Assembly: GCA_021234155.1 (NCBI GenBank)
Contig: JAJEKV010000237.1
Span: 593,251-657,250, forward strand
DNA length: 64,000 nt
Reading direction: 5' to 3'
Source: Isoetes taiwanensis
Lineage: Eukaryota; Streptophyta; Lycopodiopsida; Isoetales; Isoetaceae
Shown: positions 1 through 64,000 of the stretch, piece after piece
Layout of the letters: every line of letters starts with the position of its first letter
How positions within the stretch are numbered: the first letter of the stretch is position 1
The notes under the pieces: generated by a model
Databases searched by the model: none
Seen by the model: the letters and a program-made list of their open reading frames with translations, nothing else
What the model was told of the DNA's origin: nothing
Position numbers and translations under genes: made by a program

Positions 1-928
1 AATTTGCAGAATGCTATGGAGACATGGCAAATGCGTATAAACTATGCTTTTCTAGTGTCCATGTTATCATAAAGATACTTTTGCTTAATGCAGGTTTTCG
101 GTAGATTGGGCTAAAATAGACAATGTTATGCTCTTGATCTAAGACAATATCTACTCTTGAATATGTAGTTTGCAACATACCTTTTGTTTTTATCTTTATA
201 TTAAAGAGGTGAGCTGGGACAAGAATAGGAGCATCAATGCAAAAATTTGTTGTTCAAAGCCAACCCAATGTAAAAAGCCACATGTTAATATTTATCTACT
301 TATTTTGAATGGAATGTAAGAAAACAAATAAAAGTTGCATGGTAGTTTTCAACTTTAGCCCACTTATTTTGAATGGAATGTAAGAAAACAAATAAAAGTT
401 GCATGGTAACTTTACATAGTTTTCAACTTTAGCCCACACCATGGGGTTTTGTTTTCTCTGGTCTATAACATATATATACATGTCATTCAAAGATATTGCA
501 GAGGGGCTGAGGGGCAGTGGCATTCCGATTTTTTCTAAGCGCTCAGAAATGACGCCATGGTGAAAGTCTTTGCAATTCTGATACAAGGCGATTGGCACTC
601 ATGTGAATGGCTTGAAGGAGAGCCTGATGTGCTATGGAACTCCCTGGTGATGCAACAATTCTTCCCTAATCAACTTTTTACTCCAATTTTTTCAACCATT
701 CTTGAAAACACGGTTCTTGCTGAAGAGTTTTGGTTAGGGGAGTTTATTGGAGATAGAAATGTTGCTGCCAATAGTGTATTCCATGTTTTCTGTGATTGGC
801 ATGATGGAAAAAACTTAGTTAAGGTCTATTCTTAAGATTAAGGGGGGAAACAAAACACAAAACAATCAAAACCAACAATTTTCTTAAGAGATAACAGATT
901 TGGTGCATAGTTTTTTGGAAAGCTAGAT
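1..928. other. Upstream stretch with a 64-bp tandem duplication
   Basis: No gene is recognised here. Positions 298-436 hold two copies of a unit beginning ACTTATTTTGAATGG at a spacing of 64 bp; the second copy has a short extra insert. A 92-codon plus-strand ORF (557-835) and an overlapping minus-strand ORF (296-598) match nothing I know. The 557-835 ORF could be the remnant of an upstream element or the leader of the LINE that follows. Confidence 0.45.
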
Positions 929-2782
929 ATGGAAAATGATAAGGACAAAGTAGAAAATAAGAACATCAGCCAAGTATTGGATTCTGAACCTGATGAGTTA
1001 AAAATGATTGCAAAAAGAATGTCTGTCATGTCAGATATCGAAAAGAGGAAATTGGTACAAATTCTGAAGGATTGGGACCTACAAAAAGACAGAATGCAGC
1101 GGGCAGTAATGATGAAACTAATGGGGAGAGAATAGAATAGAATAGAATAGAATTGTTTTTATCGTCCACGGAGAGAAAGGGAAAGGAAGTTGAAAGGGAC
1201 GCAGATAATCTGGTGGCTTTTGGTGACTTCTTCATGTACCTGTCGGACTTAGAGCCGGAGAAGACAAGTGCAATTCCTATAGACATGGTGGCGACGAGAC
1301 AACAGATGGGGATATGAGCTGTTCAAAGGCAGCAAAATATTGTCAAGCCAACTTTGGAGAACCTGAACAATCTGCAAGAGGAGGAGGACGGGATTGATGT
1401 GCAAAAAACCAAGCATGCATTTCACGGTAAAATTCTGAAAAACCCGTTTGTGGAAGCAAGATTAAAATAGATGGTGAGTCGAGCAGTGATTGGCTGTGTT
1501 AGGCATGAGGGAGTGAAACTCCCAAAGCTAATTGAAAATATCTCTATTTCTAAGATTTATTGGCTTGATTTCCCTTTCTTCATTGTGGAATGTGGGAACG
1601 AGATCTCTGTTAAAATGCTCCTCAAGCAAGACACGATTACGAGAGTCAATATCCAAATCTTTTTTCAAAGATGGTACCCGGCCTTTGATCCTCAGGATAT
1701 TAAGCAGCTCTTCCATCCTGCATGGACCTCAGTCCAAGGCCTCAGTCCAATCTATTGAAGTGAGGAAATTTTGAGGAATATCTTCTAGGAATTGGGGGAC
1801 TTCATTGGTGTGGAGGCCATGCCGGATCAACCCCCGCGTGTTTGGGTCCAATTAGATCTCCTCAAGCCAATTCCTGAGAGAATTGATTACTGTGATTACT
1901 TTGGCCTTCAGAAATGCCTCCCTCTGCAGTGGAGAGGAATCCCTACTCCTTGTAGTACCTGTGGAATTCGGCTGCAGGTAGCGGGGTCTGTAAAGGCTTC
2001 ATTGAAAAAATGCCAAATTGGATCCTCCAAATCCATGGATTACTCCATATAAGAAACCTTCTCCTACCTTTAGGAAGCAAAATGTTAATGGTAGTGTGAA
2101 GAGAAAGGCCCGTAAGCAGAGGATTAGGGAAGAGCGTGAAAGGGCAGAACAGGCACAATTGACTCAGAAAAAAGGAAAGATGACTTGGATCCGGAAGTCA
2201 GATGAACTTCCCGGGAGTGTAAAAGTCCTAAATCGTGGAATTATAATTAAGGAGACAACATTGAGGAGTGAAGCTTTGTCTGCTACCCCCTCTCCTGTTC
2301 TGGAGAAAGGTGAATGCTCTCATGCATCTAAAGTAAAAGCCACTGATTTTCCTATTCAGAACCTTTTTCCTGGTCCTGACAACAAACCACAATTGGAAGG
2401 CATTGGTGAGCTTCACAATCAACAGCCAATGCCTTTGATCCGTAATCCTCAGGTTGGAAATCATGGTGATGCTGGTGAGCTTATAAAGCAACAGCCAAAA
2501 TCTCCCAATCATGTTGAGCCTTCTGTCATTAGAGAGAGCTCAAAAATCCAGGCTGCTGATCTTCAGTCTGTTCAAGATACTCATGTTGATCAAAGTATAG
2601 AATCTACTGTGGATGACACTCTGGAAGGGGTGTACCCAACTAATGACCTAGTCATGTCATCCCCTGCACAATCTGGACTTGATGAATTTTATACTCCACA
2701 AACATCTAAGAAAAAGCACAAGAAAATGGTCCTCTTCAATTTGGATGGGTCTGCCTCCAATACTAGAAACAAATCTTCATGA
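929..2782 (+). pseudogene. LINE-A ORF1, gag-like RNA-binding protein
   Basis: ORF1 starts at ATG 929 with an acidic/lysine-rich segment that runs to 1135, where a 37-bp solo retro-tail has inserted. The reading frame resumes in pieces. Positions 1471-1758 resemble the DUF4283 fold of plant LINE ORF1 proteins. Positions 1792-2052 continue it with LLKPIPERIDYCDYFGLQK and a PTPCSTCGI cysteine motif, a partial zinc knuckle. Positions 2018-2782 encode a hydrophilic, low-complexity C-terminus of about 250 residues. At least three frame changes separate these pieces. In the family this protein coats the element RNA. The stop overlaps the ORF2 start in ATGA (2779-2782). Confidence 0.75.
1133..1169 (-). 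mobile_element. 37-bp solo LINE/SINE 3' tail
   Basis: A minus-strand fragment that reads GTGGACGATAAAAAC followed by ATTCT repeats. It sits inside LINE-A ORF1 and is bounded by an 8-bp direct repeat, GGAGAGAA (1125-1132 and 1170-1177). The sequence equals the extreme 3' end of the LINE copies near 33.3, 42.4 and 61.6 kb and of the SINE at 26.2 kb. It is best read as a retrotransposition event truncated almost to nothing. It post-dates LINE-A. Confidence 0.7.
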
Positions 2783-5700
2783 AGATTGTTTGTTGGAATC
2801 TTAGAGGCATAAAGGGTTTTTTAAAAAGAAAAAGGGCTCTAATAGCCATTCAAGAAATGAAAGCAGACATCATTCTATTGCAGGAGCATAGGCTTCCTTC
2901 TTTTGAATCCTCTAAACTAGGGGAATGGATCTGTCCAAGGAGTGGCTCTATCTGGGCTACTGCTAATGGCACAAAAGGAGGTATTTGCACGATTTGGAAA
3001 GGATTTTCATCCTCTGGCTCTTATATAGCTCCTCGGATAGGTGGTCTGTCAGTTTTTTGGACATTAAAGGTCATCTTCTTGGCATCATTAATGTCTATGC
3101 TTCAACAGAGCCTCATGAAAGGGAAATGCAGTGGAGTGAAATGAGAAATTGGATTGGAAAACAAAAAGAGGTTCGTAATTGGCTCTTAGCAGGGGATTTC
3201 AATAATACCCCTCTTTGGGATCAGAAGCTGGAAAAGAAATTAAATATGACCAAAAATGAAAGGAGTGAATGGGACAAACTTATTAGAACTTTTGTTTATC
3301 ATCCTCCTTCCTCTTCAGCCACTTATTCTTGGAGCAATAAAAGAAAAGGACCTGAGAGAATCTTTTGTTTGTTGGGCAGATTTTAACCTCATCAACTGAT
3401 CTGGATATTTGGGATCAAGTTCTCATCAAGTCAGACTGTAGCATCCATTTCCGACCATTTTTCACAGGTTTTGGAGTCCCTATCATATGCCTCACGTGCT
3501 GCCAAGATGAGTACTCCTTTCAAATTCAATGTTTAGCTCTTGCATATTGAGCAATTCTGCTCACAATTGAGGGAATATTATTTGTCCCTTCCTAAGCTTG
3601 GTAATAGCAGATCAATGGCAGGTTTTGTGCAGAAACTGAAAAAGCTGAAAGACTGGATCAAGAAGTGGGGAAAAAATTGTGCAGAAAAGGAAAAACAACA
3701 AAGAAATGAAGTTTATGCTCAAATAAAAAAGGCGAGGGAACTTTTATTTCTTGATAAAGATAACCAGTCCCTGCAGGAACAAGACGAAAGGCTAGAAATC
3801 AATGTCAAGCACATAAAGGAGCTACAGACTCAATCTTTGGCCATCAGGAGTAAATGTCAGTATGTCAGCTCAATGGATAAAAGTAGCTCCTCTTTCTTCT
3901 TTCGAGCTGCAAAAAGTAAAGTTATTAATAACAGTATCATATCAGTCTAGGATGAGCAAAATAATCTTATCCAGGGTCAGCAAGGGATTCAATTCTTCTT
4001 TGCTCAGAAATACCAAGAGTTGTTTGATATTTGATATTGAAGATTTTTTCAACTCTATTGATTCCGATTCCATGTCAATTAACAATAAGCTTCTTATAGC
4101 TGTTCCAAAGAAGCAGGAAATTTTCCTCACTTTGAATCCTATGGCTTCAGGTAAAAGCCCAGGACCTGATGGCTTTTCCCCTGAATTTTTCAGGGAATTT
4201 TGGGATGTTATGCAAGATGACATCACAACCTTTATCCAAGGGGCTTGGACGGCTGATAGTTTACACCTTGCAATAAATGCTGGGCTTATAGTTGGTTCCA
4301 ACGGTAGATCAACCTATTGGTTTCTCTGATTGGAGACCTATTTCTTTGACTAATACTAGCTAAAAAATTTTGGCTAAATTGTTAGCAAACAGGCCCAAGC
4401 CTATGTTGAAAAGATCTATCAGTTCCCTACAAACTGCTTTCCTTCCTTTCAGGAGTATTCTTGATAATTTCATTGGAGCATATGAAGGTCTGCATTGGAA
4501 CAAACTTTCCAAGCAAAATTGCATGATATTAAAGCTTGACTTCAAAAGGGCTTTTGATACCATTAACTGGGACTTTTTATATAGGGCAATGGAGTTCCTT
4601 GGCTTCTCACACCAGGTAATTAATTTGGTCTATGCTTTCAATAAAGAAGCTAGATCTGCAGTTTTGGTCAATGGCTGTCGTTCCTCTTTTTTTCCCTGCA
4701 AAAGAGGAGTCATGCAAGGATGCCCTCTTGCCCCATACCTGTTTCACATTGTGGCTGAAATGGTGACCAAAATTACCATCAAACTCTAGCAAACTGGGCA
4801 AATTAAGTGTCTTCAAATGCCTAATGACTGTAAGTCTCTCTCTTTGATGCAATATGCAGATGACATATTTATATCCTTAGAGGATGATGGGAAAAGTATT
4901 TTTACTTTTCTGACTGCCATGGAGCTGTTTTGCCTCGGAAGTACACTTGAACATGTCTAAATGTGTGATCCTTTTAGACACCCCAGAGATTTTTGCAAGT
5001 ATCCCCATTCTAGAGAAAAATATGGCCACCAAATTTTTGGGACTTCCTCTTGCTTTTGATATGAGTTTGCATGGTCTTTAGGCTTCAATCACAAATAAAA
5101 TTAAGAGGAAATTCATGATGTATCCTGCTTCTCTTTCTTTGGCCGGTAGAGTGGAGATTGCTAATACAGTGATAGCCAGTACACACATTTAATTTTTATC
5201 TGTAACAGTGGCTGATAAAGCAACATATGGGGAAATTGAGGCTGCTATAAGAAAATTCATTTGGCATGGTGATTATAAAATTGCTTGGCAAAATCTTACC
5301 ACCCCAAAGGACTCTGGTGGTCTCGGCTATAAGAGTCTCTTCAAGCAAGCTCAAGCTCTAGCTGCAAAGCTAGTTTGGCGTGCCCTTTGCTCCTCCCATA
5401 ACTCTCCTGCTATATGTTTTATCAAATATTGGATAGAGCAGTCCAAACTAGTTGGAAGCAAATCAATACACCATCAGCTTCCAGACTCGGCTTTCTATCA
5501 GCTCTCAGCAGGTCCTTATACATCTCCCATCATGAAGCATCTGTTGGAGGCTTGGAATGAAGGTTCCCACTGTTTTCATGCAGATGACCTCAAATGTGTA
5601 AGTTCGGGATTTCATTTCTTTTGGCATCACAATTTACATCCTGCCGAGACATGCTGCTTGGCTCTTAAGCACCCAAGGAATATAAGGAATGGAGTGATGG

Positions 5701-6535
5701 TGGTCCTAAAACCATTGCTGATCTCAGATGCAATGGGAGGTGGCTTACCTGGCAGCAAATGGTAACAAAGGTTAGTGATTCCCAGACAAACAAGAAGATC
5801 TTCGCCTCACTTTCTCAGGCTAGCAATTGGGAGGAATCATCCGACTCCATCTCATGGGGCTATGAAGGTAAAAAAAACACTACAATGTGTCAAGAATATA
5901 TCGAATGATCATTCTTCTTCTGAACTTAAAGTCACTACAAAGTGGGGATGTTCAGAACAGGAGGCAGTCAGGCTAATTGTTGATGGATGGCAAGCTTACT
6001 GTGCTAAGAAGATCCTCTTGTTCAGATGGCTACTCCTGAATCAAAGTTTGTCCACCAATGACAGGTTGGCCAAATACAAGACAACATTTTCTAATGCTTG
6101 TCCATTGGGTTGTCAGTGCCCTGAGTCGAACCTGCATGTTTTCCAGTGTCCTAGGCTTCTTCCTTTTTGGTCTTGGGCTAAAAATATTTGTGCTGCCACT
6201 ATAGGTTCTACATCTCAGGAGTTTTTTGCTTTCTTGAGTTTCCCAAATGCCTTCTGTGGCACTTTGAGAACTTTGGGCACTTTGGTCTATTTGGAAACAT
6301 CGAAATAGAATTCTACACGATCAAAAATCTTTCAGCCTTAATTGGCTCAAAGCTTGTTTCCAATCCTTGCTAGTCACAGAAGATACAAGAGTTCAGCTTA
6401 TGATAGAAATTGGGATTCCTTGGGGAATTATTATGGTTTCTATGCCTTTTTTAAATTGTCTCTTACTGATGCTGATGTTGATAATGGTAATTGGACAAAC
6501 TGTCTAGAACTTTTAGCTCAAAACTTTTGCTAGAA
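2779..6535 (+). pseudogene. LINE-A ORF2, APE endonuclease plus reverse transcriptase
   Basis: Starts at ATG 2779 (MKIVCWNLRGIKG, the usual first strand of the APE endonuclease). The catalytic Glu is in ILLQEHRLP and the Asp in LAGDFNNTP; the frame shifts near 3055 and again near 3370-3460, where the SDH block lies. RT blocks follow: GKSPGPDGF (about 4155), SDWRPISL (about 4330), LDFKRAFD (about 4540), GVMQGCPL (about 4710) and an intact QYADD (4850-4864). Stops occur near 3950, 4330-4370 and 4789. The C-terminus at about 6000-6200 has the LFRWLL...CPLGC...HVFQCP pattern of zf-RVT domains. An active copy would nick DNA and prime reverse transcription at the target; this one cannot be translated through. 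Confidence 0.9.
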
Positions 6536-7388
6536 ATCGTGGCTAATATTTCCAGAAACTCTGCACCTCTTTGGCCTTGGATAGATATTTTGAAACCGCC
6601 ATAGTTCTTTTAATCTGCATCTCATCCCATCATTCCGGCTTTGCCACTGTGGCCGATTGTGGCAGATTGGCTGCTACATCTAGAATGCTTCCTCTTTTTC
6701 TAACTCTGCACCTCTTTGGCCTTGGATAGATATTTTGAAACCGCCATAGTTCTTTTAATCTGCATCTCATCCCATCATTCCGGCTTTGCCACTGTGGCCG
6801 ATTGTGGCAGATTGGCTGCTACATCTAGAATGCTTCCTCTTTTTTTCTCGATTCGTCTTTGTGGCAACAAGGATCTATCTTAAACCTGTCTCAAAGCGCA
6901 TCTCCAGCGCATGCATAGGCCGCAGGCAGCCATAAATATGAAAAAACGTAACCCAAAAATGAATTTTGCCCATATTTTTGTTAACCTAACATTTAGAGCA
7001 TTATTATTGATGGCTCTAATTTTTATTTTGTCTATGTATTACCATATTTAGGTGGTCTTTCTCTTTTGACCTATTTTGCCTTATCTTAAAGGCTTTTTCC
7101 ACTATATTGACCAAGTTTTCTGCCTTAGGCCATTCATAGATTCTTTCCAAATAGATTGAAAATGCCTTATGTAGGCACTTGCAGAAGCCCAAGGTTCAAG
7201 TTGTTTTTCAAACTATTGGCTAACCCAACAAGCAGCATGGGCATGCCCTATGCTTTATTATAAAGCTAGGCATCTGTTTACCATTTCTTAACTCATAGGC
7301 ATATAGTGCCCTGCTAAATTGATTTGAAGATCATTCCCAATAGGTTATTCAAGGCACATTTCTGTTCTACATTTTTTAACACTCGTTA
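6491..7388 (+). repeat. Direct repeat R1 (LINE-A 3' end plus flank)
   Basis: First copy of a segment repeated at 9168-9935 in the same orientation with few differences. It begins inside the end of LINE-A ORF2 (TTGGACAAACTGT) and ends at ACACTCGTTA. R1 contains an internal 145-bp tandem duplication (units from 6557 and 6702) that R2 lacks. R2 carries about 22 bp near 9870-9890 that R1 lacks. Confidence 0.85.
6557..6846 (+). repeat. 145-bp tandem duplication within R1
   Basis: Two adjacent copies begin AACTCTGCACCTC at 6557 and 6702 and end in CCTCTTTTTCT. The single-copy state is preserved in R2 (about 9233-9380), so the tandem duplication arose after, or independently of, the R duplication. 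Confidence 0.85.
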
Positions 7389-7442
7389 GGATTATTTTAG
7401 ACCCCTATTTTTCTTTCTTAAGAAAAATTGTCTGTTTACTGT

Positions 7443-7499
7443 AACTATAGGGTGGCTCCCCACTTGTTACAGTGGGGGATCTGCCATAACCCTATAGTT
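7443..7499. repeat. 57-bp hairpin
   Basis: Outer arms AACTATAGGGT (7443-7453) and ACCCTATAGTT (7489-7499) are perfect reverse complements. Inner arms TCCCCACT (7457-7464) and AGTGGGGGA (7471-7479) pair with one extra G. It may be a tiny foldback element or an RNA hairpin. I see no target duplication. Confidence 0.6.
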
Positions 7500-7813
7500 T
7501 CTTTTTAAGCCAAAATCATATATATACTACAATATTTCAGAGATTTGAGATCGTATCTTTAGTATTCAGTTTCAACATAGGAAAGCATGGTCAAATGGCA
7601 TGCTATCATAATTTTTCGGATTCTCATCGCATAGCATGGTCAAATGGCATGCCAGCATAATTTATTTGTAGTGACTTTCAATTTTGAAAAGTTCACACTA
7701 TAATCATCGATTATCTCCTTCAATTTGTAATCAATTCAGCATAGAATAGAATACATATACCAAATATCACTTGTCATGCAAAACGTATTTTTTATACCTT
7801 TTGCACAAGTCTG

Positions 7814-7915
7814 TCATGCAATTTTGTTGGCACCACATCTAATTGGACCAAGATCCTTGTTCCAGATAGGTGGCAAAAACTCCAGGTTGTACTCAACTTG
7901 AGCATCATCATTATC
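7814..7915 (-). pseudogene. Candidate terminal exon of unidentified gene X
   Basis: On the minus strand an acceptor (ATTTCAG) is followed by 33 open codons and a stop. The peptide contains the phrases YNLEFLPPIWNKDLG and IRCGANKIA, which look like real protein sequence, but I do not recognise the family. It lies in the same orientation as the exon-like pieces at 8639-8738 and 9122-9167. It could be the last exon of a gene fragment trapped between R1 and R2. No start or full gene is visible. Confidence 0.35.
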
Positions 7916-8638
7916 CTGAAATCATATCATCATTATCATAAAATCGTAGGATCATTCCCATTAATCTTTTCCCAAAGTGTCAAGTTTTGCTCAATTTACT
8001 ACCAACAGATAAGATGCATCACTGGTAAGACCAATGAAATGAAATTTCTAAAAAAAACCCTGGAACAACTAGCCTAGGCAACAACCAACTAGCAGTCTAA
8101 GCTACATCGGTCAATCCCTCAGTAGCCTTATCATTCTGTACAATTAATCGAGCAGACTAAAAGACAGTGCATCAAACTGTGGTCCAAAGTCTATTGACTT
8201 TAAATCCCTTAAGGTCATTTTTCCATTGTAAATATACCAGTCAAAGCTCATATACATTATATCATGCATATTGACAATCTGTAATAGAAAACTATTGTAT
8301 TACATATTTATGAAGTCACCTTACATCCTTTCATATACTTTGCAGTCAAAGCACATCGCAAAATTTAATGTACAGACCTGGATGCAATACTTTCCTTTTG
8401 CATTTGGTATTTTCAGTTACCAAACCATATCTAATGCTTGAAAGTAGCAGCATCATAACAGCTAGTCTTTGCCCTAGTAATTTGCAACTCAAAGTCTTGG
8501 AAAACTTGTGATCAACTAGCCAGTATTGGCAGTTACATCCACGCGCTTTTTTCTTTATCCAACATACGTTTTAGCTAGAACACACCATAACAGCAAAGGA
8601 GCACAATGAGAGAAGAAATACCACGTACCTGCAGCCAA

Positions 8639-8738
8639 CCATGCAAACATTAGCGATAGTCTCGGTAATGATGCAAGGGCCAAAAGGTACTTTGGGTATT
8701 TCTTGGCTTTTCGCCTCTCACCCATTGTACCTTTTGCC
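8639..8738 (-). pseudogene. Candidate internal exon of gene X, copy 1
   Basis: Bounded on the minus strand by an AG acceptor and a strong donor CTGCAG|GTACGT. A related segment with the same acceptor and donor context occurs at 14640-14748. The arms CAAGGGCCAAAAGGTAC and GTACCTTTTGCCCTTG form an inverted repeat across the exon, so an RNA hairpin is an alternative reading. One frame is open over the whole piece. The coding frame cannot be decided and the family is unknown. Confidence 0.3.
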
Positions 8739-9121
8739 CTTGATTAGTAACAGCTTAATAAGAATGAATGAATAAAAGAAAAAAAGCAAACCAGAACATT
8801 TCACATATGTTAACCTTTTTTAGATGTGCGCTTTGGCATCATTAAGGTCTATTTATTCACTAAAAAGTCTGCCTTACTGCTTAAAAACATGTCAAACAGA
8901 CTATTTCGTATCATATACAACCTTGAGAGTTAGGTAACTCTTATCAAGATCCTTATTTTAACTCACTTGTACTCTGTTTATATCATCAGAGATGCTAGAT
9001 GCATATACATCATGGTATAAATATAGGCATCGAAAATAACTTAATGCCAGCATGTAGTAAGAGGCTTTTCCTAAGCTCATGTATCATGTATTAATCTGCA
9101 ACTAGAAACACAAAGAAATAC

Positions 9122-9167
9122 CTGAAGTTTCCCTTCATCGGCAATCAAGTGTCCATCTAAATGTGTC
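9122..9167 (-). pseudogene. Truncated exon-like piece of gene X
   Basis: The minus strand reads an open frame (HLDGHLIADEGKLQ) up to a donor CTTCAG|GTATTT. Its 5' side is cut off exactly where repeat R2 begins at 9168, which suggests the R2 junction broke this exon. Function unknown. Confidence 0.3.
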
Positions 9168-9935
9168 TTGGACAAACTGTCGAGAACTTTTAGCTCAAAA
9201 CTTTTGCTAGAAATCGTGGCTAATATTTCCAGAAACTCTGCACCTCTTTGGCCTTGGATAGATATTTTGAAACCGCCATAGTTCTTTTAATCTGCATCTC
9301 ATCCCATCATTCCGGCTTTGCCACTGTGGCCGATTGTGGCAGATTGGCTGCTACATCTGGAATGCTTCCTCTTTTTCTCAGTTACGTGTTGTGGCAACAA
9401 GGATCTTGCCGAAACTGTCTCCAAGCGCATCTCCGGGCGCATGCATAGGCCGCAGGCAGCCGTAAATATGAAAAAACGTAACCCAAAAACGAATTTTGCC
9501 CATATTTTTGTTAACCTAACATTTAGAGCATTATTATTGATGGCTCTAATTTTTATTTTGTCTATGTATTACCATATTTAGGTGGTCTTTCTCTTTTGAC
9601 CTATTTTGCCTTATCTTAAATTTTTCCACTATATTGACCAAGTTTTCTGCCTTAGGCCATTCATAGATTCTTTCCAAACAGATTGAAAATGCCTTATGTA
9701 GGCACTTGCAGAAGCCCAAGGTTCAAGTTGTTTTTCAAACTATTGGCTAACCCAACAAGCAGCATGGGCATGCCCTATGCTTTATTACAAAGCTAGGCAT
9801 CTGTTTACCATTTCTTAACTCATAGGCATATAGTGCCCTACTAAATTGATTTGAAGATCATTCCCAATAAGTTGGATTTGCTTCATGCAGGTTATTCAAG
9901 GCACATTTCTGTTCTGCATTTTTTAACACTCGTTA
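9168..9935 (+). repeat. Direct repeat R2 (second copy of LINE-A 3' end plus flank)
   Basis: A near-identical copy of 6491-7388 without the 145-bp tandem duplication. Only the extreme end of the LINE ORF2 is included, so this is not an independent full LINE. It is either a segmental duplication or a 5'-truncated insertion that carried flanking DNA. Confidence 0.85.
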
Positions 9936-10957
9936 ATACATGCACAAGTACTTGCTGCCATAAAATTACAGCTCTTAGAAAAAATGGCATAACTCTCTGT
10001 AGGAAGCTCTGTTTTTCTATTAATTATATGTTTCGGAAACGGCAACATATGCTCTACCATTTCAAGTAAAAACAGTCTGATTTTAAAAAAAAATGCTGCA
10101 TCAAGAATTGATTTCCGGAATCAGACCTAAATGCCCTTACCGCTTTCAAATGAAAGTTTGTGATCCAAAAGTTTATTCCTAAGATCTGTAGCCACATAAC
10201 AGGATGATTTAGGGAACAAAAGGCCACACCTGAGAAGTGTTCTTGATGTGGGCTTTGTCCAAAAAAAAGGCTGGCTTATATCGATCCATAGCGCCTCATC
10301 ATGCTACGCCTCATCATGCTAAAGCTGCCGCTTTTGCTATGCATCGGCAAGGTTTGTGCCATCCTGATCATAGTGCTTATGAAATGAAGCAGCAAGAAGG
10401 CGCTCTCCTTGTCTGCCGTTGAAGAGAAGAAAGGATGCCACAATGGTGATAACTACCTCCATTATCAGCCATAAAATAGACATGTCTTTTTTATAATATA
10501 AATATAAAATTTCAAACCTACATGGTCCATTTTTGCAAATGACATTTGAGTCCCATAAAATATTCTAATTTGTATAATTGAACGTGCTTTCTCTTGTGAA
10601 AATGAATGCATGCAACCATTTTTTAAAAATGAGACACTTGGCAAACATGCCATGCCATCCCATAATTAAAAAGTAAGTGCTTTTCTATAAATTTGACATA
10701 CCTTGTTCTAAGGTCTCATAAGATCAAACTGATGCGATCTATTAAGCAATAGGGTCAACATACAATGTTTTCAAATAGTAGTATCTATGTATTCCAATAT
10801 TATTCCCAAACATAAGAGAAATAAGAAAAGAATAACATTTTGGAGCCAAACGTGCACAACAAGTTTTGAAAATGTGCACAACAAGTTTTGTGAATATGGC
10901 ACATGCTCCACCACGTACCTGCTTGCACATGCATGTAGCCATCTTGGAATATCATTT
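9936..10957. other. Non-coding stretch
   Basis: No supported gene. It contains a short tandem (about 10286-10321, ACGCCTCATCATGCT twice) and ends in a 17-18 bp A-run at about 10967. A CCACGTACCTGC phrase near 10912 is shared with the gene X exon donor region at about 8631. Confidence 0.4.
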
Positions 10958-10983
10958 AATCACAATAAAAAAAAAAAAAAAAA

Positions 10984-11364
10984 CGAAGCTACAACTAATT
11001 ATCTATAGAACATTCGGAACTAGGGAATCTCGACCCCGTTCAAAAAGTTTACAGCAACTGATAGATGAAGAAAAAAGATGGGCAGAAGTTTAGACAGTCT
11101 CGACTCTACCAAGTTATACGAGCAAATTTCCGCAGAAGACGTGGATATGTAAAGAGCAAATTACATGTTCTCTTTTAGATGCAGTTCATGGAAGCTACTT
11201 AGGATCAATCAGATTTTTGTGGGGACCATAGTCGATCTCAAAGCTACATGATTCTGCATTGATTAATGATAAGCTTCAATGGATCAAATTTGGCCATGAG
11301 TAGTACAAATTCCTATAACTGTCTTTTGGTCATTATGGAGTGGAAGCTGAACATGAACCAGAAA
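10984..11364. repeat. Repeat B, copy 0 (ancestral-looking copy)
   Basis: Begins after the A-run with GCTACAACTAATTATC and runs to CCAGAAAAGAAAAGT. The same block occurs at 12510-12894 and 16206-16589, each time right after an A-run. Here it continues into unique sequence that leads up to the LINE-B target site, so this is probably the source copy. Confidence 0.8.
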
Positions 11365-11957
11365 AGAAAAGTGATTTGTGAAACGACTTTTGTGAAATGC
11401 ATGACCCATTCCTTTCTCTATAAAGAAGGAGTCGTTCTTTAAAACAATTCTCTGAGATTCATCCTTGAAAAGAGATGCTTTCTTGAATGTAAGCTTATGA
11501 TCCTTCAAATCTGCAGAGACAATGTCCAAACTGGTCAAAAAAACCAACTTCTACAAAGTCCAAAATGGTGATGATAGTTTATTCTTATTGAGTATATGCC
11601 CAAAAGATTCTCTTTATCCCAATATGTAATTACACTCGATCATCAAAACAACATTCACATTACCCATTTTGTTTGTTGAAGGGCACAGCATATGGTGAGA
11701 CATCAGTCATCTACTTCTCCTATCCAATGGTAATTAATAAGCGGGCGAAAGCCAAACTAGAGAGCTAACCATAGGCTACACCATGATGGGCATATGGCAA
11801 CAAGTTTAAGCCATCCATTTTTCTTCTACAACTTTGATTGCATACCAGGTTCTTTATTCATTTTTTTTTTTGATGAACGTGGACCTTTATTACTCAAAAG
11901 AATACAAAGAGTACATGGGGGACTCCCTTGATCCTTTAACCTTTTGTTTAAACCTTT

Positions 11958-12476
11958 AACCTTCAAATTATGTATTTATTTTTTTGCCATTGTATCTATA
12001 CAATGGACTTTCAATGTTTTAAGAACAACTTCTAAGGTTTAATGCCATTTATTGCTGCACTCATGCCATGTACGCCTTGAGGAAAGAACCTAAGAAAAAC
12101 ATAGTATTTCTCAACATGTAAACATAAATGTATTGGTCGAAATTTCCATTGCTGCCTTGGCAAAGGGTTTTGGTTTGGCTCCACAAAGGTTTTTACCCAA
12201 TGCTGCTTAAAGCCAACATGTTTGTCACACTATAGCAATTGAAGTTTCTCAAGGTAGACCTTTATTTTCAATTGAACCAACCGTTAAATAAACATACTGC
12301 TCATTTCGTTTCAATTTTTCATTTGGGCTCAAATAATTCTCACTTGCTTTTTTTGGGGGTTGGCGATCATATTGCATTTTGGCCTTTTATGGCTATTACA
12401 AAATTCATTTCCTTAGCCCTTATTTGCTAAGTCTAACAATCCTTTTTCACTTGCTGCAATGCATGGCATTTACTTA

Positions 12477-12513
<37 letters not shown>

Positions 12514-14182
12514 CAACTAATTATCTATAGAACATTCGGAACTAGGGAATCTCGACCCCGTTCAAAAAGTTTACAGCAACTGATAGATGAAGAAAAAAGA
12601 TGGGCAGAAGTTTAGACAGTCTCGACTCTACCAAGTTATACGAGCAAATTTCCGCAGAAGACGTGGATATGTAAAGAGCAAATTACATGTTCTCTTTTAG
12701 ATGCAGTTCATGGAAGCTACTTAGGATCAATCAGATTTTTGTGGGGACCATAGTCGATCTCAAAGCTACATGATTCTGCATTGATTAATGATAAGCTTCA
12801 ATGGATCAAATTTGGCCATGAGTAGTACAAATTCCTATAACTGCCTTTTGGTCATTATGGAGTGGAAGCTGAACATGAACCAGAAAAGAAAAGTTATACC
12901 AAGGAGTTGAAGTGTCTAAAAAAAAACCCAGTCGAACCTAGCATCCTAGGTCTGACATCAATCCTCGGTCAATCCCAAGGATTGTATTATCAACCCAGAT
13001 TCAAACTTACGTAAGAATTATCTGGTACTTATTGTCCTTTAGCCACAAGAACCTTTAGAAAATTTATCAAAACAAGTTACAACGTATCACTTTTCCTTCA
13101 ACAAACAACAATCACGTAGTTACATGGTCCAAAGCCTGTTTTACATAAAACATATTGAACAATTGTAGTCCTAAGCCATCGAATACCATTTTTCCTCAAA
13201 CCCAGCGTCATTTTCAGAGTGCAGCATGATAAATATACTTTCATATAAGAAATAAAAGCCTTACAAGCCCTATGATCCAAGCTCCATGGTCCAAATCTTT
13301 TCTTGCACAAATGCAAAGTCACATGTCCTTTAGTCTCTTATAGTTCAATGGTCTCCATGTCTATCTGACACTTCTACAAATATGTACCAGACAGTATCAC
13401 ATATGCATTTTTGCAAATGCTATATGCCAATTGCCCTTAGCATGACTAATTAAAGATTTAGTTTCCATATTTGGGGCAGAAAATAGTCTAAGAATAGTTG
13501 TTAGTTTCAAATAGAGCACGGAATCAAGTATATTGCATGGTACGTTTGCATGCAGGCGTAGGCCTTGCATGTCGAAACATGAACTTCTCCTATTCCTAGT
13601 TTGAACTTTTAGAAATCTTTACCTTTCTTGTTGAAAGGCAGTTGTTTAAACCTTTAACCTCTTGATCTAGTTTTCATATCCTCAGCATTTAGCCCTACTG
13701 GATAGTTACCTCGATCTATGATGTAGCATGCGCCATGCACCAGCTAAAACCATTCTTTGACAGTCTGCATGTCAAGTGTGCAGTTTATTTAAAAGAAACC
13801 TTTTGCTCTTTTGTATTCTAAACCTGCATAGTACACAATTTTTGCATGCAACTTTCTTTCATTCTGTCCTTTTCTTTTTCAGCATACATCGTACCCTTTT
13901 ATGTTATATCCACTCTTTATTAGATTTCAACTGTTATGCATGCCTTTTCCCACAGCAAGACTATTATTTATGTAGTTTTGTATTTACATTTTTAAGCTGT
14001 TACACTTTACAAGTTCGAGACATTTCTGTGGCTATTTTTGACATAATACATGTAAAACGTGTTTAAACAGGAGTCACTGCATGCACACATTACTTAACAT
14101 TTTTCCTTACTGCTCCAGACGGCCATGTATTGAACTTTATAGCACAATCATATTAACAGCCATTTATTCTCATTTCTAATCC
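11958..14182 (+). repeat. ABC direct repeat, copy 1
   Basis: Starts AACCTTCAAATTATG and ends CATTTCTAATCC. It contains block A (to an A-run of about 30 at 12479-12509), block B (12510-12894) and block C. Short ORFs inside it are duplicated in copy 2 and show no protein signature. Confidence 0.85.
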
Positions 14183-14639
14183 ACGGATGTCTGTTTAACA
14201 ACAGTGGTTTATAATATCCTATGGCCAGCCCGTGCCTTATAGATCTCTTAACTTTTTATGCAGACTATTTCCTAGATATTATGAGTCATCATACAAGAAA
14301 ATTCAATTTTCCACACTTGTATTAGTCTTGTACAAACAGTCACAAAGCCATTAATTTTTGTATCACCGTTTTACCACTATGGATGCAAGCAAAAATTCTT
14401 CATTTAAACAAAAGGAAGGCAGTAGTTACCTCTATCTCAGATAGAGTTTTACTTACATATGCTAATCCACAGTCAATCTAAATTAATATAACCTGTTGGG
14501 AGGATCTTGAGATATTTTTTTAACACAAAAGCGTCTTCATCTTGTATATCTTCAAAAATTTGCTCCAATCCAGGTTCAGATCTACCACATCCAACCAACA
14601 AAAAGCAAGAAAAAGACAAGGGCAGGAGAGGTCCGGTAC

Positions 14640-14748
14640 CTGCAGCCAATCATCAAAACTTTAGCATGATAATGGTAAAGAATGAAGGGCCAAAAGGTAC
14701 AATGGAGCCTCTCGGTTTATAACCGATCAGCCCTTGTATCCTTCTGCC
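14640..14748 (-). pseudogene. Candidate internal exon of gene X, copy 2 (degenerate)
   Basis: Aligns by eye with 8639-8738: same acceptor side, the shared stretch GTACCTTTTGGCCCTT, and the same donor CTGCAG|GTACC. Stops interrupt the frame that is open in copy 1. It therefore looks like a decayed paralogous exon. Confidence 0.35.
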
Positions 14749-14908
14749 CTGTTAGTAGAACATGACAGATCTGCATTTTTCTTTAACAAATGTAAATTTA
14801 GAAAGTGAATGTTCAAACAGAGGGTATAAAGTGAATGTAAAAAGCACTATCAGCACAATTTTATATCCTTCTTGCTGTCTGGCCCAACTTTTTATAACCA
14901 AATGTTAC

Positions 14909-15105
14909 CTGGATTCGTTCTGGTCTGAAGCACAATCTTCGGGCATTTGTGTTTCAGGATTAGTAAGGTCTCCTTTATCCTTGTTCCAAGAACCATTAAT
15001 GTGCAAGTCTTTGGCTCCAAAATTGCCCTTCTTGTTGCTATAGTCACCCTTGAATGCATTTGCTTCCCTCTTTGATTTTGCATCATTATTCTGCATTTTC
15101 CCATT
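14909..15105 (-). pseudogene. Candidate exon of gene X, hydrophilic segment
   Basis: Minus strand: acceptor GCTTACAG, 65 open codons plus 2 nt, then donor ATCCAG|GTAACA. The peptide is Lys/Asn/Asp-rich with no motif I can name (for example NDAKSKREANAFKG). It lies upstream of 14640-14748 in the same orientation. It may be coding, or a chance ORF between consensus sites. Confidence 0.35.
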
Positions 15106-15665
15106 CTGTAAGCGCCCCCAGGGCCTTCGGATCAAGGGAGTCCTCCTCCTTACCTTTGCTCACTTAATGCCTTATATTCAGACTTAAAGCTAGAAGGTCT
15201 GCCGTCTGATTTTAATTACCATTCCATGCTTCAAAAAGAGCAGGTTATAAATCGTGTAAGCTTTCTATAAGTGAATAACCTATTCCTGCAATTTTGTAGG
15301 CTGTAGGCTTTGACCCGAAATATTCAGAGTAAATCTACCATGGATTCAGTTACCTTGTGACTGGCAGTCTTTTCCATGCTTGAAACAGATGTACTGCCTG
15401 TGATTTTTGGATAGCTCCTTCGTGTTTAACTGCTAGATGTTCCATGCCATCACTGTCGACTAGGGTTAGGTAAGCTTTTCGGCCAGAAGACTTAGCGTAT
15501 TTATTGTTCCCATATACCACTTATGATGAAACATTAGAAAATACAGAAAGATATACATTTCTAGAAGTTATATGGTCATAGAATTTCACCTGGTTTATCT
15601 CATCATTGTTATTCCATTGCATTACGCTCAGCATTTACCGAATCCTATCAACATGTGTCATATTC

Positions 15666-17874
15666 AACCTTCAAATTATGTATTTATTTTTTTGCCATTG
15701 TATCTATACAATGGACTTTCAATGTTTTAAGAACAACTTCTAAGGTTTAATGCCATTTATTGCTGCACTCATGCCATGTACGCCTTGAGGAAAGAACCTA
15801 AGAAAAACATAGTATTTCTCAACATGTAAACATAAATGTATTGGTCGAAATTTCCATTGCTGCCTTGGCAAAGGGTTTTGGTTTGGCTCCACAAAGGTTT
15901 TTACCCAATGCTGCTTAAAGCCAACATGTTTGTCACACTATAGCAATTGAAGTTTCTCAAGGTAGACCTTTATTTTCAATTGAACCAACCGTTAAATAAA
16001 CATACTGCTCATTTCGTTTCAATTTTTCATTTGGGCTCAAATAATTCTCACTTGCTTTTTTTTAGAGGTTGGCGATCATATTGCCATTTTGGCCTTTTAT
16101 GGCTATCACAAAATTCATTTCCTTAGCCCTTATTTGCTAAGTCTAACAATCCTTTTTCACTTGGTGCAATGCATGGCATTTACTTAATTAAAAAAAAAAA
16201 AAAACGGCTACAACTAATTATCTATAGAACATTGAACTAGGGAATCTCGACCCGTTCAAAAGTTTACAAAGAATGATAGATGAAGAAAAACGATGGGCGA
16301 AGTTTAGAGCGGTCGACTCTACCAAGTTATCTGAGCAAATTTCCATGAAGGCGTGGATATGTAAAGAGCAAATTACATGTTCTCTTTTAGATGCAGTTCA
16401 TGGAAGCTACTTAGGATCAATCAGATTTTTGTGGGGACCATAGTCGATCTCAAAGCTACATGATTCTGCATTGATTAATGATAAGCTTCAATGGATCAAA
16501 TTTGGCCATGAGTAGTACAAATTCCTATAACTGCCTTTTGGTCATTATGGAGTGGAAGCTGAACATGAACCAGAAAAGAAAAGTTATACCAAGGAGTTGA
16601 AGTGTCTAAAAAAAAACCCAGTCGAACCTAGCATCCTAGGTCTGACATCAATCCTCGGTCAATCCCAAGGATTGTATTATCAACCCAGATTCAAACTTAC
16701 GTAAGAATTATCTGGTACTTATTGTCCTTTAGCCACAAGAACCTTTAGAAAATTTATCAAAACAAGTTACAACGTATCACTTTTCCTTCAACAAACAACA
16801 ATCACGTAGTTACATGGTCCAAAGCCTGTTTTACATAAAACATATTGAACAATTGTAGTCCTAAGCCATCGAATACCATTTTTCCTCAAACCCAGCGTCA
16901 TTTTCAGAGTGCAGCATGATAAATATACTTTCATATAAGAAATAAAAGCCTTACAAGCCCTATGATCCAAGCTCCATGGTCCAAATCTTTTCTTGCACAA
17001 ATGCAAAGTCACATGTCCTTTAGTCTCTTATAGTTCAATGGTCTCCATGTCTATCTGACACTTCTACAAATATGTACCAGACAGTATCACATATGCATTT
17101 TTGCAAATGCTATATGCCAATTGCCCTTAGCATGACTAATTAAAGATTTAGTTTCCATATTTGGGGCAGAAAATAGTCTAAGAATAGTTGTTAGTTTCAA
17201 ATAGAGCACGGAATCAAGTATATTGCATGAATGCGTTTGCATGCGGTATTAGGGCCTTGCATGTCGAAACATGAACTTCTCCTATTCCTAGTTTGAACTT
17301 TTAGAAATCTTTACCTTTCTTGTTGAAAGGCAGTTGTTTAAACCTTTAACCTCTTGATCTAGTTTTCATATCCTCAGCATTTAGCCCTACTGGATAGTTA
17401 CCTCGATCTATGATGTAGCATGCGCCATGCACCAGCTAAAACCATTCTTTGACAGTCTGCATGTCAAGTGTGCAGTTTATTTAAAAGAAACCTTTTGCTC
17501 TTTTGTATTCTAAACCTGCATAGTACACAATTTTTGCATGCAACTTTCTTTCATTCTGTCCTTTTCTTTTTCAGCATACATCGTACCCTTTTATGTTATA
17601 TCCACTCTTTATTAGATTTCAACTGTTATGCATGCCTTTTCCCACAGCAAGACTATTATTTATGTAATTTTGTATTTACATTTTTAAGCTGTTACACTTT
17701 ACAAGTTCGAGACATTTCTGTGGCTATTTTTGGCATAATGCATGTAAAACGTGTTTAAACAAGAGTCACTGCATGCACACATTACTTAACATTTTTCCTT
17801 ACTGCTCCAGACGGCCATGTATTGAACTTTATAGCACAGTCATATTAACAGCCATTTATTCTCATTTCTAATCC
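15666..17874 (+). repeat. ABC direct repeat, copy 2
   Basis: Repeats 11958-14182 about 3.7 kb downstream with small differences: a shorter A-run near 16190 and several indels at 16220-16350. It ends exactly where LINE-B sequence resumes. Confidence 0.85.
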
Positions 17875-17879
17875 TTTAA

Positions 17880-20530
17880 GGAAGAACACTTGTACGCCTT
17901 CACAATGCGACTACGGACATCGCTAAGCACTTGCGTATCTGAAAAGAGCTGTCCCTTGAAGATGAGGAGATTTCATCTCTTCCAGATGGACCAGATGATC
18001 CAAGCAGATGCTAAGTGGAAAGCCCTCTTTGCCAACTTGTCCCAAGAGCTAGGATAGACTGACAATAGGACCTGTTGACTATTCAAGTCACAATGGAAAA
18101 GACTCAGAAGCCACTGCCAAGCAAGTCGAACATGGTGACACAAGAAAAAGCAGTGCCAATTGTCTCATCCCTCTGCCGGCAAAGAGGGCAAATCTCAGAG
18201 ACTCCTGGACGAAATCGATGAACAATAGTGTTTACCCGCACGCATCTATGAGTGATCTGCCACCATAAAATGGATAGCTTAGGATGAAGCAATTTATCCC
18301 ATACCCATCGCCAGACTGCTTTACGATGAGGCTCGGGGATAACTAAAGGTCACTTTGGCGATGGAGGCAACACCTCAGGATGAAGCAGGACCACATACAT
18401 CAAGTGCACCAGGTGCTCCTCCTTAACACTGCCATGAACCACCCAGAGCTGGGGAGCCACGTCTTGTGGGTGTGGAGGAAGCGTAGCAGCTACTTTTTCC
18501 CAAATGCCCCGGACCCAACGAAGGAGAAGGAACTTCAATCACGTGAACTATCTTGTCTCATTATACCATGCAGATACCGTGAGCACACCTGCTGCTCGCC
18601 ACCGACGTTGCGTCAATGGATGGACAGAAGAGACCAGGGGACAATCTGCCTGGCCGTCACCCAAAGGGATCCACCAACAACGGGCTGTAGGATCTGTGTG
18701 GGCCATTGGATGGAACTGAAACAAAGTGCGCACAGTCTCCCAAGCAGCTAGCAACCCCTTGAGGAAAGGAGCTGCATTAGGATATGGAGAAAGTGGATAG
18801 AATAATGCCCATGGGAGGAGAGGCTTAATGGATGGAGAGCCAAAGGAAATGCACATCTGTAAAGACTGGTGAATGAGACGCAGACCTGGAGAATTATCAG
18901 CATTATTGAGAATCCGCCATATGAACTTAGAAATCAACACCTTGCTCTGGAGAAGAAAGTGAATCATCCCCAGCCCCCACAAAGTTTAGGCATAATGCAC
19001 TTCGCCCAACTAACTTTAACATCAGCTCCTTCTTCAATGCCACCCCAGATGAAGTTCCTGACAGTACGAACAATGAGCTGCATCTTTGTCTGCGGTGTCA
19101 GCAAGATGGATGCCATGTAGACATGTGTACCACTCAAAACTGACTTTGCCACAGTTACACGACCAGCCATGGATAACTTAGCCGTGGACCACCAGAACAA
19201 ATGTCTTTTCAACCCCTTAATAATGACATTCAGCGTCTCGGATGAGAGGTGTATACCAAGCTGGAATGCCTAGAAGTTTAGTTGCCTTCCCATGAGGAAG
19301 AGCCTTCTATGGAAATGCAACCCACGGAAGGCGGCCTTTGGAGAGTCTAGGGCCTGAGGCGATACACTTTTGCCATCCCACAAAGATACCGAAGCCAAAG
19401 AGAAGGCGTCCAACAAGGAAATGGCATTCTCGCAAATTACGCTCATCGCCATTAAGAACAAGAAAGTGTCATCGCATGCCGATTCTGGATCTCTTGTGAA
19501 CCATTATTCATGGGAAGACCATGCGGGATGCCTTCACGCACCTTGCATGAAGAATACGAGAAAGAATCTCCGCCACAATTGTAAAAGCGGTGGTGCCAAG
19601 GACAGACCCTAGCGAATGCCACGTCCCACGAAAAAATGTTGATGGTTCTCTTTGAAAAGAACTGAAGAACAGCGAGAATAATGAAGTTTCATAACATTTG
19701 TTGTGGCTGGGCACCAAAACCAAGCGTAAAGGCCTTTGCTCCAGGGAAACTCCGATCAACAACTTGTCATATGCTTTTGCAAAATCCAGCTTCAAGTATA
19801 CAATGGGGTAACCATGCATTCTAGCCCAATAGAGATCCTCATATGCTGCTGCCACATTATTCAAGATACATCGGCGAGGTAAGAAACCTGACTGCGTGGA
19901 AGAGATGGACTCGGTAAGCATGCCACAAAGCTTCTGAGCAAAAGCTTTAGCAAAGATCTTGTACACTGAGGACAACAAAGTAATGGGGCGCCAATCTGAA
20001 ATGGAAGAGGGATCCTTATATTTTGGAATAAGGGAGATGCAACCAGAGTTGAAGATTTTGTCCAGAAGCTCAGCTGGATCTGAAATAATACGCCCATCCT
20101 GAATCTGCAGAGACTGAAGAGATGCAGCTAGCTTTCTTGTTTTGGCAGCTCTGAAGAAAAAACCTGTGCACCGGTCTCCCTTCTTGAACCATTGCAACCC
20201 AACCTTAATGTGAGCAAAGTGCACCTATTCAGATTCCATCTGCCGAATGGTATACAAAATTTGCTTCTCCACATGACCATCTGATGGGGCAACAGACTTG
20301 CATGCCTCAAGTTGTCGATAAAAGCCGTGAGAAGGCTCTCCGGTTAGCGAAGCCCGTTCCCGACCCCAACCTTTAGCAAAAGACTTCCGGCGCAGCGAAG
20401 CGAGCATCAACAATACACGCCATGCTTGTGTGTCGAGAGAAAAAGTGAACCGCGTCGTCTCTGACCCGCCAAAAAAATCATCATCCTTCAAGAAAAATTC
20501 TAAGGCGGTAGTGCACAAAAAAGAGTGTCA
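17880..20530 (-). pseudogene. LINE-B ORF2, RT and C-terminal part
   Basis: Read on the minus strand from 20530 leftwards: a linker after the endonuclease, then RT blocks. These include CISLIPKY, SDWRPITLL, YLKLDFAKAYD and an altered catalytic box near 19470, where ACDDT stands in place of Y/F-A-D-D. Post-RT sequence follows (SMAGRVTVAKSVLSG, about 19170), and a zf-RVT-like C-terminus (ICPLCRQRDET, about 18190). The motif-0/1 region (GKSPGPDGF in LINE-A) is missing, consistent with an internal deletion near 20050. There are many frameshifts, so no enzyme is made. Confidence 0.85.
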
Positions 20531-20559
20531 TGAATCTTGTCATCACTTAAGTAAAATGA

Positions 20560-21606
20560 ATTTTCTTCAATAGCTTTCGATCCCGAGCTTTTGTCTATCC
20601 TATCGTAATATGGCGAGAGAATTGTTATCGGTCATTGTGCGGTCGGCTCGAACCTCCCTTTGTATTTTTATGTTGTAATTCTCTGCAAAATCAATTACAA
20701 AAATAATGGTGCCATCTTTGATATTGTCCAGGCAACTCTTGAATTGCAGGGCCTGCCATCTAGACCTGTAATTATGTGGCACAAATATCTTCAATGTGGA
20801 ATACAGGTAGGAAATAAAAAACCTTCACTGTCGTTCTTTTGTAAGACAGTCTAAGAACTAGCTTTGGTTCTTTCATTTTTTTTCCCCTTGCCAGTTCAAG
20901 TCTCGTCTTATGTTGCAGTTTCAGACTATATCCCACCAGCTGCCTTAGCTTTCTTACTTTTGTTTCCCTTCTTGGTGGCATTGGATCTTTTCTTTCTGCT
21001 GCCACCTGGTACTTTCTTGGTAACCACGATGTCGCAACTCCACCCGGCATCTTCTGTCTCCACTGGAATCTATAACAAGGTCCGCAGCATAAAACATAAG
21101 ATTACTGCAAGTTGAAAGCAGAAAAGCAGAAGTCAGTGGATGTCAGCACATCTCAGCTCGTTGCAGTATGCATTAAAGAGAGTTTTACCTTTTCAAACAT
21201 TTTCCATTCAAGCAAGAACTCATGATCCTCTCTTTCGCTTGGACATATAGGAAGACTTTGTATGCCACAACTCTGACATTTTTGCATCAAGCAGCCATGT
21301 TTATACCATTCTTCAACCTCGACCCTCGAACTTCATTTGTTTGAGTCATATGTGTGTTGGCTGACTAGACACTTCTTGCCAGGTCCACAAACCTCACAAC
21401 AACAACACTTGCACTCTTCCCCATGAAATCCAGTTTTCGCTGATTTTAAAGCATTCAGACCTACTCTGGCATACTCCAACTTCATATAGTATATGCAACA
21501 ACAGGTTTTCCTTTCTGATACTTTCTTTACATAAAGAGGTTTCAACTTCTCGAAAGCCTTTAAGCAAACAGGGTATTCAGGGTGTGCCTTTTTGTATTGT
21601 ACCAGC
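20560..21606 (-). pseudogene. DFAENY-type transposase remnant
   Basis: Minus-strand fragments: LVQYKKAHPEYPV then FEKLKPLYV and TCCCIYYMKLEY, followed by a cysteine-rich stretch (21333-21606). A basic region lies at about 20870-21050. Then comes RWQALQFKSCLDNI with DFAENYNIKIQ (20600-20794). From memory, this string of motifs appears in an unclassified DDE-like transposase family in mosses, ferns, algae and some animals, where DFAENY probably carries a catalytic Asp. I could not check that. Frames change at least twice, so it is dead. It sits where the LINE-B endonuclease should be. Confidence 0.6.
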
Positions 21607-21807
21607 CTTTGCCGAGTCTGCGGCCGCCACCAGAACATTGTACTGCCTATTGATTACTGCAGCAGCTTTGTAGGCATCCTCTTTCTTGCATTTATGCGCT
21701 TGCAAACAAATGAAATCTGAGTCCCACCTAGTCAGGGCCATGGACAACCTGCTCCTTTTAGTAGGGGAGGAGGCAACCCCCCGCACATTCTAGGAGATTA
21801 ACTTCAT
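21607..21807 (-). pseudogene. LINE-B ORF2, endonuclease start
   Basis: ATG at 21807 (minus) overlaps the ORF1 stop as ATGA. The start reads MKLIS, then TAG where an APE domain has Trp, then NVRGVASS; the next recognisable block is DFICLQ. The domain stops after about 60 codons at the junction with the transposase remnant. The rest of the endonuclease is missing, so this is a separate lesion from the nonsense codon. Confidence 0.75.
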
Positions 21808-23455
21808 TGATCAGGCGGATGTGGAGGATGTTCTAAGCCCATATCAACTTGTATATGAGACTGATTCTCCACTTGATCAGCCCAATGTGGCTGCGATGCT
21901 ATTGGACGCGTAGTGACAGTGGTGGGAAGAGTTGGCTCAACAGGGTTAGGGGAAGCAGATGCAGAAAGCTGTAGTGTCCGGGCGGCTTTTTTCATGCGGG
22001 CAATGGACCATTCTTCTTCAATGCGCTCTTGCTTGCGTGCAATCATGTCCAGCCTCTCTTGCTGGTCAGAAGAAAGACAATTATGGGCTACAAGGAGTGT
22101 GCCAATGGCTAGGGTAGACGACGAAGAAGGGGTGATGGCAAGGACAGGTGCAGGAGTGGTTGGAGTAGGGATGGCAGCAGGGGAAGTAGAAGTAGGGGAG
22201 ACAGAAGCAGGAGGAGGGATGGGAATGGAGGGTCTGCGCACACGATAAGCAGAGAAGGCCTCAACATCAGGAAACATATTGGCAAGCTCTAGGCCGTTAA
22301 ACAAAGATAATTTATATTTAAAAAAGAGTAACAACCACAGACTTGGGGAGGGAAGCCTCATCAGGAAGGGAAATACAAATATGAGGACCATTGGTAATCG
22401 AATGAGCAAGGTGCAACCCTAATCCATTGGCAATGGAGACCAAGAAGTCCGGAACACGCAACTCAATTGGGAAGTCCTCCAATGCAAAACCCGGGGCATG
22501 CGACGACTGCACCGGACTTATTAGGAAGAAATCGAGGGGTGTATACGATACAAGAGATAATGTCCCCACAAAGGATCCACTCCACGCTCCACTAGTTTAT
22601 CAAGCGGCAATAGGCGAACGAACATCACTAAGAAATAACTGTTTTTGCCTATCCAAAACTTTCGAGGGGACTCATGCGGAGGCAATCCCAACTTTTGAGA
22701 TGTTGTTTCAACCAAAATCCCATCCTCTTGAGATCAAGGAACTGACCCGGTGAAATGACATACCACCGCATGGGACATTAGATTCTGAGACTTTGCAAGT
22801 GGGCCTTAATGATCTATCTCCACAACCGAGATACCAGCTGAGTGAAGGCACTAGAAACACACCTCCGCTTCATAGAACACGTTATCGGGGAGCGGTTGAA
22901 CATCCATTCTATCTTCAAGACCCGCAGCTCTTTCATATATTGAGACACCTCTCTTTTGTTATTCTCCATCATAAGAGACACCGCCCAAGAACACGAGCGT
23001 AACGCACACGGATGTCATGTCTCGCTTAATCCAATCACCGAAGCGGCGTTTGTGATACTCGAGCAACGGTGTTAGAGGCGAACCAAGGAGCAGAGGGAAG
23101 AGGAGGAGGCGATAAGAGGCCCTGAAGAGGATGGGGGCAAGAGAGGAAGGAGTTGGGGCAGTGGAGGTGGAGGGAGGAGGAAGAGAGGCGAAGCGATTAC
23201 ATGGCAAAGAGAGGGAGGGAATTGCAAATCCATAGAGGCAGGGGCATATGCGAGTGGATTGAGACGAGAATTAGGAGGTAGCACTGGAGAGGCCAAAGAG
23301 GCAGAAAATTGCGAGCAAGAATGCATACCGGCGGAGGCGACCATGGAGGCCGAAATAGAGGATCCCAATTCCGGGACTGAAGCAGCACGAAAACCACCTG
23401 ATGCCATACACCGTTGGAAAGCTCACTACACAGGCTTTCCAACGCACCAAGAATC
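21804..23455 (-). pseudogene. LINE-B ORF1
   Basis: The last 200 codons (21804-22409) are open. A segment (SITNGPHICISLPDE, about 22400) comparable to the start of gag-like ORF1 domains leads into a long Pro/Ser/Thr linker and a charged helix (RLDMIARKQERIEEEW). The upstream part is in other frames: a Pro/Leu-rich N-terminal region at about 23072-23407 and broken pieces at 22521-23000. In L1 elements this protein binds element RNA. No intact zinc knuckle is visible. Confidence 0.6.
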
Positions 23456-24440
23456 CCAGGTTCTTTATTCATAACCAATTAATAATTAACTGTTCAAAAC
23501 TAGATAGTTGTCCTTATATTAAAAAGAAGAAAAAAATTTATTCTTAACATCTATTGGAGACCAAAATGCATGTAACATGATGGCATTGCTCTATGGGTAC
23601 TGTTCTTATTCATCCATTATTGCATGTCATTATGAGGGGACTCACACTATGATCGATAAATTGATCGGACAACCAAACCTTGACACAGGATTGAGGTTAG
23701 GTCTCTTGTAGTGGAGCTGCTCTAAGGGAAGGTGCTCTAATTCAGCGTAGGGGCCCCAACAAGCCATCAGATGAAAACATGAATGGCTCACGTGGCAGCC
23801 ATGGTGGACTTTTTGGTTCACGTCTACGGTTTAGGGTTAGTCTAGTTTTAACTCCATTCTGTTTATCTGCTGGTGCGCTATATGTCCTCAACAATCTGCA
23901 AGGGCACTCCAATGATCTCCAAAAGCACTCCAACGATTGCACGACCACTCCAATGGTTCAAGGGAGACCCAACAGACGCAAATGTTAACCCACAGATTTG
24001 GCAATCATGTGGAGATTTTGTGTCCAAATTTTCTTTTTCACTTTTGCATGCCTGATGCATATACCTCTAGACTTTAGATTTAGGCAATTAATATGGCCCC
24101 AATGTCTCGTAGATCAGAAGAAAAAGCTTCTCAAATGGTTTTCAGTTAAACAACTGGAGCTTCCCATGGCGCCAAGGTAACCATTCACAACCTTTATTCC
24201 CTCCATTTTCTTATGATTCTAATGTTCCCTCCATAGCATTTTCGTGTAGATTGCGTACCTGTCTGCATATTATCCAGTCTTTTTAGCGCCTTGGAGGGGA
24301 TCACCAGCTAGATATGAATATGGCCATCTTATTTCTTTCCCGCCTTTTCAATGTGCAAGATATTTAAGGTAATGTTAAGGTGAGATCAATCATTGTTATT
24401 TCTTCTCTAGATTGGATCTATTCGTCATTTCTTCTCTTGG
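23456..24440. other. Flank of LINE-B and left part of the pogo-like element
   Basis: Host target duplication (23456-23471), then AT-rich DNA. From about 23690 the sequence looks like a DNA-transposon terminal region. Three imperfect repeats of CACTCCAANGATN lie at 23906-23957 and could be transposase-binding subterminal repeats. No matching inverted terminus was found on the right. Confidence 0.4.
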
Positions 24441-24479
24441 TTGAATCTGTTCTGTGAGTACACCTTCATTGCTTGCTAC

Positions 24480-25938
24480 TCTTATTTGTTATATGCAATG
24501 CAATTAAGAGGGAGAACCATCTGCTCTGTTGCATCATCAGCACCTCCTCCTCCTCTTCCAAGAGCCAGGTCTAAGTCCAAAGGCCCCATTATCCATAGCC
24601 AGCCAGAAAATACTTCTTTGGGAGGCAAACATGTCAGATCTATGGAGGGAGGTTCATGGATCATGGAACAATTAAATCAGGCCATAGATGCTATAGATTC
24701 TTAGCATTAGAAAGCCTTCTTTACATTATGCCATACCTCTGACCACTCTTAGAAGGTGGTTGAATGGCCAAACTAAAGAGAAATTTGGGGCAAAATCAAA
24801 GGGATTGACAAAGGAAGAAGAGGAAATCCTTGTGAGTTGGTGTATGCCTCTCATTCTACCTGGATCTGTTAAGGATTTTGAAGGTAGAGGTGTAACTTTG
24901 GATCTGTTAAGAGAACGAGTTGGCGACATGTGTATTCATAGAGAAACTAGTTTTAAAGATGGCCTACCAGGTAACAAGTGGTGGAGAGGTTTTAAAAGTA
25001 GACACCCTAAAGTTGCTTTAAGGTCTGTTGAGTGTGTGGAAGTGCAAAGAGTAAAGGCTATGAATTCTACTAACCCGGATAAATTTTACTCCACTTTCAA
25101 AGCCTTGTACAATGACTTCCATTTTGAGGCATCTTTCATTTTGAGGCATCTACCATTTCGAACTGTGATGAAATTGGAATTCAGGATGGCCATAGGTCTA
25201 GTATGAGGATATTGACAAGGAAAGGGATTAGAAATGCCAATTTGACCATTCCCAAAAATAAAGAATGGCTAACTGTTTAAGCTGTATGAGTGCATCTGGT
25301 TTTAGAATGCCTGGTTTGTATGTATTTAAGGGAATAAAACTTAAAGATAGAGATTTGATGGTGGATGTGGCATGCTTGGTAGCGTTTTAAACAACATTCA
25401 AGAATTTGAGAGCTAGGTACATGCATAAAGGTAAGGTTGGTGAGCCATCAAAAGAGGATTTGGCTACCCTCGTATCTAGTGCAATTGTGGAATCTTTGAC
25501 AAGGCCTAACATTGTTGCAGGTTTTGCAAAAACAAGAATATGGCCCTTCAATGACAAGGTTGTACTTCTTGACCCTTATGCTTATAATGTAGTGACTTCG
25601 AAGATGAATTAGAAGATCTTGGTAACAATGATGATGTCGTTGCTCAAATTACGCAAAAGTTAGTTGAAAATATGATGGCTCATGATGGTGTGGGTGTTGC
25701 AGCAGAAATTGCGCATATGCTTCCTCGTGAACATATTGTGGATATTCCAAATGCTGTCCCTAACGAAGAACGGGTCAGAAGTATGCTTGTTCCTAATGCT
25801 GCCCCTGAACAAGTGCAAAATGTTGTTGCAGGTGTGCAAAACCGTGTGCAAAATGTTCTTGCTGGTGGGCTAGCAAAAGCTAAGAGATCTAAGTTGTTGG
25901 ATGCCCTTCAAGGTAGGTTGTTTATCACTTCAGATTAG
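24480..25938 (+). pseudogene. Pogo/Tigger-like transposase
   Basis: An N-terminal HTH (Psq type) is seen as EQLNQAIDAI, then after a frameshift IRKPSLHYAIPLTTLRRWL (about 24715-24770). A CENP-B-type second HTH region follows, KGLTKEEEEILVSW to KWWRGFKSRHPKV (24800-25020). The first catalytic block is at about 25150 (NCDEIGIQDG) with TRKGIRNAN downstream. The middle of the DDE core appears deleted near 25290-25390. The C-terminal landmark GFAKTRIWPFND is at about 25520-25560. The final ORF (25672-25938) is a low-complexity tail. The frame is lost at least four times. Family members cut and paste DNA at TA targets. Confidence 0.75.
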
Positions 25939-25978
25939 ATGTTGGTTGTTAGAATAGAGCAGGACAGTTTGAACAAAG

Positions 25979-26049
25979 AGGCATTTGTGCATACCATAAA
26001 CGTCTGCCCCTCCTTGTAAATTAGGCATTTGTGCATACCATAAACGTCT
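25979..26049 (+). repeat. 27-bp direct repeat
   Basis: The unit AGGCATTTGTGCATACC(ATAAACGTCT) is present at 25979-26005 and 26023-26049, separated by 17 bp. It lies just right of the pogo-like pseudogene. It is another example of the short local duplications common in this window. Confidence 0.85.
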
Positions 26050-26170
26050 ACATTTGTTCACAATAGGTTGAGGGTGTGTGCCACTAATATTTACAAGGTG
26101 AGATATTTAATTTGTGTCTTGAGCACTTGATATGCTTGCAGGTGTGCCATCAGAGTCTTTACGTGTGCCA

Positions 26171-26290
26171 ATAAAAATAAATGTATTTTTATCGTCCACG
26201 GAGACAACGTGAGAAGTGGAATTTGAACCCACGCCCTCTTTCAAAGACCAGAACTTAGTGCCAAGATCCATTGAGCCATAATGGAACCCT
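26171..26290 (-). mobile_element. Short tRNA-derived SINE with LINE-type 3' tail
   Basis: The minus strand has a pol III A-box-like TGGCTCAATGG and a B-box-like GGTTCAAATTCC at tRNA spacing. It then has GTCTCCGTGGACG, an A-run and a TTTAT tail. A 7-bp direct repeat TGTGCCA flanks it (26164-26170 and 26291-26297), giving a 120-bp element. The tail equals the 3' end of the LINE group represented by LINE-C, -D and -E. The acceptor stem does not pair well, so this is not a functional tRNA gene. It has no coding capacity and would depend on a LINE RT. Confidence 0.7.
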
Positions 26291-26325
26291 TGTGCCATTA
26301 GTAAGCTGTCTACTTTGTATAAGAG

Positions 26326-26407
26326 AAAGACCTTTTGCTTGCCATTCTGGGCTGTCAAGTATGCCTCCGCACCGTTGACAGCCCAGAATGGCAAGCAAAA
26401 GGTCTTT
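26326..26407. repeat. Perfect 33-bp inverted repeat with 16-bp spacer
   Basis: The arms are 26326-26358 (AAAGACCTTTTGCTTG... to ...GGGCTGTCAA) and 26375-26407, exact reverse complements. The spacer is 26359-26374. It lies 36 bp right of the SINE. Perfect arms mean it is young or maintained, possibly a snap-back duplication. Confidence 0.95.
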
Positions 26408-27215
26408 CACTCAACGTGAAGACAGGTTAAAAAAAAAAAGAGAATCGTGAGTAAGAACAACAGAATTGCAAGTAAAATACAGCAGAATCGCGAGTGAAAC
26501 TCAAAATTGCAGGGTAAGAATCGCAGAACAGCAGGTAAAATACAGAGAGGAGACTTTTGAGTCCGTTCAACAAATTTAATTAACATTCTTTAAAAGAAAT
26601 GTTGCCATGTGGCGCAATATAGTTGGCTCCATGGCCTGAATTTCTTCTAACCTGCCTTTACTAGATATAAAATGAGCCTTCGCCAAGTTTTTGTCTGATT
26701 TTTTTTGTTCCAGAGATTGTAGCATTTCAGCTAGCTTCTGGTTGGTGTAATTTCAGGGAATTGGGAGCTAAGGAAGATGTACAATTACTGATTTGCTCAT
26801 ATGTGAGCCAAAGTAGGGCACCTTCCTTTATACGCGGCTGCAAGCTCCACCTCTTATGCCCAGCTGAAAAATGGGCGAGGAAAAAAAAAGGGCCAACCCA
26901 AGGGGCTATTTGCCCAGAACAAATTTAAGCAACAATTGCGCAAGCTGCCAAGATGACAAACAAAAAACTGAATGCATTTGGAAGCGTTCGTTCTGACGTC
27001 AAGCAAATTCATGAAATTCTACAGGAGGCTATACAAGTGGCGTTTGCCATATGAATCTGATACGGGGGGAGGGATTGCCAATTATAACCGGAATCCAAAC
27101 AGGAAAGGTGGAGCAACATCACATGGGGAGGGGCAGGTGGAGGAAAACGGGCCCAGATAAATGGGGCTGAAGGAGGGAACGAGCGAGATGACAGACAGGG
27201 CTAAGTTAGAGTTTG
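26408..27215. other. Spacer with degenerate minisatellite and possible promoter
   Basis: 26440-26545 has imperfect repeats of the type GAATCGCGAGTAAAATACAG. A TATAAAAT box lies at 26666-26673, upstream of the small secreted-protein ORF, but the 540-bp gap would need a leader intron or another start site. No other gene is supported. Confidence 0.4.
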
Positions 27216-27479
27216 ATGGCGAAGGGTGCATGGGCATGGAAGGTTATGGCGATGGCGCTGCTGCTGCTGCTGCTGCTCATATGTGCAGCGCCCAGGGCTG
27301 AGGCTGCTCGATCTTACGATGAGACTCCTCCTTGGCCTGCATCTGGGTCTGATGCCGAAGCACCTGGACCAGCCTCTGAAGCACCTGCTGAAGCACCTGG
27401 ACCAGCTTCTGATGCTGCAGCACCTGAACCAGCCTCTGAGGCACCTGAACCAGCCTCTGATGCTGGAGCGCCTGCTTGA
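27216..27479 (+). CDS. Small secreted Pro/Ala-rich (AGP-like) protein
   Basis: The 87-codon ORF starts at ATG 27216. Residues 1-30 form a clear signal peptide: a basic start, an Ala/Leu7 core and a cleavage-like AEA. The mature part is built of PAS, AP, GP and EAP dipeptides with acidic residues (EAPGPASEAPAEAPGPAS), the kind of sequence hydroxylated and glycosylated in arabinogalactan peptides. No GPI-anchor tail and no cysteines are present. The repeats suggest growth by slippage. The downstream 3' region is T-rich with an AATAAT-like signal near 27600. It could be a wall or extracellular-matrix glycopeptide. A chance ORF is less likely because of the good signal peptide. Confidence 0.55.
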   Translation: MAKGAWAWKVMAMALLLLLLLICAAPRAEAARSYDETPPWPASGSDAEAPGPASEAPAEAPGPASDAAAPEPASEAPEPASDAGAPA

Positions 27480-30144
27480 CACCCCCTCCTATCACTACTA
27501 CACCTGCAAATCCAACCTTCCCTGCTCCCTTTCGCACTGCGCTTGTTGTTTTGTTCCTGATTGTATACTACAGTGACTTATTGTATGCCCTCATAGTAAA
27601 ATAATCCATAGTCATACTCGTACTGATAGTTTTGCTTGTATATTATGTATCCCCAGCAACTCATATCCTCTCCTCGTATTCATAGTATGTATCTCATTGT
27701 TATTATCATAATATAATGATGCTATCTCTGCCAGATCCTTAAGAAGGTGTGTTGTAATTTGTTACAGCATCTTTGAAATTGATATATAAGTACGTTATGA
27801 TATCTAGAAACTTTATTAATGTAGTTAGAGAAGTCGAACTCACATTAGTTAGAGAAGTCGAACTCACATTCCCATTCCCATTGGTGTTCTAAAATCAAGT
27901 CACACGTGATATAAACATTCCCATTCCGATTCCGAGTATGTATAGTAGCAGCATTAGCAGCAATATTAGCATTTGAATAAACAACAGGCCCAAGGAGAGA
28001 TGCTCTATAGCTCACAAGGTTGCAGCAGTAGTATTAGCACTTGCAGCAGTAGCAACATTAGCATTTGCATCCTCAGCAGGTCCAACAGGAGATAGTCTAG
28101 TTGTACTTTTCTACAGAGGTTATGGTTAGGTGGACGGAAGTAGTTGTTGAATAGCAACAAATTCTACATTATGATAGACAAGCATCATGTATCCTGGTTT
28201 TAATGTCATTATTATAAACCTGTAGCTACTGATTTTCTTTCGGAATATCATCAACATCATCTAATTGAATATTCTCCTGCAAATCATGTAGTTGAAGATT
28301 ACGTTGTCCTATTCATGAGGGCAACCTTTTGTGTGTCAGCACCTTTAATATTCAATGGTTGAATCAGCACCTTTAATATTCAATGGTTGAATCGACGACA
28401 GTTACTTTTTATTTTTGTTAAAAAGGTGATTAGAGTTGAATGAGAATGATCAGAGTTGAAATAAGCTGTGAGGACGTTTACAAAAATAGGTTACTTATCA
28501 TTGTCTTGCCATGAGAAGCTTTTGAACCTTGCAGATAAAAACCAACATAATTAGCTCCATGACAAAACAACCACAATGCATTTTCATTATGCAGTAAATC
28601 ATACCTAAATCATACCTTGAGCGAGGAAGTTCCTAGTTCATCTCCAAACATAACCTCCTTTTCTTTGAGAGCAAAACCACCCGCTCATCTTTCAACCTCC
28701 ACCCTTTTTGATACCATGATGTATTCTTTGAGAGCAAAACCACCCCATGCATAATGTGCTCATCTTTCAACCTCCACCCTTTTGATACCATGATGTACTG
28801 TCCTGATTGTGTCTGTTGGATTATTTGAGTGGCTTATGAATGACAAGGTCCACCTTTAGTCTCTGCTAAATTTTGCAAATGGCTTCCGAGTTCATAATCC
28901 TAAAGCTTCGCAGAAATTTGTACGACTTGTTTCTCTTACTCTACAATGGCAATGCAGTGATGTTTTATTAGGAACTGCGCGTGAGAATAAAGATTGGATA
29001 CACAATCCACAAGAGAGGCTCAATAAACCAGTAGTGAAAACCATACAGGTGGTTTTTCTGGTCATGACTAATTCTTCCAAGGATTAACTGCAGTCTCAAT
29101 CATTATATTTTATTTCAAAACTTAGTTGAGAGATGTAATTGATTGTGTCATGATGAATCAGCGGCCAGCTTTTGATCATCCTGGTCTAAGGGACTCAGAG
29201 GTCCAGGTCTTTTATCCTAACAGTTACAACCAGACATGAAGGGAGATACTGCAGAGATTAATATCAATTATCAACTATGGAAAACAAACGACAAATGCCC
29301 ATACAGCAGATTCGACGACTTAGCAAGCGTTTGGAATCCTCTTCATTGACTTTCAAATCAGATTATTTTTTCCCGGTCTATATACCACTGAAAAAAGTAA
29401 CGAAAGAACACTGCAAACAAAACAAAAAGAAACCTACCTATGTGAAGCTTCAACCAAAAAATGGAATTGCACCATATCTAATGTTGTATTGAACATAATT
29501 TGTAGAGAGGCCTCCTTGTCAAAAAGGCATCTGCAAACTCGTTTCTTACCTCTTTACTTCGGCGTCCTCGATCTCCATCTTCAAAGCCTATGCAGCAAAA
29601 ACGAGGTGGATTTGGCAGAACGGCCAAATTCCATCACCGAAGCTGAAACAGGGAATGCCTCCAAAAACAAATCAGGACATATGAGCCATCCATTTGTTCT
29701 CTATTCCTAACTGCTTCACAAATGACGACCTCAGCCACTAATGGGACGTCCTCAGCTTGACGGTCCATGACGGAAATTGTGACATTATCAGCAAATCCTT
29801 TTAGCCGTCCAACTTGGCATTAGAAACATGACTTTGCATATGCAGCTCAGCACTGCAAAGTAGCCTTATATTGATGGCCATATGCTAGAAAACCAAGACG
29901 AAACATTTACCTATTGTTTGGAAACAAGCATCATAGAGAATAGATGATTTACATGGCAGCTCCATATTTCAGCTAGTGTGTCATAATAAGTATCAAGGTC
30001 TCATCTAAGACACATCCACATGGAATATGACACCGTAGTTTTTAATAGAATATTACATTACAATTAGCACTTTAAGCACAAAATTTTCAAAATGATCTGA
30101 AAAATTCAGCGAATGCATACAACATTCGTTGAAAGTTAACTGTG
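27480..30144. other. Non-coding stretch with short tandem duplications
   Basis: The likely 3' region of the 27.2-kb gene comes first. Tandem units occur at 27824-27870, 28337-28391 (28 bp) and 28671-28799 (53-67 bp, TTCTTTGAGAGCAAAACC). A weak coding-like segment at about 28898-29050 (plus, KASQKFVRLVSLTLQW) is open for some 50 codons but has no family I recognise. 30060-30144 is the 3' flank of the uL2m gene. Confidence 0.4.
28671..28799 (+). repeat. Tandem duplication of 53-67 bp
   Basis: Two units begin TTCTTTGAGAGCAAAACCACC at 28671 and 28724 and end TACCATGATGTA. The second has a 14-bp insert (CATGCATAATGTG region). Confidence 0.85.
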
Positions 30145-30742
30145 TCATTGAGAAACAGCTTCTTTCTGCGTGTTTTGGGCAGGATCATAATTATCCCATC
30201 GCACAAGACATATTTTTGCTCTGCGATTAGGATCATAATCCATGGCAACAATTGTTCCAGACGGGCCTCTCTTATGTGGTGTGAAGTCAACGACCCTGTA
30301 AAGACGTTTATGGCCACCTCCTTTATGCCAACTAGTAATACGACCTGCGCTGCGGCCTTTCTTGCGATGATGACCAAAAGTCAACTTTTTGCGAGCTGTT
30401 TGAGCTGCTATCTCGAACTTCTCAAGGTCAGCATCTTGAGATACATCATCAGGCTCATCAAACCCTAATATATCAGAACTGTAAGCTCTGCAGAAGAAAA
30501 TGCTCTGTGACCGCAGTAAGCTGTTTACGGAACAGGCATTTTCTTCCACCCATCTTTGTGGCATTGCTGTAGGAAGGCAATCTTCAGCGGTTCATTGGAT
30601 TTACAATTAGTTTCAGAGTTCGCCACAAACAGCACAAATATGAAATTTGAATGACTTACAGGGGAATCTGAGAGTTCGCGCGATCTCTTGCAATGAAATT
30701 GCTGAGAGTAGAAATCCGCCTGCATAGAAATCGGCTCGCCAT
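30145..30742 (-). CDS. rpl2: Nuclear gene for mitochondrial ribosomal protein L2, N-terminal half (uL2m)
   Basis: Two exons: 30742-30660 and 30487-30145, with a GT-AG intron 30488-30659 (donor CCCCT|GTAAGT, acceptor TTTTCTTCTGCAG). The junction codon is CT|A and the frame stays open, giving 141 residues. Exon 1 encodes MASRFLCRRISTLSNFIARD, an Arg/Ser-rich mitochondrial presequence. Exon 2 encodes the L2 N-terminal RNA-binding domain: GRITSWHKGGGHKRLYR and YDPNRRAKICLVRW. The protein ends soon after; the L2 C-terminal domain (HPHGGG region) is absent here and in the whole window. Split L2 halves are known in plant mitochondria, so a separate C-terminal half is expected elsewhere. Starting at the internal ATG 30564 would keep the frame but replace the presequence with intron-derived residues. 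Confidence 0.85.
30488..30659 (-). other. Intron of the uL2m gene
   Basis: 172 bp, GTAAGT donor and a pyrimidine-rich TTTTCTTCTGCAG acceptor. It separates the targeting presequence from the ribosomal domain, a common arrangement for organelle genes moved to the nucleus. A second AG (CCTACAG at 30567-30573) could be used as an alternative acceptor but would shift the frame to an early stop. Confidence 0.8.
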
Positions 30743-30757
30743 GCTCCTCGAAGCCCT

Positions 30758-30766
30758 AAACCCTAA
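30758..30766. promoter_or_regulatory. Telo-box (AAACCCTAA)
   Basis: 16 bp upstream of the uL2m start codon. Telo-boxes sit near the transcription start of many plant ribosomal-protein and translation genes and help co-ordinate them in dividing cells. The position and the type of gene both fit. It probably lies in the 5' leader. Confidence 0.65.
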
Positions 30767-32015
30767 CTCACAATTTAATTTTCCTCAGTTACGTTAAAAG
30801 ATCCTTTCCCTCGTAAAAAAAACAAGATGCTGCGCACGAAGGTTGCCCTCAATGTCTCAAAGGGATGTGCGCATAGTCTTTGATGCATAGTGCCCGACCT
30901 AAGAATAAGTTCATGATCGTTTAACTTTGTTGATCTCAACAAAACTAATGTTAAACACAGATGTTATCTCCTCGTAACACATTAGTCCGGCTCAAAAATT
31001 AAAAGTTTTGCAAGTTTTGTACGAGAAATTGACTTAATATGCTTTGCAAGTTGAAGCTCGCTAAGAAACATATCGCGGCAACAAGAAGCTTTGCTCAAAA
31101 ATATTTTGGCAACAAGAAGCTTTGCAGCAGGAAGTTTTGCTAGGTGTGTATATTGGCGACGACGGTCTGCTAGGTCTGATAAAAAAATAAAATAAAAGGG
31201 GTGCCAAAATACCACCGTGGGAAATTTTTGCCAAAAAACCACTTTGTCTTTTTGTGCAAATCGGATACATTTGCCGCGTGGACTTTTGGGACCCGTTTGG
31301 TGTTGTTTTTGGCATAAAACAACACCTAAAACAACCATAGACCAAAAATTGGGGTTCGATTGTGATATGTTTGAGTATATCTTTGGCATATACACGATCG
31401 ACATGCCACAAGCCCACATGAATGAGGGTTTGCCCCCTTAGAGGCAACCCAAAACAAGGTGCTGCGCACAGAGGGTTGCCCTCCAGTTTCTTGAGGGTAG
31501 GTGGCCTAAATCTAAACGTGAAGTCATGTTTTCATAATCTATATTTAAATTAAAGTAGATCCCTACCATGTTCTTACAATCAGTTTGTAGTTCCCCTACA
31601 TTCATATACAAACCCGTCCACAAGTGCCCCTCGATCGAGTTGTGTAAGTAACTGAGTAGTTTAGTGTCTCGTGGATAGAATCTTGAATTATGTCTCTGTG
31701 GCATCGCATCTCCATTTTTGGTCAACAACGGGATTGACCATCTCAGACAAATTTGTGCTCTCATCCTCGTAAGACAGCTCTACATCACTAAACTTCCAGG
31801 CAAGGAAAAACAACTCGACGTAACCCATTTTATAGCTGGAACTTTATCTTTTTATAGCATCCTGCATCAATTCTCTGCAAACAAGACTGTTTGTTGCAGT
31901 TATCCTCAAATTGATGAGGCCTTTTCACTCGTTTTATCCTTATTTTGAGCTTTATGTGCTTCAGCTCACCATCAATGTTCTCTGCATTTTCTTGGCTTGC
32001 CGTATGCTTCATATA
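30767..32015. other. Spacer with dispersed repeat fragments
   Basis: No gene. GCAACAAGAAGCTTTGC is repeated at about 31078 and 31109. TGCTGCGCAC next to GTTGCCCTC appears near 30831 and 31461, and CTTTAGAGGCAACCC-like sequence near 31436 and 32685. GGCAACCC (31443-31450) and GGGTTGCC (31473-31480) form a hairpin. These look like pieces of one old mobile element. Confidence 0.4.
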
Positions 32016-32642
32016 TCACTGCCCATCAACCTTCTGTAGTTGAATTCTTTTCCTGTATACATTTATTGTCTCGATAATGATGTTTGAAGGACTAGGAGAT
32101 CTTACACTACTCTCATAATGTTGACCATCATAACCAGTATGTTCCAAGATCCAAGGATGACAGAGAATTTGCTCTATTGTCAATCTTCCTTGAGGATCTG
32201 GACACATCATTCCAAAAATAAGATCTTTGGCCTCCTCTGACACAGCTAAAGAATCCCATTTCAAACATGTAGAGGCAACACAAGCTTCCAAAGAATTTCC
32301 TTCATATGCAGTTGCGCTGAGAAGGACGTTTCGGGACTTTAGATCCTTATGAACCGCGCCCATGTCGCAATCTTGTACAGTTCTGGCAAAAGAATAGATA
32401 AGGAAGGCTGCTTTTTTCTTAGAAAGCCTTCCTTCCCTCTCGATTTTATCATGCAAGCTACAATCACACAATTCCAAAGTCAAATGCCGGCAACTATCAT
32501 CTACAATTACCTCCTTGAGAGACACAACTCTGGGGTGGCGCTCTAGTTTCCGCAGGAACTCCACATCCTGCTTTATATCCTCAAGGTTGCTTCTGCCATT
32601 GCTACGGATGGGCATGGATTTACAAGTGAGTCGAAGGCCGTC
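32016..32642 (-). pseudogene. CDPK-like protein kinase remnant lacking the activation segment
   Basis: One open frame of about 200 codons. It starts inside the kinase N-lobe (TCKSM, equivalent to the VAIK Lys), then has the helix-C region (EDIKQDVEFLRKLERHP) and LTLELCD. The catalytic loop reads VHKDLKSRNVLL where HRDLKPENVLL is usual. It then jumps straight to CLKWDSLAVSEEAKDLI and GRLTIEQILCHPWI. The glycine-rich loop, DFG, activation loop and APE are missing, as are any EF-hands. The deletion of about 100 residues keeps the frame. No introns are seen. It may be a processed pseudogene of the CDPK/CRK group, and cannot be an active kinase. Confidence 0.7.
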
Positions 32643-33224
32643 CGAGATATGGAGACACTAAAAAATTGTGGCTTGACCTCCACCGCCTTTAGAGGCAACC
32701 CAAAAATCGCCTCTGGAATAACTTTGTGATGGCTTTCTAATGATTTATTATTAATATTAGTTATGGTGCCCGGCGTTGCCGGGCATATGTACAAATATAA
32801 GTTAATGCGAAGCATGTGGTTGGATGGAATGGTGATTTTAGAGAGAATGCACAAATTTAGCAACAATATGTAAAGCCACAAGGGATACCAAATGACATGG
32901 ATTTTGATTGAATTGTGTTGTATATGAATCTGAGAAGGTGAATACATAGCATAATATACAATATTAGAGAACCTTGGATTCCTCTTCAGTCCTTGTCAAT
33001 ATCAATATTTTTTTCTGCCATTCCATCTTATAGTATCTTTTCTTGCTATTTTAGAAAGCTAGGTACGCTCATAATGCATGAGGTTTGGGCGAGGGTTCAA
33101 CGTCGTCCAAATTGATAGACTTTGTGTATGTGGTCTTTGAGATAGACTTGATTACGTTATCTTGGATTCCATACCAATTTGAACATGCTCATTTGATGCA
33201 GTGCATGTCCCCACATCAAATTAC
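32643..33224. other. Spacer containing a Helitron-like terminus
   Basis: No gene is supported. It holds the Helitron-type 3' end (32757-32784), probably some of that element's body to the right, and a CTTTAGAGGCAACCC repeat fragment near 32685. Confidence 0.4.
32757..32784 (-). mobile_element. Helitron-like 3' terminus, copy 1
   Basis: On the minus strand a perfect 7-bp stem (GCCCGGC-AAC-GCCGGGC) is followed by 7 nt and CTAA, then a host T. This is the Helitron 3' signature (hairpin plus CTRR, insertion before T). The body would extend rightwards. The 5' TC end was not located and no Rep/helicase is present, so a non-autonomous element is likely. Confidence 0.55.
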
Positions 33225-33337
33225 AGGGGTTTTTTAATCCTAGTAGTAATGATTGTACTAGCCCATTGTATGGGTCCCATGACCTATTGGTCTCCGTGGA
33301 CGTTAAAAAAACTATTCTATTCTATTCTATTCTATTC
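33225..33337 (+). mobile_element. 5'-truncated LINE 3' end with (TATTC)n tail
   Basis: Starts GGGGTTTTTTAATCC, which matches the minus-strand LINE-C 3' region near 33750, then ATCCTAGTAGTA, GGTCTCCGTGGACG, an A-run and five TATTC-type units. About 115 bp. It belongs to the group of LINE-C/-D/-E and lies in the opposite orientation 275 bp from the LINE-C tail. No clear target duplication. Confidence 0.75.
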
Positions 33338-33359
33338 ATATAATAGAATGCTTGTTTAG

Positions 33360-33600
33360 TATTCCTCGTCAAGTATTACTATACATGAGATGTTTAAGAT
33401 AACCTAATAAATAAGATATGTCATATAATCAAAAGCTTCTTCAAATATTCCTTGTTAAGGATTACTATAAATGACATATTTTTAGCTACAAATAGCTTAC
33501 ACAATTGTTTTGCGCCATTCATATATTCCTCATCGAGTATGACTATGCATGATATATTTCTAGCTATGAATAGGTTATCAATTGTTTCGTGCAATATTGT
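33360..33600 (+). repeat. Three diverged tandem units of about 80 bp
   Basis: Units starting ATTCCTCGTCAAGTAT (33361), ATTCCTTGTTAAGGAT (33447) and ATTCCTCATCGAGTAT (33525), each followed by TACTATACATGA-like and ATTTCTAGCTA-like text. No coding signal. Confidence 0.7.
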
Positions 33601-33699
33601 GAGAGAATTTTAAGGAAGGAAGGAAGGAAGTATATTTTAACGTCCGCGGAGGCCAAACTTGACCTATGAGACGGTACATGCAGTACACAAAGCAGATAA

Positions 33700-36600
33700 A
33701 ACCACACCAAAAAGACAAATGCTACTATACAATGTGTCCCTACTACTAGGATGAAAAAACCCCCACATGGGAGGAAAAACCCTGGTAGTAGGCTCTCAGA
33801 TCCCTTGTCCTGTAAGGGATTCTCTAATGGTAGAGACTTGCAAAATGTAGGATCGCGAGGCGTGCAACCATTGGCGATGCCGACAATTGATCTGCCGGTG
33901 CCTCGAGCATCTAAGATCGGCATGTGTTGCTTTCGGATATGCGTATATCTTGGGACACTCTTACGAGCATGGTGCTCATCCTCTCTTGTCGCATGTGGCA
34001 ACAGCGGCATATTCTCTCATCTTGGGGATTCTCGCCCTCCATCGTAGTCCAGCGACTGTTTCAATGCGAGATGATGGGACCCGTCCTCCACGGAGGCAAT
34101 AGCTCTCCGTTTCTTCATAGATATATGCGCTTTCAAATGCTTGGTGTGGGCCATGTTCGGTGTTGGATTAACTGCGTGTGGTAGTGCTCTATTTTTAGGC
34201 TTTTTGCAGTGGTTGCATCCGCGAGTGGTGGCAAAGCGCTCATTGGTGTGTGCGGACCTGTCCACGGGCATCGGGCATAGCCACAATCTGGCGGTAGTCT
34301 ATAGACCCGCGTTGCGAACCACCCACGGGCGGTGCTCTGCCATACCCTCTTCGGTCGTTGTGGCTCTTGTGCCAATAACAAAGCCCTCGGGGGCGGCGTT
34401 GTGCATCCATCTTTGGTGACCTTGTGGAAATATGCAAGATATGCGCATATAGCGGAATGTTGCGGGGGCGAACCCGGTCTCATATAGCAAAATCGATAAG
34501 GCACCCGTGCCCTTGATACCTAGGCGTATGTTAAGAAGGCCTTTTGCACCCTCTCTAGCTTATCGGTGTTCTTGCTAATTCTTTGGACCCCAAACCTCTA
34601 CCCATACAACAATCTTTGGTTCAGCGAGTGCTCACGAGCAGGTGTGCTCTCGTGCCCGATCACATAGGTCTAATACGTAGCGGCTATTGCGCATAGCATC
34701 GGGGGGCTTTCCATCCATAGCGGCCCGATCTTTCCACCACGGTCATCCCATAACATGCTAAGCGCCAAAGTCGATTCGGATACTTGAAGGTCCTTACAAC
34801 ATCCACTTTTCGTCCCTCGTAATAGAGATCACGGGATATCATCTTTGCGAGGAGAGGCTGCCGGGGAGCTTAGTTTTTTGCCGAGGTTCGCGAGTCATTC
34901 TGTTGTGTCCGCGAGAACCCACTAAGGCGTCAAATCTTTCTTTGCATACTCACGGTTGTATGGGATAGCAAGTCTACATCATCGCATAGAGCAATTGCCT
35001 TATCTTGTATGCCTCACGGTATTTTGTGGGGCCGCCCCCATGTTCTTGCATCAAGTCTCCAACTTGTCAATGTAGAGACCAAAGGCGTTGGAGATACGGA
35101 CATCCCTGTTTAACCCCTATGGTGCTAGCAACTTCATTCGATCGATCGCGCGGGCAATGCCACATATATCCCATCATAGAGTCTATAAATGACATTTTGT
35201 AAGTCTGTGGGGCATCACGGCGCTTTGCAAATCTTTGCCACAGCAGTCAGAGGGACCGTATCATATCGAATCTTGAAATCTACGAAGCGAAGTATACAGT
35301 CCGCCCGGCGCATTGCAGTAGCTTCCATAAGGATTAGAGTGAATATATGGTCGATTGTGGAGTGGGAGGTGGCGAAACCCGCTGGCCAGCTGCCGCGCCT
35401 CTCGGCTTCCATTGCCCGAGGTTAACTTCTTCTCCACCACACGCTAAAAGCTTTGCGGTAATGGGCTCACCATGATCATCGCGGTGGTTAGCGAATCATC
35501 CACGTTTTTGTCTTATGAATTGGGGTGACCTTGCTAACCATCCACTCTCGGGAGGCCCTCCCTTATGGCTGGTTAATAATTTGTCGGAGGCCCTAGCAAA
35601 GGCTGGCCCACCCCATTTCAATAACTTCGGCAGAAGTCCCTGCAAGTCCTTTGCTTTGCCATTAGCCCGGTGTCTAAGGCCTGTTGGATGTCTTCCTCGT
35701 GGTGCGGCATTTCTCCTACGTCACGGAACCGGCTTTTGCTCACGGGGGATCATCTGGCTCCTCCAAGCGATGCATCCAGCGGTCTCACGGTAATATTGCG
35801 GGTGGTTGATGCCTCTTGTACAACACCCTACGCCCGAAGGCTTTTGGCTCGATCATCAACAAATCAAACATGCGGCTGGCGATAGTGCGCAATATGCGCA
35901 TGCTTTTTGGATTTCAAGAATGCTCTATAGTCTGAATGGCTTTGCTGCAATTGTGGATCACGAGGCGAGGCGTAGTTGGGTCTTTAGAGCCTTGCACTTT
36001 CGGCGTCAAACCGGGGATTACGAGGGAAGCAGCGGTGTCCATTCGCGGCGATCCCTGTTGCAAAGCATGCACTAGGCTGGCGTGAGTAAGGCATTTACAA
36101 GCCATTCCCACCTATCATGTAGCGTGCAAAGGGCATCAATCCCCTGCAGTTCGCGTTCCAACCACGGAACTCATATTACGCTTGCTTTTCGATAGTGGGG
36201 ATGTATCTCAACCCCCGATGGTTTCTACTACGTGATTTAGCTCTTGAGTGCTCCCAATCCAAAGTGACATAAAGTGGATAGTGGTAAAGACAAAGCCTCC
36301 TCATCTCTGTTAGGTGTGCCAATTGAGAGCTCGTGATCATGTCAAGTCCTACCCTTTGGAGCAAGGAGATAGTCTACTACGCTAGCTCCACCATCATGTC
36401 TATCGCTCTTGCAAGTAAAACCCACGATTGCGGCCATCTGATCATACCATTGCACACTACCATGTCAAAGACGGCGAGTTGAACCAACTCCCTTCAAAGC
36501 GTTGGTGGTGTATCTTGAGGCCATGCGGCATGTTGGGGTGCGGTTGTTTCAAGCGAGAATGGGTCGAATCGGCCTCTCCACGGAAGGTAACAAGGCTGCG

Positions 36601-37103
36601 GTATGCGGTCGCGGGCATTGAAATCTCTAACAAGAGCACATGCCCTTCTTTGGCGATCTTGCTCTATGTCATCATACGGATCTCGTAAGGCATTTGTACA
36701 TCCGTAATACGCCTCACGGACTGGTAGAACTTAGAGGCTGCATGGGGTATATAACAACATGCAATAAATAATGAGCGATCTTTGAGGCTCGGTATTCTCA
36801 CCCACGGTGGCGGTTAAGTCATCGACCTTGTGGGGCGAGACCGTGGCTGCTATAGCATCTTTGAAGTAGCATGCCACCCCTCCATATCCTCGCTTGCCAT
36901 GGCGGCGCATTAGCGGCGAAAGCTTTGGTATCCGGGATGTCCGGCGGTGATGCCCACGATATTCCCATGTCTCTTGCAAGAAGATGATGTCCATACGTAG
37001 CGATCCCAACAAGGCCCGCCCTTCTTCGGGGGAATCCCCTCTGAGTTCCATGATACAAGTCGGGGACTTTGTCCCTATCTTTTTTTGTGGCGGTTGTCTG
37101 CAC
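33700..37103 (-). pseudogene. LINE-C ORF2 (endonuclease and RT)
   Basis: The endonuclease region (36731-37100) has DIIFLQETWE and a GVACYF block. The RT is badly fragmented: a piece near 35920-36110 includes VIPGLTPKVQGSKDP. The catalytic box near 34974-34992 has lost one base, so Tyr-Ala-Asp-Asp is no longer read in frame. A Cys/His-rich C-terminal segment lies near 33850-34000. It would have carried out target-primed reverse transcription. This copy cannot. Confidence 0.7.
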
Positions 37104-37107
37104 CAGC

Positions 37108-38390
37108 TCAGGAGGTTGCGGGGGCGTTCAGTGGTGCCGCTGCTTGGGTCACGGTTGTTGCATCACGGTTTGCCATCTCGGAGGTGAAAGGTCTAGATGT
37201 CCACGGCCCCATCGCCCCATTTGCCTCGCGCTCTTGTTGGCGCGGAGGTACAAACACCTTCATCTTGCCATTAACCAAGCCTGCCGATCCCCCCTGCTGT
37301 CGACTTGCGATTTTTGTGAACTCCTCGTCTCTCCTTTTGTTGCCTTTGGGTAAGATCGTGTCCAAGTATATTGATGTCCCCTTCAATAGGCTGGCGCATT
37401 GCGGCAATAGAGTCTTGGATGCACGGTCCAACAACGTGAATTTGACCGGTCGGGGTCTCATGTTTGGCCCCAGGCTACGGTGGGTTTCTCACCCCAAATC
37501 TGCGGTTGTAGCTTTGTCGGCACCGGGGCATTAAGCTTAGCCGGCGGATCTTCCCCATGATCTTGGGCAAGCCGGGACAATGAGGTTCAGCCCGGCGGGA
37601 TTGGCGATCCTGCTCCTCATGCGAAGGACGCACGATTCCACGGGCCACCTACGCCTCGGCATTGAGCGCCTTGTTGATCTTTGCCTCGGGGCGTGCACAT
37701 TTCGTTTCATCTCCGGCGGAGATCATACATCTCGGTGAAACTTCGGCCATCCTCTTCTCTGGGGCGAGCACGGGTCTTTGCTTCTGTCCTTACGGTTTGT
37801 CTCTTTTCTAGGGTGTCCAACCTTGCTTGCATCTGATGCATTCTAGCTTCATGGTCCATAAGGCAAACTGCGGTAGCCAAGCTGTATGTCTGTTCCCTTT
37901 GCTTGCACGCTCTCTCTGCGGTTGTGATATCTCATCGTCACTGCTGATGGATCCTATCAATCATTTGGGTAACCTCATTCGGTGTTTGAGATGTTGCCAT
38001 GAATTCACTTCTTAAGCGGCGACAATACCCGTGCTTATTTGCGCTCGAAGTCGGCCAGCCAAAGCGGTCATTCAATGGCGCTTTTGCTCTTCTAATGTGG
38101 AGATCCGTTCTCTCTCCTTCACCAAGCTGTTTCTTGAGGATGGCTCTTGTTGGTGGGTGTCTCTTTGTGCCTCCATACTTGCCAACCTATCACATGCTTC
38201 TTTGTCAACTTTGCCTCCAAGGCTCGTATATTCTCGGTGCGTGACATGCTCGAGGGAGAGGAGCCCTCTCAGTTCGTGCTTTCGCTTCTTTAGTGCATGC
38301 GGCTTTTCTTCCATTGTCTGGCGAGAGTCCGCGTCACTGGGTCATTTAGAGTCTCACTCTTTGCAAGTCGAACACGAGACCAAGTCTATT
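37108..38390 (-). pseudogene. LINE-C ORF1 with coiled coil
   Basis: 38072-38314 (minus) is a charged heptad-like coiled coil (CDRLASMEAQRD ... SLVKERERISTLEEQ). 37108-37461 contains LLKGTSIYLD, the counterpart of MLKGTSLYVNRDLT in LINE-D ORF1 and of a conserved step in L1-type ORF1 RNA-binding domains. The order coiled coil then RNA-binding domain is that of L1 ORF1p. Several frameshifts. Confidence 0.6.
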
Positions 38391-38430
38391 GTGAAGTCCC
38401 GATTCTGAACCCAAAGCTCCCCAAGCTCGG

Positions 38431-38870
38431 ATATGATCGAAAGCGTGTGGCCAGCACCACGCAGCCGCCGGGGGTTTTCAGAAGGTTTTATTGGCAGCCC
38501 GGAAATCTACAATTTTGCTTTGGAAATATGACTCAACCACATGCAAATCACATACCTACTGAAAGGTCTCTGAGAGGGCTTTCCAACGCAACAAATTTCA
38601 GCTGAAACGGAGACTCACGGATCTCTAGATATGATCGAAGCGTCGCGACCCGGGACCATGGGCTTTAGGGTTTACGGGGGCCGGATGTGCAGTCCGGAAA
38701 TCTGTGATTTTGACAAAGATATAAGCCACAATCAATGGCAAATCATATACCTACTCAAAGATCGCTGAGAGGGCTCTCCATCGCAACAAATTTCAAGCTG
38801 AAGCAGGGCTTACGGATCTCGGATATGGCGAGGAGCAGCGTGGCCAGGAAAGGAACCTTTGCCAAAACGA
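38431..38870 (-). repeat. LINE-C 5' tandem monomers of about 195 bp
   Basis: The landmark ATATGATCGA starts at 38431 and 38629, and its variant ATATGGCGAG at 38823, giving periods of 198 and 194 bp. Within each period CCGGAAATCT, then AAATCA.ATACCTACT, then GAGAGGGCT.TCCA recur. They lie just 5' of ORF1 (transcription runs leftwards). Mouse L1 has promoter monomers in the same place. Confidence 0.75.
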
Positions 38871-38879
38871 GCGACCAAG

Positions 38880-41579
38880 GAAAAGCATATAGTGTGCTTC
38901 TGCTAAACTAATGGGGGCTACACATTATGCTTTTATAATGAATAAAACTATCCTATTAATTTGTGCAAAAGTAACGCTATATTGAGAGCCTACATTCGCA
39001 GGAATGCATGCATTACACTCCAAGCATTTGGATCCCATCCATAGGATGGGCATAGAAGCTGCATATGCTGGGGTCATCATAGACAAATAGAGATTTAAAG
39101 TTATACAACCTTAAGACTGGTGTACATTTATCAACATATTAACAAAGCAAACATATTAACAAAGCATACAGCTAGAAAAATCCATAAAGACCACCACTAT
39201 GAAATTGAATTTGTAAATCTCCATTGTATAAGAATCCTTGAATAATGACAATTAAAGAACTTGTACATGAAAATGAACTAGATCTTCAGTGGGAAGCCTG
39301 AGAACCTCCACAACAATGTGGATAATCTGGAAGCACAAATATATCTGGAAGTGCAAAAGGTCATAAGAGTAGAAATAGACCCGATCCATCAGTAGAAATA
39401 TACAATATTGTCAATATTCTTCTATGCTTTCCTTGCATGAGTAGCAGCATTGTACATATTAAACCATGTTGTACATGTTAAACAATGTTTGGTCAATAGC
39501 ATGTTTTAAGCATGTATGGCCAGACAATTTAGTATATTCGCAGCATTAACAGAAGAGATAATGGGACCACGATAGATAATATGTCTAACATCCTTCCAAA
39601 CAAAGCCAACAATAAGAAAGCCTGGCATGCTGCAAAGATTTCCACATGCCTTGCAATCACTACGTTTTTGCTATGTGCCCATGTTCAAATATCTATATGA
39701 CATCTGACTAAGCCCTTCTAACTCAGATACAACTCTAAAAATTTGAGAATATAACTCGTCTTGAAATGGTATTCACAACCAAGTGTCATAAGGATGGCAA
39801 ATGTGCCGCTATCTAGTAAAGATATGAAGGTTACCTTGTCGCAACTTTCTCTGCCCTAGGTACAGTGCTAAGTATTTTTAGTGCTATAAGTCCTGCCAGC
39901 CCAAATACCACTCAAATACCACTGCTACAAAATTTGAAGACATAGATTGAAAGAATAATTCTCTTAGCAAGCTTGCAGCAACTCTGAATGAAGGTCCTTG
40001 TTCTGCCCTCGTATTCAACAACTCCAAGCCGCCTCAAATCTAAAAGAATATACGACAAATTTTTACAGAATCCCCAAATTATTGAGTAGCATGCCAGAAT
40101 GACTTACGGCTTAAAAGAAGGCCTGTGAAATAGACTTGCCTGTTAGACTAACAATTGTAGATGTAGTAAAGCAAATATACAGAAGCATCAAACCTGCAAA
40201 ACATGGAGGCAATCCAATTAGATTAGCTTGCACAGACATGTACTTGATACTAAAACAATAATCCTAGTGGACTACAACCAGTTTTATTGCTCTAGGCATT
40301 CCGATGATACACAAATTGTTGCACTGATTCTATGCTGACCACTCTACAGATGCGGGAGGAATAGAAAACTCCCATGGAGGGGCTTCACTCTTGCTAATTT
40401 ATATAATATATAAAGATCCACTAAGTTGCAGAGCAGAATTACATTTGGAATTGGAGATGGCTAAAGTGAGGAATGCCATTTAAAGGACATATAGTAGCAA
40501 AACTCGAGAAAGATCAAATAGCAAACCTTGTTCTTGTAACCTTCTTGTGAGATTTTGCCTCCACATGAAGAATCTTAGCACATAGCAGAGTCCCTAAGAA
40601 GGCAATTCAATGAGATACATTCTTCTAGCATTTTAGAAAGAATGGAAGACTAAAATGACAACGCATAAATTATTTAGACGTCATTGGGTGCAACGGCAAC
40701 TCAACGTTTAAATCAAAATTGCCTAAAGCATGAATCCAAGCCTGAATCTATGCCTGAATCCTATGCAGTAGACGACAAACAAATTAGAGACAATTTTCCT
40801 TTGCCTATGATGCGAGATCTGGCATCCGTACCTTCTGTTTGTTCTTGTGGGGTATTCGTTTACCAAGATGACGGTGTAAAACTGCAGGCACACGTGTATT
40901 TATGCATATATCCAAACTCATAGTCTGCACATGATAAATGCATTCAACAATACACAATGACTTACACTAAATCTAAGATAATGCTTTAATCCAAACTATG
41001 ATGCAGGTTTAAAGCATTTAATCCACGTCAACAATAGACTATTAGAAGAAACTTGAAGATCACCTCAGCAAAACCGTTATGCTCTAAAAGGTCAGTTCCA
41101 TTATGCTCCCATGTTGTCTACAAAATCCGAAAATGACCTGCTCCTGCTCCAAAAACAAAGTTATTCTTAGTTCTATACATAACTGCAAGAAATCACCCTG
41201 TTGCAACGCACCATTTCAAATGAAATTGCAAATTAAGGATGGCATCTACAAATACAAATCAATATAGCATCAAAACATGGAAGGAAAGGAAAACCAAGAT
41301 TGCTCTCCCACTTACTGGACTAAACAATAGAGCACCATAGCCATCATATATATGTATATAAAAGAGCAGCAATTTATGCATGATAGGTTCAATTCGGCAT
41401 GCAATATAATCGGAAAACTAAGTAATGAATGTCATTTACATTCAACAGTATATATTTTCCTCCATAAGCACCTGGGAGCTCCAGATATACTATTTATTAT
41501 GCCTCAGATATGAAGCAAAGATTATAACATGTGTAGTCTGCACACAAATGCATCTAAAACCTTTAAGATAGAAGAGTAC
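38880..41579. other. AT-rich stretch without a recognised gene
   Basis: Lies between LINE-C and LINE-D. Downstream exons of the minus-strand gene at 41.6-41.9 kb may lie here. One candidate begins near 41471 (acceptor GAGCTCCCAG) in compatible phase, but it is short. An 80-codon plus-strand ORF at 40684-40923 has no features. Confidence 0.4.
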
Positions 41580-41618
41580 CTTGAGGTTGCATCTTCATAG
41601 GATTTTAGCACTACATTC
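41580..41618 (-). other. Candidate exon B of unidentified gene Y (39 bp)
   Basis: Acceptor GTTTCTGCAG and donor CTCAAG|GTACTC enclose NVVLKSYEDATS in frame. Joined to exon A across a 137-bp intron, the phase agrees exactly (AG|G). The agreement supports real splicing. Protein family not recognised. Confidence 0.4.
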
Positions 41619-41755
41619 CTGCAGAAACATTCAAATAAGTCCATATGAACTCCAAAACTAAGAATGTCTGCTACATAATGCTCTACATTACGAAAATTGA
41701 ACTTCTGGTTCATAGACATCAAAATCAAACCCTAGAATATCTAGAGCATACATAC

Positions 41756-41898
41756 CTTTCTTGCTTTGCCTTTGGAACTCTGCTTGCAGCATGGTCTATA
41801 TGTAAGTACTTAAGTCCACAAAGCAATCTGCTTTTGATGAGACCCACAAAAAAGGCAAGAAACTCCTCATCATCGATTACCACAACATGCAGTGCAGG
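41756..41898 (-). other. Candidate exon A of unidentified gene Y (143 bp)
   Basis: Acceptor GAGTCAACAG and donor AAGAAAG|GTATGT enclose 47 codons plus 2 nt, all open, containing VIDDEEFLAFFVGLIKS and LCGLKYLHID. The composition is typical of a folded alpha/beta or helical-repeat protein. The frame stays open upstream into 42039 (MGVSWIREQIALSRMI), so the acceptor might not be used. No start exon found; the flank to the right is LINE-D. Confidence 0.4.
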
Positions 41899-42446
41899 CT
41901 GTTGACTCAAATGATATGAACAGCGTGAATGACATGCTTGAGAAATATAGAAGAATATCAACCCACCATTGCCCAACCACGAGTAGTGCAAGATCATTCG
42001 GCTCAGAGCAATTTGCTCACGAATCCACGAAACACCCATCTAGTGCATCCAGTACTGCATGATCCTGAGAAATCGTGGCATGCACAATACTAAAAGGGAA
42101 GAAGTTGGATGCCAAAATCATATGAAACAAAAAATGATTATCAAATAATGCACAAACTTGATTGAAAAGCCTGCATGACCCCAAATGGTGCATGCGCCTT
42201 GGCATCAGGCAGAAAAGATAGATAAAAGGAATCAAATTTCAACCTACCTAGTTGAAGATGAAGATCTTTGGCATGTGACAATAGGGATGATTTTAGAAGC
42301 CAACCTAAAACAAGCTGTGGCAATCATGGCATACATGCATTTGAAAGTAGATATTATTTCATATATATGTGCAATCTTCAAAAATGTTCCTTTAGTTACG
42401 CAAATACCTTTAGTTGGTTAAACCGGGATTTCACACACAGGAGTTT
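41899..42446. other. Possible upstream part of gene Y
   Basis: On the minus strand GTTGGCTTCTAAAATC... ends in a donor CAACTAG|GTAGGT (about 42247), with an acceptor-like TTGTTTTAG before it (about 42305). This could be a 55-60 bp exon, but it cannot be joined in phase with confidence. Nothing else is seen. Confidence 0.25.
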
Positions 42447-42699
42447 TAGGAAGGAAGGAAGGAAGGTATTTTTATAGATCCCACGGAGACCAATCGGTCT
42501 ATGGGACCCAATACAAAAGCGCGACAAGCGGATTACTACGGTTAAAACCCCCTCCCCTCAGGAAGGGGTTTCGAGGAAAAATCGTGACGACAATCAGCCT
42601 GGCGACAAAGCGATCAATATACAAAATGCAAAAACACACAAATATATACACTCATGCCGCACCCGTAGTGCTGATCGGCGAGGCAGGCAGCGAGCGGGG

Positions 42700-45500
42700 G
42701 CAAAAGGTGAGCTTCGCGAGATCGGTATCTCTCACGAGATATGCGACCCCGAGCGCGTCGCGGCGGTGTGTTCATCGGCAAATGTAGGGGCAAGTCCGGT
42801 AGGTACTAAGGGGCGTATCGGCCCGAATCCGAATCTTTGGGCAACTTCACGGAAAGTGTAAGACTCATCCTCAATGGCAACCGTTTGGCGGCATTGTGAG
42901 CACGTCTGGTGGGGCTCCCCAATCCACGCCGTCTCGATCACGAAGATGGTGGGCATCGATGCGAATGGAGGCAATGAGTGGCGGCTTTTAGGGGCATTTG
43001 GGGCAGCGGTAGAGCTGCGGGCCCCGGGCTTTCTGGAGTTGATGTGCTCCTTGTAATGGGCGTTTTGACCTGCTCTAGGCGTCGAGGGTCCCGAGCTTGC
43101 CAAGGAAGCAAAGCGTCGGTACTCTGCCGTTTGTCATCTGTCGGCCTCTGTGTGTCCACTGCCTTTTGTGCTCTGCCGCGTTCCATCTGGCGAACCCGAT
43201 CTCTCTTACCCCTCCAACATGCCCTGAGCCTCTGCGGGCCCATTGCCCTGGCGTAAGCCGGTGCGGGAGCGAGCATCATTCATATTAACCACTTTTACGA
43301 AAATAGGCGATGTGTCTATCAAGGGCTGCCGTGGCGACAAGAATCGGTTTCTGCATCCCGAGTCGATGGGGGTGAAGGTTTCACCCAAGTGCCCGTGCCA
43401 AAATGCCATACGCACCTGCTCCAAGTCATTCAGGTCACCAAAGAGGCGGCCAGGGCCCCAAACCTCGACCCGTCTGAAGGGCGGGGCTCGACCGGTTGCA
43501 GCGGATGTATTGATGGCCCCAATCATAGAGCTACGCACGGGTTTTGTTGTTACGCATGGCAAAAGCGCTTTCGGACTGCTATCACCATAGCGGATGGATG
43601 CCTCCCAGCGAGTGAGGAGGGAACTCCACCCCTAGGTACTTGTAGGTGGGTGTGACCTCCGCAGGTATCCCCGATATGTGAGTGCGGGGGCGTGGGGTGG
43701 CATGAAGAGGATATGAGAACCACCACGGTCTTGGCGGTTTTGGCGCATAATGCGTAGCGGCGAATGTGTCTAGGGCATCGGATGAGGCGCATAGCCGGGG
43801 TGTGGGCGGAGGAAGGTCAACATCGTCATAGATGAGCTGGTGGATGACACTGGTGCAAAAGCTATATGCCATCCCCCCATGCTCGATGGCCGGGGCTCTA
43901 AGCCCGATCAATGTAGAGGCCAAAAAGTGTTGGTGAGAGGGGGCAGCCTGCGGACCCGATACTACTGGTGAATGCGGCCCGTCGGTGCATCTGCCAAAAC
44001 AACTCTCATACGGCTTTGTATATGGCATTACGCACCCGGCGGCGGCAGCCCGATTGATCGCGGTCTAGCCCATAGCTTTTCGGGGGACCAGTATCAAAAA
44101 GCCGCCCGAAGTTCACAAAGCGACAATACAAGTCCTGTAGATGGTTCATTTTGTCTTCAATCGGTGCCGCGGTGTAAAGATATGGTCAATTGTTGAGTGG
44201 GCGGGGTCTAAAGCTTTGCTTGTGTGAGGGCTCGCACATCTGCCTCCCTACACTTGTGGTGTGGCTTTGCTTTCGAGAATGCCGATAGCGGTTTGGCAAA
44301 TCTTGAGCCCGACCATGATCGTCCGATGGTTGGCGGACGATTGTGGGTCGCCCGAATCTTGTGAATGGGGACAACCACGCTTGTGGTCCATTGTTGGGGA
44401 AACCTTCTGCAATGCTACGTTGAACGGGGTAGTGAGGATGCGGCACCGGCGGTACGCCGCCCATTTGAGTAACTTCGGCACGCATACCATCAAGGTCATT
44501 TGCCTTCCCATTACCCGACCCGTTCGCGGGCCCTCACAACATCCTCCAGCGAGAGAACCAATGGGGGGCCATCGTGGGGGGTATGGGCGCTGGCGTCCCC
44601 GGTGGATCATAGAGAGGCTGCTTTGCAGAAATCTTTGTTCCCCCTTGCCGGGTATGATGTCCCAAAGGCTGGGCTGGCCTTGAAGCACTACGCACCAAAG
44701 GTTCGAGGATGAGTGTCGGCCAGGCCGAACATCTTCCACGATGCACGGCAAGGTACGGGCGCCTTTCTCTCCCGGATAGGTGATGCGTGTGTGAATATTC
44801 TGGCGGGTTTTGAATCGAGAATGTGGCCAATTTTGGCGCGGATTGCGTTCTTTACACTCGCATCAAACCATCGGTTATGCGAGAAATATTCTTTGTTGTT
44901 GGCGGCGGGGGTATGCCAAAGCACTGTCTGCTGCATCCGTAATAATCAAAAAGTCAAGCTGAAGTGCATCTCTTTGCTCTAGTGTGGGGTCATGAGAATT
45001 CTTTAAGGTCGATCGATGAGCATCTCGGCATAGTCCTCGCACGCACGCTCATAATCTAGGCTGGCCCGAGGATGGCGAGAGGCTGGCATAGTGGGGATTC
45101 TGGCGGCTTGCCAAACCATGTTCAAATAAAGTGGGAGGTGATGAGGTCGACCTCCTCATCATTGTCGGTGCCCACCGGAAGCTTGGCCCGATGAGATGCA
45201 TATCTTAGCAGCTTCTGAGCACATAGTCCACCACAATAGACCCTCCCCACGATTGTCACATGCGCATGTGCACTTGCGGCGGGGGTTGTCCGTTAGTAGC
45301 AAGCAACCCCACCATGACCCCTGTCACATGCAATTATTGAAGGCCAGAAATGTTGGTAACCCGGCGGTCAGTGCTTGTGCTTGACTTGCTCCCATGTCTC
45401 CATGAGAAAGATGAGATCCATATCGGCTGCCATGGGTTGAGGCCATCCCCTTACGCCAAGGGAAGCCTCGACAATTCCATGAGACCACCAGGGAGGCACA
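42700..45500 (-). pseudogene. LINE-D ORF2 (endonuclease, RT)
   Basis: The endonuclease is represented by DLIFLMETWE (about 45380-45420). The RT includes CPHSQDSGDPQSSANHRT then IMVG (about 44330-44400), equivalent to the PIHKxGD...NYRTIMVG block of a LINE group I associate with green algae and early land plants. The catalytic box is IYDDVDL (about 43820-43840), with the Ala codon of YADD deleted. The post-RT block is YKYLGVEFPP (about 43640). Frameshifts recur every 100-300 bp. Confidence 0.75.
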
Positions 45501-45504
45501 ATTC

Positions 45505-47100
45505 CTATTTGTCGGCCCGGTAGGTGGTATCGTGACTGTGAGTCAGCGGGAAGAAGGGCGGGCGAGAAGCGCTGAGTGAAAGTAGATGGGGCGGGAGGCG
45601 ACATGTGGCTGAAGGCGTGGGTCGTGAGGGGCGGGGTAGGGAAGCGAAGAAGGGGCCGTGGTAGGAGAAGCGGCGAGGGGGGCCACATTTCCGGTTGGGG
45701 CTGCGAAGTGCGGCGGTAGCAAGGCTGCGCGAAAATGTGCATCTGCTTGCGAACCAATCTGCGGCATCCCCTTGGTGGCGAATGCCTCTGACCCTGACAA
45801 GCTCCTGTCTGCGTGCCTCCTGTTGTGCGGATGTGAGGTCCCGGTTCACGTACAGGGATGTTCCCTTCAGCATCTTGCCCTGGCGCAATATGACATCACG
45901 CACCTGCGCATCCGCAACCGCGAATATGACAATGCGGTCACGACCCGGGCGCTGAGCCCCATGGCGGCTGCTTTCGGGGAAAATGAACGAGCCGGGGAAT
46001 GTCATCCGATCGAGAATGTGTGTTCGGATGTTGTAGGCGAGACTCTCCCCCTCCTCTTCTGGCATGTCTCAGACTACCAGATTGTGGCCTCTCCGTCTGC
46101 GCTCTTGGAGTTCTGCGGCCTGCGGGTCAAAGGTGGGCAAGGGCCAGGGCCTGTGCTGGGGTGGTAGTGGTGGTGGCTGGGATGGCGTGGAGTGAAGCGA
46201 GTCTTGCGGGGCAGCAGTCGTGAATACCGGCTGCGGCGGCGTGGAGGCTGATGCGGGGGTAGCGATGCAGTGCGTCCACCGACCACTGTGAGGTCGGGAA
46301 CATACGGCTCTTGCCGGCTTTCTTCTTTGCTGCCTTGGCCATCTCTACACCTTGTTGCGGTGACTATGAACCTCGATAGGGAGACCCTGGCCCTGTCTAT
46401 GGATGGCTGCCCAACCCACGAGCTCGGGCTACGAGTAGCGGCGTGCTTTCGAGGCCAAGCACCGCAGGCGTCAGCTGGGCTTGCTGCCCGTCATCGTACT
46501 ACGAAGAACACGGTAATGCGGTTTATGCGCAGGCGGACTGCGCTCCCGTGCCATGGTGGTGGCTTCCTCAACCTCGGTGAAGCGAGAGACACGTGACCAT
46601 CGTCTCATGCCTTGCGGCTCCCTCTCGTGTCATGGTGTCGAGTGATGAACGAGTCTGGCGAGCCCGCATGTCGGCGAGCTCCTGCGGCTGTTGCCGTTCG
46701 AAGTGTGCGGGCCAAGGCCATCTTCGTCTTCTGTGTGCGGGTCTCGATTTTGTGATGCGGTTCTTCTCGACCACCGGTTGCCCGAGCACATGGGGGTGCC
46801 GGGGACTCCATCTCCCGCGCCATGCCGGGCCGGAGACGCTGTTAGCCTCAATCGCAGGCCTTTGTTAGCCTCCATGCCGCTTTGGCGTGGCTCCAATTCT
46901 CTGTAGAGGCGGGGAGTTCTGCGTGGTGCGAGCAATCAATCCCCTTTCGGTAGGGCTGGCTTGTTGAGGGCCTTAGCCTTAGCCCGAGCCTCCTTCTTCA
47001 TGGAGGATGACTCTCCCCTGTCCATGATGGCTGATTGGGACCGTTTGCGTGGCGGCCCCTCGCCTTGGGTTTCCCAGGCTGGTCCATCTTCTGTGGCCAT
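45505..47100 (-). pseudogene. LINE-D ORF1
   Basis: The N-terminus from ATG 47100 is basic (GPPRKRSQS, MKKEARAKAKALNKP) and stops near 46936. Middle parts lie in other frames. 45505-46065 is open for 186 codons with DRIVIFAVADAQVRDVI, MLKGTSLYVNRDLTSAQQ and a Pro/Ser-rich tail. That block resembles the RNA-binding ORF1 domain of L1-like elements in algae and plants. It would package element RNA. Broken in at least three places. Confidence 0.65.
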
Positions 47101-47592
47101 GAAGGGCAATACACAATGCAACTATGAGATAGAAAATAAATTTGTGACCTTGGATAAAACATCTAAGCGGTAGCAACTCTGAACTGTGCAAAACAAAGAT
47201 GCTAATCTCGCACCTCTGAAACATTAAAAACAAACAAATTAATACTCTTGCCTTGGAAAACAATATGCGCAACATATTCTACTTCTTGCTAATGAAAGCA
47301 GTGCTATTTGACAAAGAAAATTCCTTAATGACGCCGTTGCTTCTGCCCAGAGTATGGTCCATCAGAAAGAATCAGATCTCTAAGGTCATTAAATGGAAAG
47401 GAGACGGTTTCAAAACATTAGTAGAATGAAATATACAAAAGATACATTTTACCATTTGAAGCTAGGCAGCAGAATCAACGATTCTTGTCAAAATAAAATA
47501 GAGATAATCTGGACTGCATGATCATGGCATCTAGATTGCATGATCATCTAGGCTGCATGATCTAGCCGCTATAATCATGGTAGCGTATCTTC
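47101..47592. other. AT-rich spacer
   Basis: Right flank of LINE-D. Short repeated phrases such as GCATGATCATCTAGGCTGCATGATC near 47515-47560. No gene. Confidence 0.4.
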
Positions 47593-47611
47593 ACAATGAA
47601 ATGCACATGGC

Positions 47612-47868
47612 ATAGATACTGCAGATGAGGGTTGTTCTTCGAGTGCGCAAGATAAAATTGTTATGGCTTACAATTGTTCTTCTCTTGATCAAGAGAAGAA
47701 ATCTTGTCGGCATACTTACCTTGATTCATTCTTTTTGCATAGGCGGTGGTTGTGCTTTCCAGTTGGATCGGTTTGTCCTTTGGGGTTATAATCTGTCTTT
47801 GCATTTATGTTGCTCTGGTTTCTAGTTGGTGAATAAAGCTTGACGTCCTTCAAAAAAAAAAAAAAAAA
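47612..47868 (+). mobile_element. 5'-truncated L1-type LINE with 19-bp target duplication
   Basis: 257 bp ending GGTGAATAAAGCTTGACGTCC and an A-run of about 18. Flanked by ACAATGAAATGCACATGGC at 47593-47611 and 47869-47887. The AATAAAG...GACGT 3' end resembles the LINE-B 3' end (AATAAAGGTCCACG). This poly-A tailed class is distinct from the TATTC/CTTC-tailed group. Confidence 0.9.
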
Positions 47869-47887
47869 ACAATGAAATGCACATGGC

Positions 47888-49955
47888 CTTACATGCATGC
47901 AATTTCATGGATGGTCTGATGAGCGCTCTAAATATTTATACAATAACATCCTATATAGTTATGTGAATGCAAAGAGAAGCCCTTTGTGCTGTCAAAGAGT
48001 TCAGGAAGGAAACGACCAACAAATTTCCATTGTTGGGGAAAATCTATTCCTCCTTACATAATTTACCTGCTTTGTACTGTCAAAGAGTTTAGGAAGGAAA
48101 CGATCCAAGCATAAAAATTATTTCCGGAGAAATCTGCTTCGAATTGCTGGGCTGTATGGAAGACTTACTCAGCTATTTCTAGCGGCACAAATGAGTTGAA
48201 GGAATATCTATTTGGATGAATCGACACAAATATGAGGTCAGTGAACTTTAATTATAGAATTCATAAGCCATAAATACAAAATCATGCTCACCTCTTGCAA
48301 TTCATGCCAAGAAGCACTGGATTTCTTTTAGTCACTAGGTTGAACTCTGAATCTCCAATCCGATTAACAACCTACTATGCAGCATAAACCTAACCTCTGA
48401 ATCTCCAGTCTAATTGACGGCCTCCTGTGAGGATGCCAAGCAAAACCTAGAGAAACAAATAACAACAATGGGAGCAATACCGAAAATAACCGGTTAAGCT
48501 AAGCATGCGCTTTGTGCTCACCATCTATGCCACCAAAGCAAGAAAGCAACAACCCGATCAGCTCTCCACCATAGCCTTTGTAGCATTCCGATGCTGTCAA
48601 TGTTTCCCAACCGTCCAATATGCCACATCACCAAAAATGCCGATTTCAAAATCATAGTACAACCAAAAATGCCGATTTCGAAATCATAGTACAACCAAAA
48701 TGCCAGATTTTTGGAGAACCGGAATCTTTTTCCGGTCGCCAAAACCCTCAAAACCTTAGGAAATCAAATTAAAGAAAAATTCCAAAACGTTTTCGGGACC
48801 CTGGAAAAACCAAATTTAAACAATAGGATTTGCGGTAGCATGGTGAAAAAAGAAATCATAGTATTCATCTCTCAATGGCTTCTTAACTTGGATGTTTCTC
48901 GCATGATAAGTGTAAACCACCATGCAGTGGATTACGTCACAAAAGCTATGCCCTAGGCAATTCATAATACCACTAAACATTAACACCTACATAGAAGCCA
49001 TGCTCAAAGCCTCCTCTTTCAAGTTCTTAAAGCAAAGGCAGTAAACATGCGTTATTTCTAGCACGGATAACGTGATTAATTAATAATGTAGACTCTAGTA
49101 TTTTGAGAAGTTAATCTTTAGGACTTTTAACTGTTATGCAGAGAAAAGCTTGAAAAACTTGGCAGGGAACAAACCCTTCATAGAAAGCTTACTATAAGAA
49201 GTAAAGCTACAAATACTTCTTTGGAAGAATTTATAGCCCGAATATTAATTCTCAGCATATGGTTGATGATGATACCTATGAGAGTCCAAGTATAGGTTGT
49301 TGAGCCCAAGAACCCTGTAGCTACTTGCCAAGGAGTACGCCCAAAAGGGATCTTGAATCTAATTCAATGTAAGTTGGGGTTCCCTGACCGATTTCATGGA
49401 CAATTCCTTGGTGATTCCCTGGCGATTCATGGTCGATGCCTTGGCAATTCCCTGATCGATGCAAGCTGGTGTTCCCTGGCCGATTTCATAGCAATGGCAA
49501 GCCAATGAGATTGAAAAGAATTCAGTCTGCATTCTAGAGGAAGCTGTTGGTTGCTCGTCGTACGCGCTCTGCTCTGCCGCTTGTGCCAATTTTTTTGGGG
49601 CAGACCTTTCTTGCATCGAAAGATGAAGCTAGCTTCGTATACGAATTTTTTCAATTTGGATGGTGTCTAATTTGATATGCCCATGAAGTGTTTATAAATT
49701 CATTGCCTTAAAGATTGTGTGGATGGATCATATATTTTTGCATCTGGGCCTATATTATATCATTTTATTTACAAAAAGGTAAGAAAATAAAAAACATCTA
49801 TAAATATATGGCAATAAATGACAGAACAATTTTAATTTCTAGCCTTTCAAATGACAAATATGTATTTTGATGGCCCTTCCATATGACAAGCATTTGGTCA
49901 TTTGCTACCTTTCATTTGCAATACAATTTTATTTTATTTTTGCTTGTCTTGACAG
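47888..49955. other. Non-coding stretch
   Basis: No supported gene. A 31-bp tandem (AAAATGCCGATTTCAAAATC type) lies at about 48635-48710. The stretch 48720-48830 (GGTCGCCAAAACCC, AAAAATTCCAAAACGTTTT) resembles 56650-56740, so it is a dispersed repeat. Near 49375-49490 an imperfect repeat of TTCCCTGGCGATT occurs. Confidence 0.4.
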
Positions 49956-49956
49956 G

Positions 49957-50315
49957 CAAAAATGCAAAAGCTAGCGTGGCCGTCAAATTTGAGCCACGGC
50001 TCCGGCTTCAGGATTGCAAGAAATGCTGGCTTCTCAATGTCACAGGGCAAAAATCCATCTTCTGTGAATGATGGGGCATGGAATCCATTCTTGAAGGTTT
50101 TGGCTATGGATAAGGCAAGATTCGAAATTTCAAAAGTATTGCCCACAAGATCAGTAGAGAGGCAGAAGCATGTGATTAATGCGGCTCTACATCCAGGGGA
50201 ATCTTTGGCGGGGCATGATGGTGGGAATGGTTTACTCTACACAAATCCTTCAAATCGAAACCTCAAGAAAAAGCTCCACACCTCAACCTATACAAGCTGG
50301 GTATATTTCCTTTGA
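49957..50315 (+). other. Unrecognised ORF after a strong splice acceptor
   Basis: A pyrimidine-rich tract and acceptor (TTGCTTGTCTTGACAG, ending 49956) precede a 117-codon ORF starting ATG 49962 (SHGSGFRIARNAGFSMSQG ... LHPGESLAGHDGGNG). Low complexity is absent and composition is protein-like, but no family is recognised. It could be the last exon of a gene whose other parts are not visible, or chance. Confidence 0.3.
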
Positions 50316-51764
50316 GAAATCTTATAGCGAGAAGCAAAGTCTAGCTTGAAATGGATCATATGAAATCTCAAAATGAGCGAAACAAAAAACATGCAACTGA
50401 ATCTTGCATAGATGGCTGAAATGGAACAAGGTCGGATAGAAGGCGAAAGATAAAAAAGCCCGAGCTAGCAAATCGGTGAAGCGAGCACTAGGTTGATGGC
50501 GCGAGAAAATTGAAGAAAGGAGAGGCGAGCCCAGCGGTGATGGAGGGCGCATAGCTCAACAAAAAGGGGGCAATTTTACGGGCTATAAAATTGATGTAAT
50601 AAGAGTAATTTGAACCACCTATTCATTACATTTAAGAACCTTGGTTAGAAATAACTCAACCAAATATATTTGCACATGTCTAGTCAAATTAGTGTAATTT
50701 AGCCAGAGGCATAAGCATATTAAACTAGCCAATGTGGCATCGAGGTCAATATAACCTTTAGTATTACTAGTTATGGTGCCCGATGTTGCCGGGCTTTAGT
50801 AGCAATTTGAAGGGGTTGTTGTTTCATTATTGCGGTGTATCTTTGTGTGTGTGGTAATTTTTATGGAGCTGATGTTATGGTTAGGTGTTGCTGGTGTAGT
50901 GTAAAAGGGACAATCATTTTGAAAAGTAGAAGTATTTACACGATGCACCATAGTTGGGGATTAATGGTTTTGGCAACGATGTTTATTAATTTAAATAATA
51001 GAAGTGTTTAGAAGAATATGACTGGAATGTTTGATACAATTAAATGTGTCATGCGAAGATAAATTGAATTGTGAAGATAATTGGACAGAGTTGGGTGGAA
51101 CGTTCAATGTATTCCTTGGCAATCAATAGATTTTTAGAAACATGCTCGATATGTTGAATTTGGATGTACACGTTCTCATTATGGTTAGAAACATGCTTGT
51201 GAAATAGCGTGACATGTCCATTGGGTATTGCGTTCTTCTGGTGCAGGAACTTTGCTCACAGTTTGGAAAAGAAATGTTGATCTGTGTTGATCTCAATTTG
51301 ACTGAGCTATCTAAAATATAGCAATATGTCACAATCTTTAAGAAAAAGATGAATGCAAATAGAGATAATAAAATTATAATTTGTTCTCTCGTAGAATGAA
51401 GGGTTTTTTTTTCCTTTTTTTAGTTGTAGGTTGCTTTTAATTTGTAGATGTGTACAATAGCTTGCTAAATCTAAAAGAGGATTGGGCTTGGTAGTTGTCA
51501 CACCACTGACTACAAAATCATGTTTTTGTTGATAATCAGTAGCATAACATGGTTGGAAGGTTAGGATTTAGATCCCTAGCACTTTGTTCAAGATGTCGAA
51601 TAATGTCTGAACTACCCAATAAGCTTTGTTTTATTGTAAAAGTCCACGGGATCAACAAAACTAAAGTACATGGTCTTCACAGTTTTAAACATTTGCCATT
51701 ACAAAATTTGGAAGGTCATATACATAGTTATAGTTCATACATCTACAATAGAAAACATTGAATT
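50316..51764. other. Non-coding stretch with a Helitron-like end
   Basis: Holds the terminus at 50767 and AT-rich DNA to its right that may be the element body. Short ORFs only. Confidence 0.4.
50767..50794 (-). mobile_element. Helitron-like 3' terminus, copy 2
   Basis: Minus strand: GCCCGGCAACATCGGGC, ACCATAA, CTAG, then host T. The last 11 nt match copy 1 (ACCATAACTAR) while the stem has one mismatch. DNA to the right differs from copy 1, as is usual when only Helitron ends are shared. Confidence 0.55.
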
Positions 51765-52080
51765 AAGAGTATAACTAAGAAAACTTGCCAAAAGAAGGGC
51801 ACGACATTGGCATAAAAAGGACACGTCATTCTTAATGGGCTACGAAATGGATAGATAGGCACCAACCATTTGGTTAGACCAAATACATGCATTATGGTCA
51901 TAGTAGTTTGTGGAAGCATATATCATATCTCTACAATATTGAAGTAAGATAACTAAGAGAACTTGCCAGAGAAGGGTATCACGTTGGTTTGGTCCATGCA
52001 TAAGAAGACATGTCATTCTTGATGGGCTATCCAATGGATAGGCACCAGGTCATTTGATTAGACCAAAGTACATCTTGGAG
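51765..52080 (+). repeat. Diverged tandem repeat, period about 175 bp
   Basis: Units share AACTAAGARAACTTGCCA, ACATGTCATTCTTRATGGGCT, ATGGATAGGCACCA and TTAGACCAAA at about 51769-51890 and 51949-52068. No coding signature in either unit. Confidence 0.7.
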
Positions 52081-55000
52081 CATGGTGATTCTTGCCTCAA
52101 ATTCAACCAGAAACCACCTCTCCCTCGTAAGCCGAAAGAAAAGGAAACACCTTGAACGGAGTATCCTTGATGGAAGCAATTTGAATTGTCACAAAATCCA
52201 ACCACTTCGTTTGCCTTGTAAATTGAAAGGAGAACAACTTGTAGTTTAAACTCTTGCAAAAACCAACCACTCTCGATGCCCCTATTTATGATATCTCATG
52301 CAACGTTTTTATAGGAGATCAACATCAACATGATTAGATAAGACAACCATCTAAAGTATAGTCTCCTTCGTAGTGATATGATTTAACATGAAATTGATAT
52401 ACTATGCATGTTCAGCAGAAACTCCAAGTTGTGTTATACTGGAGGGTTACAGGCATTGGGGTAAGCAAGTTAACCTATTCTTTTGCATGTGTTTTTGTTA
52501 TAAATTTCTCGTTCTCACAAACAACGACTCACAGGGTAGATACTATTAATAAGTTGAAGTCTCTGCTTCCTATGCCTCCTTGAGAACTTAAGGATGAATG
52601 TATGGTTTCAAACTCTCCTTATATCCATGAAGGATAAATGAAATTTCACAAAAGTTTTATCTTTGCAAGGTCATGGAATTACCTTCATTGTGTTGAATAA
52701 TTACAAATTTGTTGGAAGGCACTATCATTTGATTCAGTGTTATTAAATTGCTTTCAGTTCTTAGGTTATTGAAAGAGCTTATGAATGCATTATCACTTGA
52801 CTTTTGATTTTAAGTGATTATGGAAGTACATTCCTTGTCTTGAGATAAATTAGTGAAATGTACAATTTTGCTTTCAATTGGGCAAAGGAAAAGGTGTGTT
52901 TGGCAGGTTCTAGGACCAAATTTGTGTATGTTTGGCAAGTAAAGAATTTAAAATGGCGTGAGCATCAATCAGTAAATACGACAATTGCACAATTATGCTT
53001 GTCACTAAACTTAGTTTGGCTTTGGATCATCAATTATCAATATCATTTTTAGATATTGTTCAGCGGCAAATATAAGGTAACATTTGAATCTCGTTTACCA
53101 AGGGTGGCAGATATAAGGTAACATTTGAATCTCATTTACCAAGGCATAGTTTAGTTCCTCATCTATAATCCATCAAGATAGTAAAATAAATATAATTTGA
53201 ACCGAATGATGGCATACTCATCCAACAAATATGGTCTGTGGAATCGATAATGCTTTGAATCATCTCAACATCATTAGATATTGTTCATAGGCTGATATAG
53301 GCAAGGTAACATTGGAATCTCATTTATCAAGGCATAGTTTACTCCTCAACTATAATCCATCAAGATGGTGGGTGAAGTAATACAATTTAGATGAATAATG
53401 ACACGCTTACCCAGCAAATACGGTATGTGGAATCCATGAAACACCTACACATATTCACATATGTTACAGATATTGAAAAAACAAACAGATACTCAAGGAC
53501 AATCTTGAATATCAAATGGGTGTACCAGATCCATTTGCTCAAATAATTCGTCCAATAAGGTTGCACTGCCATCTACAGGGGCAGAAGTTTATTCAGACAT
53601 TTGTAGAAAAGCATACATGTATGATGGCGCCAAACACAATAACAATGGAACAAAAGAAATGCAAGAATGATATATTATGATGGTGCCAAATACAATATTA
53701 ATGGAACGAAACTATCAAAGAGGATCCCATTGCAAGAATAGCTTCTGAGGATGCACCACGGTCATTCACGATAGCCCATTAGTTAATTCGGCTCCACCCA
53801 TCATATTTTTATCTCAATTTGCGCACAATGGACCAGTTTGGAAATGTTCCAAAATTTTGGGCTTCTTCCAAAAGCATGTACGTTCATGAACATGAAATTC
53901 TTCTCCTAAATTCTGGGCTTCTCCCAAAAATATGTAGATTTATGAAAAGAAGAAATTCTTCTCATACATACACGTTCTTACACCTTACATTTGAGGCAAA
54001 TAGACCTTCAAGTAATCATAGGGCAACCATTTGAATAAACTATACTAACAATAACAGAAGCAAGAAAAGAATATGGATGGTCTGGTTTTGAAACAGGAAT
54101 ACAGATAGATGTATAATAATAATAATAATAAAAGCCAGAAAGAAACATGGAATAAATCAAAAACCTCACGCTGGCCTAAACCTGCATAGCATAAACTGGA
54201 CTATCAACCTTATGCTCTCTCATTGCTCAAGTCTACTGCATGGACATAATGCAAATACCTTCTAGCCTTTGCATTGGAAAACTTTATTTCTTCACGAATG
54301 CCTTCTAGCTTTGATTCTAAAGAACAATCCTCTGAATAACTTTTTTATCTGTCAAACAAATGCAATTCTTAAGCAAGTAATGGTCTGCACAGCAATAGCG
54401 ATTGTAATGAATGTAATAGAAGCAACTTCATAGAGCTATAGATAGAAGATCATATTAGATAGACGCTCAGCATGCATTCTGGCATGGCGGCCATTGCAAG
54501 CAAAACTAAAGGTGGTTAAGACAAACAAAATTTTATATATGACATTGCATCATCAGTATGGAGTTGCTAACAATAAGAAGCCTCAATTTTATCAATTAAA
54601 CTTCCTTAAAACTAAAAGTGAATTGAATATACAGACATGTCTTTATCAATCTTGTTTGCATTCAACTACCTTGAATAGATAAACATGTCTTCATTTGCAT
54701 TCAAAAAAACTATCGTGTAGTGTTACCCTTTGTCTTTTGAGTTCTAAATTGAGAATCCACGTATAGAACTTAAAAAACAACAAAACAAATACCGTAATTA
54801 ATTTCGTAGAAATCTAAACCTAAATTTGCACTGGCTGAAACAGCCATCAGAACTCTACAGTAATAGCAGAATCCCATTCCAAAGTCATGATGGTCGGTAG
54901 ATCCATGAGAAGAGCCCTTGGAGTCTAAGGCAGTGAAGAAGGTCTTTTGGTCGCAGCTGAATGATGGAACTGAATTCTTGTTGAAATACTATCTATCTAT

Positions 55001-55276
55001 CTATTCTAGAATTAGATGTGGTTATGATAGATATCTTGTAGCCCTAAGGTTATGTGGACATGGGAATCTGTAACATCATTCATCTGAGCAAATAAAAAAA
55101 TGCACGCACGTGTTACAATGACACCAATCTGGCAATAGATGCATGTAATTTGGATAAAAAATTCACACAGTGAAAATGATCAATCTTTATAACATAAGCA
55201 GCGCAATACATTGTAGAGTACCCCATAGATTATACTACCAAATTAGGATCTACAACTTTGACAGCACAATAATTAC
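52081..55276. other. AT-rich stretch with tandem repeats and microsatellites
   Basis: No supported gene. Period-190 repeats at about 53060-53420 (AAGGTAACATTTGAATCTC ... TATAATCCATCAAGAT ... GTGGAATC) and a short 40-bp duplication at 53060-53140. An (AAT)n tract lies at about 54114-54131 and a (CTAT)n tract at about 54990. Confidence 0.45.
53060..53440 (+). repeat. Diverged tandem repeat, period about 190 bp
   Basis: AAGGTAACATTTGAATCTC occurs at about 53075, 53115 and (as AAGGTAACATTGGAATCTC) 53305, with ATAATCCATCAAGAT following at about 53165 and 53350. Two main units plus a partial one. Confidence 0.65.
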
Positions 55277-55430
55277 CTCTACTCTGTCCAGTTTCAAGAG
55301 CAGTTGAAGTACCTCTTCTTCAGTTAGGTGAGAAACGAAAGCATTGTTTGAGATAATAAGGCTTAGGAGCCAGATTTGGAGACGGTTAGGCCAATCTTGC
55401 AGCAGCCAGCCATGTAGACGTTGAAAAATC
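55277..55430 (-). other. Candidate exon of unidentified gene Z (154 bp)
   Basis: Minus strand: acceptor TTTGTTGCAG, 51 open codons after 1 nt, donor GTAGAG|GTAATT. The peptide reads IFQRLHGWLLQDWPNRLQIW, then LLSLIISNNAFVSHL and TEEEVLQLLLKLDRVE. It is strongly helical and Leu-rich, as in HEAT/ARM-type repeat proteins, but I cannot name it. Partner exons were not identified. Confidence 0.4.
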
Positions 55431-58400
55431 CTGCAACAAATTGACTCCACAATGAAATCCATTTAAAGAATCTGCCAAGTGAAAGCATACAGATCTTAGA
55501 AAAGCTTAGAAAGAAAAAATAGATGCATCCAGCAAATAAAAACTTATTGTGTATCTTTATCTTCATCTTTCTTGGATTTAAGCATAACAGCTTGCGCCTA
55601 AAGTATTGCTTTTCTTTCCAACAATGAAATTGTAAACCCAAACTTATAACATTTATAATGCTGACCAAATAACATCATCTGCTCATGTCTAGGATAGCTT
55701 GAGGACACTGCTAATATTCTACTTAGTATCAACAATCAAGATGGATCTATATTATTGTATTTACATAATGAGAAAGGTTGGAAAAGCAAGAAGTAGAGAA
55801 AAGGTTGCAACCCTTTCCATCGTGATCCCATGATAGAAGTAAACTAAGTAATTGGTTGGATTAATTGTTCAGCCCTCATACTGAAATAACAAAGGTCGTG
55901 CATGCATGTCATGTAGAAGGATCACATCAAATAAAATTTATAGTCTAGTAGAAAGCATCAAGCGGAGGATCAATGAGTGATCAATCTTGTGAAGCAAGCT
56001 CTGACATTTTAAGTGACAATTTGAAAAGAACCTAATCCACCCATAAGAGATGTTTTCTCAAAGCATGATAATCTGAAAAGAAGCTAATCCGGCCATAAAA
56101 GATGATTTCTCAAAGCCAAAAGGTAGTCCAAGATGAGGAAATGGATAACCATCGGAAGCGACCCATTTTGTAAAATGTAAACAAAACAAATAAATCGAGG
56201 AGAAATATATCACCTCGGATAAATCCCTACGGTATCGGATAATCTCACCTACTTGAAAAGCAGGAAATTTGACAAAGTATTCGTCCAGATTTCTTCCTAC
56301 TTTGGAGGATCTCACCTACTTGAAAAGCAGGAAATTTGACAAAGTATTCGTCCAGATTTCTTCCTACTTTGGAGGTTATACGAAGCACCATCAGTAGAGC
56401 AATGTTTTGCATCCTGAAAGTGCAAGCATGCAGTACATATTTCATAAAGACTACAAATACAAAACATCATACCGTGATCAAGTACATACCGGATGGTTTA
56501 CAATACAACAAACCCTTGAATCCATCCCTAAACCATCGCACACTTATTGACAAAGCGTGGCTTCCATGCCGTGCTATTTATCAAAAAATTGGCGATAGGC
56601 TGCCTCGAGAATCAAATTCTCAAAGCATGCCGATATTTAGAACTTAGGGAATGTTTTTCGATAGCGAAACCTAGAAAATCATAGGAAATGAGTTAAAAAA
56701 ATTCCAAAAAGTTTTTTGGTCAAACACGAAATTTCCAAATTAACAAGGTTGATAATATGTTTTGGTTACCATTGTAATAATTTTGGTTTTAAAAGTTATC
56801 TAATTCTTAACTAGATTACTTAACTAGTAATGTGAACAAAGGTTTACCCCAAGGGCAATCAAAAGCATTAGAGAATGATTAAGCAAACATACCGGACAAA
56901 TTTGAAGTGTATGCCATTCATATTCTAGACTTCCATTTGATAGCATCTCTAGATACATTCCATTGACTCATCAATCCACTACCAATTTCGATTCTAAAGT
57001 GATTGTGCATATGTAGCAACAATCGAGCGACATTCAAAAGTCTCACTATTTCCAATTTTGTTGTATTAGGGCTTGAAGATCAAGATTGCAAGGGAATATC
57101 CTTGGGAGCTCTTAAGCGTCCAACCAGCGCTGAGATTTCCATATAAGTTTTGGTTATAACCGAGCTAACATGTTCAGTCATCACAATTAGCTAGACATTT
57201 CACTAGGCCATCACCTTAAAGGAAAAAGGACATATGAAGGGATCCAAGAGCGGCGTTGATGGGATATTGATGCTTATGGCTAAGATATTCATGTTTGAGT
57301 TATCTTTAATAGGGTTTCTACTTGATTTTTGTCATCGTGATGCGGCAAAGGGAACTTACCTCGGGGCACAAAAGGACATCTCCATTTATTTGACAATGGA
57401 TTGAATCATGAATCTAGAAAAAAATATGCCTTAGTTAGAGCCACGTAAGTCTTGGACTTTATACGCAATCTCATCTATCATGTGAACACTTGGAGGAGCA
57501 TCTTCTCAGTCTCTTATCGAGAAGCGAGAATACTTAGCTTGAATTATTCAAAGCTGTTGTATTATGTATCGAAAGCCTATGATTAAGCGGTTAAGTGATC
57601 GATTAATCTCACGTAAACCTCATATTTAATATCCTATGTGGTGACTAAAAATGTGGTGACTAGAAAGGGGGAAGCGGCCAGGAGATTCAAGCAACAAGAC
57701 AACGCAATGCAAAGGAAATGTGTGTTCATGGAATCGGGGCTTTAATGTCCTGGCTTCTGAAGCTTTGCAAGCATGTCAGTCGATTTTACCTTTTTCTTTC
57801 AAAGATATGTAGCATAATTTATGCATTCACTTGGCCTTATAATTATTGCGAGAGATGTACATATGGTTTTGGAATATGGCCAATGAAGAAACATATCCAT
57901 CATCATTTCGGTAGATGATTTGCCATAGAATAATGAGAGAAAGAAAGTTTTGTGCCTATAGCCAAACAACTTGCAAGATCACAGATCTTATCGCGATCTA
58001 ATATGGATCTCATATGAGCTATCATAAAATGGAAAAATTTGGCCTTGGCGCCTCATTCTATGTCTTTTGCGATTGCAAATGTGAATTGTTACTTGAAAGT
58101 TTTATTTATGATTATGTTTGCAAGTATTGTTTTCTAAGTTTTCAACCATATACATGTTGGACATGTATCTATACAAAGTTTATTTGAAAACAAAACTTGA
58201 CTTGAATTTTGCCTTTGTTGTATGGTGAATTTTAGTTTTTGTTGTTGTAAGCTGCAATTCTTTGTTTGACTACAATTGCGTATCTTGTATTTGGAGTTGG
58301 CTTTGGATCTTGGGTATAGCATCGTGCTTTAATATATTCTTCTTTTTATTAAGTAAATTGTCACTTGAATATCTAGAAAATAAACAAGAGATCATATACA

Positions 58401-59297
58401 AAGGTGGTGTTGGATGAAACATCACTCAACATTGCCATCCTAAGGGAAAACTCCATGTTTCTTTATGCATGAACTTGAGGTAGGTGTTTGGAATTTTCTA
58501 CTATTGCTACATGAACTTGAGTTAGGCATTTGGAATTTTCAACTATTGCTATTAATTACTTATCTTTCCATTCTCCTTAGTCTTACCACTGGTCTTATCA
58601 TTAAGGTAAAACGTTATGTAAATTCTTATTGGTATCATGAACAAACTAGTCTTGATTTGGTGGTTTCATGGGAAGCAAATGTCATGAATGTAACGAAATT
58701 AAACTTGAAAAAGGGGTGTTTTCTGATGATGTGGCTGTACCATTGTCTAGGCAAAGCTCAATGAACCAACCATTGTCTATGCAAAGCTCAGTGAACTATT
58801 TCCAAAGTCGTGAGTTCAATTCAACGGACAGTAAAGTGTTCACCTTCTCATAGAGAGGTTTCTATCGCATAGATTGCTTATAGCCTTGCCTTATGTATTG
58901 GCTATGAGATATTGCCTATTCATCTAATATGCGATAAGAAGACATTAAAAGTGGGAGTTGCATACAACAACTTTGCTTTGAAAGACCAATATGATACCAT
59001 GCATTAAGACCAATATGATACCATGCATTAAGATTAAGTGTGAACAAAGGCAAGACATCGTGTTTCGAGTGAATCTGGGATTATCATTTCTGGGTTATAA
59101 ACTTACTGCTTGCAACGTTGGGCCTTTGTTACTAGTATTACATATAACTTATAACTTAGGGGACACAACCGTACTACATAGTGTAGGTAGATAGGTGCGA
59201 TATACAACAGTACGTTTATTATTGGCATGGCCTTGGATTGGTTTGCTTATTTACCAGTGAGGTTTGGCGCGAAAATTAGAACAAGAGCTCGTCAAGT
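55431..59297. other. Non-coding stretch
   Basis: No supported gene. It contains the 66-bp tandem at 56243-56375 and short duplications near 58465-58555, 58740-58800 and 58988-59033. It also has the dispersed repeat at 56650-56740 shared with 48.7 kb. ORFs of 60-100 codons here lack motifs. Confidence 0.4.
56243..56375 (+). repeat. 66-bp tandem duplication
   Basis: Two identical-looking units from ATCTCACCTACTTGAAAAGC at 56243 and 56309, each ending CTTCCTACTTTGGAGG. The near identity indicates a recent event. Confidence 0.9.
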
Positions 59298-59488
59298 TTA
59301 GTCCAGGGTACAGCCGCTCTGGCATCCTGGGCCGCAGTACTCAGGCGTAGATCCGCACTCACCCCATTGGCTGCAGCACAGTTTATTTTCACAGGGTTGC
59401 TCCTCCTGCTTGCTTCCCACAAGCCTGCGCATAGGCTCCACTGCGCAGCGCAAAGCACAAAAACAAAGCAACGAAGAAGCTTCAACAT
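59298..59488 (-). pseudogene. Hevein-type chitin-binding protein, frameshifted
   Basis: Three minus-strand frames each hold one part of a hevein-like precursor. The frame from ATG 59488 gives a signal peptide ([17 protein letters not shown]). Another, at about 59392-59440, gives the start of the chitin-binding domain (ACGKQAGG). A third (59298-59391) gives its cysteine core ([20 protein letters not shown]) and a stop. The domain normally has eight Cys and the aromatic residues that bind chitin; the core here keeps QWGxCG and the Tyr. Two small indels therefore break a single-domain protein. Sequencing error is possible, since the pieces are otherwise undamaged. Family role: defence against fungi. 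Confidence 0.7.
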
Positions 59489-61188
59489 TAGCCATCTTGT
59501 GTTTTGTTGTTTTCAACTTGAACCTGCTTCAGATGATGGGCATTTATATTACCGCAACATGCAAATATTTCTGCCGTGTAGCAGCACGTTGGCCGAATTC
59601 TAATTTCATCTAGAAGTTCTTTACACGTTTGGATGGCTAATTTAATGTTTGGATTGCGGAATCAGGTGTAACAGGATCTCGGAATCAGGTGTAGCCAGCG
59701 TTGAGACGGTTGCTAAAATCAAGCAGTTCTATTATTGGAAAACTGCTCAAGTATTATTGGAGTAATTTCAGGACATGAAGTTACCTTAGGGCTTAATCTC
59801 AGCCTAAACATGTGGCAATTCATGTACTTACAGATTATGAAGTTGAATGCTAACACGCTTTTCAGTGCTTGGGCAATGTTTGTGTTTCTATCTTGTTTGA
59901 TCATTGAATTGATCTTGAGTTCTCTTTGAGTTCTATTCGATCTCTTGAATCATACCCTGTTTAAGTGCTAACAGCCAGGATGATGGAATCAGGTGCAGCA
60001 CTCGTGGCGCCAACAAATGCCTATTGTTATGTGGTAAAGGATTTTAGAAAAAATCGTCCTTTTCTTATAGGAAATGATATCTGATTTACAGCAAAGTACA
60101 CTGATATATCCAGCATACAAGAAGGGGTTCACTCAGATATACCAGCATTCATTTCTATCAGCACCACATATGAATGCTTCAATCTCAAAGAGATCCCAAA
60201 CTTGGCTTGCTCATATGCCACTTAACTTATATGCAGCAAAAAAGGTAATACCGACAGAAGATTCATTTTATAACTCATTCAGAGATTATGATAGTAAGCA
60301 AAGTGCATGCAAAAAGTTGCTAACGTAGTGTCTGAAACCTACATGTAGTATTCCATATATCCAGAGGATAGTCCTTAGGATTTGTTATTCTGTTTGTACA
60401 GACTTATGATTAGAAGAACTTAGACAGAGCTCATGTTCCGCAGCATTGGAGGACCCCATTGTTGTTGGAGACACAGTTGTAAAAAGTGAGAGTGGTGAAC
60501 TGGTCTTGGCACTGAATTCTCCAACATGAATTTGCAAATCCGTAATAAACATCTGGCTGAAATTACTGTATATTTTGATTAAAATTATTTTACGCAAATC
60601 TTCCGCCACTTGCAAGAGCGGCGCCGCTATACTCTGCTTGTCCATTTTCGTCAGATTCCTCTACCTACTTGGCCGCTACATCCAAGATCCTGCAGAAAAT
60701 CTCTGCTACATCCAAGATCCGCTACTCCAATCCTCCATCGCTTCTCTAGAATGGTAAGCCGCAGGTTTTTTGCAGGTTTTACCTGGTCTGTGATCATGGA
60801 ATACTATGCTCTGCTCTGCTCTAGATCTCCATAACGGCATCAGAAACAACTGATTCAATGAATAGATGCATTAGAAACAGATGAATAGATGCAGAATATG
60901 TGATTAGATGCAGCAGAACATGTGAATAGGGCTTCAGAAACCTGAATAGAGCATCGAAATAGATGAATATGGCTTCGGCTATGGCTCATCTAAACCGGTT
61001 TATGCATGCATTTTAAGCCCCTAAGATCCGGCAAGGATTTACAGATAAAATATCTCGCACAAAATACACCCAAAACTCACCAGATCAGTTTCATTGAGCT
61101 CCAATCTGCACCCCAAAACTCACCAGATCTGTTTCATTGAGCTCCAAGCTGCATCGAACGTAATTTCAGCCAGAAGTTTATTACGTCC
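59489..61188. other. Spacer, possible 5' exon
   Basis: No recognised protein. At about 60600-60753 a C-rich plus-strand segment ends CTAGAATG|GTAAGC, the pattern of a first exon that ends just after the start codon, but no downstream exon is identified. GATCAGTTTCATTGAGCTCC-like text is duplicated at about 61083 and 61127. Confidence 0.35.
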
Positions 61189-61321
61189 CGTTATCTACGC
61201 CGGGGCCTCGTTATGCTCTCGTAGGGCCTCTCGGCGACGCCACCGGCCTCGGCGCGGCCTCGGCCGGCGGCGCCGCCTCCGAGCCCTACGGGGCATAACA
61301 AACCCACCGGCGTAGATAACG
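61189..61321. mobile_element. GC-rich 133-bp inverted-repeat element
   Basis: Terminal arms CGTTATCTACGCCGG (61189-61203) and CCGGCGTAGATAACG (61307-61321) are perfect. Inner pairs GTTATGC/GCATAAC (61210-61216/61293-61299) and CGTAGGGC/GCCCTACG (61220-61227/61283-61290) extend the foldback. The middle is almost pure G/C in AT-rich surroundings. It resembles a MITE or foldback element. A target duplication is not clear (GTCC on both sides at most). Confidence 0.65.
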
Positions 61322-61605
61322 TAGTCCAAAACCACAAACAAGGTTTCCGTTGTTTTTCAATGCGCAGATTGCTCCTGTTCGTAGTGCGGCAATTTTGCAT
61401 GTAGCTCATTTCGTGAGGAAGCCAATATTGGTGCACAACACCGATTTTCAGATATTCTAAAGACCAAAAACACCACAGAACTTCTCTACACATAAACAAT
61501 AAAACAGACTCTAGGAAGCATAAACACCACGGAATTTAGGAAGAATTAGAATGGCACAGAATCTTTGTACTTACATGGGTTTTACTTGGGAGAATCTGAA
61601 TAATG

Positions 61606-62925
61606 AGAATAGAATAGAATAGAATAGTTTTTTATGCGTCCTTTGAGACCATCGGCTATGGGACCCGGAAGGGCCTTGACAAACTATTCTTGTCAGGGTT
61701 AAAACCCCGCCGAAGAAGGGTTTTGAGGAAAAAGCGTGGCGATAATAAGAATCTTTGTCAGCTATAAGTATACATCATCATGAAATAAATGTGTATGTAC
61801 ATGTAAAGTCGTGCCCGAGGACATAGCTGATCTCGCATGTCCATGACATGACTCCCTGAAGGTATGATCCCAGCATCCAGATGCGGATCTTAGTGCTCAA
61901 ATGTCACATGTAGCGTGAGTGGGGCACGACCAGCTTCGGCATAAGCGTCGGTTGATCATATATCTTTGGCAACTTTGAAGGGTATGAGATTCATCCTCGT
62001 GGCTCCCATTTGGCGACATTGGCCGCGCTTTGTCTGGCGTGGCTCTACCAATCCATCACTTTGTCTCAGTTCCGAAGATGATGTGCCCCTATGCGAATGG
62101 AGGCAATGAGTCTGCGTCTTTTCATGGGCAAGTGGGTGCCTTGCGGGTAGCATTGTGGGCCTCGTTCAATGTGGGATTTATGTGGCGCTGGTAGTGTGTT
62201 TGTCTTGACCTGTTCAGGGCGCTGGCATCCCAAAGCTTGCTGATGAAGCAGCGTCAGATATTACCTCAAGCTATGGCGATCTGCCTCTGTTTGCACATGT
62301 ATGCTTTGTGCTCTGCACATTCCATCTAACCCATCCATTGAGCTCTCTTTTCCTAGGCATGCCTTGGCGTTGTGGCCCATTGCCGTGATATAAGCTAGTT
62401 TTGGGAGGCAGGCATCAGTCCATGTTGACCTTATGCGGAAATAGACAATGTATGTGGCGATCAAGGGTAGCCCCTCACGAAGAGCAAGAATCTGTTTCTA
62501 CTTGGTAGAATTTGATATGGGGTTTGGACTTCACCCCTGGTGCTTCATTACCAAAGAAGGCTTTACACTTTTGCTCCCAAGTCATTCAAGTAGCGAGGAT
62601 ACTCTTTGGGCCCCATACTTCAACCATTATAAAGGGCGGGGCTCCACTTAAGACTTTGAGCAGGGTGTGGTGATGGGTCCAATCATACAACTAGCTCTAT
62701 GACTATTGTTTTGCATTGCATATAGTGCTTTCCGGCCGTAGTAACTTCGTAGCCGTATGGATGTGTCGGTGCATAGTAGGCGGAAACTCACTCCCAAATA
62801 TTTTATGTGGATGCTGCTTCCACGTTGCGCCCTCGATAGCGGAAGGAGGGATCCTGCTGTTGTCGTGAAGATGATATGAAAACCACCTTAGTCTTGGCCA
62901 GGATTGGCGTGCATATCGGTTAAAC
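61606..62925 (-). mobile_element. LINE-E, 5'-truncated LINE with (TATTC)n tail
   Basis: Tail of TATTC units (61606-61626), A-run, GGTCTCAAAGGACG, GGGTCCCATAG and the 3' UTR hairpin, as in LINE-C/D. Only the end of ORF2 remains: the RT thumb (KIFGSEFPPTMHRHI, about 62750-62810, equivalent to YKYLGVEFPP of LINE-D) and the C-terminal region. Sequence at 62040-62160 aligns by eye with LINE-D 42900-43020. Truncation point near 62925. Confidence 0.75.
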
Positions 62926-64000
62926 TTGTATTTCGGTTTGATACCATTTCTCTGTTCTTTGTCGAATTTTGGTTTTGTATTTGTAGTAGACAATTTTATA
63001 GTTTGGCCATCTATGCCCGTTACTTTCCCATTGTACAGCACTACTAGTCATCTTGGACACTTATGTTCGCCCGGCCTATATGTGTTAATGCCTATATGTG
63101 TTAATGTGTTTTTGTGTTCATCAATGAAGGTATCGTCCTCATAATATGCTAGATCAATGGTGTCAGATTTTACCTCACACCCCCTATATGAACACACTCA
63201 CTCCCCATACGCCTCACATATGTACATCAACAACAACACACAAAATAAACAATAGATCCACATTACACAAATATTTGCACCAGAAACAACATGGAAATAC
63301 GTATGTGAACTCCAAGTCACACATAAAGACCATAAACCGAGTAGCCTCACAAAGCGACAAACTAAATCACATTTACATGGCCTCCCCATCTGCGGGAAGC
63401 ATAAGCTGCCCCATCCTAAAGCATTTCAACTACTCCAATTGTACAGCTCTACCTGTAGCCTCGGCCCTCTATGACCATATCTCCATCCACGGTGGCGATT
63501 GGAACAGTTGGTACAAGCCGATGTACTTTCCAAAGGAGTTGGTGGATGCAGCAAATGATTGATGCGCGTCTCCGAGTCTCGGCCGCGAGAGAACCACGGA
63601 CTACGGAAGAAGGCCGTTCCGCGATCAAACAATCGAATAACCACGGTGAGGAACCCTCCAATCAATCCACTGCGCCAAAACTCAAATCACCTACATATTC
63701 AGCCTTCTTGAATATACAGAAAAATTTCTTCACAGCAGGCGAGAGCACCACGCAAAGAATTACGGCGGTGGAAGTCCCAACACATAAAATCCTGCGAAGA
63801 ACTTGCAGAAGCCAATCTTGATCGCGGCGAACCCTTCAGTTCACAACAAAGCGGAATGTCGAGGCGGCAAAGGCAACAAAACCAAGAATTCAACACCTCA
63901 TGCTTCCCTGCATCACCAAATCCGCTTGGAGCGAACCTAGCGACATCACGGTTCACGTAGGAAGCCTTGATCAGCGAACATCCTCCCACACCAGCTAGCC
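62926..64000. other. Right end of window, no recognised gene
   Basis: Two overlapping ORFs occur: plus 63146-63562 (with MASPSAGSISCPILKHFN near 63379) and minus 63699-63989 (Cys-rich in part). The DNA from about 63380 is less AT-rich than before and could be the start of a gene continuing past 64000. Neither ORF matches a family I know. Confidence 0.3.

Follow-up and report, generated by a model that had tools for sequence, protein, structure and literature searches.

On the minus strand near 26.2 kb of the 64-kb window (the whole stretch of DNA that we analysed), a tRNA-like stretch passes into TTGTCTCCGTGGACGATAAAAATACATT and then into T/A-rich sequence. The inserted piece is about 77 bp long and has two parts, 48 nt of a tRNA-Leu(CAA), running from its anticodon up to the acceptor end, and 29 nt of a LINE tail, which lie between blocks of older host sequence as follows.

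26257..26301, minus strand: pre-existing host sequence with the A-box-like TGGCTCAATGG (26268-26278), insert-free in five paralogous sites
26209..26256, minus strand: inserted 3' part of tRNA-Leu(CAA), which starts inside the anticodon and reaches the acceptor end; with adjoining bases included, it agrees with a tRNA-Leu gene at 47 of 52 positions
26218..26229, minus strand: B-box-like GGTTCAAATTCC inside the tRNA-Leu part
26180..26208, minus strand: inserted LINE 3' tail GTTGTCTCCGTGGACGATAAAAATACATT, whose 26 nt from GTCTCC to ACATT are identical to the LINE end in locus L034
26155..26179, minus strand: right-side pre-existing host sequence, including TGGCACA (within 26162-26171)

The tRNA-derived inserted sequence reads AAGTTCTGG...TTCTCAC; it starts inside the anticodon, carries no CCA and is followed by the LINE tail in the same orientation. 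Because the tRNA genes go on with ATT and the LINE loop also reads ATT or GTT, the junction between the two parts is uncertain by about three bases, and the 3' limit of the inserted tail against the T/A-rich host sequence is likewise uncertain by a few bases. Rfam scored the putative element as tRNA at 15.4 bits, below the cut-off of 29 (E 0.58 for 111 bases), and ARAGORN called no tRNA gene in the window.

Five paralogous sites, on contigs C1082, C113, C1078, C952 and C1063, keep the flanks without the insert. Two of these empty sites came from the genome search with the putative SINE, in which only the 5' half and the flanks matched, and three more were fetched; all are paralogs, as opposed to the orthologous locus in a relative. 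In all five (L027, L028, L136, L137 and L138) the A-box half runs on uninterrupted, with neither the tRNA nor the LINE part. In four of them it is followed by TTGGCACT (GTGGCACT in L136, TTGGCATT in L028) and then by GCTTTATCTCCTTACTGGCA, which has one base changed in L137, while L138 is more diverged. The A-box-like TGGCTCAATGG is exact in three of the five sites and carries one change in the other two, and TGGCAC-type repeats occur in the empty sites with small variants. The insert-free paralogs thus show that host sequence accounts for the A-box half, for the TGGCAC-type repeats and for most of the T/A-rich stretch. The initial annotation had described a tRNA-type SINE with an A box, a B box and a 7-bp target duplication, the last not spelled out there and taken here as TGGCACA. 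Of the two boxes, the B-box-like GGTTCAAATTCC does lie in the insert, whereas the A-box-like TGGCTCAATGG is older host sequence, and a SINE with both boxes was dropped for the reason that its A box sits in the empty sites. TGGCACA as a target duplication was given up on the same ground, as the repeats were already host sequence there. The element illustrates how a tRNA fragment, combined with an A-box-like stretch and a repeat of the host, can mimic a complete SINE. Comparison with the five empty paralogs revealed no target-site duplication at the chimera and suggests that a few bases were lost there.

The joint absence of both parts from the five empty paralogs points to a single event. Two adjacent insertions, in which a tRNA-Leu pseudogene fragment came first and a tail-only LINE then landed at its 3' end, would draw on a common process, since tail-only LINE insertions make up 11 of the 100 tails that we sampled (see below). 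Yet the two parts adjoin with no clear extra base at their meeting point, no duplication is seen, the tRNA part lacks a separate tail, and neither part stands alone in any of the five paralogs; we consider this succession of insertions very unlikely.

The upstream part of the insert has its source in a tRNA-Leu(CAA) gene family. Tandem arrays matching it lie on contigs C1078, C1071, C931, C307 and C1088 (most of loci L004-L026, L029 and L030), with units often about 440 bp apart and with many degenerate copies. Identity between the insert and the tandem genes is 88-92% over 51 nt, and many genes match those 51 nt only. ARAGORN named tRNA-Leu(CAA) in four of the five array loci scanned, with L026 called tRNA-Arg, and found no tRNA gene in L002, L003, L027 or L028.

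We searched the genome (1,658,258,908 bases in 1110 contigs) with the putative SINE, and at full length found only its own locus among the 40 scored of 79 candidates, in a search that skipped common words and could miss diverged sister copies. The junction itself, expressed as GTGGGTTC followed after 0-30 bases by CTCCGTGGACG, has four exact matches in the genome, namely its own locus, a duplicate on contig C1041 and two plain LINE ends; the pattern was exact, so diverged copies could be missed. The inserts in the window and on C1041 are identical at 77 of 77 bases, and the duplication that encloses them has flank identities of 99% and 96%. Among the scored candidates and with the exact pattern, the tRNA-Leu head was found next to the tail nowhere beyond this one locus and its segmental duplicate, and at no unlinked site, an outcome that the initial annotation had named as refuting its SINE. 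The C1041 near-copy is interrupted by another insertion, about 15 kb long, with the ends GGGTGTTTTTTTGC and ...AAAACACACCC and with GGCA on both sides (by eye, near 1915 in L036 and near 7395 in L035); this insertion resembles a DNA transposon bounded by terminal inverted repeats. The LINE tail in L133 directly holds the same start as this insertion.

These results bear on the reading as a genuine tRNA-derived SINE family with a partner-LINE tail, of which the 26.2-kb copy would be a 5'-truncated member. Such a family would account for tRNA-derived sequence directly before a LINE tail, and other A- and B-box-like heads on the same tail, in L141, L147, L148 and L146, speak in its favour. However, the junction is confined to one locus and its segmental duplicate, inspection by eye of the 90 nt upstream of 100 listed tails showed no tRNA head, Rfam (E 0.5 or 2) returned no tRNA in 17 truncated-tail loci, and both the A box and the claimed duplication belong to the host, all of which makes the SINE family highly improbable. 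The tRNA part is a fragment that begins at the anticodon, and the classification as a tRNA-type SINE is abandoned. We conclude that the 26.2-kb element is probably a one-off chimeric LINE/tRNA-Leu(CAA) retrocopy.

The tail 13-mer GTCTCCGTGGACG lies at 26193-26205 on the minus strand, and a second exact copy is found at 33290-33302 on the plus strand. With up to two mismatches allowed, the 13-mer occurs five times in the window, where shuffled sequence would give 0.30; the occurrence at 34085-34097 is internal to LINE-C and is not a tail. The window contains these further LINE ends.

1154..1175, minus strand: tail-only LINE insertion, about 22 nt and five ATTCT units, absent from the list in the initial annotation
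33272..33302, plus strand: LINE 3' end with exact GTCTCCGTGGACG, then (ATTCT)n; a truncated copy that resembles the sampled TTAAAAAAACTATTC subfamily
33641..33673, minus strand: LINE-C 3' end, GCCTCCGCGGACG, (TTCC)n
42477..42509, minus strand: LINE-D 3' end, (TTCC)n
61637..61666, minus strand: LINE-E 3' end, (ATTCT)n

The element, LINE-C, LINE-D, LINE-E and the fragment at 33.3 kb had been said to share the same ending, made of the tail and an A-run. The agreement is exact at 33.3 kb, but the endings of LINE-C (GCCTCCGCGGACG, two mismatches to GTCTCCGTGGACG), LINE-D (GTCTCCGTGGGAT) and LINE-E (GTCTCAAAGGACG) differ, and the window LINE tails run into (ATTCT)n or (TTCC)n instead of a plain A-run. 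What holds good is that the tail derives from a LINE family also represented elsewhere in the window, and that tRNA-derived sequence stands directly before it at 26.2 kb. The tail-only copy at 1154-1175 has a possible 8-bp duplication, TTCTCTCC, seen by eye.

We assign the tail to a LINE because RVT_1 is found upstream of it in L046 and L053 (54.9 and 39.1 bits, the C-terminal part of the reverse transcriptase) and because LINE-C holds an endonuclease domain (Exo_endo_phos, 26.6 bits, in the open stretch 36734-37162 on the minus strand). Reverse transcriptase and endonuclease were both found upstream of the tail, but in different copies and in no single intact one. LINE-C, LINE-D and LINE-E show mutual protein similarity, and stops interrupt all three. 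Naming the LINE clade was given up, since the reverse transcriptase piece of L046 matches both R2 and L1 ORF2 chains, too little to name one. The 19-nt tail pattern GTCTCCGTGGACGNTAAAA has 10,318 exact copies in the genome (5161 forward and 5157 reverse), its reversed control has none, and one scan of viral contigs for the tail gave 0 matches. A search with the LINE-D region 43300-44900 gave 4382 candidate places in the genome, 40 of which were scored. Remnants of another LINE group lie in the window at 3817-6308 (plus strand, with zf-RVT in 5766-6308) and at 19508-20224 (minus strand, with RVT_1), and the two regions share protein similarity.

The four window LINE ends fold into a two-part hairpin with z from -0.21 to -3.07 in single folds, and a joint fold of the four copies contains eight predicted pairs, one changed on both sides and two broken in one copy each. 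A hairpin at the LINE 3' end is plausible, the folds supporting it weakly. We then asked where LINE copies stop relative to this predicted structure, using as a sample the 100 listed places among the 10,318, which follow contig order and are not random. Similarity to other copies reaches more than 95 nt further upstream in 62 of the 100 sampled tails, and in 11 of the 100 the LINE sequence reaches no further than 11 nt 5' of GTCTCC, so these copies stop in or next to the predicted hairpin loop and inner stem. From the 38 copies with an extension within 95 nt of GTCTCC we took 30 truncation events, leaving out by eye L083 and L071 (internal deletions), L117, L049 and L064 (diverged), L093 (5' inversion), and L044 and L128 (duplicates). 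Eleven of these 30 events fall in the first 12 nt, against 3.75 expected if they were even (p 0.0006). The 5' inversion in L093, as seen by eye, starts at the hairpin. Direct repeats of at least 6 bp flank 11 of the 27 truncated copies tested, compared with 10% of mismatched flanks; in the 11 shortest copies a mismatch-tolerant repeat score was 0-8 in ten and 13 in L092, and the null contained no value of 8 or more. L092 is bordered by a 13-bp repeat seen by eye, but was rejected as a clean insertion proof, its own flanks being repetitive; the 16-nt near-repeat scored there is different from the 13-bp repeat. Two local arrangements of tails were also seen: L043 and L044 (C1:768591 and C1:807073) are two tails that lie 38 kb apart and share their upstream flank, which marks a local duplication, and L104 (C19:300649 and C19:300813) holds two oppositely oriented tails separated by 164 bp, of which one is tail-only.

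The LINE part of the chimera ends in the same stretch as these 11 sampled tails, which would place the jump point in the predicted hairpin loop. In the chimeric retrocopy that we favour, a LINE reverse transcriptase would have begun at a chromosomal nick or break with the 3' end of LINE RNA as its template, would have copied about 29 nt until it reached the loop of the LINE 3' hairpin, and would have changed templates there. The new template would be a tRNA-Leu(CAA) RNA, most likely in the form of a precursor or of a CCA-less 3' fragment. This RNA would have been copied back to the anticodon, where the cDNA would have been joined to the chromosome, perhaps with help from a 3-base microhomology (ACT). 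Most likely, the LINE enzyme stops or jumps in the hairpin loop while it copies its own RNA from the 3' end. The main alternative, which we judge unlikely, is that RNA ligation came first, so that a tRNA 3' fragment and a broken LINE RNA were copied as one template. Ligation is one of the two routes named in the cited text for mammalian U6/LINE-1 chimeras (PMC13174262), both parts are in the same orientation here, and the same product would be left; however, simple truncations cluster at the LINE breakpoint too, a pattern that is consistent with pausing and jumping and requires no cut RNA.

The same tail also carries other tRNA-like heads. A B-box-like GTTCRANNC lies within 30 nt of TCTCCGTGGACG at eight places in the genome, in a search which itself favours junctions near the tail; the window element is not among the eight, its last base differing. 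Four of the eight (L141, L146, L147 and L148) have an A-box-like site at tRNA-like spacing, compared with none of the 35 other B-box-like sites in the fetched loci, a difference whose p of 0.0006 is post hoc, as the spacing rule was written after the heads were seen. L147 and L148 were followed up by genome search, while L141 was assigned by likeness to L147 only (82% over 51 nt) and L146 by its box sites only. The head of L147 is a repeat with 252 candidates in the genome; of the 40 that were scored, those other than L147 are 83-88% identical. It runs on as CTTTTATAYAAAAGTTGC in four natural copies, whereas in L147 CACTTTT is followed by TGGTCTCC; the missing remainder was not seen in some 60 bases inspected beyond the tail. 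The head of L148 is an 81-nt element that ends in CAACTTT and is followed by the LINE tail from GTTGG on, and its ends were matched at ten other places with 94-100% identity, in addition to a near-duplicate of L148 on contig C929 and 21 more distant matches. The heads of L141, L147 and L148 all have A- and B-box-like sites and are joined to the tail at or near the predicted hairpin loop. A and B boxes follow a consensus, and a T-run acts as the Pol III terminator. The three junctions are what copying of a U-ended Pol III RNA onto the LINE tail in the hairpin loop would leave; alternatively, a tail-only LINE could have inserted into a Pol III-like element whose end was later lost. Rfam (E 0.5 or 2) found no tRNA in the eight B-box places and no convincing one in L147 and L148 taken alone, ARAGORN called no tRNA gene in L141-L148, and a clean target duplication was shown for none of the L141, L147 and L148 heads. 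A large SINE family with a TT(G/T)TTGG tail was considered and dropped, there being 28 such places, eight of them read (L068, L118, L141, L143 and L147-L150), against 10,318 tails. The idea of a tRNA-type SINE with a LINE tail thus fails for the 26.2-kb element but gains some wider support from the four of eight B-box places with an A-box-like site, and similar Pol III-type/LINE fusions may be present elsewhere in this genome.

Tentatively, we raise the possibility that the 3' hairpin is a hot spot for stops and jumps, giving rise both to tail-only insertions (the 11 in 100) and to occasional fusions with Pol III RNAs (tRNA-Leu here; the tRNA-like heads of L141, L147 and L148, which end in a T-run). 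If this is true, the genome keeps a record of failed SINE births, each with a Pol III head and about 30 nt of LINE tail, and a successful SINE could arise from such fusions, which are of the kind from which new SINEs are thought to be born. The gain of partner-LINE 3' ends by SINEs is often explained by template switching, the first step of which is hidden by amplified families. Unamplified fusions of Pol III RNA and LINE tail at one structural point would open this first step to direct study in a plant.

Related chimeras are known from other organisms. In mammals, the cited text of Law and Burns (2026, PMC13174262) describes 21 tRNA/LINE-1 chimeric loci with half tRNAs and a breakpoint near the anticodon, mostly of the tRNA 5' region (1-37 nt) in antisense, with duplications of 9-19 bp in eight of eight checked; tRNA halves, according to the same source, arise by anticodon cleavage. 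As in these loci, a half tRNA with its breakpoint near the anticodon is fused here to a LINE 3' part in one apparent event; unlike in those described (PMC13174262), it is the tRNA 3' part, in sense, with no duplication seen, joined to another LINE with a predicted 3' hairpin, and in a plant. The Magnaporthe elements WEIRD/MGL and Mg-SINE/MGL combine a small RNA or a SINE with LINE 3' sequence, and switching near predicted hairpins was inferred there (PMC2104539); the fusion of a small RNA to LINE 3' sequence is alike, while the MGL parts given in that source measure 230 to 5461 nt against about 29 nt here. SINE/LINE pairs listed by Ohshima (2013, PMC3747384) include TS/RTE in tobacco, ZmSINE2-3/LINE1-1_ZM in maize and SINEX-3/L1-1_CR in Chlamydomonas, with a 3'-end hairpin reported in the maize and sorghum case. 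These plant and algal pairs (PMC3747384) likewise join a tRNA-type head to a LINE 3' end, but they are families sharing about 50-100 nt, whereas our chimera reflects one apparent event and about 26-29 nt. In passerines, de novo emergence of a SINE has been described, in which a different tRNA head was gained by suggested template switching (PMC5729268); there too a tRNA head was put on a LINE-mobilised element by a suggested jump, the difference being that the passerine product was amplified. The best-ranked literature titles and abstract openings mention no chimera of this type from a lycophyte, a result that argues only weakly for its absence.

Two neighbouring features of the window deserve mention. 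A foldback at 26326-26407, some 25 bp away from the chimera's host flank, has perfect 33-nt arms (26326-26358 and 26375-26407) around a 16-nt loop and a copy in the C1041 duplicate. In form it is similar either to the precursor of a plant miRNA or to a very small foldback transposon; its Rfam miRNA matches are weak and all below the cut-off. Large direct repeats occupy 6491-17552, with spacings of about 2.53 kb and 3.7 kb and with identity of up to 100%.
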